Positions 1-44,337 of a stretch of 44,337 nt of DNA are shown in pieces. This DNA comes from a virus. The notes under the pieces are model-generated. The model was not told where the DNA came from. It did no database searches and saw nothing but the letters and a program-made list of their open reading frames with translations. The first letter of the stretch is position 1, and each line of letters begins with the position of its first letter. The stretch spans positions 1 to 44,337 of IMG/VR virus record IMGVR_UViG_3300031565_000088. One strand, 5' to 3'. The position numbers and the translations under genes were made by a program.

Positions 1-144
1 ATTAGAATATGGCAAACTATCCTGTTCTATATAATGGTTGTACGATACCCCAGTACCCATTGAATTAAATGCCTTGACAATAAACCCCGCTTCTTTATCC
101 GGAATAAATTGCATGGCTGTAATTGAAATAGTGGGGCGGAATAA
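1..144. repeat. Left copy of 144-bp terminal overlap (contig circularity)
   Basis: These bases repeat at 44194-44337 with one mismatch: position 18 is T here and C in the other copy. The overlap lies inside one open reading frame that continues across the join in frame, so it marks a circular or circularly permuted molecule of about 44,193 bp. The mismatch shows that at least two variants were present in the material assembled, or that one end has an error. Confidence 0.93.
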
Positions 145-306
145 CCAGACTGACGAGAATGTCCCGGCTGATTCATATAACCAACCTCTCATAAATGACT
201 TGTTAAAAAGATCCTTGTCAACAGGTTTGAAAAATCCCTGCCATCTTTGTGAAAATCCCATTGTTGTAATCAGCAACAGGAATAATAAAATAATTGCTTT
301 CTTCAT
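1..306 (-). CDS. N-terminal part of secreted / outer-membrane-like protein (crosses contig junction)
   Basis: The reading frame opens at an ATG at 304-306 and stays open to base 1, then continues in frame at 44193 and stops at 44017, giving about 160 residues. It begins MKKAIILLFLLLITTMGFSQ, a textbook Sec signal peptide of the Bacteroidota type with cleavage likely after the Ser-Gln. The rest, seen partly in the right-hand copy, is rich in alternating aromatic and small residues and ends FTFNK, like a small outer-membrane beta-barrel. It is the last gene of the head and spike operon before the terminator at 43944. A role at the host surface, for example receptor blocking or release, is inference. 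I do not recognise a named family. Confidence 0.8.
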   Translation of the reverse strand, partial: MKKAIILLFLLLITTMGFSQRWQGFFKPVDKDLFNKSFMRGWLYESAGTFSSVWLFRPTISITAMQFIPDKEAGFIVKAFNSMGTGVSYNHYIEQDSLPYSN

Positions 307-330
307 TTTTTTATGTATTAAATTTTGAAA

Positions 331-729
331 CTATCTTATACGAATTGTATCTTGTAATCCTTGATCATTAATTTTCATATATACCTTGTCTCCCACACCT
401 CTTATAACATTGGGAACTCCTCCATGCATCCTGACCTCATCTTGTATCTCTTGTTTTACTTCAGAAATTTCTGCTGGTGCCTTAAAACCTCTATAAATTG
501 TAAATACTGACATAATCACAAATAAGGCAATAAGCATTATTGCAACCTTTGGATACTTCTTAAAAAACTGATATTCCAATAAATCCACTTGAATACCCTC
601 AACCTTGTCTTCTAAATGATTAACTCTGTCATTAGTCTTTGTGGTCTGTTCTTTAATAAAAGCTAACGATTCATGAACTCTTTTAAATTCCGAATCAATA
701 ACTAATCTATAATCTGTGCTATTTGGCAT
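331..729 (-). CDS. Coiled-coil plus single-TM protein, holin-like candidate
   Basis: This 132-residue protein has a charged, heptad-like N-terminal segment (about residues 8-52), one hydrophobic segment (about 62-80, VAIMLIALFVIMSVF) and a polar C-terminal tail of about 50 residues. An N-terminal coiled coil followed by one membrane span resembles XhlA-type lysis accessory proteins, although the long tail is not typical of them. It sits downstream of the spike genes, a common place for lysis genes, but the transglycosylase candidate of this phage lies far away at 34.3 kb. Holin function is therefore only a suggestion; a virion-associated membrane protein is the alternative. Confidence 0.6.
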   Translation of the reverse strand: MPNSTDYRLVIDSEFKRVHESLAFIKEQTTKTNDRVNHLEDKVEGIQVDLLEYQFFKKYPKVAIMLIALFVIMSVFTIYRGFKAPAEISEVKQEIQDEVRMHGGVPNVIRGVGDKVYMKINDQGLQDTIRIR

Positions 730-741
730 TATTTCTATTTT

Positions 742-819
742 TCAGTGGAATCTTATCTCATCATTCGTTACATTACAAATGATGATTATTAATGCTAATA
801 TGGAAATTAAGATATTCAT
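742..819 (-). CDS. 25-residue membrane peptide
   Basis: A short frame begins MNILISILALIIIICNVTND and is almost entirely one hydrophobic segment. Its ATG overlaps the TGA of the sialidase-like gene in an ATGA arrangement (816-819), which suggests translational coupling and argues that it is a real gene. A tiny hydrophobic peptide next to the coiled-coil membrane protein could take part in lysis. There is no family match that I can name, and so short a frame could be fortuitous. Confidence 0.45.
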   Translation of the reverse strand: MNILISILALIIIICNVTNDEIRFH

Positions 820-2522
820 GTATTATTACTCAATTTATAAGCTATGAATGTTTCACTTCCTTTTGTAGTGTAATAAACACACATTAAAGTTATATTATTT
901 ATCTCAACAAGATCACCATAGCCGCCCTGAATAACAAGTCCCTCATAACTATCAACAACTTCCTGAAAAGTAAACGTAGCACCATTGTCAACTGATTTAT
1001 AAAGATATAATTTAGATAAAATTGTTCCAGCTGATTGACCTCTTGCTAACAAATATAATACTCCATATTTATTAATATATACCGGATTAGAACATATAAA
1101 GTCTTCATAATATAATTCAATAGTTGCTCCATCATCATGGCTTATATAAACATTATCGCTTGTACTAATTCCTTGTCTGATTATAATATCCCCAATGTCA
1201 TTATAAATCATTCCGATCTCAGACATGTCCTCACCTGTATCTAAATAGGAAAGATCAGTCCATGTTGCCCCTTCATTTGAACTTTGGAGTAGTATTATTC
1301 TTTGAGGGTAAACATCTGAGGTACAACCCCGACAACCTACAATCCATTTGCCATCAGGTCTTACTAATATTTTAGAGTGTGGTTGTATATTAAATGAGCC
1401 GAATGTTGAGGTCACAAGATAGGGTGCGCTCCAAGTCTCGCCTCCGTCATCGGAATATTTACACCATGTATAAGCATCTTGTCCGTTAGTTATAAAATCA
1501 GCATAAAAAGCGACTATCCTATTCCTGATACCAGTTATCCATATATTCTGCCAGTTAGCCGTTGCCCGAACATCAACGGCAGCGGCAATAACAACTTCAT
1601 CGCTCCAAGTTACTGATGCTGGATCAGTAATTGCTAAATCATCATCAGTATATTTACAAACCAATCGAGCATCTGCGTCATCCCCATAATGGACCGTGCC
1701 GTTTTTATAAGCTACAATAATCCTATCGCCAACCCTGCAAGCCGAAGGAAAAGCCAAATACCTCCCGACCTGTTTGGTAATTACAACTTCATTGTCGCCT
1801 ATAACTCCCAATGGATAAGTATTAGCAATCTCATCCCTATTATAGATATTTATATCCCTTACTGTATCATAAAAATACCCATCGCTTTGAGCAACCAAAT
1901 GAATTACCTCAGTATCATTTATTTTAACAATATATTCAGATATTTGTATTACTGATGGGTTTACAGGGGGGGCTACTGCATTTTGGGTATTGCAATATAA
2001 AGCTACATCAACGATGTTTGCCTCCACCACTGTTGCCAATGAAGCTATTGCTCCGGTGGCATATTCAACATCATCAACAAATATAGTTAGATTTCCTGCA
2101 TGAGCCTTATTGTAATCAACTCTTACCGAGTTATTTATTACAGGATTTGCTGCACCCGATACTACAACTGTTGCTGAATTATTTGCGTTAAAAATACACC
2201 GTAGTTTTTCAGATGTTGCCGCTGAACCTCTTCCTAAATTTATAAATGTTTCTGCATGACCAGCAGTGTTATTATATGATCCTGTGATACTATCTAAATC
2301 AGTGTCTGGCCATAATTCTGGCCCAATAACTTCAACTTCAACTGTATCGGTACCTAAGAGATTTGGGAAGGTATAACCTAAAAGAATATAATCAGTAGCC
2401 CCATTCGATATAAGTGAAATACTATCAGGAGCAAATAATATTCCCTGGTCAGCCCAATAAGCTGCCCAGTCTATCCCTTTTCCAAACGGTATTCCTAATG
2501 CGATTCCAAGTGCTAATCCCAT
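816..2522 (-). CDS. Tail fibre / receptor-binding protein with sialidase-like BNR (Asp-box) repeats
   Basis: The 568-residue product has a glycine-rich N-terminus (MGLALGIALGIPFGKGIDWA) that may serve for virion attachment, a beta-rich middle, and a C-terminal half with at least four Asp-box-like motifs: YSDDGGETW near residue 355, SSNEGATW near 412, SHDDGATI near 460 and SVDNGATF near 508. Asp boxes at about 50-residue spacing are typical of BNR/sialidase six-bladed beta-propellers. Such domains bind or cleave surface glycans, which fits a tail fibre. I cannot confirm the sialidase Arg triad by eye, so catalysis is uncertain. It follows two beta-helix spike genes in the same operon and, unlike them, has no signal peptide. 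Confidence 0.75.
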   Translation of the reverse strand: MGLALGIALGIPFGKGIDWAAYWADQGILFAPDSISLISNGATDYILLGYTFPNLLGTDTVEVEVIGPELWPDTDLDSITGSYNNTAGHAETFINLGRGSAATSEKLRCIFNANNSATVVVSGAANPVINNSVRVDYNKAHAGNLTIFVDDVEYATGAIASLATVVEANIVDVALYCNTQNAVAPPVNPSVIQISEYIVKINDTEVIHLVAQSDGYFYDTVRDINIYNRDEIANTYPLGVIGDNEVVITKQVGRYLAFPSACRVGDRIIVAYKNGTVHYGDDADARLVCKYTDDDLAITDPASVTWSDEVVIAAAVDVRATANWQNIWITGIRNRIVAFYADFITNGQDAYTWCKYSDDGGETWSAPYLVTSTFGSFNIQPHSKILVRPDGKWIVGCRGCTSDVYPQRIILLQSSNEGATWTDLSYLDTGEDMSEIGMIYNDIGDIIIRQGISTSDNVYISHDDGATIELYYEDFICSNPVYINKYGVLYLLARGQSAGTILSKLYLYKSVDNGATFTFQEVVDSYEGLVIQGGYGDLVEINNITLMCVYYTTKGSETFIAYKLSNNT

Positions 2523-2523
2523 A

Positions 2524-4326
2524 TCATTGAGTTGTTAGTCTGTTTCCATTTTCTAAAAAAAACTGTTTTCCGGTTATCTCGTCAAATAAGTAAGTAAAGG
2601 AAATCATCGTAAACTGAAGAGTTGATCCGTAAGCTGTTCCAATAATATTTGTAGCGTAAGCCCTCACGAAGTAAGTCTGTCCTGCTGTAAGATCAGTCAT
2701 TGAACTCGAATAAGCCCCTTCTCCTGTTCCGTCAGTTGTAAAGTCATCATCCAGTGTTGGCGTTCCGGATGTAGTCCAGCAGATTCCCTTTGCTGTTACC
2801 GCATTACCTTCATCAGAATCAACTATACAGCTTACACTTGCTGACAGCGTAGGGAAAGAAACTGTTGCTGAAAGTGTCCTGACAATAGGTACAGGAGGCT
2901 CCGTTCCATTGTACGCTACCGCACCGGCTTCTATCGTAATCCTAACATCACCATAATAGTCATAATTAACACCCAGACCCACTCCTGCATCAATAGCATT
3001 AGATGTAGCTTGCAAATGATTATCTGTTGGAGATTCAAACTCAGGATTGTCACTTAATGAATGAACATCATCTCCTGTTGCTTCCGTCCACTGTGCTAAA
3101 GTAGTATAAACAGAACTCCCTACCTTTGCAACTGCACTGACGTCATATATGTTGTAATCGTAATCATAATTCGTGTACCCCCCCGTTAATTGATGATAAT
3201 GACCATACTCGGTGGCATCACTGAATATATTATTTTTTATGTAACAGTTAGTATAAGTCGGATACTGATTACCTGTTTTTAAATGCACCCCGTAGGGTAC
3301 TCTATACCTTTGGTCGTGCGCCCATCCCTCCCCTGCAAACTTGCAAGTATTATGACGGAATATTAACGCATTGACTGTTGACCCCGTTGCTGTCCCATGA
3401 GAGTATTCAAAACTGTACTCACATTTTTCAATTATATTATTTTGAACAATAAAATTATCTACTGTTGCCGTGGAAGTTCCGTAATATTGTGGAGTAATAC
3501 CCGCCTCGAAACAATTACTTACATGATTTTGTTCTATAAGTATATCAGAACAATCACGATAAAATTCTATCCCATTACCTAACCGAGTGGCGAATACATC
3601 TACCGTACCGTGCGAGGTTAATCCTCCGCCTATATACGATACATCACAATTTCTTATTGTAACTCCCACTGCCCCGGATAAACTCTCAATGCCCGTGCGA
3701 CCCCCATATCTTACGTCTAATCCGTCTATTGTGATATAAGAATAACCATTGTTTCTAATGACGTCCCCGCCCAACGCAACCTCAATGTCAGAGTAGAACG
3801 TAGCGGGATTACCCACAGAGTAGAGAGTTATCCAATGACTTGTATTATGCCATTTCCATTCACCTTGAGCGGAGGGGGTGGTGATAAAAACCCTAACCCC
3901 TGTACTAGCTTCGCTATCAAATATTATATTACCGGGGCCATACTGATAATCAAAAGAAGCATCCGAGTTTCTCCAAAGATTACCTCCCTGATCAACCCAA
4001 TCATCAGTAGAATTTTCTTCTATACTACCCAAGATTAAAGGCTTTGCACCAGTACCGTAACTGCCATAATATATTTCATTTCCTATGGATGTGCCATCGA
4101 GTGTCATTGGCGCTCCCGGTGCGGGACGAAAGGAAGAGCCACACTTAAAAAATACAGAATCACCAGCGACAAATGCTGTTGAATTAAATTTTACTAAGGT
4201 TTGCCATGCCTGTGCATCAGAATGACCATCATTCCCATTATCACCATCCTCTTTAAAATAATAGTTAGTAGCAGGATAACTAACGGATGTAATAAACCAG
4301 AATAGTATAATTAATAGTTTCCTCAT
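2524..4326 (-). CDS. Right-handed beta-helix spike-like protein with signal peptide
   Basis: The 600-residue protein starts with a hydrophobic leader (MRKLLIILFWFITSVSYPA) that looks like a Sec signal peptide. Residues 22-100 (GNDGHSDAQAWQTL, GDSVFFKCG, GNEIYYGSYG) match the opening seen in Bacteroidota right-handed beta-helix proteins. Parallel beta-helix coils follow to about residue 400 (repeated I-x-I-x-N-x-V/I). Residues 480-580 form a fibronectin-III-like domain (LTAGQTYFVRAYATN). A polysaccharide-binding or depolymerase spike is the best reading. The leader is odd for a virion protein, which normally assembles in the cytoplasm; an exported product is the alternative. Confidence 0.75.
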   Translation of the reverse strand: MRKLLIILFWFITSVSYPATNYYFKEDGDNGNDGHSDAQAWQTLVKFNSTAFVAGDSVFFKCGSSFRPAPGAPMTLDGTSIGNEIYYGSYGTGAKPLILGSIEENSTDDWVDQGGNLWRNSDASFDYQYGPGNIIFDSEASTGVRVFITTPSAQGEWKWHNTSHWITLYSVGNPATFYSDIEVALGGDVIRNNGYSYITIDGLDVRYGGRTGIESLSGAVGVTIRNCDVSYIGGGLTSHGTVDVFATRLGNGIEFYRDCSDILIEQNHVSNCFEAGITPQYYGTSTATVDNFIVQNNIIEKCEYSFEYSHGTATGSTVNALIFRHNTCKFAGEGWAHDQRYRVPYGVHLKTGNQYPTYTNCYIKNNIFSDATEYGHYHQLTGGYTNYDYDYNIYDVSAVAKVGSSVYTTLAQWTEATGDDVHSLSDNPEFESPTDNHLQATSNAIDAGVGLGVNYDYYGDVRITIEAGAVAYNGTEPPVPIVRTLSATVSFPTLSASVSCIVDSDEGNAVTAKGICWTTSGTPTLDDDFTTDGTGEGAYSSSMTDLTAGQTYFVRAYATNIIGTAYGSTLQFTMISFTYLFDEITGKQFFLENGNRLTTQ

Positions 4327-4344
4327 CTTTTCATTTATATTTTC

Positions 4345-6681
4345 TTATGGATTAATTTTTATCCATCCTCCTCTTACTGCCTCAAATGCTTTATATAAAT
4401 CCTTATTTGTTAAATCTAAAAATTCTTGTCCCACAAATTCGGGAGTATTATAATTTGCCGTATCCCCCGCAAAAGTTCTTATTAATATTGATCTTGCAGC
4501 ATCAGGAACATCGGGGATTAATTGAGTTGCCCCACTAAAAACTTTAAATAGAGTTGGGCTACCTGCATCGTCAACTGATATACTGTCAGTATTTGCTATA
4601 AAAGGGCTTGCCAAATCACCAACTTTTAAACCGTCGGTTATAATTCCATTGTAGAAAATCGGTGCATTCAAATCAGCTTTCCCGGCAATTATTTCATCTA
4701 TATTACTTCGATTTATCTCTATCCATCTGTCTGCTGATGCGTAATATTTCAAAGTGATACATTCATATTGCCCTAAAACACAAGTTATATCATCTTGAAG
4801 AGCCAATCCAGTGCCATCCTCTAAAGTTAAAGTATAACTTGCATTAAAATTCCATATTCTGATTGTTTGTCCATTAAATCCATCAGCAATTTGTGGATCG
4901 GCTGTTATGTCTATCGAAGCAGTGCCAGTAAAGAATATCTCAGGATAAAACATTGATGCAGTAATCCCAGCAGTAGTTATAGTTGCAGAAACAGGTTTTA
5001 TCATCACTTCTCCTAAGTAATCAACAGCAGAATATAAATCAGTACTTACATCTCCGGCTGTATATAAAAATCCTTCCGATATATCAACTTTAACATCTGA
5101 GCGTGGCCTGTATAATTGAACATTATAGACAACCGTACCACCTGCTTTATAGTAGAAATTTTTGCCAATAGTAGTATTATATAATGTATAATAATTAGTA
5201 CCTCCATTAACTACGTGTTTTATTAAAGCATCAAGAGTAGCATCAACTCCACCATCGTTAATATAATTACCTTCTATCACAATGCCCCCTATTGAAAAAC
5301 CAGACTGAGCAACTAAATAAATCTGTGCTGAGTCGTTTTCTTCAAAATAATTACCGCTTATCATTGCTGAATGCGTATTGGAAAATGTATCAGACGATCC
5401 TATCTGTAACCCACTTCCAAGATTAGACTCTATTGTGTTACCTCTCAGATTCAATCCATCAGCACCAGACCATTTAACACCATCATCCCCGTTTGCCCTT
5501 ATAATACAATCAGTTATTGATAAGGCATTTGCATTACTCGCCTGTCCATCGCTAATGTGTACAGCATGAATACCATCATAGAGATTATGAGAGATATGGC
5601 AGGATTCAAATATATTACCCCATCCCTCAGTTGTTATATCAATCCCATGCCCTCCATTGTTAAATATATAGAGATTTCTAAAATAGGTGTAATTTACATT
5701 ATCCAGAACAATAGCGCCTAACCCGCTCGCACCAACTCCATAATTACCTCCGGTACCTTTAAAATGTAAATCTTCAATATTACAATAACCCATGTCCGAT
5801 AATTCAAGTGTTGCTGTTGTTCCTGTATTATATATCTGAGAAGCAAATCCCTCACCTTTAAGATTTATTCCATACCCATTACCATCGCCCGTTGCTGTCA
5901 ACGTTGCAGTAGTCTTATATCGCCCAGCAGGGAAATAAACTGTTGCTCTGTATGTCATTGCACTTGCCGCATCTAAACAGGCTTGTATTTCTTCTGTGTC
6001 ATCATTAGACGCATCGCCTTTTGCCCCATATGCAGGATCAGTAACATTAAATATTTTAGTTCGTGCATGAAGCGAATCGGCAAAATCAGCACTATTTAAC
6101 TTTAAATTATCTGCTGTTGTGGCAAAAGCTGTTGTGGCTATCTGGGTTGTATTAATTCCTGGGGCTGCCGTTGGTGCCGTAGGCACTCCTGTCAATGCGG
6201 GACTTTCTGAAAATACTATATTAGTCGTAGTCGTCCCTGTGGTGCCTGTTGCTGCATTAAGAAGGTTTAATCGTACCCCGGTAGTTGTTACCAATGTTAT
6301 TCCAATATAAAATGGGGATGGTATTGTTGGGGTTCCTGTAAATGTAGGGTCTGCAAGATCAGCCTTTAAATTATCCGCAGTGGTAGTAAACGCCGTTGTA
6401 GCAATTTGTGTTGTACTCGTTCCTGCTATTGCCGTAGGTGCTACCGGAATACCCGTAAACGTCGGAGAAGTAAACATAGTAGTCTTACTTTCATTCGTGA
6501 CATTATTAAGATACTGAAATAAATGTAATTTATCAATTTTACGTGTATTGCCACTCTGTACCAGAATAAGCAAATCAGCATCATTTATGCTTGTAGTTGA
6601 CGGAAGATCAGATATCTTGATCTGTGCAACCACTCCGATGGTTAGCATTATCGTAGTCAGAAATAATATTAATTTTTTCAT
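4345..6681 (-). CDS. Tail spike with pectate-lyase-3-type beta-helix and signal peptide
   Basis: The protein has 778 residues. Residues 1-20 form a signal peptide (MKKLILFLTTIMLTIGVVAQ). Residues 21-52 carry the ISDLPSTTSINDADLLILVQ pattern that I associate with N-termini of Bacteroidota phage fibres. Residues 72-120 and 158-196 contain the repeated TTQIATTAF tail-fibre module. From about residue 207 (FNVTDPAYGAKGDASNDDTE) the Pectate_lyase_3 domain begins, with beta-helix coils to about 520. The C-terminus (QEFLDLTNKDLYKAFEA) is a small domain. The probable role is recognition and cleavage of host capsule. The start overlaps the stop of the 52-residue upstream gene by ATGA, so expression is coupled to the head operon. 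Confidence 0.82.
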   Translation of the reverse strand: MKKLILFLTTIMLTIGVVAQIKISDLPSTTSINDADLLILVQSGNTRKIDKLHLFQYLNNVTNESKTTMFTSPTFTGIPVAPTAIAGTSTTQIATTAFTTTADNLKADLADPTFTGTPTIPSPFYIGITLVTTTGVRLNLLNAATGTTGTTTTNIVFSESPALTGVPTAPTAAPGINTTQIATTAFATTADNLKLNSADFADSLHARTKIFNVTDPAYGAKGDASNDDTEEIQACLDAASAMTYRATVYFPAGRYKTTATLTATGDGNGYGINLKGEGFASQIYNTGTTATLELSDMGYCNIEDLHFKGTGGNYGVGASGLGAIVLDNVNYTYFRNLYIFNNGGHGIDITTEGWGNIFESCHISHNLYDGIHAVHISDGQASNANALSITDCIIRANGDDGVKWSGADGLNLRGNTIESNLGSGLQIGSSDTFSNTHSAMISGNYFEENDSAQIYLVAQSGFSIGGIVIEGNYINDGGVDATLDALIKHVVNGGTNYYTLYNTTIGKNFYYKAGGTVVYNVQLYRPRSDVKVDISEGFLYTAGDVSTDLYSAVDYLGEVMIKPVSATITTAGITASMFYPEIFFTGTASIDITADPQIADGFNGQTIRIWNFNASYTLTLEDGTGLALQDDITCVLGQYECITLKYYASADRWIEINRSNIDEIIAGKADLNAPIFYNGIITDGLKVGDLASPFIANTDSISVDDAGSPTLFKVFSGATQLIPDVPDAARSILIRTFAGDTANYNTPEFVGQEFLDLTNKDLYKAFEAVRGGWIKINP
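6094..6468 (-). repeat. Repeated TTQIATTAF fibre modules within the spike gene
   Basis: Two modules of about 40 codons (6349-6468 and 6094-6210) encode the pattern P-T/A-F/L-T-G-x-P ... T-T-Q-I-A-T-T-A-F ... T-A-D-N-L-K, with a half copy between them. Such modules are common in phage tail collar and fibre stalks. They probably form a trimeric stalk linking the N-terminal anchor to the beta-helix. Confidence 0.7.
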
Positions 6682-6836
6682 TCGATTATAAGTATTAATT
6701 CACCTGTCTCGGTACTAATAGCAATCTCTCCTAAGTCCCCTTCGGTAACAAGCACGTTAACAGGCATTATTATCGGCTCATCTTCAATTATTGCAGTGCT
6801 TATCTGTATGCGTCCTATGCCAATTCTATACGCCAT
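6678..6836 (-). CDS. Small 52-residue protein of unknown function
   Basis: I place the start at the ATG at 6834-6836 (MAYRIGIGRIQISTAIIEDE). The frame is open further upstream, but that part overlaps the 104-residue gene and has the composition of a shadow frame. The chosen start overlaps the upstream stop by 11 bases, and the stop overlaps the spike start by ATGA. The sequence is beta-rich with an acidic end (GELILIIE). It could be a small adaptor for the spike; I know no family. Confidence 0.6.
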   Translation of the reverse strand: MAYRIGIGRIQISTAIIEDEPIIMPVNVLVTEGDLGEIAISTETGELILIIE

Positions 6837-7140
6837 AACCAACGTAAATAACCTCTGCCAGTTCCTGCTGACTCCCGGTAGATAGTGTGCTGAATATCTT
6901 CCTGCATACTTCAGCGTCAACAAAATAAGTTGATGCAACAAAGTTCTTTTCAATTGCCTCTGCATCTGTATTGCCTATCGGACAATATCTCAGATAACCT
7001 GTTGTCTCGACACGAATAAAAAAGCCTGCTTCATCAACAAAATTACCATTACCATCGAATTGTAGTGCCGGTGTCCCCGCATCTAAATCAATCGCGATAA
7101 CTCTTTGAATATTAAACTGTGCTGTGTTTGGTGCGCTCAT
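6826..7140 (-). CDS. 104-residue conserved-type phage protein, probable minor structural protein
   Basis: The product (MSAPNTAQFNIQRVIAIDLD) follows the connector gene after 4 bases and precedes the spike genes, so a neck or fibre-attachment role is likely from position. It has no membrane segment or signal peptide, and alternates beta-type stretches with a helical C-terminus (residues 58-100). I do not recognise the family. Confidence 0.7.
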   Translation of the reverse strand: MSAPNTAQFNIQRVIAIDLDAGTPALQFDGNGNFVDEAGFFIRVETTGYLRYCPIGNTDAEAIEKNFVASTYFVDAEVCRKIFSTLSTGSQQELAEVIYVGYGV

Positions 7141-7144
7141 AATT

Positions 7145-7687
7145 TTAATCTCCTATGACTTTAAAAACCCCTCTGTCGTCATTACAGAAATTGCCTGAGC
7201 ATCTCATAAAATGCGCCCACAGGGGATATAATAAATAATTTCTGTTTAAATATAATACTACTTCACACATAATTGCATCGGCTGTCAATCGGCTTTCTGT
7301 TTCCATTCGCTGTATTATCTTATCAGTTACCGGAGTTGAAAAATCACTTTCTTTCTGCACTATCCCGGCTGCTGTGTAATTAAAGGTAGTACGATTCGTA
7401 AATCGTGCAAATGCGTAGTAAATAATTGCTGCTTTAAGCCCCTGGAACCGGTAATCGTAGGTAAGATAAGTATAAGTTCCACCATCCAATAAGGTTTCGT
7501 TATCTATAGTTAATGTCGATGTCTCGAATTGACTAACCAGCTCATTAAACAACGGATCACCTATCTGTAATTTAACATCTAATAGCTGTGCTTCAGAAAC
7601 AAACTGAGGCCATGACGTCGAGTTTTTAACACTATCGGCAACGTATTTATATCCGTCTAAATCTGCTTTTGTTACTAAGGCTGTCAT
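7145..7687 (-). CDS. Head-tail connector / adaptor-like protein (DUF6712 type)
   Basis: The 180-residue, mostly helical protein overlaps the portal gene by 4 bases. Its start (MTALVTKADLDGYKYVADSV), the segment around residues 86-120 (LKAAIIYYAFARF) and the C-terminal region resemble the DUF6712 proteins found beside the portal in Bacteroidota phages. These are thought to act like gp6-type connectors. The C-terminus has two cysteines (CSGNFCNDD). The call rests on position and remembered family pattern. Confidence 0.65.
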   Translation of the reverse strand: MTALVTKADLDGYKYVADSVKNSTSWPQFVSEAQLLDVKLQIGDPLFNELVSQFETSTLTIDNETLLDGGTYTYLTYDYRFQGLKAAIIYYAFARFTNRTTFNYTAAGIVQKESDFSTPVTDKIIQRMETESRLTADAIMCEVVLYLNRNYLLYPLWAHFMRCSGNFCNDDRGVFKVIGD

Positions 7688-8847
7688 ATCGCTGGTGTTT
7701 CTGTTTTTGTTACTGGCGTCACGTAAGTCTTTGGCAGTATAGAGAAGTCTGCAAACTGTACCGGGTAATTGGCAAAGAGGTCCATAAAAGCAGTCTCCAG
7801 GTCATCACGTTCATCTGAAGTGACAGAGTTCATAAAATCATAAGCATTGTTCATAAGATCAGCACCGAACCCGGCACCAATATCAACGCCTCGTAAGATT
7901 GGAGGTACTTTAAACATACGGCCTATGTTTTCCTGAATGGTCTTCTCTGTTAGTTCAAACTGTCTGTCATAGTTCTTTGCCGTGAAATCAATAAATTCCG
8001 GCATTGCTTCATCAGCGTCTATATCCACAACCCAAATCTTTGAGGTATTCATGTCACCCTGCATACGCGTTATCTCATCCCGGCTGGCAGCTTGCTCCTC
8101 ATTATATCTATCATTAGGATCAATACCTCCATTATTGAGTAAATTTGGCCTGATACCTTTTCTTACCAGCACTCCGGAAGGAAGAAAATTGAATTTAGCG
8201 TTACGATGTTTAACCGTCGAAACACTTTCCTCTGTGAGCATGTCTGTTACAACAGGATCAAAAGGACAGACAGGATATTCAAAGTCACCATCATCGATAT
8301 AATAAAAAATCTGTCCCAGGTAGTTCTCCGGCCCGCCCATGTCAGCAATCTCCTGTACTACCTTCAGCGGGTCGAACCTGTCAACAAATTTGACATCACG
8401 AATATCAAACGCAATACCTCTGAGATTAGTCCAGTCGTTATATACAGCTATACGTCCAGTGTAAGACTTGTCGTCGTTTATCTCAATGCGACAATACTCA
8501 AAAGGGATATTATAGTAAGCAAAGGGTGTTGCATTAAAATCGTACTTAACCAGGCAGGCAAAGCCATTAAATAATTTTAAGTCTTTAGCGAACTTACTAA
8601 GTAATGAAGATACTCTTTCACCTTTTTCATTGATTACGGTATCACCAAATGCCTCATCTGCGAATCCTGCGCCACGTACAAATTTAACGTAAGTATCGAA
8701 GCACGTCTTTCCTGTGCCTGAACTGGCAATTATTTCAAGAATCTTTTGAGGATAGTCATTGCCGTCCCCGTATCCCTTAATCCGTTTGCTTTTGAGATAT
8801 TGGTTCCGCTCGACCCTCGGAGCTGTTTTGGTAGCGGAAACTTTCAT
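7684..8847 (-). CDS. Portal protein
   Basis: The 387-residue protein has typical portal features: an N-terminal segment (residues 1-45) with KGYGDGNDYPQKIL, a core with FNGFACLVKYDFNATPFAYY and IPFEYCRI, and a C-terminal clip/stem part with EKTIQENIGRMFKVPPILRG, the Ile-Gly-Arg-Met-Phe-x-Val-Pro-Pro motif common in phage portals. It would form the dodecameric DNA channel and docking site for the terminase. Its place after the capsid gene, over 20 kb from the terminase, departs from the common terminase-portal-protease-capsid order. Confidence 0.85.
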   Translation of the reverse strand: MKVSATKTAPRVERNQYLKSKRIKGYGDGNDYPQKILEIIASSGTGKTCFDTYVKFVRGAGFADEAFGDTVINEKGERVSSLLSKFAKDLKLFNGFACLVKYDFNATPFAYYNIPFEYCRIEINDDKSYTGRIAVYNDWTNLRGIAFDIRDVKFVDRFDPLKVVQEIADMGGPENYLGQIFYYIDDGDFEYPVCPFDPVVTDMLTEESVSTVKHRNAKFNFLPSGVLVRKGIRPNLLNNGGIDPNDRYNEEQAASRDEITRMQGDMNTSKIWVVDIDADEAMPEFIDFTAKNYDRQFELTEKTIQENIGRMFKVPPILRGVDIGAGFGADLMNNAYDFMNSVTSDERDDLETAFMDLFANYPVQFADFSILPKTYVTPVTKTETPAI

Positions 8848-9245
8848 TATTTTTTACGTTTAGTGGCAGCAACTTTTTTTTTCACTGGTGACTTTATTAC
8901 TACCTCTGGGACTTCTTTTACCAGAGGCTGTGCAATAACCGGAGGTGTCAGCGTTGCACTAACAAAATCACTGGCTACCTTTGGGACCTCTTTCTCAGGA
9001 GGCATAATAATAGTCGGCCCCTTCTGTCGCGGAAGGCTTATATGATCCGGAATATCCGGGAGACCGGGCATGACAGCAAAGAATCTTGCACAACTGGGAT
9101 CTCTTTTTAAATGAAATTGTGCCAGCTCGTCAGTAAGATTAGCATTCGTGCATGTCTTTGATGCATCAGAAAAAGCCTGAAGCAGTACCCCTGCTTTTAA
9201 AACATAGTTACAATGTGCCATATTAAGGGTTTTAAATTTAAACAT
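8847..9245 (-). CDS. Small protein with Pro/Lys-rich tail, head region
   Basis: The 132-residue protein has a cysteine-containing helical N-terminus (MAHCNYVLKAGVLLQAFSDA) and a low-complexity C-terminal half rich in Pro, Val and Lys, ending KKKVAATKRKK. The start could be the ATG at 9245 or the later Met at 9221, where similarity to small head proteins seems to begin. Its stop overlaps the portal start. A head decoration or DNA-interacting role is possible given the basic tail, but this is inference. Confidence 0.65.
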   Translation of the reverse strand: MFKFKTLNMAHCNYVLKAGVLLQAFSDASKTCTNANLTDELAQFHLKRDPSCARFFAVMPGLPDIPDHISLPRQKGPTIIMPPEKEVPKVASDFVSATLTPPVIAQPLVKEVPEVVIKSPVKKKVAATKRKK

Positions 9246-9277
9246 TAAATAAGAGGGGTCAAAGCCCCTCCTTTATA

Positions 9278-9907
9278 TTATGGGCAGCATGGAGCTAATA
9301 AGTCCAATAATGCTGCACGAGTGAGAGCAAGTGTACCACCTACAAAATAAGTACGTGGTAAATATGATTCTTTCATGGTGTCTGAACAACCGGCAGTAAG
9401 AATATAGCCTCCAAGCATCTCGGCATCGTTGACATCCCTGGCAACTGCATTAAGCTCAAGGCCAAAGTCCCAGCCAAGTACCTCAAATACAGTTCTCCCG
9501 GCAACTTCCCCGGCTGTTGGTGTAAGATCTTTATTGTAGTTATTCTCTATTATTACCATAAAACGACTGTCTTTAGCATTCTCGATCCATAGCTTATCTT
9601 CCGGTGTATTATCGAAGATCCGAAAAACAAGGCCATGCTCCCAGTTCTTCTGATATTTCGTCTTGACCATTGCGATAGTATGCTCGTTTGAAAAGTTATA
9701 TCCCGACAAACAATATGCGTAGCATGGCGGCGATACAGTCTTTAAAACAAGCAGCGTGAGCAACAGTGAATTGGAACTATCGAAAGTGCTTAAATCCTTA
9801 TCAACACAGTCATAATTGATAAAATATATCTTATCCTTAATCCCGCCAACGAGGTTAGCACAGTTTTTAAGAATACAGGCAACTATTGCATTACATCCTA
9901 TTGTCAT
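9278..9907 (-). CDS. Probable virion structural protein downstream of capsid
   Basis: The 209-residue protein lies between the capsid and the 132-residue gene. It is mixed alpha/beta, cysteine-rich for a virion protein (VACILKNCAN at the start, DLLAPCCP at the end), and without membrane segments. Position suggests a tail-tube, neck or head accessory protein; the size would suit a tail tube monomer. I cannot assign a family by eye. Confidence 0.6.
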   Translation of the reverse strand: MTIGCNAIVACILKNCANLVGGIKDKIYFINYDCVDKDLSTFDSSNSLLLTLLVLKTVSPPCYAYCLSGYNFSNEHTIAMVKTKYQKNWEHGLVFRIFDNTPEDKLWIENAKDSRFMVIIENNYNKDLTPTAGEVAGRTVFEVLGWDFGLELNAVARDVNDAEMLGGYILTAGCSDTMKESYLPRTYFVGGTLALTRAALLDLLAPCCP

Positions 9908-9918
9908 AACAATATTTA

Positions 9919-11010
9919 TTAAATCCCAACCTGAACCAGTCTGTCATCAATAATCTTTGCATCAAATGCATCTCTCGCCTCGATTCGATTGATGCGGCTT
10001 CTTTGATCGTAGAATGAATTTATATTATCAAAGAGTCCGTTGCATTCCATTCCGACATTCAGATTAGAAACTGTTGTATAAACTACCCGATGAGGATTAT
10101 TCCAGACAGTACCATTATTTTCATACGCCTTAATCCATTGATCCCATAAAGGAATTGATATAATCTTTATTCCATCCCATTTGGCAAATTCTAGTCCATT
10201 GAGCATCAGTGTATAATCCTGGAATACTGTTCCAAGAGCCTGAAGCTGTCTGCGGATACGATCCATTATTGATTTAGTAACCAGTAAAATCCTGTCGGGC
10301 TGAGCTGCCAGTTCGGGAATTGCTGAATCAATAACCAGGTTCAAAGCGGTATAAGTCAAAAGAGGTGTGGCAACTGAGTTCTGCAAAGCATAAGTAAGTT
10401 GTGTGTTACCCGGCATGGCTGTCAGTTTGGTAGTATCAGCAGCGTAGATAACGGCCAGTTGCTGAAAGAATCCGTTTATGATATTGAAAAATCCAACATC
10501 GTAACCATCGGTTATCACACCACCGGCATTAACATTGGCTGCGGCTGTATTACCAAACCATACGTGACGAAGCAGCATCTTTTCGATGTCTTTTGTCAGT
10601 ATGTCGAGTATAAAAGCAAACACCTCGGTATTGGTGAGGTCAAATGCTGCGACTCCGCATCTTTCGGCAAGTTTCATAAGAGTGTCATCAAGTTCATTCT
10701 TACACATATCGATTATGATCTCAATAACTTTAGGCTCCCATGTCTTCTGTATGGCAATGTTTTCATAGCACTGTGCTGTCGGGTTACAGTCCTGTCCTGC
10801 TTTACCGACCAGACCAAAGGTACCGGGTATGATCCCGATGTGGCGGTCATTCTTTATTCCTGTCACAAGCGTATGGAACGCTGACAGTGCCGGTGCTTCT
10901 AACACGGCTGTTACGACGAGTTCATTCAGCGAACGAAGTTCATCGGCGGTGAATGTTAGTGCGTCTAAATTAATGGTGCTTGCGCACGCTGGGCTTGCTC
11001 CTGCTGGCAT
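9919..11010 (-). CDS. Major capsid protein (HK97-fold type)
   Basis: The 363-residue protein directly follows the protease-scaffold gene, as expected for a capsid protein. It has an early helical region (residues 15-60), a middle with paired helices and hydrophobic spine residues (DTLMKLAERCGVAAFDLTNT; ILDILTKDIEKMLLRHVWFG), and a C-terminal beta region (GLEFAKWDGIKIISIPLWDQ) that suits the P and A domains of the HK97 fold. No delta domain is expected because the scaffold is fused to the protease upstream. Confidence 0.82.
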   Translation of the reverse strand: MPAGASPACASTINLDALTFTADELRSLNELVVTAVLEAPALSAFHTLVTGIKNDRHIGIIPGTFGLVGKAGQDCNPTAQCYENIAIQKTWEPKVIEIIIDMCKNELDDTLMKLAERCGVAAFDLTNTEVFAFILDILTKDIEKMLLRHVWFGNTAAANVNAGGVITDGYDVGFFNIINGFFQQLAVIYAADTTKLTAMPGNTQLTYALQNSVATPLLTYTALNLVIDSAIPELAAQPDRILLVTKSIMDRIRRQLQALGTVFQDYTLMLNGLEFAKWDGIKIISIPLWDQWIKAYENNGTVWNNPHRVVYTTVSNLNVGMECNGLFDNINSFYDQRSRINRIEARDAFDAKIIDDRLVQVGI

Positions 11011-11012
11011 AA

Positions 11013-12125
11013 TTATTTATTTTTAAGTGTTATGATTTCTTCCACCCTGTCCAGATCAATCCTTCCGGATTTATTAGTAGATGAGAATTTTTTTCTCACT
11101 TCGGGCTTCCATGAGTTTTTGAGGTTTGTAAGCTCAGTAACCAATCCGGAGGCTTTTGCCTTCATAGTCTCTGCCTCTTCTTTGGCTGTTTCAGCAATTT
11201 GAACTTTAATACTACCTTCTTCAAGTTTCGCTGTAAGAAGAGCGATCTTCTCATTGGCTAAGTCAAGTTCAGTTTTTTCTGCTTCTTTAACCTCTGTAAC
11301 TTCACCACCGGCAATTACAACAGTCTTTCCGTCGGCCATCGTAAATGAGCCATCCGGGGAAGCCTTGTCACCAACTGCTGGCGCACCAGATTCTTTATCA
11401 AGTTTAAATTCCTTACCATCCCTGTCCTTTAAGGTCTGATCGGTAATTCTTGATAGTCCAAGAGCTGTTATCGTTTTAGTGACGGCAGCCTCAACTTTGT
11501 CCATAAATGTTTTGTCGTCCATCTTTTTTATTAATTTATTTGGTTTCATAAATGCATACGCCACTATCGGCTCAAGTATCTTCGTTGCAAATCCCAGCGA
11601 AAGCATATCTTCGGCAGATAACTTAGTATCTTCCTTCATATACTCTGCAAGTTTTGCTACATCTGCTCCAGTTTGCTTGACATAGAAATCAAGTATTTTA
11701 GCTTCTTCCTGTCTCAATGACTCAGCGATCAATTCAAGATCCGCAGCCTCGTATTTATCTGCAAGGGTGTATTCCGGAATAAAAGGATTATGGATCAGAC
11801 CATCGGCATTTTTCATAAACTCACGCTCTGACCCGGCAAGAAAAACAATGGTAGCAATAGAATAAACTTTACCCTCGCCTATTGTCTTTATCTTTTTTCC
11901 TGAATTACTAAGTAGATCATAAATAGCCCAACCCTCCTGAACGTCACCACCACGTGAATTAATCTTTACCGTGATGTTGGTCGCGTCTTTATGCTCGTCA
12001 AGAAAATCAGAAACTGCTTTGGATGATATAGTTTCATCAGAGACATCGAACATCTCAAGCATCTTATCTGGTTCGCCAATATCTCCGTATATTTTTAAAA
12101 CTGCTTCGTTCATATCATTCCGCAT
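11013..12125 (-). CDS. ClpP-like prohead protease fused to scaffold domain
   Basis: Residues 1-190 are a ClpP/S14-type serine protease: NSRGGDVQEG (residues 56-65, oxyanion loop), the putative nucleophile Ser89 in GKVYSIATIVFLAG, and His112 in LIHNP. Residues 200-370 form a charged, coiled-coil-rich region (EKIALLTAKLEEGSIKVQIA; ETAKEEAETMKAKASGLVTE) typical of a scaffold that is digested during maturation. One polypeptide thus provides protease and scaffold, as known in several siphophages. The gene starts just inside the end of a 43-residue frame and is followed 2 bases later by the capsid gene. Confidence 0.86.
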   Translation of the reverse strand: MRNDMNEAVLKIYGDIGEPDKMLEMFDVSDETISSKAVSDFLDEHKDATNITVKINSRGGDVQEGWAIYDLLSNSGKKIKTIGEGKVYSIATIVFLAGSEREFMKNADGLIHNPFIPEYTLADKYEAADLELIAESLRQEEAKILDFYVKQTGADVAKLAEYMKEDTKLSAEDMLSLGFATKILEPIVAYAFMKPNKLIKKMDDKTFMDKVEAAVTKTITALGLSRITDQTLKDRDGKEFKLDKESGAPAVGDKASPDGSFTMADGKTVVIAGGEVTEVKEAEKTELDLANEKIALLTAKLEEGSIKVQIAETAKEEAETMKAKASGLVTELTNLKNSWKPEVRKKFSSTNKSGRIDLDRVEEIITLKNK

Positions 12126-12241
12126 TCAAAGAGATAATAATAAGGATAATCTGATGTCTCCTGTGGATAACTATCGTCGTGAATCCAGTATAAAACAGGG
12201 TCCATATAAGCATTCCATGGGGTGCATAATGTTTCACTCAT
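12110..12241 (-). CDS. 43-residue leader ORF of the head operon
   Basis: This frame (MSETLCTPWNAYMDPVLYWI...) starts 20 bases downstream of a consensus-like -7 box and ends inside the start of the protease gene. It is Tyr-rich in its second half (YPYYYLFECGMI). Its position as first frame of the transcript makes it a credible gene, possibly a coupling ORF for the protease. It is too short for family recognition. Confidence 0.45.
   Translation of the reverse strand: MSETLCTPWNAYMDPVLYWIHDDSYPQETSDYPYYYLFECGMI
12162..12170 (-). other. Perfect DnaA-box sequence
   Basis: On the minus strand these bases read TTATCCACA, the consensus DnaA box. A near match (TTATCCACC) occurs in the tail gene near 23481. 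A single box may arise by chance, but the phage encodes a DnaA C-terminal-domain protein (35667-36194), so a regulatory or origin site is conceivable. Confidence 0.35.
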
Positions 12242-12260
12242 GTCATTTCTGTATTTTTAA

Positions 12261-12268
12261 CAAATTTA
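12261..12268 (-). promoter_or_regulatory. Putative late promoter -7 box for the head operon
   Basis: The minus strand reads TAAATTTG, matching the Bacteroidota -7 consensus TAnnTTTG. A clear -33 TTTG is not seen at the usual distance, only AT-rich sequence. The box lies between the ParB-like gene terminator (12311-12338) and the first frame of the head operon, which is where a promoter is needed. Confidence 0.5.
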
Positions 12269-12310
12269 AACCTATTACATAGATAATTATATACAGTTAT
12301 TTTTGTATAT

Positions 12311-12338
12311 AAAAAAAGCCCCTCCGATTGGAGAGGCT
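12311..12338 (-). terminator. Intrinsic terminator after the ParB-like gene
   Basis: On the minus strand AGCCTCTCC pairs with GGAGGGGCT (one mismatch) across the loop AATC, followed by seven T. It lies 24 bases beyond the stop of the ParB-like gene, so that gene forms its own transcription unit. The flanking A-run makes it potentially bidirectional. Confidence 0.85.
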
Positions 12339-12361
12339 AATAAATAGAAATTAAGTTAAAT

Positions 12362-13195
12362 CTATTTTGGAATAGGGAACGCTTCTGAATTAATGCTATA
12401 GCTTAATGTCCTTATTGAAATTTTCCCATCCCTAAAATAATTCCATGTTTTAAATATTAAAGCTGTCTTATAAGATGCTGTCATGGTTATTTTATTATTA
12501 ATTTTAAAAAATGTTAATTTATCTCTTAACAATTTAATTGGATGTTTAGGCATCAATCCAATGCCCTGCCCAAGTAAATCCATAAATTTAAAAGCTTCAT
12601 TTTCATTTATATCATTCAAAAATGCAAATAATGATAGAAAAGCAGATTGAGATAAAATATGCAAAGATTTTCTATACCAATCAGCAGCCATCATATTGGC
12701 ATTGTGCCAAAATTCGGGTCTCTTTTGATATATATTTAATACTTCTTGATTAGATAATCTTGCTCTAAATTTATCTCCTGCTCCACCACCTGATTGATCT
12801 AATCCGATTCTACCCACTTTAAAAAGATAATATTTCTTAATACCAGCAGCAATCTTTGTAGAATCTGGAATGTTGGCAATCTCCAATAAGTCGCCAGCAC
12901 CTCTTGATCTTCCGGTATCTATAACAGTAAATACATCATCCTCTAATTCTGAAATTATAAGAAACTCTAAACTCATATTTGAATGAATTAATGCTTCTAA
13001 TCTATGTTGTCCATCTAATAAAGTACCATTTTCTGATATTTTAATAGCTTCTCCTGTACATTCTTTCCATAATCCTGAAGACATTTGTCTTGAGTATTCG
13101 GAAATCATTAATGGGCTCAATTTGCGATTAATATTATTCCTTTCCAATAATTCTTTCGCAATCTTTGATGTAATCAATTTAATTTCTGTTTTCAT
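12362..13195 (-). CDS. ParB/Srx-type N-terminal domain protein
   Basis: The 277-residue protein carries DGQHR at residues 61-65 within an N-terminal ParB-like fold (KLSPLMISEYSRQMSSGLWK before it, then FTVIDTGRSRGAGDLLEIAN). This phage version lacks a recognisable ParB DNA-binding centre; the rest is helical. Such proteins in phages are of uncertain role (DNA binding, CTP or ATP use, or regulation). It stands alone between a consensus promoter with a 155-base leader and its own terminator, unlike every other gene in the genome, which suggests independent control. Confidence 0.75.
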   Translation of the reverse strand: MKTEIKLITSKIAKELLERNNINRKLSPLMISEYSRQMSSGLWKECTGEAIKISENGTLLDGQHRLEALIHSNMSLEFLIISELEDDVFTVIDTGRSRGAGDLLEIANIPDSTKIAAGIKKYYLFKVGRIGLDQSGGGAGDKFRARLSNQEVLNIYQKRPEFWHNANMMAADWYRKSLHILSQSAFLSLFAFLNDINENEAFKFMDLLGQGIGLMPKHPIKLLRDKLTFFKINNKITMTASYKTALIFKTWNYFRDGKISIRTLSYSINSEAFPIPK

Positions 13196-13212
13196 AATTA
13201 AATATATTAAGT

Positions 13213-13317
13213 TTATAAATTTAAAAGCCCCACGATATCAAAGAATACAAAAAAGGAAAGAGTGACCGAACCTTTGTATAATTTGAACCGTGAGGCTAAT
13301 GAATAAATAATTTTCAC
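13213..13317 (-). promoter_or_regulatory. Structured leader A upstream of the ParB-like gene (possible attenuator or 34-residue ORF)
   Basis: On the minus strand AGCCTCACG (13297-13289) can pair with CGTGGGGCT (13234-13226) with one G-U pair, enclosing 54 bases, and is followed by TTTTAAATTT. This looks like a long-loop terminator or attenuator. The same bases hold a 34-codon frame from a GTG (VKIIYSLASRFKLYKG...). Leader B at 38272-38314 has the same stem type plus the shared words AAAGGTT and ACTC-TTCC. I cannot decide between RNA and peptide. Confidence 0.45.
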
Positions 13318-13355
13318 TGAATACCACTCTTTTAATAAACAATCATCAATTAGTA

Positions 13356-13385
13356 CAAAGATAAGCAATATTTTTAATAAACAAA
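13356..13385 (-). promoter_or_regulatory. Consensus Bacteroidota promoter of the ParB-like gene
   Basis: The minus strand reads TTTG (13385-13382), 18 bases, TATCTTTG (13363-13356). Both boxes match the Bacteroidota sigma-ABfr consensus. Transcription would start near 13349 and run through leader A into the ParB-like gene. Confidence 0.82.
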
Positions 13386-13392
13386 TATTTTT

Positions 13393-13908
13393 CTATAAAT
13401 CTTTCAAGATACCTTCGCCGAAAATAACTAATTTACATCCCTCGTTTTCCAGTGCTTTCTTTAAGTGCTGAAAATGCAGCTTAATTTTATCACATAAATC
13501 TCTTGTCAGGTGAGGGTGATTGATCATATCAACCCCAAAGACATGGATCTCGGTTGCCCGGTAATACTTATATGCCACCTGACAGGCCACAAATGGCGAA
13601 CAGTACGACTTATAAATCTGTGGAATACCAAGATTAACCTCCCGATCAGGGTAATGAGGTGTAAGATCAAGTATTTGAAAGCCCGGCATGTGCGACCAGT
13701 TTGCTATCTGTGAGTAAAAGGATTTTGGTTTACTGTTTTCGATAGTCATCAACCGCTCCCCGGCAAAGATACTATGCTTATCCAAACATACTATTGCGTC
13801 CGTATGATGATACTTCCAAATATCATTTACCCCAATTGAAAAACCATATTCCTGTGGGTTATATAAACTAAGCGAAGGACCAAGTCCCAATACTGCTATC
13901 GTTCCCAT
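13393..13908 (-). CDS. Rossmann-like DUF115/MptE-type protein of the glycan island
   Basis: The 171-residue protein opens with a glycine-rich Rossmann-like motif (MGTIAVLGLGPSLSLYNPQE), then IGVNDIW near residue 25, and a later strand IHVFGVDM near residue 122. This pattern recalls DUF115 / 6-HMPPK MptE-like proteins, a group that includes flagellin glycosylation (Maf-type) enzymes and small phage proteins in sugar clusters. It is the last gene of the glycan island and overlaps the preceding glycosyltransferase by 13 bases. A role in sugar transfer is suggested by neighbours only. Confidence 0.6.
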   Translation of the reverse strand: MGTIAVLGLGPSLSLYNPQEYGFSIGVNDIWKYHHTDAIVCLDKHSIFAGERLMTIENSKPKSFYSQIANWSHMPGFQILDLTPHYPDREVNLGIPQIYKSYCSPFVACQVAYKYYRATEIHVFGVDMINHPHLTRDLCDKIKLHFQHLKKALENEGCKLVIFGEGILKDL

Positions 13909-14603
13909 TGACCTTCTATTTCCGGGAATCCCTTGTTTCTTCTTATTGTTCTTGTACCTGCCGGATGATGCTCGATGTACTCACGTGGCTCACCTGTCCA
14001 CACCCAGCCCTTACCTGACGAGTGACCAAGCCCCGGAAATTCTTTTATTATCTTACCGGTTAATCCCCTGCGGTGAATATCCAGAGCCGCTTTAAAGCAT
14101 GGCGCACCGTGATGGACATAAGGATGATACTTAAAATAATTCCTAACGTTAAGAAGATGAAAGTAAGGATGAAGCATATACATAAAACCCTCGTTCTTAT
14201 GATGAGGCTTTGCACCATATTCAAAACCATCGTAGCCTGTTTTTTCCAGATAGCCAATTCCATAAGTATCTTCCTCCATTAAGTTTAACATCTTTTCTAC
14301 CGGGCTTTTATGAAACACCACATCAGAATCAAAGATCAAAGCAAACCGTGTCTTTACCATTCTTATTGCGGCATCCATCCCCCGGCCATGTCCTATATTA
14401 TATCCATACACCCCGACGGTTGTAATGTCAGAAGCCAGTGAACATACATACGAACAGCATGGATCATTCGAATTAGAACCGTCAAAAATTATCATCTGCA
14501 TATCAGGATGAAATTTCCTGAATGTATCATATGCCATTTCCATTAATAATTTAGTATTACTACATACTACGACCGCCGTAATATCGCTCATAGAGTTTTG
14601 CAT
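13896..14603 (-). CDS. Glycosyltransferase, GT-A fold (family 2-like)
   Basis: The 235-residue protein has a GT-A core: an N-terminal strand ITAVVVCSNT, the segment GYNIGHGRGMDAAIRMVKTR and a DxD motif FDSDV with Asp92 and Asp94 for metal and nucleotide-sugar binding. The C-terminal half is aromatic and His-rich (KHHPY-like HPYVHHGAP). It should transfer a sugar from an activated donor; the acceptor is unknown. The start could be residue 1 or Met5; either way it overlaps the previous gene. Confidence 0.75.
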   Translation of the reverse strand: MQNSMSDITAVVVCSNTKLLMEMAYDTFRKFHPDMQMIIFDGSNSNDPCCSYVCSLASDITTVGVYGYNIGHGRGMDAAIRMVKTRFALIFDSDVVFHKSPVEKMLNLMEEDTYGIGYLEKTGYDGFEYGAKPHHKNEGFMYMLHPYFHLLNVRNYFKYHPYVHHGAPCFKAALDIHRRGLTGKIIKEFPGLGHSSGKGWVWTGEPREYIEHHPAGTRTIRRNKGFPEIEGQWER

Positions 14604-15294
14604 CTTCTCCTATTATTGATGTTAAAAAATTCAAGTTCGGGTCTGGCCGCATACCTGTCATTCGTATATGTCCTGCACCAATACCAGGTCGTCCGGCAAT
14701 ACCTTTTATTCCAATAGCAAGATTATTAGATGAAAACAGATTTACCCTATCACTACCAAGTAACGAATAGAACCGTGCATCGATAAATTTATCCATATAG
14801 CAACGTCTAAAAATTGGTACGACATCCATCGTGAAAGCTGTCTGAAACAAGCTGGAATGTTGAAAATTACCATTAGCAGCATAACGCCGAAAATAAACAT
14901 TGTAGTATAATGTGTTCGTTTCACCGATAACACGAAAACCACTAAAGCGTTTCATCATCTCGGTAAGATATTCCGGGCGGTAGTAATCATCATCCTCGAT
15001 TATAAAGATAGCTTCAATATCAGAGTCAAGAAAATTCTCATAAATCTTATTTATCCCTACTGATAAATTTCTCCCCTGTGTGTTAAATCCTGGTTGCCAT
15101 TGTGGTTTTGGGAATGTCTTTATCGTAGTCCAGTTTTCTCGGAAATTATCAGGAATAATGTCTGAGGTAATCGGTGTGCAGTCATCAACAACAACCCATA
15201 CCACATCACCGATATAATTTTGTCGTTTCATCATTGCAGCACACATTATTAATTGTGATCTCCGGCTACCGGTAGGCGTTATCAGGGCAATCAT
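14560..15294 (-). CDS. Glycosyltransferase family 2-like
   Basis: The 244-residue protein begins MIALITPTGSRRSQLIMCAA, as in family 2 enzymes of the GT-A fold. It has VVDDCTP at 36-42, GRNLSVG at 74-80 (donor binding) and an acidic metal-binding cluster EDDDYY at 100-105. It overlaps the exostosin-like gene stop by 1 base and the next gene by 44 bases. Confidence 0.78.
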   Translation of the reverse strand: MIALITPTGSRRSQLIMCAAMMKRQNYIGDVVWVVVDDCTPITSDIIPDNFRENWTTIKTFPKPQWQPGFNTQGRNLSVGINKIYENFLDSDIEAIFIIEDDDYYRPEYLTEMMKRFSGFRVIGETNTLYYNVYFRRYAANGNFQHSSLFQTAFTMDVVPIFRRCYMDKFIDARFYSLLGSDRVNLFSSNNLAIGIKGIAGRPGIGAGHIRMTGMRPDPNLNFLTSIIGEDAKLYERYYGGRSM

Positions 15295-16109
15295 TAAGTA
15301 TTTTTTATTTTATTTTTCCAATACTCAAAAGTAAGTTTTTCCATATTCCAAGTCTGCCACGAACTGCCAGCAAGCCACCGTTCAAGATATTCTTCTGTAA
15401 TTTCTTCCCAATCATCTACAAAGCAAATAGGTAAATCGGTATAAAACTGGTTATTAATATTTCGTTTCTCAATAGGTATGGTCCCCATATAAAGACATTC
15501 CCATGTCCTTACTGTATCAAGCCCTGTTCCTCGTGGAGAAATAACAAATCTATGATTATAGATATTCTCTAAATACCAATCAAAATCCATTCCATTCTTG
15601 CCCCTTACAGATGTTACCCATGATTTGCCCTCAAATAGTTCATACGGCTTTAATCGTTCACTGGGGCAATTTATTACATTATGATTCATATACATAAGAT
15701 TCCGATAATTGCGGGGCTTCCCCATTTTTGCAATCATTTTATCTTTTTTATGACTTTCTGCCTGCCAATGATCATTTTCAATACCAAGTGGAATTGAATC
15801 AATCCTGTGATTTATAACATTCAGATTTTCTGCATACCATCTTATAACATTATCAGGCAAATCAAATGAGTCGTCAACATGATTATCGCAATTATGAGTT
15901 ATAAGAATAACCTTTTGTTTGTCTCTTATAACATCAAGAAGTTGTCGCTTATAATGTGTAAACCCCTGAGCATAAATAATATCCCCATCTTTCAGTAAGT
16001 TTAAATCAAGAGTATTACGATAGCCAATATAATCACAAGGAGCCATGTCCTGTGGGGTATATGTATAATCAGCTATTGTCTGAAATTTTTCGCCTTGTAT
16101 CCAGTCCAT
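15294..16109 (-). CDS. Exostosin-like (GT47-type) glycosyltransferase
   Basis: The 271-residue protein contains, at residues 188-212, FVISPRGTGLDTVRTWECLY followed by MGTIPI, which closely follows the C-terminal nucleotide-sugar-binding pattern of exostosin-like enzymes (SPRGxGxDTxRxWExLxxGxIP). The N-terminal half would be the acceptor domain. No membrane segment is seen, so it should be cytoplasmic. It is the only GT-B candidate of the island. Confidence 0.75.
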   Translation of the reverse strand: MDWIQGEKFQTIADYTYTPQDMAPCDYIGYRNTLDLNLLKDGDIIYAQGFTHYKRQLLDVIRDKQKVILITHNCDNHVDDSFDLPDNVIRWYAENLNVINHRIDSIPLGIENDHWQAESHKKDKMIAKMGKPRNYRNLMYMNHNVINCPSERLKPYELFEGKSWVTSVRGKNGMDFDWYLENIYNHRFVISPRGTGLDTVRTWECLYMGTIPIEKRNINNQFYTDLPICFVDDWEEITEEYLERWLAGSSWQTWNMEKLTFEYWKNKIKNT

Positions 16110-16261
16110 TGATTAAATATATTTATAATATATCCTAAAATAGGGGTTGCCCCCGTTAATCTTATTCCTTTGTCATAATAGTGGCAATCCTCACATTCTA
16201 TCTTTGTCATGCCCGAAGTATTGACTTCAGTGCAACCAAAATTTTGATATGGACATTTCAT
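16073..16261 (-). CDS. Small Cys-rich protein in the glycan island
   Basis: The 62-residue frame has a cysteine set CPYQNFGC ... CEDC (residues 3-28) that could bind one metal ion or iron-sulphur centre, followed by a hydrophobic stretch (ATPILGYIINIF). Its ATG overlaps the dehydratase stop by ATGA. It overlaps the next gene by 37 bases, more than usual here. A real gene is probable; function unknown. Confidence 0.55.
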   Translation of the reverse strand: MKCPYQNFGCTEVNTSGMTKIECEDCHYYDKGIRLTGATPILGYIINIFNQWTGYKAKNFRQ

Positions 16262-17232
16262 AACCAGCCTCCCATTTTTAGTAAATTAGTTAAATAATCT
16301 TTGTTTTGTATATTATCTTCTGAGGTTAAGTGATCAATACCTGCGGAAGGAAGATCCGTGTATTGCCTTCCTGTATCTATCTCAGGTCTGATGACATAGT
16401 AATCATCATTAACCCACCTTGCTCTGTATGATTCATGTTGTGTTATTAATACCTCATGTAACTTTTCGCCTTCACGTATTCCTATTTTTTCAATCTTCGT
16501 ATCTGAAAACCCATAAAAATTAACTAATATAGAAACAAGATCAATAACCTTAAAACTCGGCATATTCATAATATATGTCTCCCCACCTATCCCTTGCTCT
16601 GTTGCATAAAACATTAATTTAATGGCCTGCGGAAGCGTTAGAAAGAACCTGGTCATTCTGTCATCTGTTACCTTTACTTTGTTTGTTGTCTTGATCTGAT
16701 CAATCACATAAGGCACTAAAGAGCCATTTGTACCTAATACATTGCCGCTACGAATACATATAAACTCAGTGTCTTTTGTTAAGCAATTAGCTTGTATAGT
16801 TAATTTCTCCCCTATTGCCTTTGTGTTGCCGTAAAGACTAAAAGGGTCTGCTGCCTTATCTGTTGATACATCAATAAATTTTTTTACTTTGTAGCGAATG
16901 GCAGAATCAATTATATTTATCATGCCTATTATATTTGTCTTAATAGCCTCTAATGGCTGGTTTTCACAAATAGGGACGTGCTTTAATGCTGCCAGTTGAA
17001 ATACATAATCCACTCCCTGCATGACATTGTTAACGGCTTCCTTATCTCTTATATCGCCAATCACATATTTTATAATCAGATTATTAAAATTACGATTCAT
17101 ATCCACCTGCGAAATTTCCCCTCGTGAAAATATTATTATCTGTTTTGGATTTTTTTCTAAAAGTTGTCTCGCCAATTCACGGCCCCAACTGCCGCTACCA
17201 CCAGTAATAAGTATTATTTTATTTTTAAACAT
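16258..17232 (-). CDS. UDP-GlcNAc 4,6-dehydratase-like enzyme (CapD/PseB type)
   Basis: The 324-residue protein is a single-domain extended SDR enzyme. It has the NAD(P) motif TGGSGSWG (residues 10-17) and GDIRD at 59-63. STDKA (123-127) supplies Asp125 and Lys126, and Tyr134 with Lys138 forms YxxxK. The Asp-Lys plus Tyr eight residues later matches the PseB/FlaA1 active site. These enzymes convert UDP-GlcNAc to a 4-keto-6-deoxy sugar nucleotide, the first step to pseudaminic acid, FucNAc or QuiNAc sugars. Next-step enzymes (aminotransferase, epimerase) are not visible here, so the host may supply them. It overlaps the GT32 gene by 8 bases. Confidence 0.85.
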   Translation of the reverse strand: MFKNKIILITGGSGSWGRELARQLLEKNPKQIIIFSRGEISQVDMNRNFNNLIIKYVIGDIRDKEAVNNVMQGVDYVFQLAALKHVPICENQPLEAIKTNIIGMINIIDSAIRYKVKKFIDVSTDKAADPFSLYGNTKAIGEKLTIQANCLTKDTEFICIRSGNVLGTNGSLVPYVIDQIKTTNKVKVTDDRMTRFFLTLPQAIKLMFYATEQGIGGETYIMNMPSFKVIDLVSILVNFYGFSDTKIEKIGIREGEKLHEVLITQHESYRARWVNDDYYVIRPEIDTGRQYTDLPSAGIDHLTSEDNIQNKDYLTNLLKMGGWL

Positions 17233-18055
17233 AAGATATATTTTTTAATAATCTTCCCAATACATTATCAGGCAAATTCGTTGTTCCTCCTTTTGTGTAT
17301 TTTAAAAAATGGCCACACTCTTGCGAAGCAGCATACCAATGAATGCCTATTGAATCATCTGTAAATCTTGATTGTGAATTATTTCCATAAGAGACTATCA
17401 TCTGATAGCAATCGTGGGCATAAACAGCCTCCATGCCTATGTCTAATGCAGGAGAAAATGCATTTATTGACTCTAATGTAGGGTAATGATTATTACAAAG
17501 AGTTGGCCCTAAGCAAAGATAATCATTTGCATTAAATCCTTTTATTGATAGTGAGGCCATCTTTTCAAAAAACTTACTTCCTTTTGCGCTCAGGAAAAAC
17601 CCATTTGAATGACCATACCAGCAAATACAGACAAATGTTTCTATGTCTTTATTTTCAGGTTTATTAACTTTTAACCCGGTAATGGGTTTGAAGAATAAAA
17701 TATCCATATCAGACCACACCCCACCATAAGTAGTTAAAAGATGGTACCTGAGAAAATCAGATTTATGTACCTCTGACATAGTATTTCTAAATCCAAAATC
17801 TTCAAAATCAATAGCATTTTTTCCTATTGGCAACCCCATTAACATAGGTGTAAAATCTTCACAATCTAATTTATAATCAAGAGGTTTCGTTTCCCATGTT
17901 ACAATAGTGCCGGGGTGTTTTGGATACCAAAACATAACTTGCCAATCAGGATTTAATTTCATAAAGGTATCAATAGTCTTATACCTGAGAAAAGGTAATA
18001 TACTACCGCCCCAATAAACATGAAGTATCTTTGGTATGTTTAAATGCCATTCCAT
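17225..18055 (-). CDS. GT32-type (OCH1-like, DXD) glycosyltransferase
   Basis: The 276-residue protein starts with IPKILHVYWGG (7-17) and carries KSDFLRYHLLTTYGGVWSDM (98-117), the Gly_transf_sug signature with the DXD pair Asp116 and Asp118. Family members transfer hexoses or hexosamines. Its start shares one base with the stop of the methyltransferase gene (TAATG). Confidence 0.82.
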   Translation of the reverse strand: MEWHLNIPKILHVYWGGSILPFLRYKTIDTFMKLNPDWQVMFWYPKHPGTIVTWETKPLDYKLDCEDFTPMLMGLPIGKNAIDFEDFGFRNTMSEVHKSDFLRYHLLTTYGGVWSDMDILFFKPITGLKVNKPENKDIETFVCICWYGHSNGFFLSAKGSKFFEKMASLSIKGFNANDYLCLGPTLCNNHYPTLESINAFSPALDIGMEAVYAHDCYQMIVSYGNNSQSRFTDDSIGIHWYAASQECGHFLKYTKGGTTNLPDNVLGRLLKNISYV

Positions 18056-18693
18056 TATTTTTTAATTAATTTCATCCATTGTATATAAGGATATTTAACC
18101 GCATAATTTTCTATATGTAATTTTATTATTCTATTTAATAATCTAATTCCTTTATCTATTCTCTTTTTGATCATTACCGAGGCCCATGTAAATGGTGTTG
18201 AAAGATAATAAGTATTATATCCTTTAATATCAATAAGATCATATCCATAATATACTCTTGTTTCTGGTTCGGAATCATGACATATTATCAAATCAAACTT
18301 ATTACCAATATTATTAATCGATAATATTCGGCCAGCTAAGAACTGATCAACAAATAATAAATTAGGTTTAATATCAGGCAATTCAATCCCTTCATAAAAT
18401 AAAATAATATCTCGTTTTTCCTCTTTTGATAACTCTGTAACGTGATTATTTATATTATAATCACCTAAGGGATGAAATATAATATCTGAATTAATATTCT
18501 CTTTAACATAATTTAACCATTCTAAATTAGTCTCGACACTTATTATTTTTGCATCATATTGCTTTAAAATAGAAGTTGAATATAACCCTGATCCCAGCTC
18601 CAATACATATCCTGGCATATATAATTCCATCACAGCCTTTGTGAGAGGTTCGTGAGTACTTGACATCCATCCAAAATCATTATTTATTTCCAT
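18055..18693 (-). CDS. SAM-dependent methyltransferase-like protein of the glycan island
   Basis: The 212-residue protein has motif I VLELGSGLYST at residues 30-40 and a motif II-like acidic strand end (IISVETN), as in class I methyltransferases. Later LIICHDSEPETR fits a catalytic strand. The C-terminus is basic and possibly amphipathic (KRIDKGIRLLNRIIKLHI). In this context it could methylate a sugar or a glycan end, but substrate is not readable from sequence. Confidence 0.65.
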   Translation of the reverse strand: MEINNDFGWMSSTHEPLTKAVMELYMPGYVLELGSGLYSTSILKQYDAKIISVETNLEWLNYVKENINSDIIFHPLGDYNINNHVTELSKEEKRDIILFYEGIELPDIKPNLLFVDQFLAGRILSINNIGNKFDLIICHDSEPETRVYYGYDLIDIKGYNTYYLSTPFTWASVMIKKRIDKGIRLLNRIIKLHIENYAVKYPYIQWMKLIKK

Positions 18694-19453
18694 CTAAATT
18701 AGGTGTTGATAAATGCATTGCCCTGTAATTTTTTGTCTTTACTAATTCCTGATAAAGTATCCTATTCCGTTCCCATAACAAACCTTTATCACCAGCCGCC
18801 TGACAATTATAATGCCATTGATGCACTACAAAAGGATCCGTTGTAATCTCTATTTTTAGTCCAAGACTTTTTATCTGATGTATTAAATAATCATCATCAT
18901 AAGCCCGCCCAAATAAAAACCGTTCATCAAAGCCATTTGTCTTAATAAGATTTTTAGTTGTTATGGCAGTACAAAAATGAAAACCAACCGGGCAATGAAC
19001 AGGATGATTATACCAGGCATTTTGTCCATCCCATGTCACTCCATAATTATTTTCATTTATTACTTTATTTAAATCATATTCTGAGGAACTTGTTTTTTCA
19101 TTTATACTGAAACATCCAAAAGAAATATATGTCTCATCCGTTATCTTAGTGGCATAATCCAGTACATCGCCGACATGATAACATTCTGGATTCTGTATAA
19201 TAATAATATCCGGGTTTCTCTTTAAGGCACTAAGAAAACCTACGTTATAAACAAGTGCCGAATTAAACCATGACTTATTAGATAATTTTAAGATTATCAC
19301 TTCAAAGGGTAATGGAGGGATAATCAAATCTTTTGGGCTGCAATCATCAACTATTATCACATTAAAATCTTTTTGCTTTGAATTAGTCATAGATATTAAT
19401 GTTTTATCTAATTGCGCTTGCCTGTCAAAATAGGCCATTACTATTGTTATCAT
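18680..19453 (-). CDS. Glycosyltransferase family 2-like
   Basis: I choose the ATG at 19451-19453 (MITIVMAYFDRQAQLDKTLI), right after the previous stop, instead of an upstream in-frame start inside that gene. It has a GT-A N-terminus with VDDCSP and a later FGRAYDDDYLIHQI (catalytic Asp region). The usual DxD is replaced by NPEC, so metal binding may differ from its neighbours. It ends 14 bases inside the methyltransferase gene. Confidence 0.75.
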   Translation of the reverse strand: MITIVMAYFDRQAQLDKTLISMTNSKQKDFNVIIVDDCSPKDLIIPPLPFEVIILKLSNKSWFNSALVYNVGFLSALKRNPDIIIIQNPECYHVGDVLDYATKITDETYISFGCFSINEKTSSSEYDLNKVINENNYGVTWDGQNAWYNHPVHCPVGFHFCTAITTKNLIKTNGFDERFLFGRAYDDDYLIHQIKSLGLKIEITTDPFVVHQWHYNCQAAGDKGLLWERNRILYQELVKTKNYRAMHLSTPNLDGNK

Positions 19454-19455
19454 AA

Positions 19456-20067
19456 TTAAAAATCGTATATATATGGTACATGACAAACATAATACTGTGG
19501 CGTTGGGATCTTCGCGCTGGGATATTTCTTTAAATAATCATTAATAAATGCCCAATCATGCTCGTAGTGATTACCCCATACGGCTCCAATGCTTCTTTTA
19601 TGAGCTATGCAACTCGTTCCTATGTAGAGATGGATAGGTCTGACGCCGCGTTCTAATATATTTAAATGCTCATTTACTACAATATAGTCATTATAATAAA
19701 CCCAATCTACTGCGGTAGTATCAAAATTATCACTTATGATCTGAAGATGTTTCACACCAAATATATCATCAGCATCCAAATAACAGATTAATTCCCCTTC
19801 TGCAATTTCCATTCCTTGCTGTCTTACCTTACCCGAAAATAGCTCCTGCTTTGATATCATTTCAAATTTTATTTTATTATTGTCTGCAAAGTGTTCGGCC
19901 CAAATACCTTTTGCTTTCTCACATCCATCGGATATTATAATTAACTCTGAATCTTTGAACTCTTGTAGTAAATACGTATCAACTGCGCGCTTAAATTTAT
20001 ATTCCGGATTAGCACCTCTTGTCGGGTAGTCACCTAAATACACCGGCATGATAACTGAAAATCTCAT
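19456..20067 (-). CDS. Glycosyltransferase family 2
   Basis: The 203-residue protein is a clear GT-A enzyme: MRFSVIMPVYLGDY at the start, SDGCEKAKG (46-54), KVRQQGMEIAEGELICYLDA (80-99) with the DxD pair Asp98 and Asp100. It is short and lacks membrane segments. Its ATG overlaps the stop of the 79-residue gene by ATGA, which in turn is ATGA-coupled to the tape measure gene, so it should be translated with tail proteins. Confidence 0.82.
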   Translation of the reverse strand: MRFSVIMPVYLGDYPTRGANPEYKFKRAVDTYLLQEFKDSELIIISDGCEKAKGIWAEHFADNNKIKFEMISKQELFSGKVRQQGMEIAEGELICYLDADDIFGVKHLQIISDNFDTTAVDWVYYNDYIVVNEHLNILERGVRPIHLYIGTSCIAHKRSIGAVWGNHYEHDWAFINDYLKKYPSAKIPTPQYYVCHVPYIYDF

Positions 20068-20303
20068 AACTCTGCCTCCATACTTCTAATAACATTTAAT
20101 ATCGTATTGTCATGCAGTCGGTAATCTTCAGCTACAAATCCAATAGATATATATTTTTTATAACCCTGTTTACGGTAATAATCATAACGGCAGTACAGTT
20201 CAAAGTGACGGATTATTGATGCAGGCAATATTCCAAGTTTGACCTGTTCTCTTATTCCTTTTGGGTTAAGAATATTCTGGTTTATGTATTCAAACTTTGT
20301 CAT
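20064..20303 (-). CDS. 79-residue protein between tape measure and glycan genes
   Basis: The product (MTKFEYINQNILNPKGIREQ) is helical and basic-aromatic, with a region (residues 55-79, GFVAEDYRLHDNTILNVIRS) that could be a small helix-turn-helix. ATGA overlaps on both sides couple it to the tape measure and the first glycosyltransferase. Function unknown. Confidence 0.7.
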   Translation of the reverse strand: MTKFEYINQNILNPKGIREQVKLGILPASIIRHFELYCRYDYYRKQGYKKYISIGFVAEDYRLHDNTILNVIRSMEAEL

Positions 20304-22441
20304 ATATTAGCTCGTACCTCAACTTTATTCTTACTTGCTATCCTTGCGTTTATATCCTCTACGGTAACTATCGGGGCCGGTATATTTGCAAAGGCTGCCG
20401 CGATATCTGATGCTGTCAGTAGATTGCCTTGTGGTGCTGCGTTTAGTTGCGTCTGTGTTAACTGTGGTTGTGTAACAAATGATGGTGCCACCTGTGATGC
20501 AAATGTTCGTTGTGCTGCCGGAGATGATGATATGGATGTCGGCCCTCTGCTTGAATCACCTGGCAAGCCAGACTTAACAGATATGATCTTTTTAACATTG
20601 GCCAGACCTGTTGCTATCGCTGCGGCCATAGCTATATAGCTGAATGGAGGAGGATAAGTTGCCAGTGCTTTTGTTGCTGCTGCATAGGTATCTATTGTCG
20701 CTGATGCTACTGCTGCTACCTTACCTATTGCTGTACTCTCGCCAAATATAATGGCAATATTTCCGGCAAAATCTCTATATAACGATAACTTATTATCGGC
20801 CTCTGCTTTCGCTATCTCTGTTCTGTATACTGCATACTTCTTATCAATAACATTAATATCGGCCCCGATCTTATTTGCTGCTTTAATTTCTTCCTCATAT
20901 TGTATTTGTAGCCTATCGCGTTGGATAGCAAATATATTCTCATTTTGCAACTCTCTTAATTGCAGTTCATTTTCCTGATTAAGCAAGGCTGCCTCCTGTT
21001 CCATTTGATATTGAGTTGCCAATTCATTCATTCGATCAACACCGGCTTTCTCTCTTTCCTTCCGCTTTTTCTCATTAGCTTTCTTGATAGCCTCAATTTC
21101 TTTATCTAATATATCCTGTGATGTTTTTGCTGCTGTCTCTTTGGCTTTTAATTCTGATTCTATTGCCTTTTTTTCTTCCGTGGTAAGTTTATTAATTAAT
21201 GTAAGCCTTTCTGTTAACATTCGTTTCTGCGCTTTTAATCCTGCTGCTGTTATTTCTACTGCTGATGCCTGTAATTCTTCATTCTTTCTCAATTCCTCAC
21301 GTGTTGAATTACCCATATCTGTTTCTAATTGTGATATTCTTGCCCTTTCATTTGCAAATTCAACCTCTTTTGCGGTTAATTGTTCCTGTAATGCAATAGC
21401 TTCATTAATAGATGCTAATCTTTCTTTATCTGTGAGCAGTTCATCTTGTACTGCATTTCTTTTTTCCTGTATCTCTCTCGTTAATCTTGCCTTTGTAGTG
21501 ATGAAAGCAATCTCTGCATCTTCTAATGCTTGTGTATCTTTTTTTAATTGTCTTGCTGCTGCTGATTCTTCTTTAATTTCCTCAAATATTCCTTTTTTAT
21601 TGGCGCGACGTAATTCCCTTTTCTCCCTGCGGCTCATCGTTTCTTCAATACCTATCAATTCATCATTTAATTCTTTTGCAGCCTTGCGGGACTCACGAAG
21701 TTCTTTTGAAAATAGATTACCAAGAAACTCAGCAGCGTTACTTATCCGATCTATCAGGACTTTAATAGTTGCATTTACTCCGGCAACCGTAGCATCCCAT
21801 ATATCCATCAATACCTGTGAATTTTTAAATCCCTTCGCAAGTAAGGCAAAAGCTCCGATAATAGCTGTTATAATTAAGACAATAGGATTAGCAAGCAATA
21901 TCTTACTATATCTTGAAACAGCATTTGCCGCTATCCCTATCGGTCCGGGGATAGCGGCAAACTGAGCCGCCGATCCTTCAATGGCTTCACTGTATAACCC
22001 GACTGATGATCTACCATCACCCTGTGCTTTATCATATTGGATTATTGCATCCTTCGTGGCTTTAATCTTTTTTGTCTGCTCAACATACAAAGGATTCAAC
22101 CTCATTATCCCTTCTGCATCTTTTATATAAGCATTGCCAAGTTTACCAAGAGCCTTCTGTTGTAAGCTCAGGACTTCACCTAATTGCTTACGGCTTCCTG
22201 TCTCTGATTTAGTTGCTGCTGTGAATGTCTGAACCTCTTTTTGTGCATCTCTGTATATTTTCTCTGCTGCTTTGAGTGCAGCGTTATTCTTTTCAACTTC
22301 CTCGCGCGGGGTGTCTTTCGACATCTGCTTGTTAGCCAGCTTCAGCTTATCGACCTCCTCTTTTGCCTTTACGGCAGCATCAATATATTCACCAAGATTA
22401 TGCTTTACATTTACCAAATATGTCTTTTTCTCGTCTGCCAT
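20300..22441 (-). CDS. Tail tape measure protein
   Basis: The 713-residue protein has long coiled-coil segments (about 15-75 and 240-500, with many Glu, Lys and Ala), a hydrophobic segment at 181-204 (ILLANPIVLIITAIIGAFAL) and a second Ala/Ile-rich one near 565-605, as in tape measure proteins. With about 0.15 nm per residue the tail would be near 107 nm. The C-terminal 100 residues are Gln/Ala/Pro-rich. It follows a large baseplate-like gene after 2 bases and ends in an ATGA overlap. Confidence 0.85.
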   Translation of the reverse strand: MADEKKTYLVNVKHNLGEYIDAAVKAKEEVDKLKLANKQMSKDTPREEVEKNNAALKAAEKIYRDAQKEVQTFTAATKSETGSRKQLGEVLSLQQKALGKLGNAYIKDAEGIMRLNPLYVEQTKKIKATKDAIIQYDKAQGDGRSSVGLYSEAIEGSAAQFAAIPGPIGIAANAVSRYSKILLANPIVLIITAIIGAFALLAKGFKNSQVLMDIWDATVAGVNATIKVLIDRISNAAEFLGNLFSKELRESRKAAKELNDELIGIEETMSRREKRELRRANKKGIFEEIKEESAAARQLKKDTQALEDAEIAFITTKARLTREIQEKRNAVQDELLTDKERLASINEAIALQEQLTAKEVEFANERARISQLETDMGNSTREELRKNEELQASAVEITAAGLKAQKRMLTERLTLINKLTTEEKKAIESELKAKETAAKTSQDILDKEIEAIKKANEKKRKEREKAGVDRMNELATQYQMEQEAALLNQENELQLRELQNENIFAIQRDRLQIQYEEEIKAANKIGADINVIDKKYAVYRTEIAKAEADNKLSLYRDFAGNIAIIFGESTAIGKVAAVASATIDTYAAATKALATYPPPFSYIAMAAAIATGLANVKKIISVKSGLPGDSSRGPTSISSSPAAQRTFASQVAPSFVTQPQLTQTQLNAAPQGNLLTASDIAAAFANIPAPIVTVEDINARIASKNKVEVRANI

Positions 22442-22443
22442 GA

Positions 22444-24753
22444 TTATAGTTTTATCAAATCAATAGTGCAGAGCTTCCCCGGCACATAGTTATTAATCTT
22501 ATTAACATAGAAATAAGCCTTATATTGACTTATGTAGATAGGTATGTAATGCTTCAGACCAGCTACCTCGAATACAGGAAGATTGAACTTAACCCTTCGT
22601 AGATTAGTCTTTGTAAGTAACCGGGACAATGAACCGTAATTATAAATAAGATTTGAAAATGATACTTCCAGTGAAGATGCTTTCTTTGGGCTGTCAATAT
22701 CAGTAGCTACACCTGCGACGGGATCAGCCCTTATCCCAAATGTCTTCTCATAAGGCGGTGATGCTATCGACTTGACATGATCAACATAGACAATACGCGC
22801 ATCAATAGTATCATTGGAGTCATAAACAGCATCATCAATATTGTAGTTATTAAATGCTATTCGTGAAACGTCAACTGAAAAGTTATTAAGTAATATCGTT
22901 ATTTCGTCACACGTAGAAACAGGCAGCTCAACAACGTCCTTCTCTGCTGGTAACGTGTCGTCATCTATCTGCATTGATCCCATGCCATTATCTTTTACAA
23001 CATCTTCGGACTCCTTATATCTCAGGTAATTATCACGTGCATAGTCTCCATATTTAAACTCTACTTCATCCTCACGCTCAGATAGATAAGCAGACCAATC
23101 GCGGGCAATAGGAATATTAGTATAAAGATCCCGGTAATTCCAGAATCTTATCTTACGATCTCGCGGTGTCACATCAGGGATAAGACCAAACATATTACAA
23201 ATCATCTTTATAAATTCCGTCTGTGTTATTTCAGGGAGATTTAGCCGGGGCGTTACTGCTGACCCATAAGCTATCTCAATAACCTGAATATCTATTATCG
23301 CGATAGTGTATTCTATGCCTCCAAGCCAGTTACTTGTATAGATACTTAACTCCTCCCCAACTACAGCAACAGTGTATTCTCCATCCCATACGGCTGGCTG
23401 TCCGGTATAATCCAGATTGCGTGTCATCTCAACCACCTGCACGTCGTCTGAATAAATATAAACATGAATAGGCACGCTGGTTATCCACCGACACATGAAC
23501 CTTATCTTATACGTTGCCAGGTATGGAGTGACATAATTACCTGTATTAGCAAAATATACAGTGCCGACAATAGGCCAAAGATTATGCATCTTATTTGGGG
23601 AGAGTTCATAGTTTTTCCATCCCTGCCAGAACCCTGAAAATTTATAAAGTGATGTATCAACCGGGCCAATCTTCTTATTTACTATCGGCATATAGAGTTT
23701 TGTAAACACTTCATTAGTCAATATATCACCCTCACAGATATAACCGGCGGTACTGATTATCTCATCCCAGATAGCTTTTACTTTCACGAAGGGCCATATC
23801 CATCCACCATACATCTCAATACGATCACCGTCATCGGCTCCTGGTATTTGCGATATTCCTCCATCATCTGAAGGCTCGCACAGAGGGTAAACATAATCCA
23901 GATCAGCGGCATGAGTACCAACCATTGTAGCAACATTCCATGTGTGATTTGTTGATGCCAATGTAAGGGAATTTAGCCTTAGTGTTTCGATTGATTTAAA
24001 GAAATTACTATTGCCCGACATGATAGAAACAAAATAATACTGATCCGTTACCCGGTCAAGTATCATACGACCTGTGGTTATCATCTCTACGCTATCCTGT
24101 ACCAGACGGCATGTCTGCTTCTCGTAAGGGAATGTAGTATTAACCCCAACCTCTCCGGATAGTTCAAACAGCGCACGCATAGCACGTGTCTTGCGTATCT
24201 TAAATGACTGCGTAAAGTCTGACTGTCTGTCCTGCATCTCTGCAATATCATTAACCTGCTTGTTAATAGGGACAACTTCGCTCTCGTCAAGATCGCAAAG
24301 CGTATCACCTAAATACAAAAGGGTAGTTTTCTGAAGCGTAGTTGATGTATATGGTAATTCTTTGCGTGTGATCTCAAAGTTAAAGATATAAGCCTGAGTA
24401 TCGGCGTTCTTGATAAGATGATCACCTCGTGTTATCTCTACTTCATACCATTTAGCATCTTCATACTGTTCCACTTTTTCAGCTAATAACAAACCAGTGA
24501 AGCCCGGAATATTAGCCGATGTTATTCCCTCAAGAATGATATTATATGAGTAATCTGCTTTCAGTTTAGTAGGCCGTTCAATCTTTGAGATAACAGAAAA
24601 CATATTTGTTACCTGTGTATCCATCGACTCAGAGTGCATCATTATCTCATAACCATTCTGAAAGTTAAAGTAATGCCAGCCATTGAACCACCAACGGAGA
24701 TAGACTCCTTCGTCACATGCATTAATCAATATTGTAATTGGCCCTACTATCAT
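22444..24753 (-). CDS. Large tail / baseplate-like protein
   Basis: The 769-residue protein begins with a module containing YLRWWFNGWHYF (18-29) that is repeated at the start of the 694-residue gene. It continues as a beta-rich protein with a region near 490-560 (LPEITQTEFIKMICNMFGLI), which resembles tail-associated proteins that bind the tube end. The end (YKAYFYVNKINNYVPGKLCT) is also beta-type. It is adjacent to the tape measure gene, so a distal-tail or baseplate hub role is most likely. I see no peptidase motif. Confidence 0.72.
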   Translation of the reverse strand: MIVGPITILINACDEGVYLRWWFNGWHYFNFQNGYEIMMHSESMDTQVTNMFSVISKIERPTKLKADYSYNIILEGITSANIPGFTGLLLAEKVEQYEDAKWYEVEITRGDHLIKNADTQAYIFNFEITRKELPYTSTTLQKTTLLYLGDTLCDLDESEVVPINKQVNDIAEMQDRQSDFTQSFKIRKTRAMRALFELSGEVGVNTTFPYEKQTCRLVQDSVEMITTGRMILDRVTDQYYFVSIMSGNSNFFKSIETLRLNSLTLASTNHTWNVATMVGTHAADLDYVYPLCEPSDDGGISQIPGADDGDRIEMYGGWIWPFVKVKAIWDEIISTAGYICEGDILTNEVFTKLYMPIVNKKIGPVDTSLYKFSGFWQGWKNYELSPNKMHNLWPIVGTVYFANTGNYVTPYLATYKIRFMCRWITSVPIHVYIYSDDVQVVEMTRNLDYTGQPAVWDGEYTVAVVGEELSIYTSNWLGGIEYTIAIIDIQVIEIAYGSAVTPRLNLPEITQTEFIKMICNMFGLIPDVTPRDRKIRFWNYRDLYTNIPIARDWSAYLSEREDEVEFKYGDYARDNYLRYKESEDVVKDNGMGSMQIDDDTLPAEKDVVELPVSTCDEITILLNNFSVDVSRIAFNNYNIDDAVYDSNDTIDARIVYVDHVKSIASPPYEKTFGIRADPVAGVATDIDSPKKASSLEVSFSNLIYNYGSLSRLLTKTNLRRVKFNLPVFEVAGLKHYIPIYISQYKAYFYVNKINNYVPGKLCTIDLIKL

Positions 24754-25028
24754 ATTTTCAGAAATTGATAAAGTCTATTCCAGATCATTGACATCATTAT
24801 ACCGGCAGAACAGAAAAATAATAACTCGATAACATTAAGCGGCTTTGTGATTATAAAATACCACAAGCAAACCTGACCGGTAAAGCACATAAAACAACCT
24901 CCAAGTGGCTTGCACAACCATTTAGGCAGATTACATAATGCTTTCTGATAGAAGTGAAATATCTTGCCTTCCTCTCCCAATGCACAGAACATATAAGCAA
25001 TTAGCGATATTTTAATTATATCAATCAT
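24750..25028 (-). CDS. Small membrane protein with Cys motif
   Basis: The 92-residue protein has about three hydrophobic segments and a cysteine cluster GGCFMCFTGQVCLWYF in the middle, similar to small membrane proteins (DUF1360-like) in phages. It sits between two tail genes, with ATGA overlaps on both sides. A membrane protein in a tail operon may act in DNA entry or superinfection exclusion; that is inference. Confidence 0.68.
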   Translation of the reverse strand: MIDIIKISLIAYMFCALGEEGKIFHFYQKALCNLPKWLCKPLGGCFMCFTGQVCLWYFIITKPLNVIELLFFCSAGIMMSMIWNRLYQFLKI

Positions 25029-27109
25029 ACGTCTCTCATACAGCGCACTGACATCCCGGCTGCTTTATATCCATTATCATAAACATCGCAATTATCATCC
25101 GTATATCCAATCCCGGAATAAGAAGCCTGATCATCATCCACTTCGTGTGTAGTCCAGAAGAAACAATATCGTTTAAAGAATCCAAAAGTACCGTCTGTAT
25201 GTTGCCTGTATCCTGTACCAACGCCAGTAAATCCACTTGAATTATCGGCCCCGGTATTCGGAGTGAGCCAGTGTGTTAATCCTAACTCTTTCAGCTTACC
25301 TCCCGCAACTCCTGCACCTCCTAACGCGGCAATCAGCGCATCCCAATCTGTATCACTGGCAACTCTCCATTCTGGTTCCTGCACTCCATTACGTTCAAAG
25401 TAAGCAATTCCGTTAGCATTATTAACAGCGTACCAGTTATACAAAGGGCCATAAGGTTCTTTGTAACTTTCAAAATTATTATAATAACAGTATGCACCAT
25501 CAGTATCATCAACCCAATCCGTACCACCTGAATCAATAATTAGCTCATCACAAACCTCTGCTGCACTGAATGTATGACCCGTCTGCCCTATTATTGCTGT
25601 TGTATTAGCCTGACCTGTTCCTATTGCCGATCCGGTTGTACCTATTGCCTCATCATATACACTGCTCCATACAACAAATATATCCAGATCAATCGGAGCA
25701 GCTTCCAGGTAAGTAGTCCCGGCGCCATCAATATAAAATATCAGCCCTCCTCCTGGCCCAACATCTCGTAATGCATAAACAGCAGGAGCATCAACGAATG
25801 AACGGCAGGGACGTATCTTGCCCTCGCCTTCATACTTATAATCCCAATCTGCCGCTCCATTGAACATATTAACACTGTATGCCTGCGTAGCTGATACTTC
25901 TGTTGATGTCCAGTAATTATTTTCTGTAAGCCCTCCTACACCAAAATCATAAAGTACTGTGCGCATCTCTTGCGTCTCATCTAATGAGGGTAAATAATAA
26001 TCATTATACTGCGTTCCTGCGCCTGGTAGATTTGGAATAGAAACCCCATTAGCATAAGTAGTTGTTTTTAAATTCTCGACAAGCCACTCCTGAGTGCCTA
26101 TTATAACTGATGTGTAAACGTTACTATCCTTATCAATCAATAATAATGCAGCAAAAGAATCTTTTATCAACCGGACAGAAAACCAGTTACCTTTTGGAAG
26201 TCCATACGTACCTACTGCTGCTGTGTTATATGCAAGTTGAACAGCATGAGCATTCGATGTGCTTTCTTCATCAGCAGTCCAAAAATCACCATAACCATGT
26301 AATCCATAGAAATAACCTGATGCATTAGCCCAACCTGCTCCCAATGCTTTAAATCCATATACATCTAATGCACCAGCGTTAGGCGTTAACCAGTGATCAG
26401 TTCCTGTCTCTTTTAAGATCCCCCCACCGATTGATGGATCACCAATAAAATCTATCAATGTCTGCCATTCTGCATTGGTTGGAACGTGCCAGCCGGGAGG
26501 TACAAAACCACTTGATGTTACCTGATACCATGTATATAAACCTCCATAGATAGCTCTATTTGCTTCGTCATTGGCATATACCTTTGAGTTAGGAAAGTTA
26601 GATGCAACATTCTTACAAGCCCATACCTGAGTGCCAATTACAATACCGCAAGCATCAGGATCAGGCACCGGGTCAACAATAGGGACATCAGTAACCGGGG
26701 AGAATCCTGTGATGTAAGATATCTCTTTACTGCCAATCACTGCTGTTATCTCTGCTTCATAACCGTTAAGCTGATTACCATAGACCTTCATTGATCCCGG
26801 ATCGATACGAATGTGCTTCCATCCATCAGCAGTAAGTAGATAAACTTCACGCGTGTTTAATATTGTTCTAATAGCTTGTATCTGCGTAAGGATAACCTGA
26901 CCTGTACCCATGCGAATAGATCGTGTGCCGATAGTTCTATAATCTTCACCCTCTGTTGTTATAGTCGTTTCACCCGGAAGGAAAAACCAATAATGCCAAC
27001 CGTTATACCACCATCTTAGATAATATCCCTTACATGGCTTTCCAATTAAGATATTAACTAAGCGATAAGCATCTACGCCCCAACCTGTGCCACATGATTC
27101 TATTGTCAT
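25025..27109 (-). CDS. Tail protein with three Fib_succ-type (lectin-like) repeats
   Basis: The 694-residue protein has an N-terminal tail module (residues 1-130, with YLRWWYNGWHYW at 30-41) shared with the 769-residue protein. Then come three Fibrobacter-succinogenes-type paralogous domains: about 155-320 (GTQVWACKNV, PPGWHVPTNAEWQTLIDFIG, FWTADEE), 335-450 (GTQEWLVENLKT, NYWTSTE, GKIRPCRSF) and 545-694 (PEWRVASDTDWDALIAALGG, FFWTTHE, GMSVRCMRD). These have a C-type-lectin-like or formylglycine-generating-enzyme-like fold and usually bind surfaces. It is a likely receptor-binding protein at the tail tip. The domain type is a frequent diversity-generating retroelement target, but no reverse transcriptase is present. 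Confidence 0.78.
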   Translation of the reverse strand: MTIESCGTGWGVDAYRLVNILIGKPCKGYYLRWWYNGWHYWFFLPGETTITTEGEDYRTIGTRSIRMGTGQVILTQIQAIRTILNTREVYLLTADGWKHIRIDPGSMKVYGNQLNGYEAEITAVIGSKEISYITGFSPVTDVPIVDPVPDPDACGIVIGTQVWACKNVASNFPNSKVYANDEANRAIYGGLYTWYQVTSSGFVPPGWHVPTNAEWQTLIDFIGDPSIGGGILKETGTDHWLTPNAGALDVYGFKALGAGWANASGYFYGLHGYGDFWTADEESTSNAHAVQLAYNTAAVGTYGLPKGNWFSVRLIKDSFAALLLIDKDSNVYTSVIIGTQEWLVENLKTTTYANGVSIPNLPGAGTQYNDYYLPSLDETQEMRTVLYDFGVGGLTENNYWTSTEVSATQAYSVNMFNGAADWDYKYEGEGKIRPCRSFVDAPAVYALRDVGPGGGLIFYIDGAGTTYLEAAPIDLDIFVVWSSVYDEAIGTTGSAIGTGQANTTAIIGQTGHTFSAAEVCDELIIDSGGTDWVDDTDGAYCYYNNFESYKEPYGPLYNWYAVNNANGIAYFERNGVQEPEWRVASDTDWDALIAALGGAGVAGGKLKELGLTHWLTPNTGADNSSGFTGVGTGYRQHTDGTFGFFKRYCFFWTTHEVDDDQASYSGIGYTDDNCDVYDNGYKAAGMSVRCMRDV

Positions 27110-27342
27110 TATTTATTTAATTCTTCTATAAGTTTTTTTGCAAAAGCTATTAACATGGCTTTTTCTGATTTCATTATATAACGATCAGGTATGCAATGAC
27201 TATTATGTGTTGGAGGTTCTGCAAATTTTAATGTATAATAACTCCAAAAACCATTATCTTCTGCAACCTCATGTTTCTCGATATTTTTATATATAGCATT
27301 ATCTGCCAATTTCTCAATTTGTTTTTCATTTAATTTTTTCAT
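27109..27342 (-). CDS. 77-residue protein of unknown function in the tail operon
   Basis: The product (MKKLNEKQIEKLADNAIYKN) is charged and helical at both ends, with an aromatic His-containing centre (NGFWSYYTLKFAEPPTHNSH). It shares one base with the start of the 694-residue gene. No family recognised. Confidence 0.65.
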   Translation of the reverse strand: MKKLNEKQIEKLADNAIYKNIEKHEVAEDNGFWSYYTLKFAEPPTHNSHCIPDRYIMKSEKAMLIAFAKKLIEELNK

Positions 27343-27348
27343 AATTAA

Positions 27349-28341
27349 TTATATTAGTTCTATTTCAACTGTCATCTTATAAGCCCCTGCGGGAATAGTT
27401 GTCTCATTTATATTAAGAGAATTAATAAAGCCCTCAAGTGCATTAGCATCAACCTCCGTAACGATAGCTGCCCCAAGTTGCGTTCCGTATGAATTAAGTA
27501 TCGTTTGAGTTACGATAAAATGAGACTCCGGCGATACCTCAGGCAGTTCAGGAATGATAAATGAAAGATCAAATGGCATACCCATAAAATACACTGGTTC
27601 AGCAAATGAATTAAGGAATGGGGCATCCTGTACCTCGCTTGTAACATACTCATGTAGGTTTGATCCCTGCTCTTCACTTCGTACACACTCACCATAATAC
27701 CACGTATTACCAACAGGAGGCGAAACAATAGGTGCATCATCATCAGCTTCGATCCATCCTTCCTCTGCCCCCCATGCTGTACCCCGGTAATACACCCCGC
27801 GATATTCAAACGTAAAACTCCCGGATTTGGTTGTCTCTTTCATTATCAATGAAGAGTAATTGCCTGCCTTACCCAATGATGTATGTATTCTTAATATACC
27901 TGAAACATCAAGATCAGCATAACCAAACGAGTCAGGTGAAGCGATAACGGTAAGTGTTTCAACAACTCTATTTATTGTTAACCGACCTTCGAAATAATAA
28001 TTAGCATAAAGCGAATTGTCGTTCATGTAACGTATATCCATATCAGCAACCCAGGTTATGTCTGTTGTGATAACTGATCCGACAACGGCTGTTATCAACC
28101 CTGTGTACATAGCCTCATTAGTATAGTTGTAAACAGCTATTGAATCACCTTCAGCACCCGGAAAAGCACCAACCATGTCAAGAGTTATCTCCAAATAGAT
28201 ATCGTTAATTGCTGTTAAAGTGACAGACCAGTCATTACGAAACAGCCGGAAGTTATTGGGGCTTTCCGTTGCGAGCCAGCGATATATAACCGTCGGGTCA
28301 ACTGAGTCCGCACATGCCGGGGTGCTTACAAGTGTTATCAT
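27349..28341 (-). CDS. Tail protein, beta-rich (330 residues)
   Basis: The protein is beta-rich throughout (GYADLDVSGILRIHTSLGKA; FTFEYRGVYYRGTAWGAEEG) and lacks a signal peptide. It starts in an ATGA overlap with a 50-residue gene and precedes the receptor-binding candidates. Size and position suit a tail tube or distal tail component. The start includes a Cys (TPACADSVDP). Assignment to a specific role is not possible by eye. Confidence 0.65.
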   Translation of the reverse strand: MITLVSTPACADSVDPTVIYRWLATESPNNFRLFRNDWSVTLTAINDIYLEITLDMVGAFPGAEGDSIAVYNYTNEAMYTGLITAVVGSVITTDITWVADMDIRYMNDNSLYANYYFEGRLTINRVVETLTVIASPDSFGYADLDVSGILRIHTSLGKAGNYSSLIMKETTKSGSFTFEYRGVYYRGTAWGAEEGWIEADDDAPIVSPPVGNTWYYGECVRSEEQGSNLHEYVTSEVQDAPFLNSFAEPVYFMGMPFDLSFIIPELPEVSPESHFIVTQTILNSYGTQLGAAIVTEVDANALEGFINSLNINETTIPAGAYKMTVEIELI

Positions 28342-28490
28342 AACCTTTTCATAATTATTTTTACTGCTTCTCTAATTATAAAAGCATCCCTCTTATTGAT
28401 ATATTCCTGTACTGCCTTAATTATTACAGGAGGAGGTAGTGTCTGATTCTTTTTAATCTTTGGTTCTGGCTTATCATTCGGATTTTTCAT
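28338..28490 (-). CDS. 50-residue basic protein, coupled
   Basis: The frame encodes MKNPNDKPEPKIKKNQTLPP and then a helical part ending KIIMKRL. It is joined to its neighbours by ATGA overlaps at both ends (28487-28490 and 28338-28341), strong evidence that it is translated. The Pro/Lys-rich start and amphipathic C-terminus give no clear function; it may be a tail assembly factor. Confidence 0.65.
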   Translation of the reverse strand: MKNPNDKPEPKIKKNQTLPPPVIIKAVQEYINKRDAFIIREAVKIIMKRL

Positions 28491-28939
28491 ATCACATCCA
28501 TTGTTATTTTACCAATCAATATCCCAAACTTATCATCTATCTTTTTGATAGTCTTTTTTCGTTCTGTCTCAAATACATCAACAAATGTCTTGCTCCTGAA
28601 GTGTACGTTACCCCGCTTATTAATAGACCTTGCAATAACAAAAGCCTCCCCCCGTTTTCCTGCCTCTGTTTTAGATTTAAACAACCCTTTCTTTCTCATC
28701 CAATTATAAATGATTACCCTTAAGAGAGGAGTGCCTCTATTCTTTCCTAACCACGGCCCGCGTCCTTTCTGTAACACTCCAATCCAGTAAGGAACCAATA
28801 TACCAGCTCCATCATCCCGAACCTCAATCTCAAACATACGCATTATGGATGGCGATATCTTATTCCCATAATACCCATTGCGCTTACCGATGTTATCGAC
28901 AAGTTCCTCAAGTTCCGGTTTAAGTTCCAGCCCTATCAT
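28487..28939 (-). CDS. Head-tail joining / tail completion-like protein
   Basis: The 150-residue protein (start at the ATG at 28937-28939, MIGLELKPELEELVDNIGKR) contains PYWIGVLQKGRGPWLGKNRG near the middle, a pattern typical of HK97 gp10-like or minor neck proteins. I prefer this start because it forms ATGA with the preceding 28-residue gene; a TTG start 18 bases upstream would overlap it. The C-terminus is basic and helical. Confidence 0.68.
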   Translation of the reverse strand: MIGLELKPELEELVDNIGKRNGYYGNKISPSIMRMFEIEVRDDGAGILVPYWIGVLQKGRGPWLGKNRGTPLLRVIIYNWMRKKGLFKSKTEAGKRGEAFVIARSINKRGNVHFRSKTFVDVFETERKKTIKKIDDKFGILIGKITMDVI

Positions 28940-29022
28940 CTGAATATAAAACCGCAAACCAATACGATAATTAATATCGCAAATAATACAAAAGGATAAT
29001 ACCCTGTTAAATCTCTTTTCAT
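28936..29022 (-). CDS. 28-residue membrane peptide
   Basis: The frame MKRDLTGYYPFVLFAILIIV... ends GFIFR and is mostly one membrane span with a positively charged start. ATGA overlaps join it to the genes on both sides (29019-29022 and 28936-28939). Two exact coupling overlaps make chance unlikely. Confidence 0.6.
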   Translation of the reverse strand: MKRDLTGYYPFVLFAILIIVLVCGFIFR

Positions 29023-29459
29023 AAACATGGATTTCTATTTTCGTTTTTCAAATAATATAAATCAAAACTCATAATCCAGCCAATAACATTAGCATCATAT
29101 TTTGACTCGTAAATCTTATTGATAGGTATTGGCAGCACTGTCTTAAATGTTGCCTCTGCAATTACCCTAACAATTACTTGCTTGCAAATATCCATTAAAG
29201 CCTGTAGCTTCACTTCGTTATTATCAGCCGCATCTTCGAGTTTTACCTGCTGTGATATTTCAATATAAAGAGGGTTGTAATGCTCTGCAATAGCATTTGC
29301 CCTAACCTCTAATAGCAAACTATCAAGCTGTGTTATCAGACCTATGATGTCATTCTGATCTGATTGATCAGTGTAAAGGTTTGCCAGCTGTGACTGCTCG
29401 TAAAGAACCAGCGTACAACCTGAAGATGTAAGAATCGTTTTAAATACTGCTGTAATCAT
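29019..29459 (-). CDS. 146-residue protein in the neck region
   Basis: The protein (MITAVFKTILTSSGCTLVLY) has a mixed start and a long helical middle (residues 40-110), ending in an acidic-aromatic segment. Gene order between terminase and the gp10-like gene suggests a head-tail connector or tail terminator. No motif allows a firm family call. Confidence 0.6.
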   Translation of the reverse strand: MITAVFKTILTSSGCTLVLYEQSQLANLYTDQSDQNDIIGLITQLDSLLLEVRANAIAEHYNPLYIEISQQVKLEDAADNNEVKLQALMDICKQVIVRVIAEATFKTVLPIPINKIYESKYDANVIGWIMSFDLYYLKNENRNPCL

Positions 29460-29471
29460 TATTTTAAATCT

Positions 29472-29570
29472 TTAGTAGTTGAGCCTATTGTATCCATCGT
29501 CTATAAAAGTGATACTTTCACAATCTGAAACATGGCGCATATATTTTTCTAATAATAATTTGTAATCCAT
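29472..29570 (-). CDS. 32-residue conserved-type small phage protein
   Basis: The frame MDYKLLLEKYMRHVSDCESI... ends DDGYNRLNY. The pattern YMRHVxxCE recurs, as far as I recall, in very small phage proteins located in structural operons, which is why I list it. It fills a gap of 118 bases between two genes. Function unknown. Confidence 0.6.
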   Translation of the reverse strand: MDYKLLLEKYMRHVSDCESITFIDDGYNRLNY

Positions 29571-29577
29571 AACGCAA

Positions 29578-30231
29578 TCATTTTGCATATTTTGGTTTCT
29601 GTGCTTCGCTCTGTTCTTTGAGTAGTTCAAAATACCTCTCCTGATAATCTGCTATTGCTTTGGCATTCATGAACCTGACAAGACACTCATTGTAAGGCGT
29701 TAATAAAACCTCCGGAATACTGATCTTCATAATATCACGAAGGAAATCCAGCGCATTAAGTTCTGAGTAAAGGTTTAGATTATCAATCCCGGCAGCCTTT
29801 TCGATCTTTGAAGGCTCACGGTGCAACAGCTTTTCCTCCCTGTCTGCCATCTCTCCGGTGAGTGTGATTAAATGCATTGCGACGGGATATAATTCTTTTG
29901 CTTTGCAAGTTACTACTTTATTTCCAAATAATAACGCTTTATCTTCATCCCATTTCTTACGTGATACGATAGGATAGTAGTAACCATCTATCATTCTTAT
30001 TATTACACCGATGTCATTCTTTTCCTCACGTGCCAGGAATAACCGTTGACCATAGCAAATCTTATTAGTGAACTCATCCAATGTCTCTGGAACATCATAC
30101 TTTATTAAACGGACCGTTATCTTATCCGGATAAGGCAGTTGAACCAAACCTTCCGCAAGTCCTATATATATATCCAGATCACGCACAATATCCTTGAGCG
30201 TAAGATAATTAATTCCTTTAATTAGTTTCAT
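29578..30231 (-). CDS. 217-residue protein downstream of terminase
   Basis: The product (MKLIKGINYLTLKDIVRDLD) is helical, with an acidic start and a basic end (KEQSEAQKPKYAK) and one Cys pair far apart. It lies between the terminase and neck genes. It may be an assembly chaperone or tail protein. It shares one base with the stop of the 72-residue gene. Confidence 0.65.
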   Translation of the reverse strand: MKLIKGINYLTLKDIVRDLDIYIGLAEGLVQLPYPDKITVRLIKYDVPETLDEFTNKICYGQRLFLAREEKNDIGVIIRMIDGYYYPIVSRKKWDEDKALLFGNKVVTCKAKELYPVAMHLITLTGEMADREEKLLHREPSKIEKAAGIDNLNLYSELNALDFLRDIMKISIPEVLLTPYNECLVRFMNAKAIADYQERYFELLKEQSEAQKPKYAK

Positions 30232-30449
30232 CAGCCCTCCTCGTAAGTTGTTTTATCAGGCTTATCACTCGTTAACTTGCCTTTCATCCTGTATAGTTCC
30301 ATAATGAACTCCTTTGCCTCTTTATCAGGCAATGTAATATAAGTAAGCTCATCTTCATTCTTGATTTCGACATATAACTTCCCGCTTGCCAAAACATAAG
30401 CTGTTATCTGCTTATCCGATTCATCACTAAACACTTTTCTTATTGCCAT
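30231..30449 (-). CDS. 72-residue protein of unknown function
   Basis: The product (MAIRKVFSDESDKQITAYVL) alternates beta strands and charged turns, with an acidic middle (IKNEDELTYITLPDKEAKEF), and ends with a short helix. Its place just after TerL would suit a small packaging or tail factor. Confidence 0.62.
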   Translation of the reverse strand: MAIRKVFSDESDKQITAYVLASGKLYVEIKNEDELTYITLPDKEAKEFIMELYRMKGKLTSDKPDKTTYEEG

Positions 30450-30454
30450 AATAT

Positions 30455-30685
30455 TTATTTGTTAGTTAGCCAATGTTGATATATATCATCAATAGTGCAA
30501 TAGGCCTCAAGCGGAATGCACCACCAAAGAGCATCATCAAATTCTCTTGTATCATCTGTGTTATCATGCAGCCATTTAATAAACTCCCTCATATTAGCAG
30601 CTATGTCTTCAGCAGCATCTATAGCCTCCGAGTAATCAGTATCATACCCATTATCATCTAATATTCTCAATATTTCTTTTTCCAT
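30455..30685 (-). CDS. 76-residue acidic protein
   Basis: This strongly acidic protein (many Asp and Glu; MEKEILRILDDNGYDTDYSE) has WWCIPLEAYCTIDDIYQHWL at the end. High negative charge is found in DNA-mimic proteins and small regulators, but no specific family is evident. It follows TerL after 15 bases. Confidence 0.62.
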   Translation of the reverse strand: MEKEILRILDDNGYDTDYSEAIDAAEDIAANMREFIKWLHDNTDDTREFDDALWWCIPLEAYCTIDDIYQHWLTNK

Positions 30686-30700
30686 AATATTTTGATTTAG

Positions 30701-31858
30701 TTATCCATGCCATTGTTGATGTGATACTGGTTTAATAGATTCCATGAAGCGGTAACGAATACCATCAATAAGATGATTAAACCCATCAATAGGAATACCA
30801 GCTTTTTTATCGTTCCATATATAATTGCTTAATTCCTTTGCTAAATATCGGCTTTCTCTGGAAATAATTATCTCATAGTCTTGCATCATCTTTAGGGCTT
30901 CCGGGACAGTCCATGTCTTTTTATTAACCGGGGTTATATTAAAATACTTTCTTAATTCGCTGATCATCCTGGCATCAGCACAATCGGCCGTGATAGCATC
31001 ATTGCGATTACAGTGTTGCCCGATAAGCAATCGAAGATCCTCAAATGAATTACCTTCTTTATAAACCTTCTCTTCAGCAAATATGATTTTATTTTTATGA
31101 TCAATAACTACCTTAACTAATGCATCAGGATCGTTGAATCCGAAGTCTAAACCAAATGCATAAGGCAATGATGTATCAAATTGTTCATTTTCTTTCAGGT
31201 GCCGCCAGTTCATAAAGATAGCTCCTTCCAGCTTACCAAGCTCCCCAAGACCATAGACCTTCCACCAGTTTTCAAATCCAAACTTATCTTTCTTTGCAAG
31301 TATGTTGTTATATTCTTTCTCCGGCAACCAGGGATTATCCAGGTATGTTGATTTAATAAGTACATGAGGAAAATTTGGCATTACCTTTTCATGCAACCAA
31401 AACTCCTGATCAGGGTTGAAATCCAGAAAGACAGCTCCCTGCGTCCGGGTACTTAACTGATCATATACCTCATACGTAATCTTACGATTACATTCATTGA
31501 TAAATAATATATCCCTTCTGGGACCATGTGCTTTTGCAACGTTACCCTCAATACCAAAAAACTCAACCGATGACTTACCGATATAGTAAGTGCTTTCTGA
31601 AATATTCTTTAAAGAGGCAGGGTTTTCTCCAAAGGATTCGAGTATCTTATCGAAGTCAGCCATTGCTCCCTGCTTTAAATGTGGTAAGGCATAGCTGGCA
31701 ATCGTTATACGCCGCTTTTCTTTCTTTGCAATAAGATATATCAATTGAAGTATTGAATACGTCTTAGAGCTTCCCTGACCTCCCTGGTTAATTATTAAAT
31801 GCGCACCCGATTGATACGCATCAAGATTCTTATCAAATATCCTGCTGAGATTAGCCAT
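30701..31858 (-). CDS. terL: Terminase large subunit
   Basis: The 385-residue protein has the ATPase P-loop GGQGSSKT (26-33) and Walker B with catalytic Glu RDILFINE (115-122). A conserved coupling segment GAVFLDFNP follows (141-149). The C-terminal RNase-H-like nuclease contains LDFGFNDP with Asp238 and a second acid in TADCADARM (290-298). It cuts and pumps DNA into the prohead through the portal. Length is slightly short for the family but all motifs are present. It overlaps the small subunit by 8 bases. Confidence 0.92.
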   Translation of the reverse strand: MANLSRIFDKNLDAYQSGAHLIINQGGQGSSKTYSILQLIYLIAKKEKRRITIASYALPHLKQGAMADFDKILESFGENPASLKNISESTYYIGKSSVEFFGIEGNVAKAHGPRRDILFINECNRKITYEVYDQLSTRTQGAVFLDFNPDQEFWLHEKVMPNFPHVLIKSTYLDNPWLPEKEYNNILAKKDKFGFENWWKVYGLGELGKLEGAIFMNWRHLKENEQFDTSLPYAFGLDFGFNDPDALVKVVIDHKNKIIFAEEKVYKEGNSFEDLRLLIGQHCNRNDAITADCADARMISELRKYFNITPVNKKTWTVPEALKMMQDYEIIISRESRYLAKELSNYIWNDKKAGIPIDGFNHLIDGIRYRFMESIKPVSHQQWHG

Positions 31859-32174
31859 TGAGGAACTTTTTTAATTTCTCTGCACTATCCCCGGATATAA
31901 CATTTATGTTGACGTCTTTCTGTAATGCCTCGTCATCACTGGTGACATCTGTTTTCTTTGCAATCACAAATGGAAATAGCTTTGATAAGCATTCAAGATA
32001 TTTGCCTTTATCCTTTGTATAAATAGATGCTAACGCTTCTTTTATATTCGGGATCTCATCGAATAGTATCTTATTCAAAATCTCCTTAGCCTCTTTGGTA
32101 GTTTTGTTTACAGCCCCCTTTGGTTTTCGTGGCCTCTTGTCTCCAATTTTAAATGATCCGCTTGTTTTAGGCAT
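31851..32174 (-). CDS. Terminase small subunit-like protein
   Basis: The 107-residue protein is basic at the N-terminus (KIGDKRPRKPKGAVNKTTKE), typical of small terminase or DUF5681-type proteins that bind packaging sites, and is followed by helices (EILNKILFDEIPNIKEALAS). Its immediate position before TerL supports the call. Confidence 0.75.
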   Translation of the reverse strand: MPKTSGSFKIGDKRPRKPKGAVNKTTKEAKEILNKILFDEIPNIKEALASIYTKDKGKYLECLSKLFPFVIAKKTDVTSDDEALQKDVNINVISGDSAEKLKKFLNG

Positions 32175-32200
32175 AATTAGCCATATTTTATGTCAATTCA

Positions 32201-32728
32201 TTAGTGCTGAAGTTTAAAAACTATTCCAAGATCACCCCACGTAGTATCATGTTGATACTTTCCAATACCTTTTGGCCTCTTTAGCCATTTTGTAGCATTA
32301 AGACTGCTATTCCATACAACTTCGATAATATCAGCCTCAAGTATATTTGCAAAGACAATTGACGAATCAGGATAAAAGCGGTAACAATCATAGGGCCATT
32401 GATGATAATTACCTTTCGATGGCACGATGATTATAACTATACCTTTAGGTACGATAATCTTTTTAATGAGTTCAAGAGTTTTCCAAAAGTATTTATCATG
32501 TTCAAGCGTCTGCCCTGAGATAATAACATTAAATACGTTACCTGGTACTGTATTCCATGTGTAATCTGCATTATCAATATCCAGAGTCTTATAAATTGAT
32601 TTATGCTTTGTTATTACCTCCTGGTAGTTGCCATTAATATTAGCACCGCCAACATCTAATACAGTAGATTCAATTGGCATGTGCCTTGCAATGAAATATT
32701 TCATCAAATCATAGCTTGATTTATGCAT
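32201..32728 (-). CDS. SAM-dependent methyltransferase
   Basis: The 175-residue protein has motif I VLDVGGANI (23-31), an acidic motif II strand end YKTLDIDNA, and later VIISGQTLEHDKYFWKTLEL, the Methyltransf_11 pattern. It also has a segment rich in aromatic residues (HQWPYDCYRFYP). The target could be a sugar, small molecule or protein. It is placed directly upstream of the terminase genes, away from the glycan island but likely co-transcribed with it. Confidence 0.75.
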   Translation of the reverse strand: MHKSSYDLMKYFIARHMPIESTVLDVGGANINGNYQEVITKHKSIYKTLDIDNADYTWNTVPGNVFNVIISGQTLEHDKYFWKTLELIKKIIVPKGIVIIIVPSKGNYHQWPYDCYRFYPDSSIVFANILEADIIEVVWNSSLNATKWLKRPKGIGKYQHDTTWGDLGIVFKLQH

Positions 32729-32755
32729 TATTTCTTTAGTTTTTCACCAATCCAG

Positions 32756-33019
32756 CTAATCATTATCTCGGCCTATAATTTTATTTATATCTTCATTAGT
32801 CTCACATTTATCCCATGCACCACTTGTTGCCTCTCGTAATTCTTTAAATGCATTAGAAATATTTTTTGTTTGACTAATAGTTCCCTTATTGTCGGAAGTC
32901 TGTAATTTATTACCAATCCAACTAATTGCCTTTTCGATTAATCCAATTAACCAAGGAACAATACCAACTAATACTACTATTCCGCCGATCACGTAATATG
33001 CTATTAAATCTTGTGCCAT
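32756..33019 (-). CDS. Small membrane protein, holin-like candidate
   Basis: The 87-residue protein has one long hydrophobic segment at residues 5-27 (LIAYYVIGGIVVLVGIVPWL) followed by a charged cytoplasmic-type tail. A short protein with this layout could be a holin or small envelope protein. Its start shares one base with the previous stop. It begins MAQD, as does the next gene, so the two share a start-codon region. Confidence 0.62.
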   Translation of the reverse strand: MAQDLIAYYVIGGIVVLVGIVPWLIGLIEKAISWIGNKLQTSDNKGTISQTKNISNAFKELREATSGAWDKCETNEDINKIIGRDND

Positions 33020-33258
33020 TATTTTAGGTAATTAATTAACTGTTTTTTATTCTCATCATCAAATATAAACTCATCCCATGCACCATAATTGCTTTTATAC
33101 CCACAGATATATTTCAATGCATACCAAATCCGTTTAAAGATATTTTTGTATGTAGTAAGATGAATTGAAACAAATAACTCATTCTCAATCTGGTAAAACA
33201 TTACCTGGTGGTGGAATGAGTGACAACTACAAATTATTATTTCTTTATCTTGTGCCAT
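33019..33258 (-). CDS. 79-residue phage protein with CSCHS motif
   Basis: The protein (MAQDKEIIICSCHSFHHQVM) has a CSCH motif, a central basic-aromatic helix (IFKRIWYALKYICGYKSNYG) and an acidic end. I recall similar small proteins in many phage genomes, but no function is established to my knowledge. It is the first gene after the structured intergenic region. Confidence 0.68.
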   Translation of the reverse strand: MAQDKEIIICSCHSFHHQVMFYQIENELFVSIHLTTYKNIFKRIWYALKYICGYKSNYGAWDEFIFDDENKKQLINYLK

Positions 33259-33269
33259 TCTGTTTGTTT

Positions 33270-33420
33270 TAAAAAGCCAGCATCAACTCTTCCGCACCTC
33301 CAGCTTAATGAGGCTGATAGGGGCTGACCAATAACTCAGATTTATGGTCATTCAACGGACGATAGTGAATAGCTATCTATGGATTCCTTATTCAAGGGAT
33401 TCTCTTTATCTGGCTTTTTA
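33270..33420 (-). ncRNA. Candidate structured RNA with closing stem
   Basis: An 11-bp perfect inverted repeat (33270-33280 with 33410-33420; aaaaagccag core) encloses 129 bases containing several hairpins: TGACCA/TGGTCA (33325-33330 and 33345-33350), GATAG/CTATC (33361-33365 and 33373-33377), CCTT/AAGG (33386-33397) and an alternative pair near 33297-33316 (CCTC/GAGG or CAGC/GCTG). No frame longer than about 20 codons with a start is convincing on the minus strand. A multi-branched RNA, or the leader of the gene starting at 33258, is the best reading. Strand is assigned from the neighbouring genes; the outer stem could work on either strand. Confidence 0.45.
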
Positions 33421-33439
33421 TTTATTTTCAACGAACTTT

Positions 33440-33485
33440 AAAAAAGCGGGATCTTTATTTTTTCGACTATCTATTCAGACCCCGC
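33440..33485 (-). terminator. Long-loop intrinsic terminator or attenuator
   Basis: On the minus strand GCGGGGTC (33485-33478) pairs with GATCCCGC (33453-33446), with one G-U, across a 24-base A-rich loop, followed by six T (33445-33440). It could end a short transcript from the candidate promoter at 33519 or terminate the replication operon. Confidence 0.6.
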
Positions 33486-33518
33486 TCCAATCCCAAAACT
33501 ATGAAAAAAACCTCACTA

Positions 33519-33526
33519 CAAATTTA
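33519..33526 (-). promoter_or_regulatory. Possible promoter -7 box
   Basis: The minus strand reads TAAATTTG, matching the -7 consensus. The upstream -33 TTTG is not clear (only a T-rich run is present). Together with the terminator at 33440-33485 it would produce an RNA of about 70 bases, or drive the late tail operon by read-through. Confidence 0.4.
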
Positions 33527-33551
33527 TACAATCCTTTTAACATAAAAAAAT

Positions 33552-33800
33552 TTATTTTAACTCAGCCATAAAGATAGACGCAAGTGTATCTCTTGCATAC
33601 TCAATAGCATTCCTTTTAGCATTATTTTCTTCACTTTCCCGGTCAATATAATCTTGCCTCTCTTTTACCAAAATTATTCTCAACCGCTGAAATATCTCAT
33701 TTTGTTCATCAATACTGTTTTGAAGTATTGTCTGGGCCATTTCCTCCGCCTTTTTGAGATTAACATCTTCAGGCTGTTTCACTTCATGACTTTCATTCAT
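33552..33800 (-). CDS. 82-residue coiled-coil protein
   Basis: The product (MNESHEVKQPEDVNLKKAEE) is helical and charged throughout, with heptad-like spacing (residues 20-60). It lies at the end of the replication operon before the intergenic region. Unknown function. Confidence 0.62.
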   Translation of the reverse strand: MNESHEVKQPEDVNLKKAEEMAQTILQNSIDEQNEIFQRLRIILVKERQDYIDRESEENNAKRNAIEYARDTLASIFMAELK

Positions 33801-33820
33801 AACTTTACTTTTTAAAAGGT

Positions 33821-34270
33821 TTATAATAAAAAATTTATTTTGCTTTTCGGTATCAACTGATCTATACTCGGATACTCCGCACTTTTGTCGGATTGCTTTT
33901 CAGTCCACATGCTATGTTCAAAGCAGTCAGGACAAATTGAAACATCTAATTGGCAACCATCAGTAAACATGGCACATGAATCACAGTTTTTGATTATTCC
34001 ATTTTGCTTGCTGTCGGAAGGTTCAATTGCGCCACATTTACATCGATAAAAAGGTATTCCTGTTGAATAATATGAAATATGTTCTCCGCAATTCCAACAT
34101 TTATTTGACTTCTCTTCCTTATCCAGTTCGGCAATATAATCTAGTACCATTTTTTTAAGCCATTCAGTACAATCAAGTCCACTTCTCGTATGACTTGAAA
34201 TAGTATCTGCCATTTGTTTGCATTTTTTGTGTAATAATTCTTTCTGCTTTTCTTCAATTGGTGTTTTCAT
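33821..34270 (-). CDS. Zinc-ribbon-containing protein
   Basis: The 149-residue protein has a helical N-terminus (residues 1-50), then two zinc-binding sets: CWNCGEH ... CKCG (about 58-80) and CDSC ... CPDC (about 95-117). Such ribbons bind DNA, RNA or proteins. The start at 34270 is preceded by the sequence AAGCT before ATG, similar to other starts of this operon. No enzyme domain is visible. Confidence 0.65.
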   Translation of the reverse strand: MKTPIEEKQKELLHKKCKQMADTISSHTRSGLDCTEWLKKMVLDYIAELDKEEKSNKCWNCGEHISYYSTGIPFYRCKCGAIEPSDSKQNGIIKNCDSCAMFTDGCQLDVSICPDCFEHSMWTEKQSDKSAEYPSIDQLIPKSKINFLL

Positions 34271-34293
34271 AGCTTATTTATTTTTTATTGTAA

Positions 34294-34686
34294 CTATTTT
34301 TTAACTCTATTCCAATAGACTTTAGTCATAGGACCGGATCCATTCCAAGACCGGGCAGCTCGCTCATACGTTTTCCCCTGTGCAAAGTAAAGAAACACCT
34401 TCCGGCTCACTTCATAATCAAAACAATCTTCGAGTTTGTAATTTGCCCCTGTAAGCTGATTGTAATGGTTAATTCTACACTGTCTGATTTGCATAGGTCC
34501 TACGGCTTGTTCCGTGATGTTTAAGGCCAGCTCATACCCTCTTGACTCTACCCATGTGATAGCAATTATAAGAGGTTCATAATAGCTTATTTGAGATGGT
34601 TTCTCAATGTATAGCACTTTCTCCACCGGACACCAGGCCCGGAAACAAAATAGGATTATAATTGTTGTTATTAACATACGTTTCAT
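34294..34686 (-). CDS. Lytic transglycosylase-type endolysin
   Basis: The 130-residue protein has a hydrophobic N-terminus (MKRMLITTIIILFCFRAWCP) that may act as a signal or signal-arrest sequence, and a SLT-type domain: IIAITWVESRG with catalytic Glu47, AVGPMQIRQ (62-70) and ARSWNGSGP near the end. It should cleave peptidoglycan between MurNAc and GlcNAc. The leader suggests Sec export, so it may not depend on a holin. It is smaller than most family members but has the catalytic core. Confidence 0.83.
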   Translation of the reverse strand: MKRMLITTIIILFCFRAWCPVEKVLYIEKPSQISYYEPLIIAITWVESRGYELALNITEQAVGPMQIRQCRINHYNQLTGANYKLEDCFDYEVSRKVFLYFAQGKTYERAARSWNGSGPMTKVYWNRVKK

Positions 34687-34714
34687 TCTCCATTTTTTCG
34701 TAAATACTAAATAA

Positions 34715-34722
34715 CAAAGTTA
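34715..34722 (-). promoter_or_regulatory. Possible promoter -7 box upstream of the endolysin
   Basis: The minus strand reads TAACTTTG, a match to TAnnTTTG, 28 bases from the endolysin start and overlapping the preceding stop codon. No good -33 box is visible, so this is weak. Confidence 0.3.
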
Positions 34723-35079
34723 AACTTTTTTTGAAACTCGCTTTTTTGCCTTCTTAATCCATCCCTGCTCAACCATAGGCCGGAACCTGCTTAAAACAAA
34801 TTCTGTCTTTAATACTTTTGTCTGTTCTCTGTTCTTATGGCTTAACTCTTCAAGCTGGCGAATGTGATCCCAAATAAGCAAACAGTTTTCCTCATTGACC
34901 AGAAGGTTATATATCTTATCCCGAATATCCTTGTAAAGAATATCATAGAATCTTTCATCAATATCTCTCCGACGTTTCCTTATCCCGTACCACTTACCAA
35001 TGAAATATAAGCCTGTCCCTGCGCCTAATATTACAGCAGCACAAAACACAATTTTGATCCAATAAATTAAGTTTTCCAT
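34720..35079 (-). CDS. 119-residue single-TM protein
   Basis: The protein has one membrane span near the N-terminus (residues 8-28, IKIVFCAAVILGAGTGLYFI), an Arg-rich turn (RKRRRDIDERF), and a helical, basic C-terminal domain. N-in or N-out topology is not clear. Adjacent to the endolysin it could be a spanin-like or lysis-regulating protein, but the long basic tail is not diagnostic. Confidence 0.62.
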   Translation of the reverse strand: MENLIYWIKIVFCAAVILGAGTGLYFIGKWYGIRKRRRDIDERFYDILYKDIRDKIYNLLVNEENCLLIWDHIRQLEELSHKNREQTKVLKTEFVLSRFRPMVEQGWIKKAKKRVSKKV

Positions 35080-35084
35080 AGCGT

Positions 35085-35498
35085 TTATTGTATTAAATTT
35101 TCATTTTCGTAAATATTGCCGATGACTTCAATATCTAATGTATCAATATCATCATATCCCTCTATAAAGTTTCCAATAGGTTCTACAATCCATCCAGTTT
35201 TATATTGGACAACCTTGCCAAAAGCATAAGAACCATTAAAGCAACATCCTTTAACAATACCCCCCTCATAGATTTCCTTCCTATTCTTATCCTTGCGTCC
35301 GGTGAATTGTATAAGCTCAAATTCATCATTTAAACAAAACCTACCTTCCTCTGGGACATGAACGAGAAGATCACCTGTAATAAAATCATTTCCTTTTTCA
35401 ACTCCAACTAAAAAAGCGCCTTCTCCAAATGTAATGACTTTAACGTCACACATCTTTTTTTCTTCTTTATGCCAAGCCTTAACTTTTAATTCTCTCAT
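35085..35498 (-). CDS. YopX family protein
   Basis: The 137-residue protein follows the YopX pattern: KVKAWHKEEKKMCDV at the start, IQFTGRKDKNRKEIYEGGIV (64-83) and the closing EVIGNIYENENLI. YopX proteins are widespread in phages and prophages; their function is unknown. Confidence 0.86.
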   Translation of the reverse strand: MRELKVKAWHKEEKKMCDVKVITFGEGAFLVGVEKGNDFITGDLLVHVPEEGRFCLNDEFELIQFTGRKDKNRKEIYEGGIVKGCCFNGSYAFGKVVQYKTGWIVEPIGNFIEGYDDIDTLDIEVIGNIYENENLIQ

Positions 35499-35508
35499 AG
35501 TGTTTATT

Positions 35509-35655
35509 TTAAATTATTATACAACCACAATGAGGATCAATCCAACATAGTATATACATGACTATCACAAATAATCCTGCAAATCCAATTAATATTATAA
35601 GGAATGCTAATAACCATGTCAAAATTTCTCTAAGTATTTTTTTAAATATTTCCAT
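35509..35655 (-). CDS. 48-residue membrane peptide
   Basis: The frame MEIFKKILREILTWLLAFLI... has one long hydrophobic part and ends PHCGCIII. It is preceded by AAATAAACACTATG, the same start context as the next gene (35498), which supports translation. Function unknown. Confidence 0.6.
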   Translation of the reverse strand: MEIFKKILREILTWLLAFLIILIGFAGLFVIVMYILCWIDPHCGCIII

Positions 35656-35666
35656 AGTGTTTATTT

Positions 35667-36194
35667 TTAAAATGAATGTTCCCGATAACCTGAATAACCA
35701 TTGACCGTAATACCTGACTCCATATTTAGATAAGGATTCGGAATGCGAAAATGATATTTAAGAAAATAAATCCTTTTCCTGATAAGCTTAAATATAACAG
35801 GATAAAAATCATTTTCTCCCCAAATAGTATCAGTGTACCATTTTTCATTAATAATCAATGGTAAACTAATCTCAAGGCGCTTTGCATAATGTAATATCTC
35901 TGTTCTGATATTTTCAATCTCTTCCCGGTACTTAGGATAAACATCGATATTATTTTCAACTGACTTTATTCCAGATATAATCGTAGAATGATCTTTCCCT
36001 TTCCCATTTTTACCTGCAAATGATTCTCCTGTTTTTGCAAGTGAAATACTAAGTAGTTCCCTTATGAAATACATTGAAACTTGCCTTGCGTTATTTATGT
36101 TATTTTTCCTTTTTAATGTATTTCGCACCAAGTCCATGTCAACATCATAATGCCCGCAAACGATCTTAATTATGTCCTGTTCGGTTAGTCTCAT
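35667..36194 (-). CDS. DnaA C-terminal-domain (helix-turn-helix) protein
   Basis: The 175-residue protein begins with LTEQDIIKIVCGHYDVDMDL and has ARQVSMYFIRELLSISLAKT (36-55) followed by FAGKNGKGKDHSTIISGIKS (59-78). These match the DnaA domain IV signature, including Asp68-His69-Ser70-Thr71 in place of the bacterial DHTT. It has no AAA+ ATPase domain. It would bind DnaA-box-like sites, either to start phage replication or to compete with host DnaA. Confidence 0.83.
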   Translation of the reverse strand: MRLTEQDIIKIVCGHYDVDMDLVRNTLKRKNNINNARQVSMYFIRELLSISLAKTGESFAGKNGKGKDHSTIISGIKSVENNIDVYPKYREEIENIRTEILHYAKRLEISLPLIINEKWYTDTIWGENDFYPVIFKLIRKRIYFLKYHFRIPNPYLNMESGITVNGYSGYREHSF

Positions 36195-36286
36195 AGCTTA
36201 ATCATTTTTTCAAGTTTGTAAATCAACTCCCGGATTATTGCTCTTTCAAGTTTTCGCTTTAACTTGATCATCTTACTTAGTTTCAT
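36191..36286 (-). CDS. 31-residue basic helical peptide
   Basis: The frame MKLSKMIKLKRKLERAIIRE... ends KMIKL. It is joined to the next and previous genes by ATGA overlaps at both ends (36191-36194 and 36283-36286). The Lys/Arg-rich amphipathic helix could bind nucleic acid. The double coupling is the main evidence. Confidence 0.55.
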   Translation of the reverse strand: MKLSKMIKLKRKLERAIIRELIYKLEKMIKL

Positions 36287-36546
36287 GGTAATAATTTTTC
36301 ATAATAGCTGTCAATTATCGAAATACATTCAAAATCAATCTCGCCATATTTTGGCTGCCTCAAAAGCCTCATCTTACGTAATGCTGAATCATCATACATT
36401 GCAGGTCGTCCGGTTAACCTTTTGACTTTATCCGCTATTTGATAACCATAAAATGTATTTGGCACTTCTTCGTAGGCAATCCTGACAGCATCAATAACTG
36501 ACATGATGCCTTTCTTTTTAAAATACTTGTCTGATTTTGTTGTCAT
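36283..36546 (-). CDS. 87-residue winged-helix-like phage protein
   Basis: I choose the ATG at 36544-36546 (MTTKSDKYFKKKGIMSVIDA) because it follows the previous stop and has the context ACCTATG; an upstream TTG would overlap the previous gene. The protein is basic and has a possible helix-turn-helix with RLTGRPAMYDDSALRKMRLL. It may be a DNA-binding accessory of replication. Confidence 0.6.
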   Translation of the reverse strand: MTTKSDKYFKKKGIMSVIDAVRIAYEEVPNTFYGYQIADKVKRLTGRPAMYDDSALRKMRLLRQPKYGEIDFECISIIDSYYEKLLP

Positions 36547-36550
36547 AGGT

Positions 36551-36778
36551 TTATAGATTTTCAATTTCCTGAATAATTCTTTTTTTATCGTGCCATTCTC
36601 TTAATCCAAGTATTTTCTTTAGATATTTTAATAATTGATCATCTGTTTCAAATACAGGAATATCAATATTATCTAACTGAATCCCCTTCACATCTTTCCT
36701 TTTGCGAAGTTCCTGCACTAAATATTTGGTATCAATTTCACCCAAATAATCTTCAATTTCAACATCTATTCGTGCCAT
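36551..36778 (-). CDS. 75-residue acidic phage protein
   Basis: The protein (MARIDVEIEDYLGEIDTKYL) is short, acidic in front and helical at the back (LLKYLKKILGLREWHDKKRI). Proteins with the pattern DVEIEDYL...IDTKYLVQEL recur, as I recall, in phage early operons. Function unknown. Confidence 0.68.
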   Translation of the reverse strand: MARIDVEIEDYLGEIDTKYLVQELRKRKDVKGIQLDNIDIPVFETDDQLLKYLKKILGLREWHDKKRIIQEIENL

Positions 36779-36782
36779 AACT

Positions 36783-37553
36783 TTATTTTATTAGTTCAAA
36801 AACTGCTTTTCTCTCTCCGTCTCGTTTAATACACTTATATTGTTTCCAAATGTCTGGATTTGTTTCTGCCATTTTTAACATTTCTGCATGAGTATATAAT
36901 TTTGCATCGCATTTATGATTGAGATATTTACCCTCCATTATTTTAATAAAGTTTTGTGGCCTTAATATCCATTCAAAATCAGCTTTCCATGCTTTATCAT
37001 TTTTACCGTTTAAAAAATCACTGTCTCCGGCCATTCTGATAACTTCAATAACTTTATTTAATCCAAATTCAGCTACCCGACTATTAATAAATCCCTTCCT
37101 CAAATCATTTATGACAACAACTTTATTTAATTTCGGACAAAGCGAATGATAATTTTCTACTATATTTTCATAATCAATTATAACTCTATTTCTATTTTCA
37201 TTTTCATTTTCCATATGGTTGGTCATATGACCTCCCTTATGACCTTCTTTTTTTGTATATTGATTTATCCCTGAAAGATTGTTATTACGTGACTGTACAA
37301 AGGCTTTGCGCTTCTCAATCTCAATTTCCAACCGTTCATTATAATATAATCCTTTATCATCTTGTTTAAATTTGTCCTGTATCTTGAGCCAAATTTGACC
37401 TATGACTTGACCTATGACTTGACCACTCATATGACCTCTGTTAAATTGTGTCATCAGAAGTTCAATATAAGCCCCTTTCTCTTCAAAAGTCATTCCCATA
37501 GTTCCACCAATATAATCGTTAGGATAAAATAAAAATGCAGGATCTTTAGCCAT
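36783..37553 (-). CDS. DUF1376-type replication initiator protein
   Basis: The 256-residue protein begins FLFYPNDYIGGTMGMTFEEK (8-27), the DUF1376 / phage initiator N-terminal pattern with GAYIELLMTQFNRG (28-41). A middle part is hydrophilic (NHMENENENRN), and the C-terminus has NGKNDKAWKADFEWILRPQN (about 188-207), found in phage replication proteins. It should recognise the origin and recruit helicase-loader functions. The gene itself contains spaced TGACC repeats (37227-37436), a layout like the origin inside lambda gene O. Confidence 0.8.
   Translation of the reverse strand: MAKDPAFLFYPNDYIGGTMGMTFEEKGAYIELLMTQFNRGHMSGQVIGQVIGQIWLKIQDKFKQDDKGLYYNERLEIEIEKRKAFVQSRNNNLSGINQYTKKEGHKGGHMTNHMENENENRNRVIIDYENIVENYHSLCPKLNKVVVINDLRKGFINSRVAEFGLNKVIEVIRMAGDSDFLNGKNDKAWKADFEWILRPQNFIKIMEGKYLNHKCDAKLYTHAEMLKMAETNPDIWKQYKCIKRDGERKAVFELIK
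37227..37436 (-). repeat. Iteron-like TGACC repeats inside the initiator gene
   Basis: On the plus strand TGACC-containing hexamers (ATGACC or TTGACC) begin at 37227 and 37239, and at 37395, 37407, 37419 and 37431. Within each group the spacing is exactly 12 bp. The second group includes two perfect 12-bp tandem units. They code for protein repeats (GQVIGQVIGQIW), so a protein-level origin is possible, but equal spacing within an initiator gene recalls iterons of a replication origin. Confidence 0.5.
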
Positions 37554-38236
37554 TATAATAGAATATCTTTTTTAACACTTCCTGTATAACCACGTCTTTT
37601 AAGATCTTCTATTACTTCCTGATCAGAATAATCAGACAATTTTTTACCAGAAATAGTATTATAATTCTTCTGCTCCCATGTAACAATAGCTTGTTTCCAA
37701 TTCTTCATTTTATCCTTTCCAATCTTCCATTTTTTCTGTTCATAATAAGATATGAATTTTGCCGGATTAATATCATTCTTTCGTTCGTTACAATATTTTT
37801 CAACCATCGCAAATGTCGGAGGAATTATGTTGCCTTCTTTTATTATCTCCTTATTTTTAATTTCATTATCCCACATCCCAGTTTCATTCCAAGGATCAGG
37901 ATCGATGTTATCATTCATATAAACATTCTTTTTTATAGTATGTTTCAAATTCTTCCCTAATTGCTGGAATCCATTTTTATATCTATTATTAGTATATTCA
38001 AGTATTCTACGGATGTGAATACGTTCAAATTTACCAACTAAACATTCATATTTATCCATCTCAATTTTGTTAAAATAATTTAATTTAACAGCTGAATAAA
38101 AAGGGCTAGTTGATACCTTACGTGCATTCGTTAATGTTTCTAAATGCAAACACTTATGATTATCACAAATAGCTTTTATTTCATTAAAAACTATTAAATG
38201 CTTGTCAATTGTAGAAGGTTTGATGTTGCTTTTCAT
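37553..38236 (-). CDS. Replication protein, helicase-loader-like
   Basis: The 227-residue protein has a helical N-terminal part (possible winged helix, with KVSTSPFYSAVKLNYFNK) and a C-terminal segment PPTFAMVEKYCNERKNDINP with ISYYEQKKWKIGKDKMKNWK (about 145-185), a motif seen in phage replication or primosomal proteins. It shares one base with the initiator gene. It may load the replicative helicase, which would then come from the host since no helicase gene is present. Confidence 0.68.
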   Translation of the reverse strand: MKSNIKPSTIDKHLIVFNEIKAICDNHKCLHLETLTNARKVSTSPFYSAVKLNYFNKIEMDKYECLVGKFERIHIRRILEYTNNRYKNGFQQLGKNLKHTIKKNVYMNDNIDPDPWNETGMWDNEIKNKEIIKEGNIIPPTFAMVEKYCNERKNDINPAKFISYYEQKKWKIGKDKMKNWKQAIVTWEQKNYNTISGKKLSDYSDQEVIEDLKRRGYTGSVKKDILL

Positions 38237-38363
38237 AATGTATAAAAGTTAAGCCAGCCCCGACAAACAAAAAGCCCACTGAGGAAGGAGTCACCCAAAA
38301 CCTTTCGTGAGCTTTGTAGCCGAAGCCGGCATTATTGTTAATAAAATTAATTTCTGTTCTCAT
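38205..38363 (-). promoter_or_regulatory. Structured leader B / 52-codon frame
   Basis: Downstream of a consensus promoter, the minus strand holds AAGCTCAC (38314-38307) pairing with GTGGGCTT (38279-38272) with one G-U across 27 bases, then TTTTTG. The same bases form an open frame (MRTEINFINNNAGFGYKAHE...) of 52 codons that overlaps the replication gene by 32 bases. Shared features with leader A (13213-13317) are the stem type and the words AAAGGTT and ACTC-TTCC. It may be an attenuator, a leader peptide, or both. Confidence 0.45.
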
Positions 38364-38381
38364 GTGACTCCTATTTGAGTG

Positions 38382-38411
38382 TAAAGATAAACCTTTTTTG
38401 TGATTAACAAA
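38382..38411 (-). promoter_or_regulatory. Bacteroidota-type promoter of the replication operon
   Basis: The minus strand reads TTTG (38411-38408), 18 bases, TATCTTTA (38389-38382). It differs from the promoter at 13356-13385 only in the last base of the -7 box and has the same spacing. It lies between the methyltransferase fragments and the leader B element. Confidence 0.8.
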
Positions 38412-38422
38412 TGTTTTTTCAG

Positions 38423-38758
38423 TTATTTTTCATTTTCAAATAAAGTAGGATGATATTTGCCTATTTCAGTTTTTGAATATCCAATAGTTTGTATCTCTTC
38501 CCGCCTCGTTTTATATTTATCCATTAATATAATGGCATCTTTATAAAAATTCTTTTTAAATTCAAAACCGAATGATTTCCTTCCTAAATTATCCGCTGCT
38601 ATTAAAGATGTTCCACTGCCAGCAACGGGATCGATAACTACATCGCCGGGGTCTGTAAATATTTCAATTAATCTCTCTAATAAGGCCACTGGTTTTTGAG
38701 TTGGATGTATCTTCTCTGTTTCATTATCGCGAGGCCAATCCATACAATTAAATATCAT
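38423..38758 (-). pseudogene. C-terminal half of split DNA N4/N6 methyltransferase
   Basis: This 111-residue frame (MIFNCMDWPRDNETEKIHPT) contains the rest of a beta-class DNA methyltransferase: HPTQKPVALLERLIEIFTDP (18-37) and the SAM-binding motif DPVAGSGT (43-50). Its ATG overlaps the stop of the N-terminal half by ATGA (38755-38758), so it could also be expressed as a separate chain. The frame remains open upstream of the ATG and reads GKLPKFNNKGKM, the expected linking sequence. It is thus the downstream piece of a frameshifted gene, or one subunit of a split enzyme. Confidence 0.7.
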
Positions 38759-39231
38759 TTTGCCTTTATTATTAAATTTCGGGAGCTTACCCGGAAGAGA
38801 ATTAAACCATATTCACAATTACCAACAATCCGCATATTAGCTTTTAGTACCTGCCCTGAGAAGTTTTTCCGAAATACAAAGTTAATATAATTTTTTAATC
38901 CATATTTTCTTGCAAGTTCAATTAAATAGAATTGTTGTTCAAATTCACAAAACATAAACATACATGGAGCTTGTCCCTTTTCTTTGGGTTCCTTCTTAAG
39001 CATTGTTGAGCAAAAGTGCATAAATTCAGCCGGTCTAAAGTCTTTGTCTGTACTGAAAAAACTCGTACCCGCCAAATCACTTTCACCCTGTTTATTGTCT
39101 CCTCCAATATACCAGGAAGGACTTGAGGCATAAGCATTGTTCCCTAAATTATAAGGAATATCTGCGATTATTAATTGAGCCTTTGGTATTTGATATACTT
39201 TAAAATTTTGGAAATGATCGTTTATTAACAT
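38755..39231 (-). pseudogene. N-terminal half of split DNA N4/N6 methyltransferase
   Basis: This 158-residue frame carries the catalytic motif IV as ADIPYNLG (23-30; DPPY variant with Ile) followed by WYIGGDNKQGES, and later FMFCEFEQQFYLIELARKYG and FRKNFSGQVLKANMRIVGNC. The frame breaks at the G-run at 38790-38792: adding one G (or reading -1) joins it to the C-terminal half. After the break it reads only 13 foreign residues to a TGA. Three readings are possible: sequencing error, true inactivation, or frameshifting at a short hairpin (CGGG...CCCG at 38780-38793). Confidence 0.7.
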
Positions 39232-39273
39232 ATTATTTAATTTTTCAATTCTCTCACTTTCAGTTTATACTTT

Positions 39274-39615
39274 TCACTTAATTAGCACAAGTTTTGCTCC
39301 TGGTTCAATCTCATCAATAAGAGCCTCGGTTAACTTCCATTTAATCCGCCATACATCCGTTTCAAAGCCCTTCACTTCAATTAACTCTACCCTCTCATCG
39401 GAATATACCACTTTGAAATCAATGAAGTAATTAGTGATATGAATACCATTAACTCTTAAATCAAGTTTATACTGAGGAATGATCTCTTTAATTTCCCCGG
39501 CCTTTTTCATCCATGCAAGTTGAACAGCATAGTCAGCCTCTTTTTTGCTGTGATATGATCGACCGTCAAAGGTTTGCTTTTCGGCTTTGTATTTATTGTA
39601 ACGCTTTTCAATCAT
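39274..39615 (-). CDS. DUF1064 / endonuclease-like protein
   Basis: The 113-residue protein follows the DUF1064 pattern: NKYKAEKQTFDGRSYHSKKE (7-26), YAVQLAWMKKAGEIKEIIPQ (29-48), NYFIDFKVVYSDERVELIEV (62-81) and KGFETDVWRIKWKLTEAL (82-99). The DF, IEVKG and K residues resemble the PD-(D/E)xK nuclease core, suggesting a Holliday-junction or recombination nuclease. It lies near the RecT gene, which fits a recombination role. Confidence 0.82.
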   Translation of the reverse strand: MIEKRYNKYKAEKQTFDGRSYHSKKEADYAVQLAWMKKAGEIKEIIPQYKLDLRVNGIHITNYFIDFKVVYSDERVELIEVKGFETDVWRIKWKLTEALIDEIEPGAKLVLIK

Positions 39616-39890
39616 AACTGAATAAATAAACTTGCAATGTCATCAAAAGTTACTTCCCGGTGCTTTACCTCTTTCATCTTTTCAAGTATCATTTCATTGA
39701 AAAGTACGATGACCTGGCTTGAAAGTCTCGGAGTTATGTTCAAATCAATTTGAGGCATGTAAAACTCAGAAACATTTGCATCGTTAGGATGAGTGTTTAA
39801 TCCGGAATTAAATGAACTTCTCAATTCTTTGCCTAATAGTTCAATGAGTTTTTCTTTCATCGTTTTTTCTTTCATCGTTTTTTCTTTCAT
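39612..39890 (-). CDS. 92-residue protein with tandemly repeated start region
   Basis: The first 15 residues are MKEKT MKEKT MKEKL, produced by three 15-bp direct repeats (39858-39902). Each unit has an ATG, so starts at 39890, 39875 or 39860 are equally plausible. The rest (LIELLGKELRSSFNSGLNTH) is an uncharacterised helical protein. Its first ATG overlaps the stop of the DUF3820 gene by ATGA; the stop overlaps the DUF1064 start. Confidence 0.65.
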   Translation of the reverse strand: MKEKTMKEKTMKEKLIELLGKELRSSFNSGLNTHPNDANVSEFYMPQIDLNITPRLSSQVIVLFNEMILEKMKEVKHREVTFDDIASLFIQL

Positions 39891-39902
39891 CGTTTTTTCT
39901 TT
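39858..39902. repeat. Three perfect 15-bp tandem repeats across a gene start
   Basis: The unit catcgttttttcttt occurs three times in a row (plus strand), extending from the end of the DUF3820 gene into the 92-residue gene. It multiplies the start codon in frame. Slippage could change copy number without breaking the frame. Confidence 0.9.
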
Positions 39903-40072
39903 TGTTCGTAAGCTATTTCAGACTTAATAACATCAATATTATCCTTTATGTAGGTTTTAATTTCTCCATAACACTTATCATTTTCATATAACCACAAAAG
40001 ATAATCAGGAGGGATATTAGCCATTTTTTCACCTTTATATTTTCCAAATGGCATAATTGATTCATCTGTCAT
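39887..40072 (-). CDS. DUF3820-like small protein
   Basis: The 61-residue protein has MPFGKYKGEKMANIPPDYLL (7-26) and WLYEND, the DUF3820 pattern (FGKYKG...IPxxYLxWL). The same pattern is found in the C-terminal part of exonuclease X-like proteins. Its end is very basic (EQKKKR) owing to the repeat. Function is unknown; DNA or nuclease-associated roles are suspected for the family. Confidence 0.8.
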   Translation of the reverse strand: MTDESIMPFGKYKGEKMANIPPDYLLWLYENDKCYGEIKTYIKDNIDVIKSEIAYEQKKKR

Positions 40073-40308
40073 AATAATTCTGATTTTTTAGTTGAAAAAA
40101 AAGATGGTGTTAATGGCTTATTGAAAGAGAGAAGACATACCCATAATTTTCCAGTGAATAAAATTCTCATCCTTTCGATAAAGGATAATTGCCAACAGGA
40201 AATTACTTCACCTTGAGGGCTTTCGTTTTTAAAAGCAGGCAATGGTAAATATTCAGGCTGATTCTCGGCATAAACAACATTTTGCTCTTTAAATTTAATT
40301 GGGCTCAT
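40069..40308 (-). CDS. 79-residue phage protein (MSPIKFKEQN type)
   Basis: The protein (MSPIKFKEQNVVYAENQPEY) contains LPLPAFKNESPQGEVISCWQ, then LSFIERMRILFTGKLWVCLL and a C-terminal PLTPSFFSTKKSE. I recall this arrangement in many phage early genes and gene cassettes without known function. The GEVISCW...FTGKLW segment is the hallmark. Confidence 0.75.
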   Translation of the reverse strand: MSPIKFKEQNVVYAENQPEYLPLPAFKNESPQGEVISCWQLSFIERMRILFTGKLWVCLLSFNKPLTPSFFSTKKSELL

Positions 40309-40309
40309 A

Positions 40310-40561
40310 TCAGAATAAATATTTAATTAATTGCTCATAAACAAAATCCCGGTTTTCGTTTATTTCGTCAAGCTCTTCCTGAGTCAACTCCCGGTCATCA
40401 TAATCAGCACTGCAAATATACGCATCACAGAAATCAGGATAATCGTTGTGATCAATCCCGTCAAATTGAATATTATTGATCTTTGAGAAATCAAGTTTTG
40501 CTTCTGTTGGCTCGTCTGAGCCTTCGGGCGGCTTTGGGTTCCATAGATAAATTGTACTCAT
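40310..40561 (-). CDS. 83-residue strongly acidic protein
   Basis: About a third of the residues are Asp or Glu (DHNDYPDFCDAYICSADYDD; ELTQEELDEINENRDF). It is probably folded (aromatic residues spread through it). Acidic small phage proteins can mimic DNA and block host enzymes, but this is an untested idea for this one. It overlaps the NinB-like gene by 4 bases. Confidence 0.65.
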   Translation of the reverse strand: MSTIYLWNPKPPEGSDEPTEAKLDFSKINNIQFDGIDHNDYPDFCDAYICSADYDDRELTQEELDEINENRDFVYEQLIKYLF

Positions 40562-41007
40562 GATTTTGTTTTATGTAGTTTCCAGTTAGGGTCAGGATCA
40601 GGGATATATGTATGATAATATTCAGCACAATAATCCCGAATCGCATTACAGTAAGTCATTTCATCAATAGTCATAAACTCGGATTTAGTGAGTGGTATTT
40701 TCATTAACTCACCGGTTTCTCTATTCATAATTACTTTGTTTGCAAACAATTCTTTCCAGAATAAATCAACTTGATCATTGTCTGTAAACTCATAACCGGC
40801 ATTATTTAAGGCAATCATTGAAAGAGGATAAACAAGTCCATAGAGATAGCGGAATTGTTCAGGTGAGGCTTTTCGCTTCTGTTTTTCAGTTATATTTTGA
40901 TATCTGCCCGGAGGTAGTGCATCCAGTTCTTCCCTGTACTGTTTTGCATTAATAATACGAAAGGGTTTATCCTTTTCTTTAATCCCTATGGCCGATACCT
41001 TTTTCAT
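40558..41007 (-). CDS. NinB-like recombination-associated protein
   Basis: The 149-residue protein has LPPGRYQNITEKQKRKASPE (31-50), QFRYLYGLVYPLSMIALNNA, and a C-terminal part with SEFMTIDEMTYCNAIRDYCA ending in IPDPDPNWK. The basic-aromatic start and the YCAEYYHTYIPDPDP end resemble NinB/YbcN-type proteins that bind single-stranded DNA. Location between SSB-like and RecT genes supports a recombination role. Confidence 0.6.
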   Translation of the reverse strand: MKKVSAIGIKEKDKPFRIINAKQYREELDALPPGRYQNITEKQKRKASPEQFRYLYGLVYPLSMIALNNAGYEFTDNDQVDLFWKELFANKVIMNRETGELMKIPLTKSEFMTIDEMTYCNAIRDYCAEYYHTYIPDPDPNWKLHKTKS

Positions 41008-41267
41008 TTGAATAATTCGTCAATATCTTCCATGCGATTAGTATCGGCAGCTGATTGTTCATTTTGCTTCCATTGCCTGCCATTACCCAAATAGATTTTA
41101 TCGGCTCCCTTTTCAGTTCTTTGTTCAACTGAAACATCATTGCCGTATTGATCTTTCTCATCATTTACCCAAATCGTAAGATTCAGATATTTGCCCTTTT
41201 CACCCGGAATTAATAAATCCTGGTTAACCTTTTTCAAGTTGATTGATGCTGTAATTAATTTGCTCAT
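41004..41267 (-). CDS. SSB-like single-strand DNA-binding protein
   Basis: The 87-residue protein starts with an OB-fold-like series of strands (LITASINLKKVNQDLLIPGE; KGKYLNLTIWVNDEKDQYGN) and ends with an acidic tip (MEDIDELFK), like the partner-binding tails of SSBs. The GN and LGNG motifs recur in small phage SSB-like proteins of the phylum. It directly follows RecT, as expected for a strand-annealing pair. Confidence 0.68.
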   Translation of the reverse strand: MSKLITASINLKKVNQDLLIPGEKGKYLNLTIWVNDEKDQYGNDVSVEQRTEKGADKIYLGNGRQWKQNEQSAADTNRMEDIDELFK

Positions 41268-41268
41268 G

Positions 41269-42042
41269 TTAATATTTTTTAGGCTGATTATTTCTTAACT
41301 CTGAAACAATGTTTTCATATTCCATAAACTTTAATTCAGGATCATTGAGTTTTGCCTCATATATTTCCTTCATATCTTCATCAAAATTAGAAGCCCTGAT
41401 CAGTTCATGCGCCCACATGATATTGGCAGTTGTCGGGGATGTTTCGTGATCAATAGTAATAGCCTTACCGGATGAAGTATCATAATCTTCCTCGACTGCA
41501 AGCCCGGAAATTCCATAGGCTTTAGCCAGACAATGACTTTCAGCAACCTTTTTAATCATAGCCACTGGATCAGCTTTCCAGACGTTGTAACCTTTATTGT
41601 AAGTGTCAAAGTCGGCCCATTCGATAGTCGGGTATTTTGTTCCCTTTGGCTGGCTTATAGCATAGGCACCGAGTATTTTTTCTTTTGAAGTCACATCTTT
41701 GTTATGTGATATTTTGCCCTCTGCAACATTCATTTCAAACCGTTCACCCTCCCGGACCACATCAGAAGATATGCCATTCCACCGTGGATCACGTTGCGCC
41801 TTTGAAAGAAATCCATCCCTTCCGGCAAAGACAATGATATTATTTTTCGCATCCTTATATCCCCATATTTGTTTTGTAAAGGGATTAAGTTCATAAGTCT
41901 TTGCAACATTTAGAAAGTATGAAAGCTCCAGGTCGGTGAAACCTTTTGCAACAGTAGCTTTAATTATTGATACCTCTTCAGGTGAATAGATTTGCACTTG
42001 GTCAGAAATTTGCTGATTAATAGAACGTGTTATTTCAGTCAT
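41269..42042 (-). CDS. RecT/Bet-type single-strand annealing protein
   Basis: The 257-residue protein matches phage recombinase Bet/RecT: FTDLELSYFLNVAKTYELNP (35-54), FTKQIWGYK, NIIVFAGRDGFLSKAQRDPR (68-87), KADPVAMIKKVAESHCLAKA (155-174) and YGISGLAVEEDYD. It anneals homologous single strands in phage recombination. A partner exonuclease is not obvious, unless the DUF1064 or ExoX-like protein acts as one. Confidence 0.88.
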   Translation of the reverse strand: MTEITRSINQQISDQVQIYSPEEVSIIKATVAKGFTDLELSYFLNVAKTYELNPFTKQIWGYKDAKNNIIVFAGRDGFLSKAQRDPRWNGISSDVVREGERFEMNVAEGKISHNKDVTSKEKILGAYAISQPKGTKYPTIEWADFDTYNKGYNVWKADPVAMIKKVAESHCLAKAYGISGLAVEEDYDTSSGKAITIDHETSPTTANIMWAHELIRASNFDEDMKEIYEAKLNDPELKFMEYENIVSELRNNQPKKY

Positions 42043-42187
42043 CTTTTTGGGTTTTAAGTTTCATTGCACAAGCAGAACAAACTTTTCTGTTCTCTGATTC
42101 TTTGTCACCACTTTTACAAATCGGGCAAAACGAATGAGGGTTAATCGCGTTGATCAAGCCCCGAAAAATAGAGTTAATGTTTTCCAT
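42035..42187 (-). CDS. 50-residue zinc-finger-like protein
   Basis: The frame MENINSIFRGLINAINPHSF... has a four-cysteine cluster CPIC (21-24) and CSAC (37-40), typical of a small zinc ribbon. It starts in a TAATG overlap with the 60-residue gene and ends 8 bases inside the RecT gene, both suggesting coupling. Not noted by length-limited gene finders; I judge it real. Confidence 0.65.
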   Translation of the reverse strand: MENINSIFRGLINAINPHSFCPICKSGDKESENRKVCSACAMKLKTQKDD

Positions 42188-42369
42188 TATCTGTTTTTAT
42201 TAAATGAACATCTTTTCTTTTCTTTCATCCATCCTTTGAGTTTGTCTCTTCTATGGAATGTTCCGTGACTGTGCAGTATTACAGGAGGTTTATCCCCCAT
42301 TTTCGCACCAATACCACCTGTCATTAAATGACTTAAAAATAACATCGAAAATACTCTACTTGTTTTCAT
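42187..42369 (-). CDS. 60-residue protein with hydrophobic start
   Basis: The protein (MKTSRVFSMLFLSHLMTGGI) has a weakly hydrophobic start and a basic C-terminal half (KLKGWMKEKKRCSFNKNR). TAATG overlaps on both sides (42367-42371 and 42185-42189) support it. The composition does not point to a family. Confidence 0.5.
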   Translation of the reverse strand: MKTSRVFSMLFLSHLMTGGIGAKMGDKPPVILHSHGTFHRRDKLKGWMKEKKRCSFNKNR

Positions 42370-42626
42370 TAGTCTGATATTAATTGTGTAATTGTAATCT
42401 CCAAAGTTGTCGCAATAATCCAGACCAGTTCAAGATCGGGATGACTGCTTTTACCTGCGTTCATTCTTGCCAGGGTATTAACTTTCGTTTTTATACCTGA
42501 TGTGTAAGAACACATTGTAATCCCGGCAAGTCGTTCATAAGTCATCTTCTTCGCTGGATTTTCTATTATCAGTGCAATGTTGCGAAGATTGTACCGCCTC
42601 ATCTCTCTTGTGATGTATATTTTCAT
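42369..42626 (-). CDS. XRE-type helix-turn-helix regulator
   Basis: The 85-residue protein has a Cro/CI-type helix-turn-helix in its second half: MTYERLAGITMCSYTSGIKT then TLARMNAGKSSHPDLELVWI and ATTLEITITQLIS. The last segment (LWIIATxLEVxxxxLI pattern) is typical of HTH_3 regulators. It is a candidate regulator of the early operon; operator sites are not identified. Confidence 0.7.
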   Translation of the reverse strand: MKIYITREMRRYNLRNIALIIENPAKKMTYERLAGITMCSYTSGIKTKVNTLARMNAGKSSHPDLELVWIIATTLEITITQLISD

Positions 42627-42627
42627 A

Positions 42628-42816
42628 TCATTTCCAGAATTGATACCACTTCTTTTTATGTAAAGCTGAATATATCATATCATTTATCTTAAATTCAATC
42701 TTTAGTTCAATTTCTTTAAGCGTTTCATTAAGTTTCTTATTTTCGTCTGTTAATTTTCTAACTTTTGCCCTTTCATTTTTTAAGGCATCCCTGAATTGTT
42801 CTTTGCTGCTCATCAA
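42628..42816 (-). CDS. 62-residue coiled-coil protein
   Basis: The product (MMSSKEQFRDALKNERAKVR) is a continuous charged helix with heptads (KLTDENKKLNETLKEIELKI) and ends KKWYQFWK. It overlaps the upstream gene by 4 bases. Unknown function; possibly a dimeric host-takeover factor. Confidence 0.6.
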   Translation of the reverse strand: MMSSKEQFRDALKNERAKVRKLTDENKKLNETLKEIELKIEFKINDMIYSALHKKKWYQFWK

Positions 42817-43004
42817 AATACTCCTTTCGCATTTCGTTGCAACCTTCGCTTTATTTCCCGTACTTGCTTAACAGAATAACCTTTCCTGTAAAACTCATCT
42901 TCGTAATCTTTGCCCCATAGTATCAATTCTTCCTGTGCTGCTTTCTTTGCTGCACGTTCAGCTTTAATGCGAGCATCGTTAATTGTTTTTTCGTCGTTTG
43001 TCAT
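42813..43004 (-). CDS. 63-residue charged helical protein
   Basis: The product (MTNDEKTINDARIKAERAAK) is Ala/Lys/Glu-rich at the start and basic near the end (VKQVREIKRRLQRNAKGVF). It may bind nucleic acid. No family recognised; its support is the clean spacing within the early operon. Confidence 0.6.
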   Translation of the reverse strand: MTNDEKTINDARIKAERAAKKAAQEELILWGKDYEDEFYRKGYSVKQVREIKRRLQRNAKGVF

Positions 43005-43016
43005 TGGATTAAATAT

Positions 43017-43115
43017 TTATTTGAATACTTTTACCATTCCGATAAACGCTTTTGCTATTCCTAACAAGGCTGCTGCGACTAAGCCCATTGTGAAAATTAC
43101 TGCGATTGTTGTCAT
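43017..43115 (-). CDS. 32-residue membrane peptide
   Basis: The frame MTTIAVIFTMGLVAAALLGI... ends MVKVFK and is one Ala/Gly-rich hydrophobic segment with a basic end. It fills the space between two early genes. A small membrane protein or toxin-like peptide is possible. Confidence 0.5.
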   Translation of the reverse strand: MTTIAVIFTMGLVAAALLGIAKAFIGMVKVFK

Positions 43116-43125
43116 CTCTTTAGTT

Positions 43126-43515
43126 TTAATGTCCTTGATTTTTTGATTGCATGTATCTTTTTGTTAAATATTTTGATCTCATTCGTTCACTACATATAAC
43201 TTTTGCTTTGAGTCTTTTCTTATGACGTGCCGTTTTCACCATTCCTTCAACTCCTTGATTTGTTTTTTCCTGCAATTTTATGTAATCATCCCATAATTCA
43301 GGATATTTTCCTGGTTTTTTAACTCTCCGAAATGTAAATATTTTTATATAATCCAAAACATCTTCAGTAAATGAAATACCTTCAGCATTGTAATATAACC
43401 ATTTAAGATATGAAGCATCTTGAAGGTCTATTATTTGTTGAACTGACATATACTCATATCTTCCAAATCCAATTATACTTTTAAATGTTAATGTTCTTAA
43501 TCTAACTATATCCAT
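43126..43515 (-). CDS. ExoX-C-terminal-like / DUF3820-like protein
   Basis: The 129-residue protein has FKSIIGFGRYEYMSVQQIID (11-30) and LQDASYLKWLYYN (31-43), which match the FGKYxxxxxxxI...DxxYLxWL pattern of exonuclease X C-terminal-like domains. The C-terminal third is basic (ARHKKRLKAKV). There is no DEDD exonuclease domain. A DNA-binding accessory role is plausible. Confidence 0.65.
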   Translation of the reverse strand: MDIVRLRTLTFKSIIGFGRYEYMSVQQIIDLQDASYLKWLYYNAEGISFTEDVLDYIKIFTFRRVKKPGKYPELWDDYIKLQEKTNQGVEGMVKTARHKKRLKAKVICSERMRSKYLTKRYMQSKNQGH

Positions 43516-43529
43516 CTATTTAGTTTTAA

Positions 43530-43564
43530 GCGGTAACGGGTTTGATGCTATCGCCCCCGACCGC
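43530..43564 (-). other. Stem-loop between the first two early genes
   Basis: GCGGT (43530-43534) pairs with ACCGC (43560-43564), and CGGG (43537-43540) with CCCG (43556-43559), leaving a two-base bulge and a 15-base loop. No T-run follows, so it is not a typical terminator. It could be an mRNA processing or stability element. Confidence 0.45.
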
Positions 43565-43570
43565 AAAGTA

Positions 43571-43774
43571 TTATTTAATATTTTCCCATTTTTCACCATT
43601 CCATCTTGATAGAGTATTCATAATTTTATCACGTCTATAAACTTCAATACCTAAATTTAATGCTTCGATAATTTTAGACTTCGTTTTATATGATCCAATT
43701 CCTTTAGTATAGAATTTATAATACTTTAATGAACAAGTGCCGGGACTTAGTGAATAATCGTTTGTTGTTTTCAT
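43571..43774 (-). CDS. 67-residue first gene of the early operon
   Basis: The protein (MKTTNDYSLSPGTCSLKYYK) is basic and aromatic. It lies first after the strong early promoter, with the context CGCAAAG before its ATG, so it should be among the earliest proteins made. Host takeover is a guess from position; no family recognised. Confidence 0.62.
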   Translation of the reverse strand: MKTTNDYSLSPGTCSLKYYKFYTKGIGSYKTKSKIIEALNLGIEVYRRDKIMNTLSRWNGEKWENIK

Positions 43775-43837
43775 CTTTGCGGTTTTTGTTACTACTTAAT
43801 TTGGTGTGACCCAAATCGGTTTAAAACATTGTTAGTA

Positions 43838-43870
43838 CAAATATACAATTTAATTATATTATAAAACAAA
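43838..43870 (-). promoter_or_regulatory. Strong early promoter
   Basis: The minus strand reads TTTG (43870-43867), 21 bases, TATATTTG (43845-43838) in very AT-rich DNA. It matches the Bacteroidota consensus. Transcription would start near 43831. The leader contains ATTTGG/CCAAAT (43798-43815), which can form a small hairpin before the first gene. Confidence 0.82.
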
Positions 43871-43943
43871 TAAAAATACAATTATTTTACATTTTAACAA
43901 AACTTTAACTTATGAAATAAACTATATACGTAAATATATAAAT

Positions 43944-43972
43944 AAAAAAGAGGCCCCCTATCAGGAGACCTC
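43944..43972 (-). terminator. Strong intrinsic terminator of the late operon
   Basis: On the minus strand GAGGTCTCCT pairs with AGGGGGCCTC (two G-U pairs) across GAT, followed by TTTTTT. It lies 44 bases after the stop of the junction-spanning gene and 74 bases before the early -33 box. It separates late from early transcription. Confidence 0.9.
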
Positions 43973-44016
43973 CCCAGCTAAGTAAACCCTATCAGAAAAC
44001 CATAGCTGTACGCGCG

Positions 44017-44337
44017 TTATTTGTTAAAAGTAAAAGTAACTCCTGTCAGAATAAAAGGTTTCTTCAATTGTGGCGAATAACCTATCCCCAGGTTTACAAG
44101 TTGAAAAGCTGTCACAGTCCCTGCGATCTGCAAGTTTGCTGCTGACTCCCCGCCCGGATCATAACTGAATAGCATCAAAAGATTAAATCCATAATTAGAA
44201 TATGGCAAACCATCCTGTTCTATATAATGGTTGTACGATACCCCAGTACCCATTGAATTAAATGCCTTGACAATAAACCCCGCTTCTTTATCCGGAATAA
44301 ATTGCATGGCTGTAATTGAAATAGTGGGGCGGAATAA
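44017..44337 (-). CDS. C-terminal part of secreted / outer-membrane-like protein (crosses contig junction)
   Basis: This is the 3' part of the gene described at 1-306. The frame is open to the right edge and matches the left edge in frame. It ends with GYSPQLKKPFILTGVTFTFN and Lys, with aromatic residues placed as in outer-membrane strands. In the left copy the codon at the mismatch is AGT (Ser), here GGT (Gly), in the segment Q-D-(S/G)-L-P-Y. The Met at 44307 is internal, not the start. Confidence 0.8.
   Translation of the reverse strand, partial: LFRPTISITAMQFIPDKEAGFIVKAFNSMGTGVSYNHYIEQDGLPYSNYGFNLLMLFSYDPGGESAANLQIAGTVTAFQLVNLGIGYSPQLKKPFILTGVTFTFNK
44194..44337. repeat. Right copy of 144-bp terminal overlap
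   Basis: Same sequence as bases 1-144 except one base (position 44211 is C; position 18 is T). It gives the contig a redundant end. Confidence 0.93.

Follow-up and report, generated by a model that had tools for sequence, protein, structure and literature searches.

An island of 10 head-to-tail glycan genes (positions 13393-20067, minus strand) separates the tape-measure module from the ClpP-like protease/major-capsid module in the phage of IMG/VR record IMGVR_UViG_3300031565_000088, all 44,337 nucleotides of which are hereafter referred to as the window. The island is genuine and intact. Its products comprise one predicted UDP-GlcNAc 4,6-dehydratase, six likely GT-A-type glycosyltransferases, a methyltransferase-like protein, a 62-aa protein, and a putative sugar transferase with a predicted Maf/GT42/MptE fold. 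The best explanation, and in our judgment probably the correct one, is that of a polymorphic, serotype-like locus whose enzymes glycosylate a virion protein within the cytoplasm.

Organization and borders of the island

All features described below are on the minus strand. On the upstream flank, the tape measure gene (20300-22441; PHROG tape measure, E = 1.3e-7) overlaps by 4 bases a gene for a 79-aa protein (20064-20303), which in turn overlaps the first island gene by 4 bases. A homologue of the 79-aa gene adjoins a large tail gene in L178, a relative with an empty site; thus, this gene belongs to the phage backbone, is ruled out as the first gene of the island, and forms its upstream border outside the glycan system. 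The variable cassette then encodes, in order, a GT2 glycosyltransferase (19456-20067), a GT2-like glycosyltransferase starting at ATG 19453 (18680-19453), the methyltransferase-like protein (18055-18693), a GT32-type glycosyltransferase (17225-18055), the predicted dehydratase (16258-17232), the small Cys-rich 62-aa protein (16073-16261, an ORF), and a GT47/exostosin-like putative transferase (15294-16109). It is followed by the conserved core, c3 (14560-15294), c2 (13896-14603), and c1 (13393-13908), the last gene of the island. The first two island genes are separated by 2 bases, and each subsequent pair overlaps, by 14, 1, 8, 4, 37, 1, 44, and 13 bases, respectively. The original prediction had described these minus-strand overlaps, the ATGA-type 4-base coupling to the tape measure gene through the 79-residue gene, and a short gap before the 19453 start, all of which are present. 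Its portrayal of the island as led by the tape measure gene holds insofar as the tail module lies upstream, but the island itself was inserted where the tail and head modules meet and is missing from related prophages.

Downstream of c1 are a promoter-like element of the Bacteroidota type (13356-13385; TTTG-N-TAnnTTTG), a ClpP-like head protease (11013-12125; Pfam CLP_protease, E = 1.2e-24), and a putative major capsid protein (9919-11010; phrog_38780, a family with no assigned function), the role of which is assigned from position and conservation. The first reading of the sequence left the 62-aa gene unnamed and missed the protease and capsid genes on this flank. The -7 box of the promoter is found in 34 of 51 c1-protease gaps, compared with a mean of 11.5 and a maximum of 17 in shuffled sequences. 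The full promoter pattern shows no enrichment, with 2 matches in the whole window versus 1.5 expected, and clear enrichment is limited to the -7 box within these gaps. None of 50,697 phage records matched the island in a nucleotide search, and therefore no cultured relatives carrying this island were found.

Predicted enzymes of the variable cassette

The 16258 product is predicted to be a UDP-GlcNAc 4,6-dehydratase of the PseB/FlaA1/CapE type, based on matches to Pfam Polysacc_synt_2 (E = 4.2e-91; 305.6 bits, cut-off 20.2) and to FlaA1 (PDB 2gn4; E = 2e-67). The Rossmann GGxGSxG motif is present (GGSGSWG at 11), and the catalytic DK...Y...K set (STDKAADPFSLYGNTK at 123, aligned to FlaA1) is intact, in agreement with the PseB-type assignment made originally. 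Copies of this dehydratase in other phages are 62-73% identical. The accompanying hint of a full pseudaminic-type pathway did not hold up: Pfam searches of all ten island genes recovered the first step only, the aminotransferase, acetyltransferase, and synthase of pseudaminic or legionaminic acid synthesis (PseC/H/I or Leg equivalents) being absent.

Among the transferases of the cassette, the 19456 product matches Pfam GT2 (E = 2e-8) and the 17225 product Pfam Gly_transf_sug (E = 4.5e-11), the latter with an SDMD motif, whereas the matches of the 18680 product to GT2 (E = 1.8e-4) and of the 15294 product to GT47 (E = 0.007, under the curated cut-off) are weak. The 19456 family is found in 6 of the 24 complete islands and the 18680 family, the commonest of the variable genes, in 10. 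The methyltransferase-like protein of the window has no Pfam match of its own; it carries a SAM-type motif read by eye (ELGSGLYST) and has homologues in other islands. At 60% identity over 40 aa, the 62-aa protein resembles part of a larger L002 protein that is also encoded next to PseB. Chance is excluded as an explanation of the island.

The conserved core

The core genes are under purifying selection, with dN/dS of about 0.1 (about 0.11 for c1, 0.08 for c2, and 0.15 for c3). The c2 protein is a predicted GT2 glycosyltransferase with a DSD motif (Pfam GT2, E = 2.3e-8), for which a PDB profile search retrieved TagF and other glycosyltransferases; its D92 and D94 are invariant across 55 homologues. 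The c3 protein of the window has no Pfam match of its own, but 27 of the 57 members of its family match GT2 (best E = 6e-7), and D37, D38, and E100-D103 (EDDD) are invariant, suggesting a divergent GT2-like enzyme. Because of these family-level matches, the GT-A-type candidates number six rather than the five counted originally; the motif-bearing transferases of that count are real, although the GT47 assignment is weak.

Neither c1 nor c3 gave anything significant in PDB profile searches. A first structural model of c1, from five sequences, had a pLDDT of 67 and ambiguous matches, and was replaced by an AlphaFold model from an alignment of 50 homologues (pLDDT 95.1). Compared by a second-look aligner, which separated the fold from background where Foldseek did not, this model matched the Maf flagellin glycosyltransferase 5mu5 with Z 13.1 over 161 of 171 aa, the MptE-type HPPK 8sd5 with Z 11.3, and CstII 1ro7 with Z 10.3, against about Z 5 for structures outside the Maf/GT42/MptE fold. 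Foldseek gave no E below 0.05 against the PDB and retrieved MptE-like phage proteins from viral models. As modeled, c1 has the Rossmann-like fold common to Maf_flag10, CstII, and MptE. The corresponding sequence signature, PF01973, is weak in 7 of 50 c1 family members (best E = 0.002) and was not detected in c1 of the window. Maf flagellin glycosyltransferases consist of N-terminal, Maf_flag10, and C-terminal helical domains (PMC11339370), and glycosylate flagellin itself (PMC11339370, PMC4065374), acting on the protein while it is still in the cytoplasm, prior to export (PMC4065374). The three-domain architecture does not apply to c1, a single 171-aa domain.

Fixed site and shuffled content

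Relatives of the island were compared among about 110 viral contigs, metagenomic throughout, and its architecture is conserved in dozens of them. The ClpP-like protease is encoded within four genes after c1 in 51 of 52 contigs and is directly followed by the putative major capsid gene in 51 of 51, whereas in related Bacteroidales prophages the site is empty. Within the 24 complete islands, c1 and c3 occur in all and c2 in 22. Beyond the core, each island has one to eight variable genes, altogether 111 genes in 46 families, so that the pool holds at least 46 families, mostly of sugar type where Pfam names them. Island content does not correlate with capsid identity (Spearman -0.09): the capsids of the window and L019 are 92% identical, yet only 1 of 12 variable families is in common.

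Such turnover might reflect a tolerated cargo site holding assorted sugar genes of unrelated functions with no single glycan product, an interpretation that we find improbable. Some variable members, for example radical-SAM/B12 proteins, lack an obvious part in glycan synthesis. Against a mere cargo site, almost all members have the core trio, which is under purifying selection, and its families turn up again next to capsid genes in other phage groups. Degenerate remnants, that is, degraded copies lacking active sites, are ruled out by the intact motifs and the core dN/dS near 0.1. Together with the architecture kept in dozens of relatives, these features lend good support to the prediction of a working multi-enzyme glycan locus in the late gene block.

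Core-type genes beside other capsid genes

Genes of the c2 or c3 type are also located just downstream of the phage's own capsid gene in at least two further groups whose capsids show no relationship detectable by BLAST. Counted across other phage groups, c2/c3 genes lie downstream of the group's own capsid gene in 18 of 18, 16 of 16, and 5 of 5 contigs. In group 2, c3 is followed by a sulfotransferase-family gene in 19 of 19 cases. No c1 was found in groups 2-4, so that attachment by a Maf-like enzyme would not be a universal step. In L002 and L003, a related cassette is placed immediately ahead of the terminase and does not adjoin any recognised capsid gene.

The location in the structural block also bears on whether the transferases glycosylate phage DNA bases as a defense against restriction. 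Phage glycosyltransferases that hypermodify DNA do exist (Pyle 2024, cited in PMC12619734). This reading is nevertheless very improbable here, given that the dehydratase and the swappable sugar genes would be unexpected and that no hydroxymethyl-pyrimidine pathway turned up in a Pfam scan covering the non-island window genes apart from several small early ones.

The main rival, which we regard as unlikely, holds that host O-antigen, capsule, or another surface glycan is remodeled late, masking receptors, which would keep released progeny from being wasted on debris and prevent superinfection. Serotype conversion by phage enzymes is well established, and mixtures of GT2, GT32, epimerase, and methyltransferase genes resemble O-antigen or capsule cassettes; in addition, late genes of the window include those for beta-helix and BNR proteins (Pfam) suited to host glycans, which therefore matter to this phage. 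However, a hydropathy scan of the 24 islands found no multi-pass membrane protein, with at most one borderline segment per protein, and therefore no flippase or polymerase is evident. The late position in the structural block, the presence of core genes next to those of the capsid in several groups of phages, and the little time between late expression and lysis also argue against remodeling of the host surface.

Proposed function

Virion glycosylation is favored by the conserved site, the variable middle and the empty site, by the capsid-side c2/c3 genes of other groups, by the Maf-like c1 fold and the lack of multi-pass membrane proteins, by purifying selection, and by the mycobacteriophage precedent. 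The original preference for a virion glycan thus gains indirect support, from the core enzymes beside capsid genes and the soluble character of the proteins, that falls short of proof. We infer that a virion protein serves as the acceptor, that expression is late, that the enzymes have the predicted activities, and that the benefit lies in evasion of recognition or altered adsorption. Counting against this reading, soluble glycosyltransferases can also use host-made lipid-linked precursors, and a scan of the structural proteins gave no clear candidate for an acceptor protein or a Ser/Thr-rich acceptor region. The lack of c1 in groups 2-4 and the L002/L003 cassette away from any recognised capsid gene also count against it.

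Under the virion-glycosylation scenario, a clade of Bacteroidota-infecting tailed phages would carry the locus, inserted at the junction of its tail and head modules, and express it late. The dehydratase would convert host UDP-GlcNAc to an activated deoxy-sugar, the methyltransferase-like protein may decorate a sugar, and the soluble glycosyltransferases, working in the cytoplasm, would assemble an oligosaccharide on a protein of the virion that is most likely a subunit of the head or tail. The c3-c2-c1 trio would perform either the acceptor-proximal steps, in which a conserved protein has to be recognised, or a shared capping step, with the shuffled middle genes adding strain-specific sugars, such that near-identical capsids would bear different surface glycans. 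Tentatively, and as something just short of an even call, we extend this to a widespread glycan-serotype locus of Bacteroidota phages, in which a Maf-like/GT2 core attaches the glycan to a virion protein, and the exchanged middle, swapped also between otherwise unrelated phages, sets the outer sugars, including methyl and, in another group, possibly sulfate groups.

The usual view is that phage capsids consist of protein alone. Should these loci decorate virions, glycan coats would be neither rare nor restricted to actinobacterial phages, and would differ between close relatives as bacterial serotypes do, with effects on the sticking of phages to cells, mucus, and soil particles, on recognition, and on virion typing. 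The loci would also be a source of many compact, soluble, phage-encoded protein-glycosylation enzymes. What selects for virion glycans would become testable with natural pairs whose capsids are 89-92% identical while their cassettes differ.

Comparison with known glycosylation systems

In mycobacteriophages such as Che8 and Rita, glycans are reported on the capsid and tail tube (Freeman et al. 2023, cited in PMC11256854 and PMC12619734). As proposed for the island, phage-encoded glycosyltransferases there modify structural proteins. The reported mycobacteriophage systems comprise a few glycosyltransferases in actinobacterial phages, those of Maravista lying near the genome 3' end (PMC11256854), whereas the island has 10 genes including its own sugar-nucleotide enzyme, combines a conserved core with a shuffled middle, and is located at the tail-head junction of Bacteroidota phages. 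In chlorovirus PBCV-1, virus-encoded sugar-nucleotide enzymes and glycosyltransferases decorate the major capsid protein, and antigenic variants map to the glycosyltransferases (PMC9614988). Like the island, chloroviruses encode both kinds of enzyme; unlike it, they are eukaryotic algal viruses with an N-linked glycan. We know of no comparable shuffled operon adjoining the capsid gene in chloroviruses. The Maf flagellin glycosyltransferases share with c1 the fold of their central Maf_flag10 domain; c1 differs in missing the flanking domains and in its weak PF01973 matches, and the island holds only the PseB-like step of nonulosonic acid synthesis. Finally, gtrABC cassettes and bacterial O-antigen and capsule loci resemble the island in their conserved flanks and variable, horizontally exchanged sugar genes, but the island differs from them in having no membrane flippase or polymerase seen in the 24 complete islands and in being embedded in the structural block of the phage virion.

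Predicted enzymatic repertoire of the island

All open reading frames and overlaps of the original prediction were found in the sequence, and the island proper comprises ten minus-strand genes (13393-20067). The window, an IMG/VR virus record of 44,337 bases, is probably a complete genome, because a direct repeat of 144 bases, identical but for a single mismatch, occurs at its two ends (1-144 and 44194-44337). The product of 16258-17232 is a UDP-GlcNAc 4,6-dehydratase-type enzyme (Pfam Polysacc_synt_2, E 4e-91), with matches to Helicobacter pylori FlaA1 (2gn4; E 2e-67) and CapE (2e-65); the PseB-type catalytic set predicted for it is borne out, both GGSGSWG and STDKAADPFSLYGNTK being intact. 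In Pfam searches, 13896 (c2) and 19456 matched GT2, 18680 did so weakly, 17225 matched a GT32-like family, and 15294 gave a sub-threshold match to GT47; 18055 was judged methyltransferase-like by eye alone. The same search left 14560 (c3) itself without a match, and GT2 was matched by 27 of the 57 members of its family, in the alignment of which the EDDD and DD motifs are invariant.

A family search with 13393 (c1) returned no match. Its structure model, built with 50 homologues (pLDDT 95), aligned with the Magnetospirillum Maf flagellin glycosyltransferase over 161 of 171 residues (Z 13.1), with the M. jannaschii MptE-type HPPK (Z 11.3) and with the sialyltransferase CstII (Z 10.3), against a background of Z ~5 for structures outside this fold. 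The central domain of Maf (PF01973) is CstII-like (PMC11339370), and PF01973 was weakly matched by 7 of the 50 c1 family members. Assignment of the c1 model to the Maf/MptE/CstII-type fold is well supported, and c1 is a putative sugar transferase.

Elsewhere in the genome, weak methyltransferase matches (Methyltransf_23; N6_N4_Mtase) in the early region (32201-32728 and 38755-39231) possibly reflect DNA modification. Three consecutive large proteins are encoded at 816-6681, one with BNR repeats and two with beta-helix folds, one of the latter being a pectate-lyase-like tail fibre; these may be glycan-binding or depolymerising tail spikes.

Conserved position and variable content

The tape measure, the dehydratase and the last three genes of the island served as queries in scans that yielded ~165 viral loci, ~110 once overlaps were removed, of which 53, counting the window, form its own group, defined by shared structural genes. 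The gene order in this group is tail genes, tape measure, 79-aa gene, variable genes, c3, c2, c1, ClpP-like protease, putative capsid, 9278, 8847 and portal. Of 24 contigs that cover the island from border to border, all carry c1 and c3, and 22 carry c2. In 51 of 52 contigs the protease lies within four genes after c1; the capsid gene follows the protease in 51/51. Island genes overlap at 137 of 171 junctions, typically by 4 bases. The c1-protease gap contains a Bacteroidota-type -7 box more often than expected (34 of 51 contigs, vs a shuffle mean of 11.5), which fits a tail transcript that would end with the island and head genes that would restart after it. Besides the Bacteroidota-type promoter match just after c1, the window has a single other one (43838-43870), upstream of the early genes. 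Between c1 and the protease, the window also carries a gene of PHROG 5931, a family without assigned function (12362-13195), with a ParB-like DGQHRLEA motif, seen by eye; most relatives have no gene at this position.

The capsid scan returned a single genome contig, a phage contig with a full island in a Bacteroidales MAG, and this was the only one of 393 genomes of the same order to contain c1, the capsid family being present in 12. One of these 12 loci (L176), most likely an integrated prophage because it lies inside a 1.28-Mb contig, lacks the island and has the order tail gene, tape measure, protease, capsid and portal. Another locus (L178) retains the 79-aa gene (20064-20303 in the window), flanked by a large tail gene and the protease, with only ~100 bases beyond. 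Judged from gene order, these two island-free loci identify the island as an insertion after the 79-aa gene in Bacteroidota phages, phage-specific in the sample studied.

The 111 variable genes that encode 90 aa or more belong to 46 families, half of which have a single member. Pfam searches with 101 of these genes recovered GT2 (21), epimerases (9), a second GT2 type (8), many methyltransferases, radical-SAM (5), B12-binding (5) and GT11 (3) proteins, as well as C-methyltransferase, DegT aminotransferase and FkbM. Shared variable content does not track capsid similarity (Spearman -0.09, 276 pairs): the window has 1 of 12 variable families in common with L019 and 1 of 11 with L005, their capsids being 92% and 89% identical to its own, respectively. 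Genes c1-c3 diverge more than the capsid gene, with median dN/dS of 0.11, 0.08 and 0.15 vs 0.05 (few usable pairs), and their sequences indicate purifying selection.

A 367-376-aa protein is common to five islands (L007:15328-16449, L116:8174-9295, L026:7984-9114, L041:8014-9117 and L019:6448-7569), and these copies are possibly the five radical-SAM and five B12-binding members of the pool. A second, distant c2 copy (26-27% identical) in the variable part of two islands (L005:12815-13477 and L012) suggests that core enzymes are also duplicated and diverged.

Core genes in other phage groups

Capsid proteins of three further groups (2-4) have no BLAST similarity to that of the window. In all three, c3 or c2 sits on the downstream side of the capsid gene, ahead of or among head-tail connector genes (18/18, 16/16 and 5/5 loci, respectively), counts that measure the position rather than the frequency of c2/c3, because the loci were retrieved by c2/c3 content. 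The capsid call in group 3 is tentative (sub-threshold Phage_capsid_4 match), and groups 3 and 4 are not fully independent, since they share tape measures. In 19/19 group 2 contigs the gene immediately after c3 belongs to a sulfotransferase family (e.g., L057:10702-11367), suggesting a sulfated glycan in that group. Dehydratase copies in L002-L004 are 62-73% identical to that of the window; in L002 and L003 the cassette immediately precedes a distantly related terminase (29-30%), with no recognised capsid gene there, and these loci are an exception to the capsid-side rule.

Proposed function and relation to known systems

Our preferred reading is that the island enzymes glycosylate a virion protein in the cytoplasm, because in several phage groups capsid-side sites are where the core is found, the locus stands within the structural block, and c1 has the fold of Maf, which adds sugar to the subunits of a protein polymer before these are exported and assembled (PMC4065374). 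The main rival is modification of the host surface by the same enzymes; none of the island proteins resembles a flippase or polymerase, which favours the virion-protein target, and no Ser/Thr-rich acceptor candidate stood out among the structural proteins. Under virion-protein glycosylation, the core enzymes would recognise a conserved acceptor and the variable outer enzymes would set the sugar; such a division of labour would produce the observed pairing of constant core and changing outer genes.

Phage enzymes glycosylate the virions of mycobacteriophages (Freeman 2023, via PMC11256854 and PMC12619734), and chlorovirus capsid glycans are virus-encoded (PMC9614988). In the open-licence literature, our searches turned up no account of a swappable glycan locus on the capsid side in phages of Bacteroidota.
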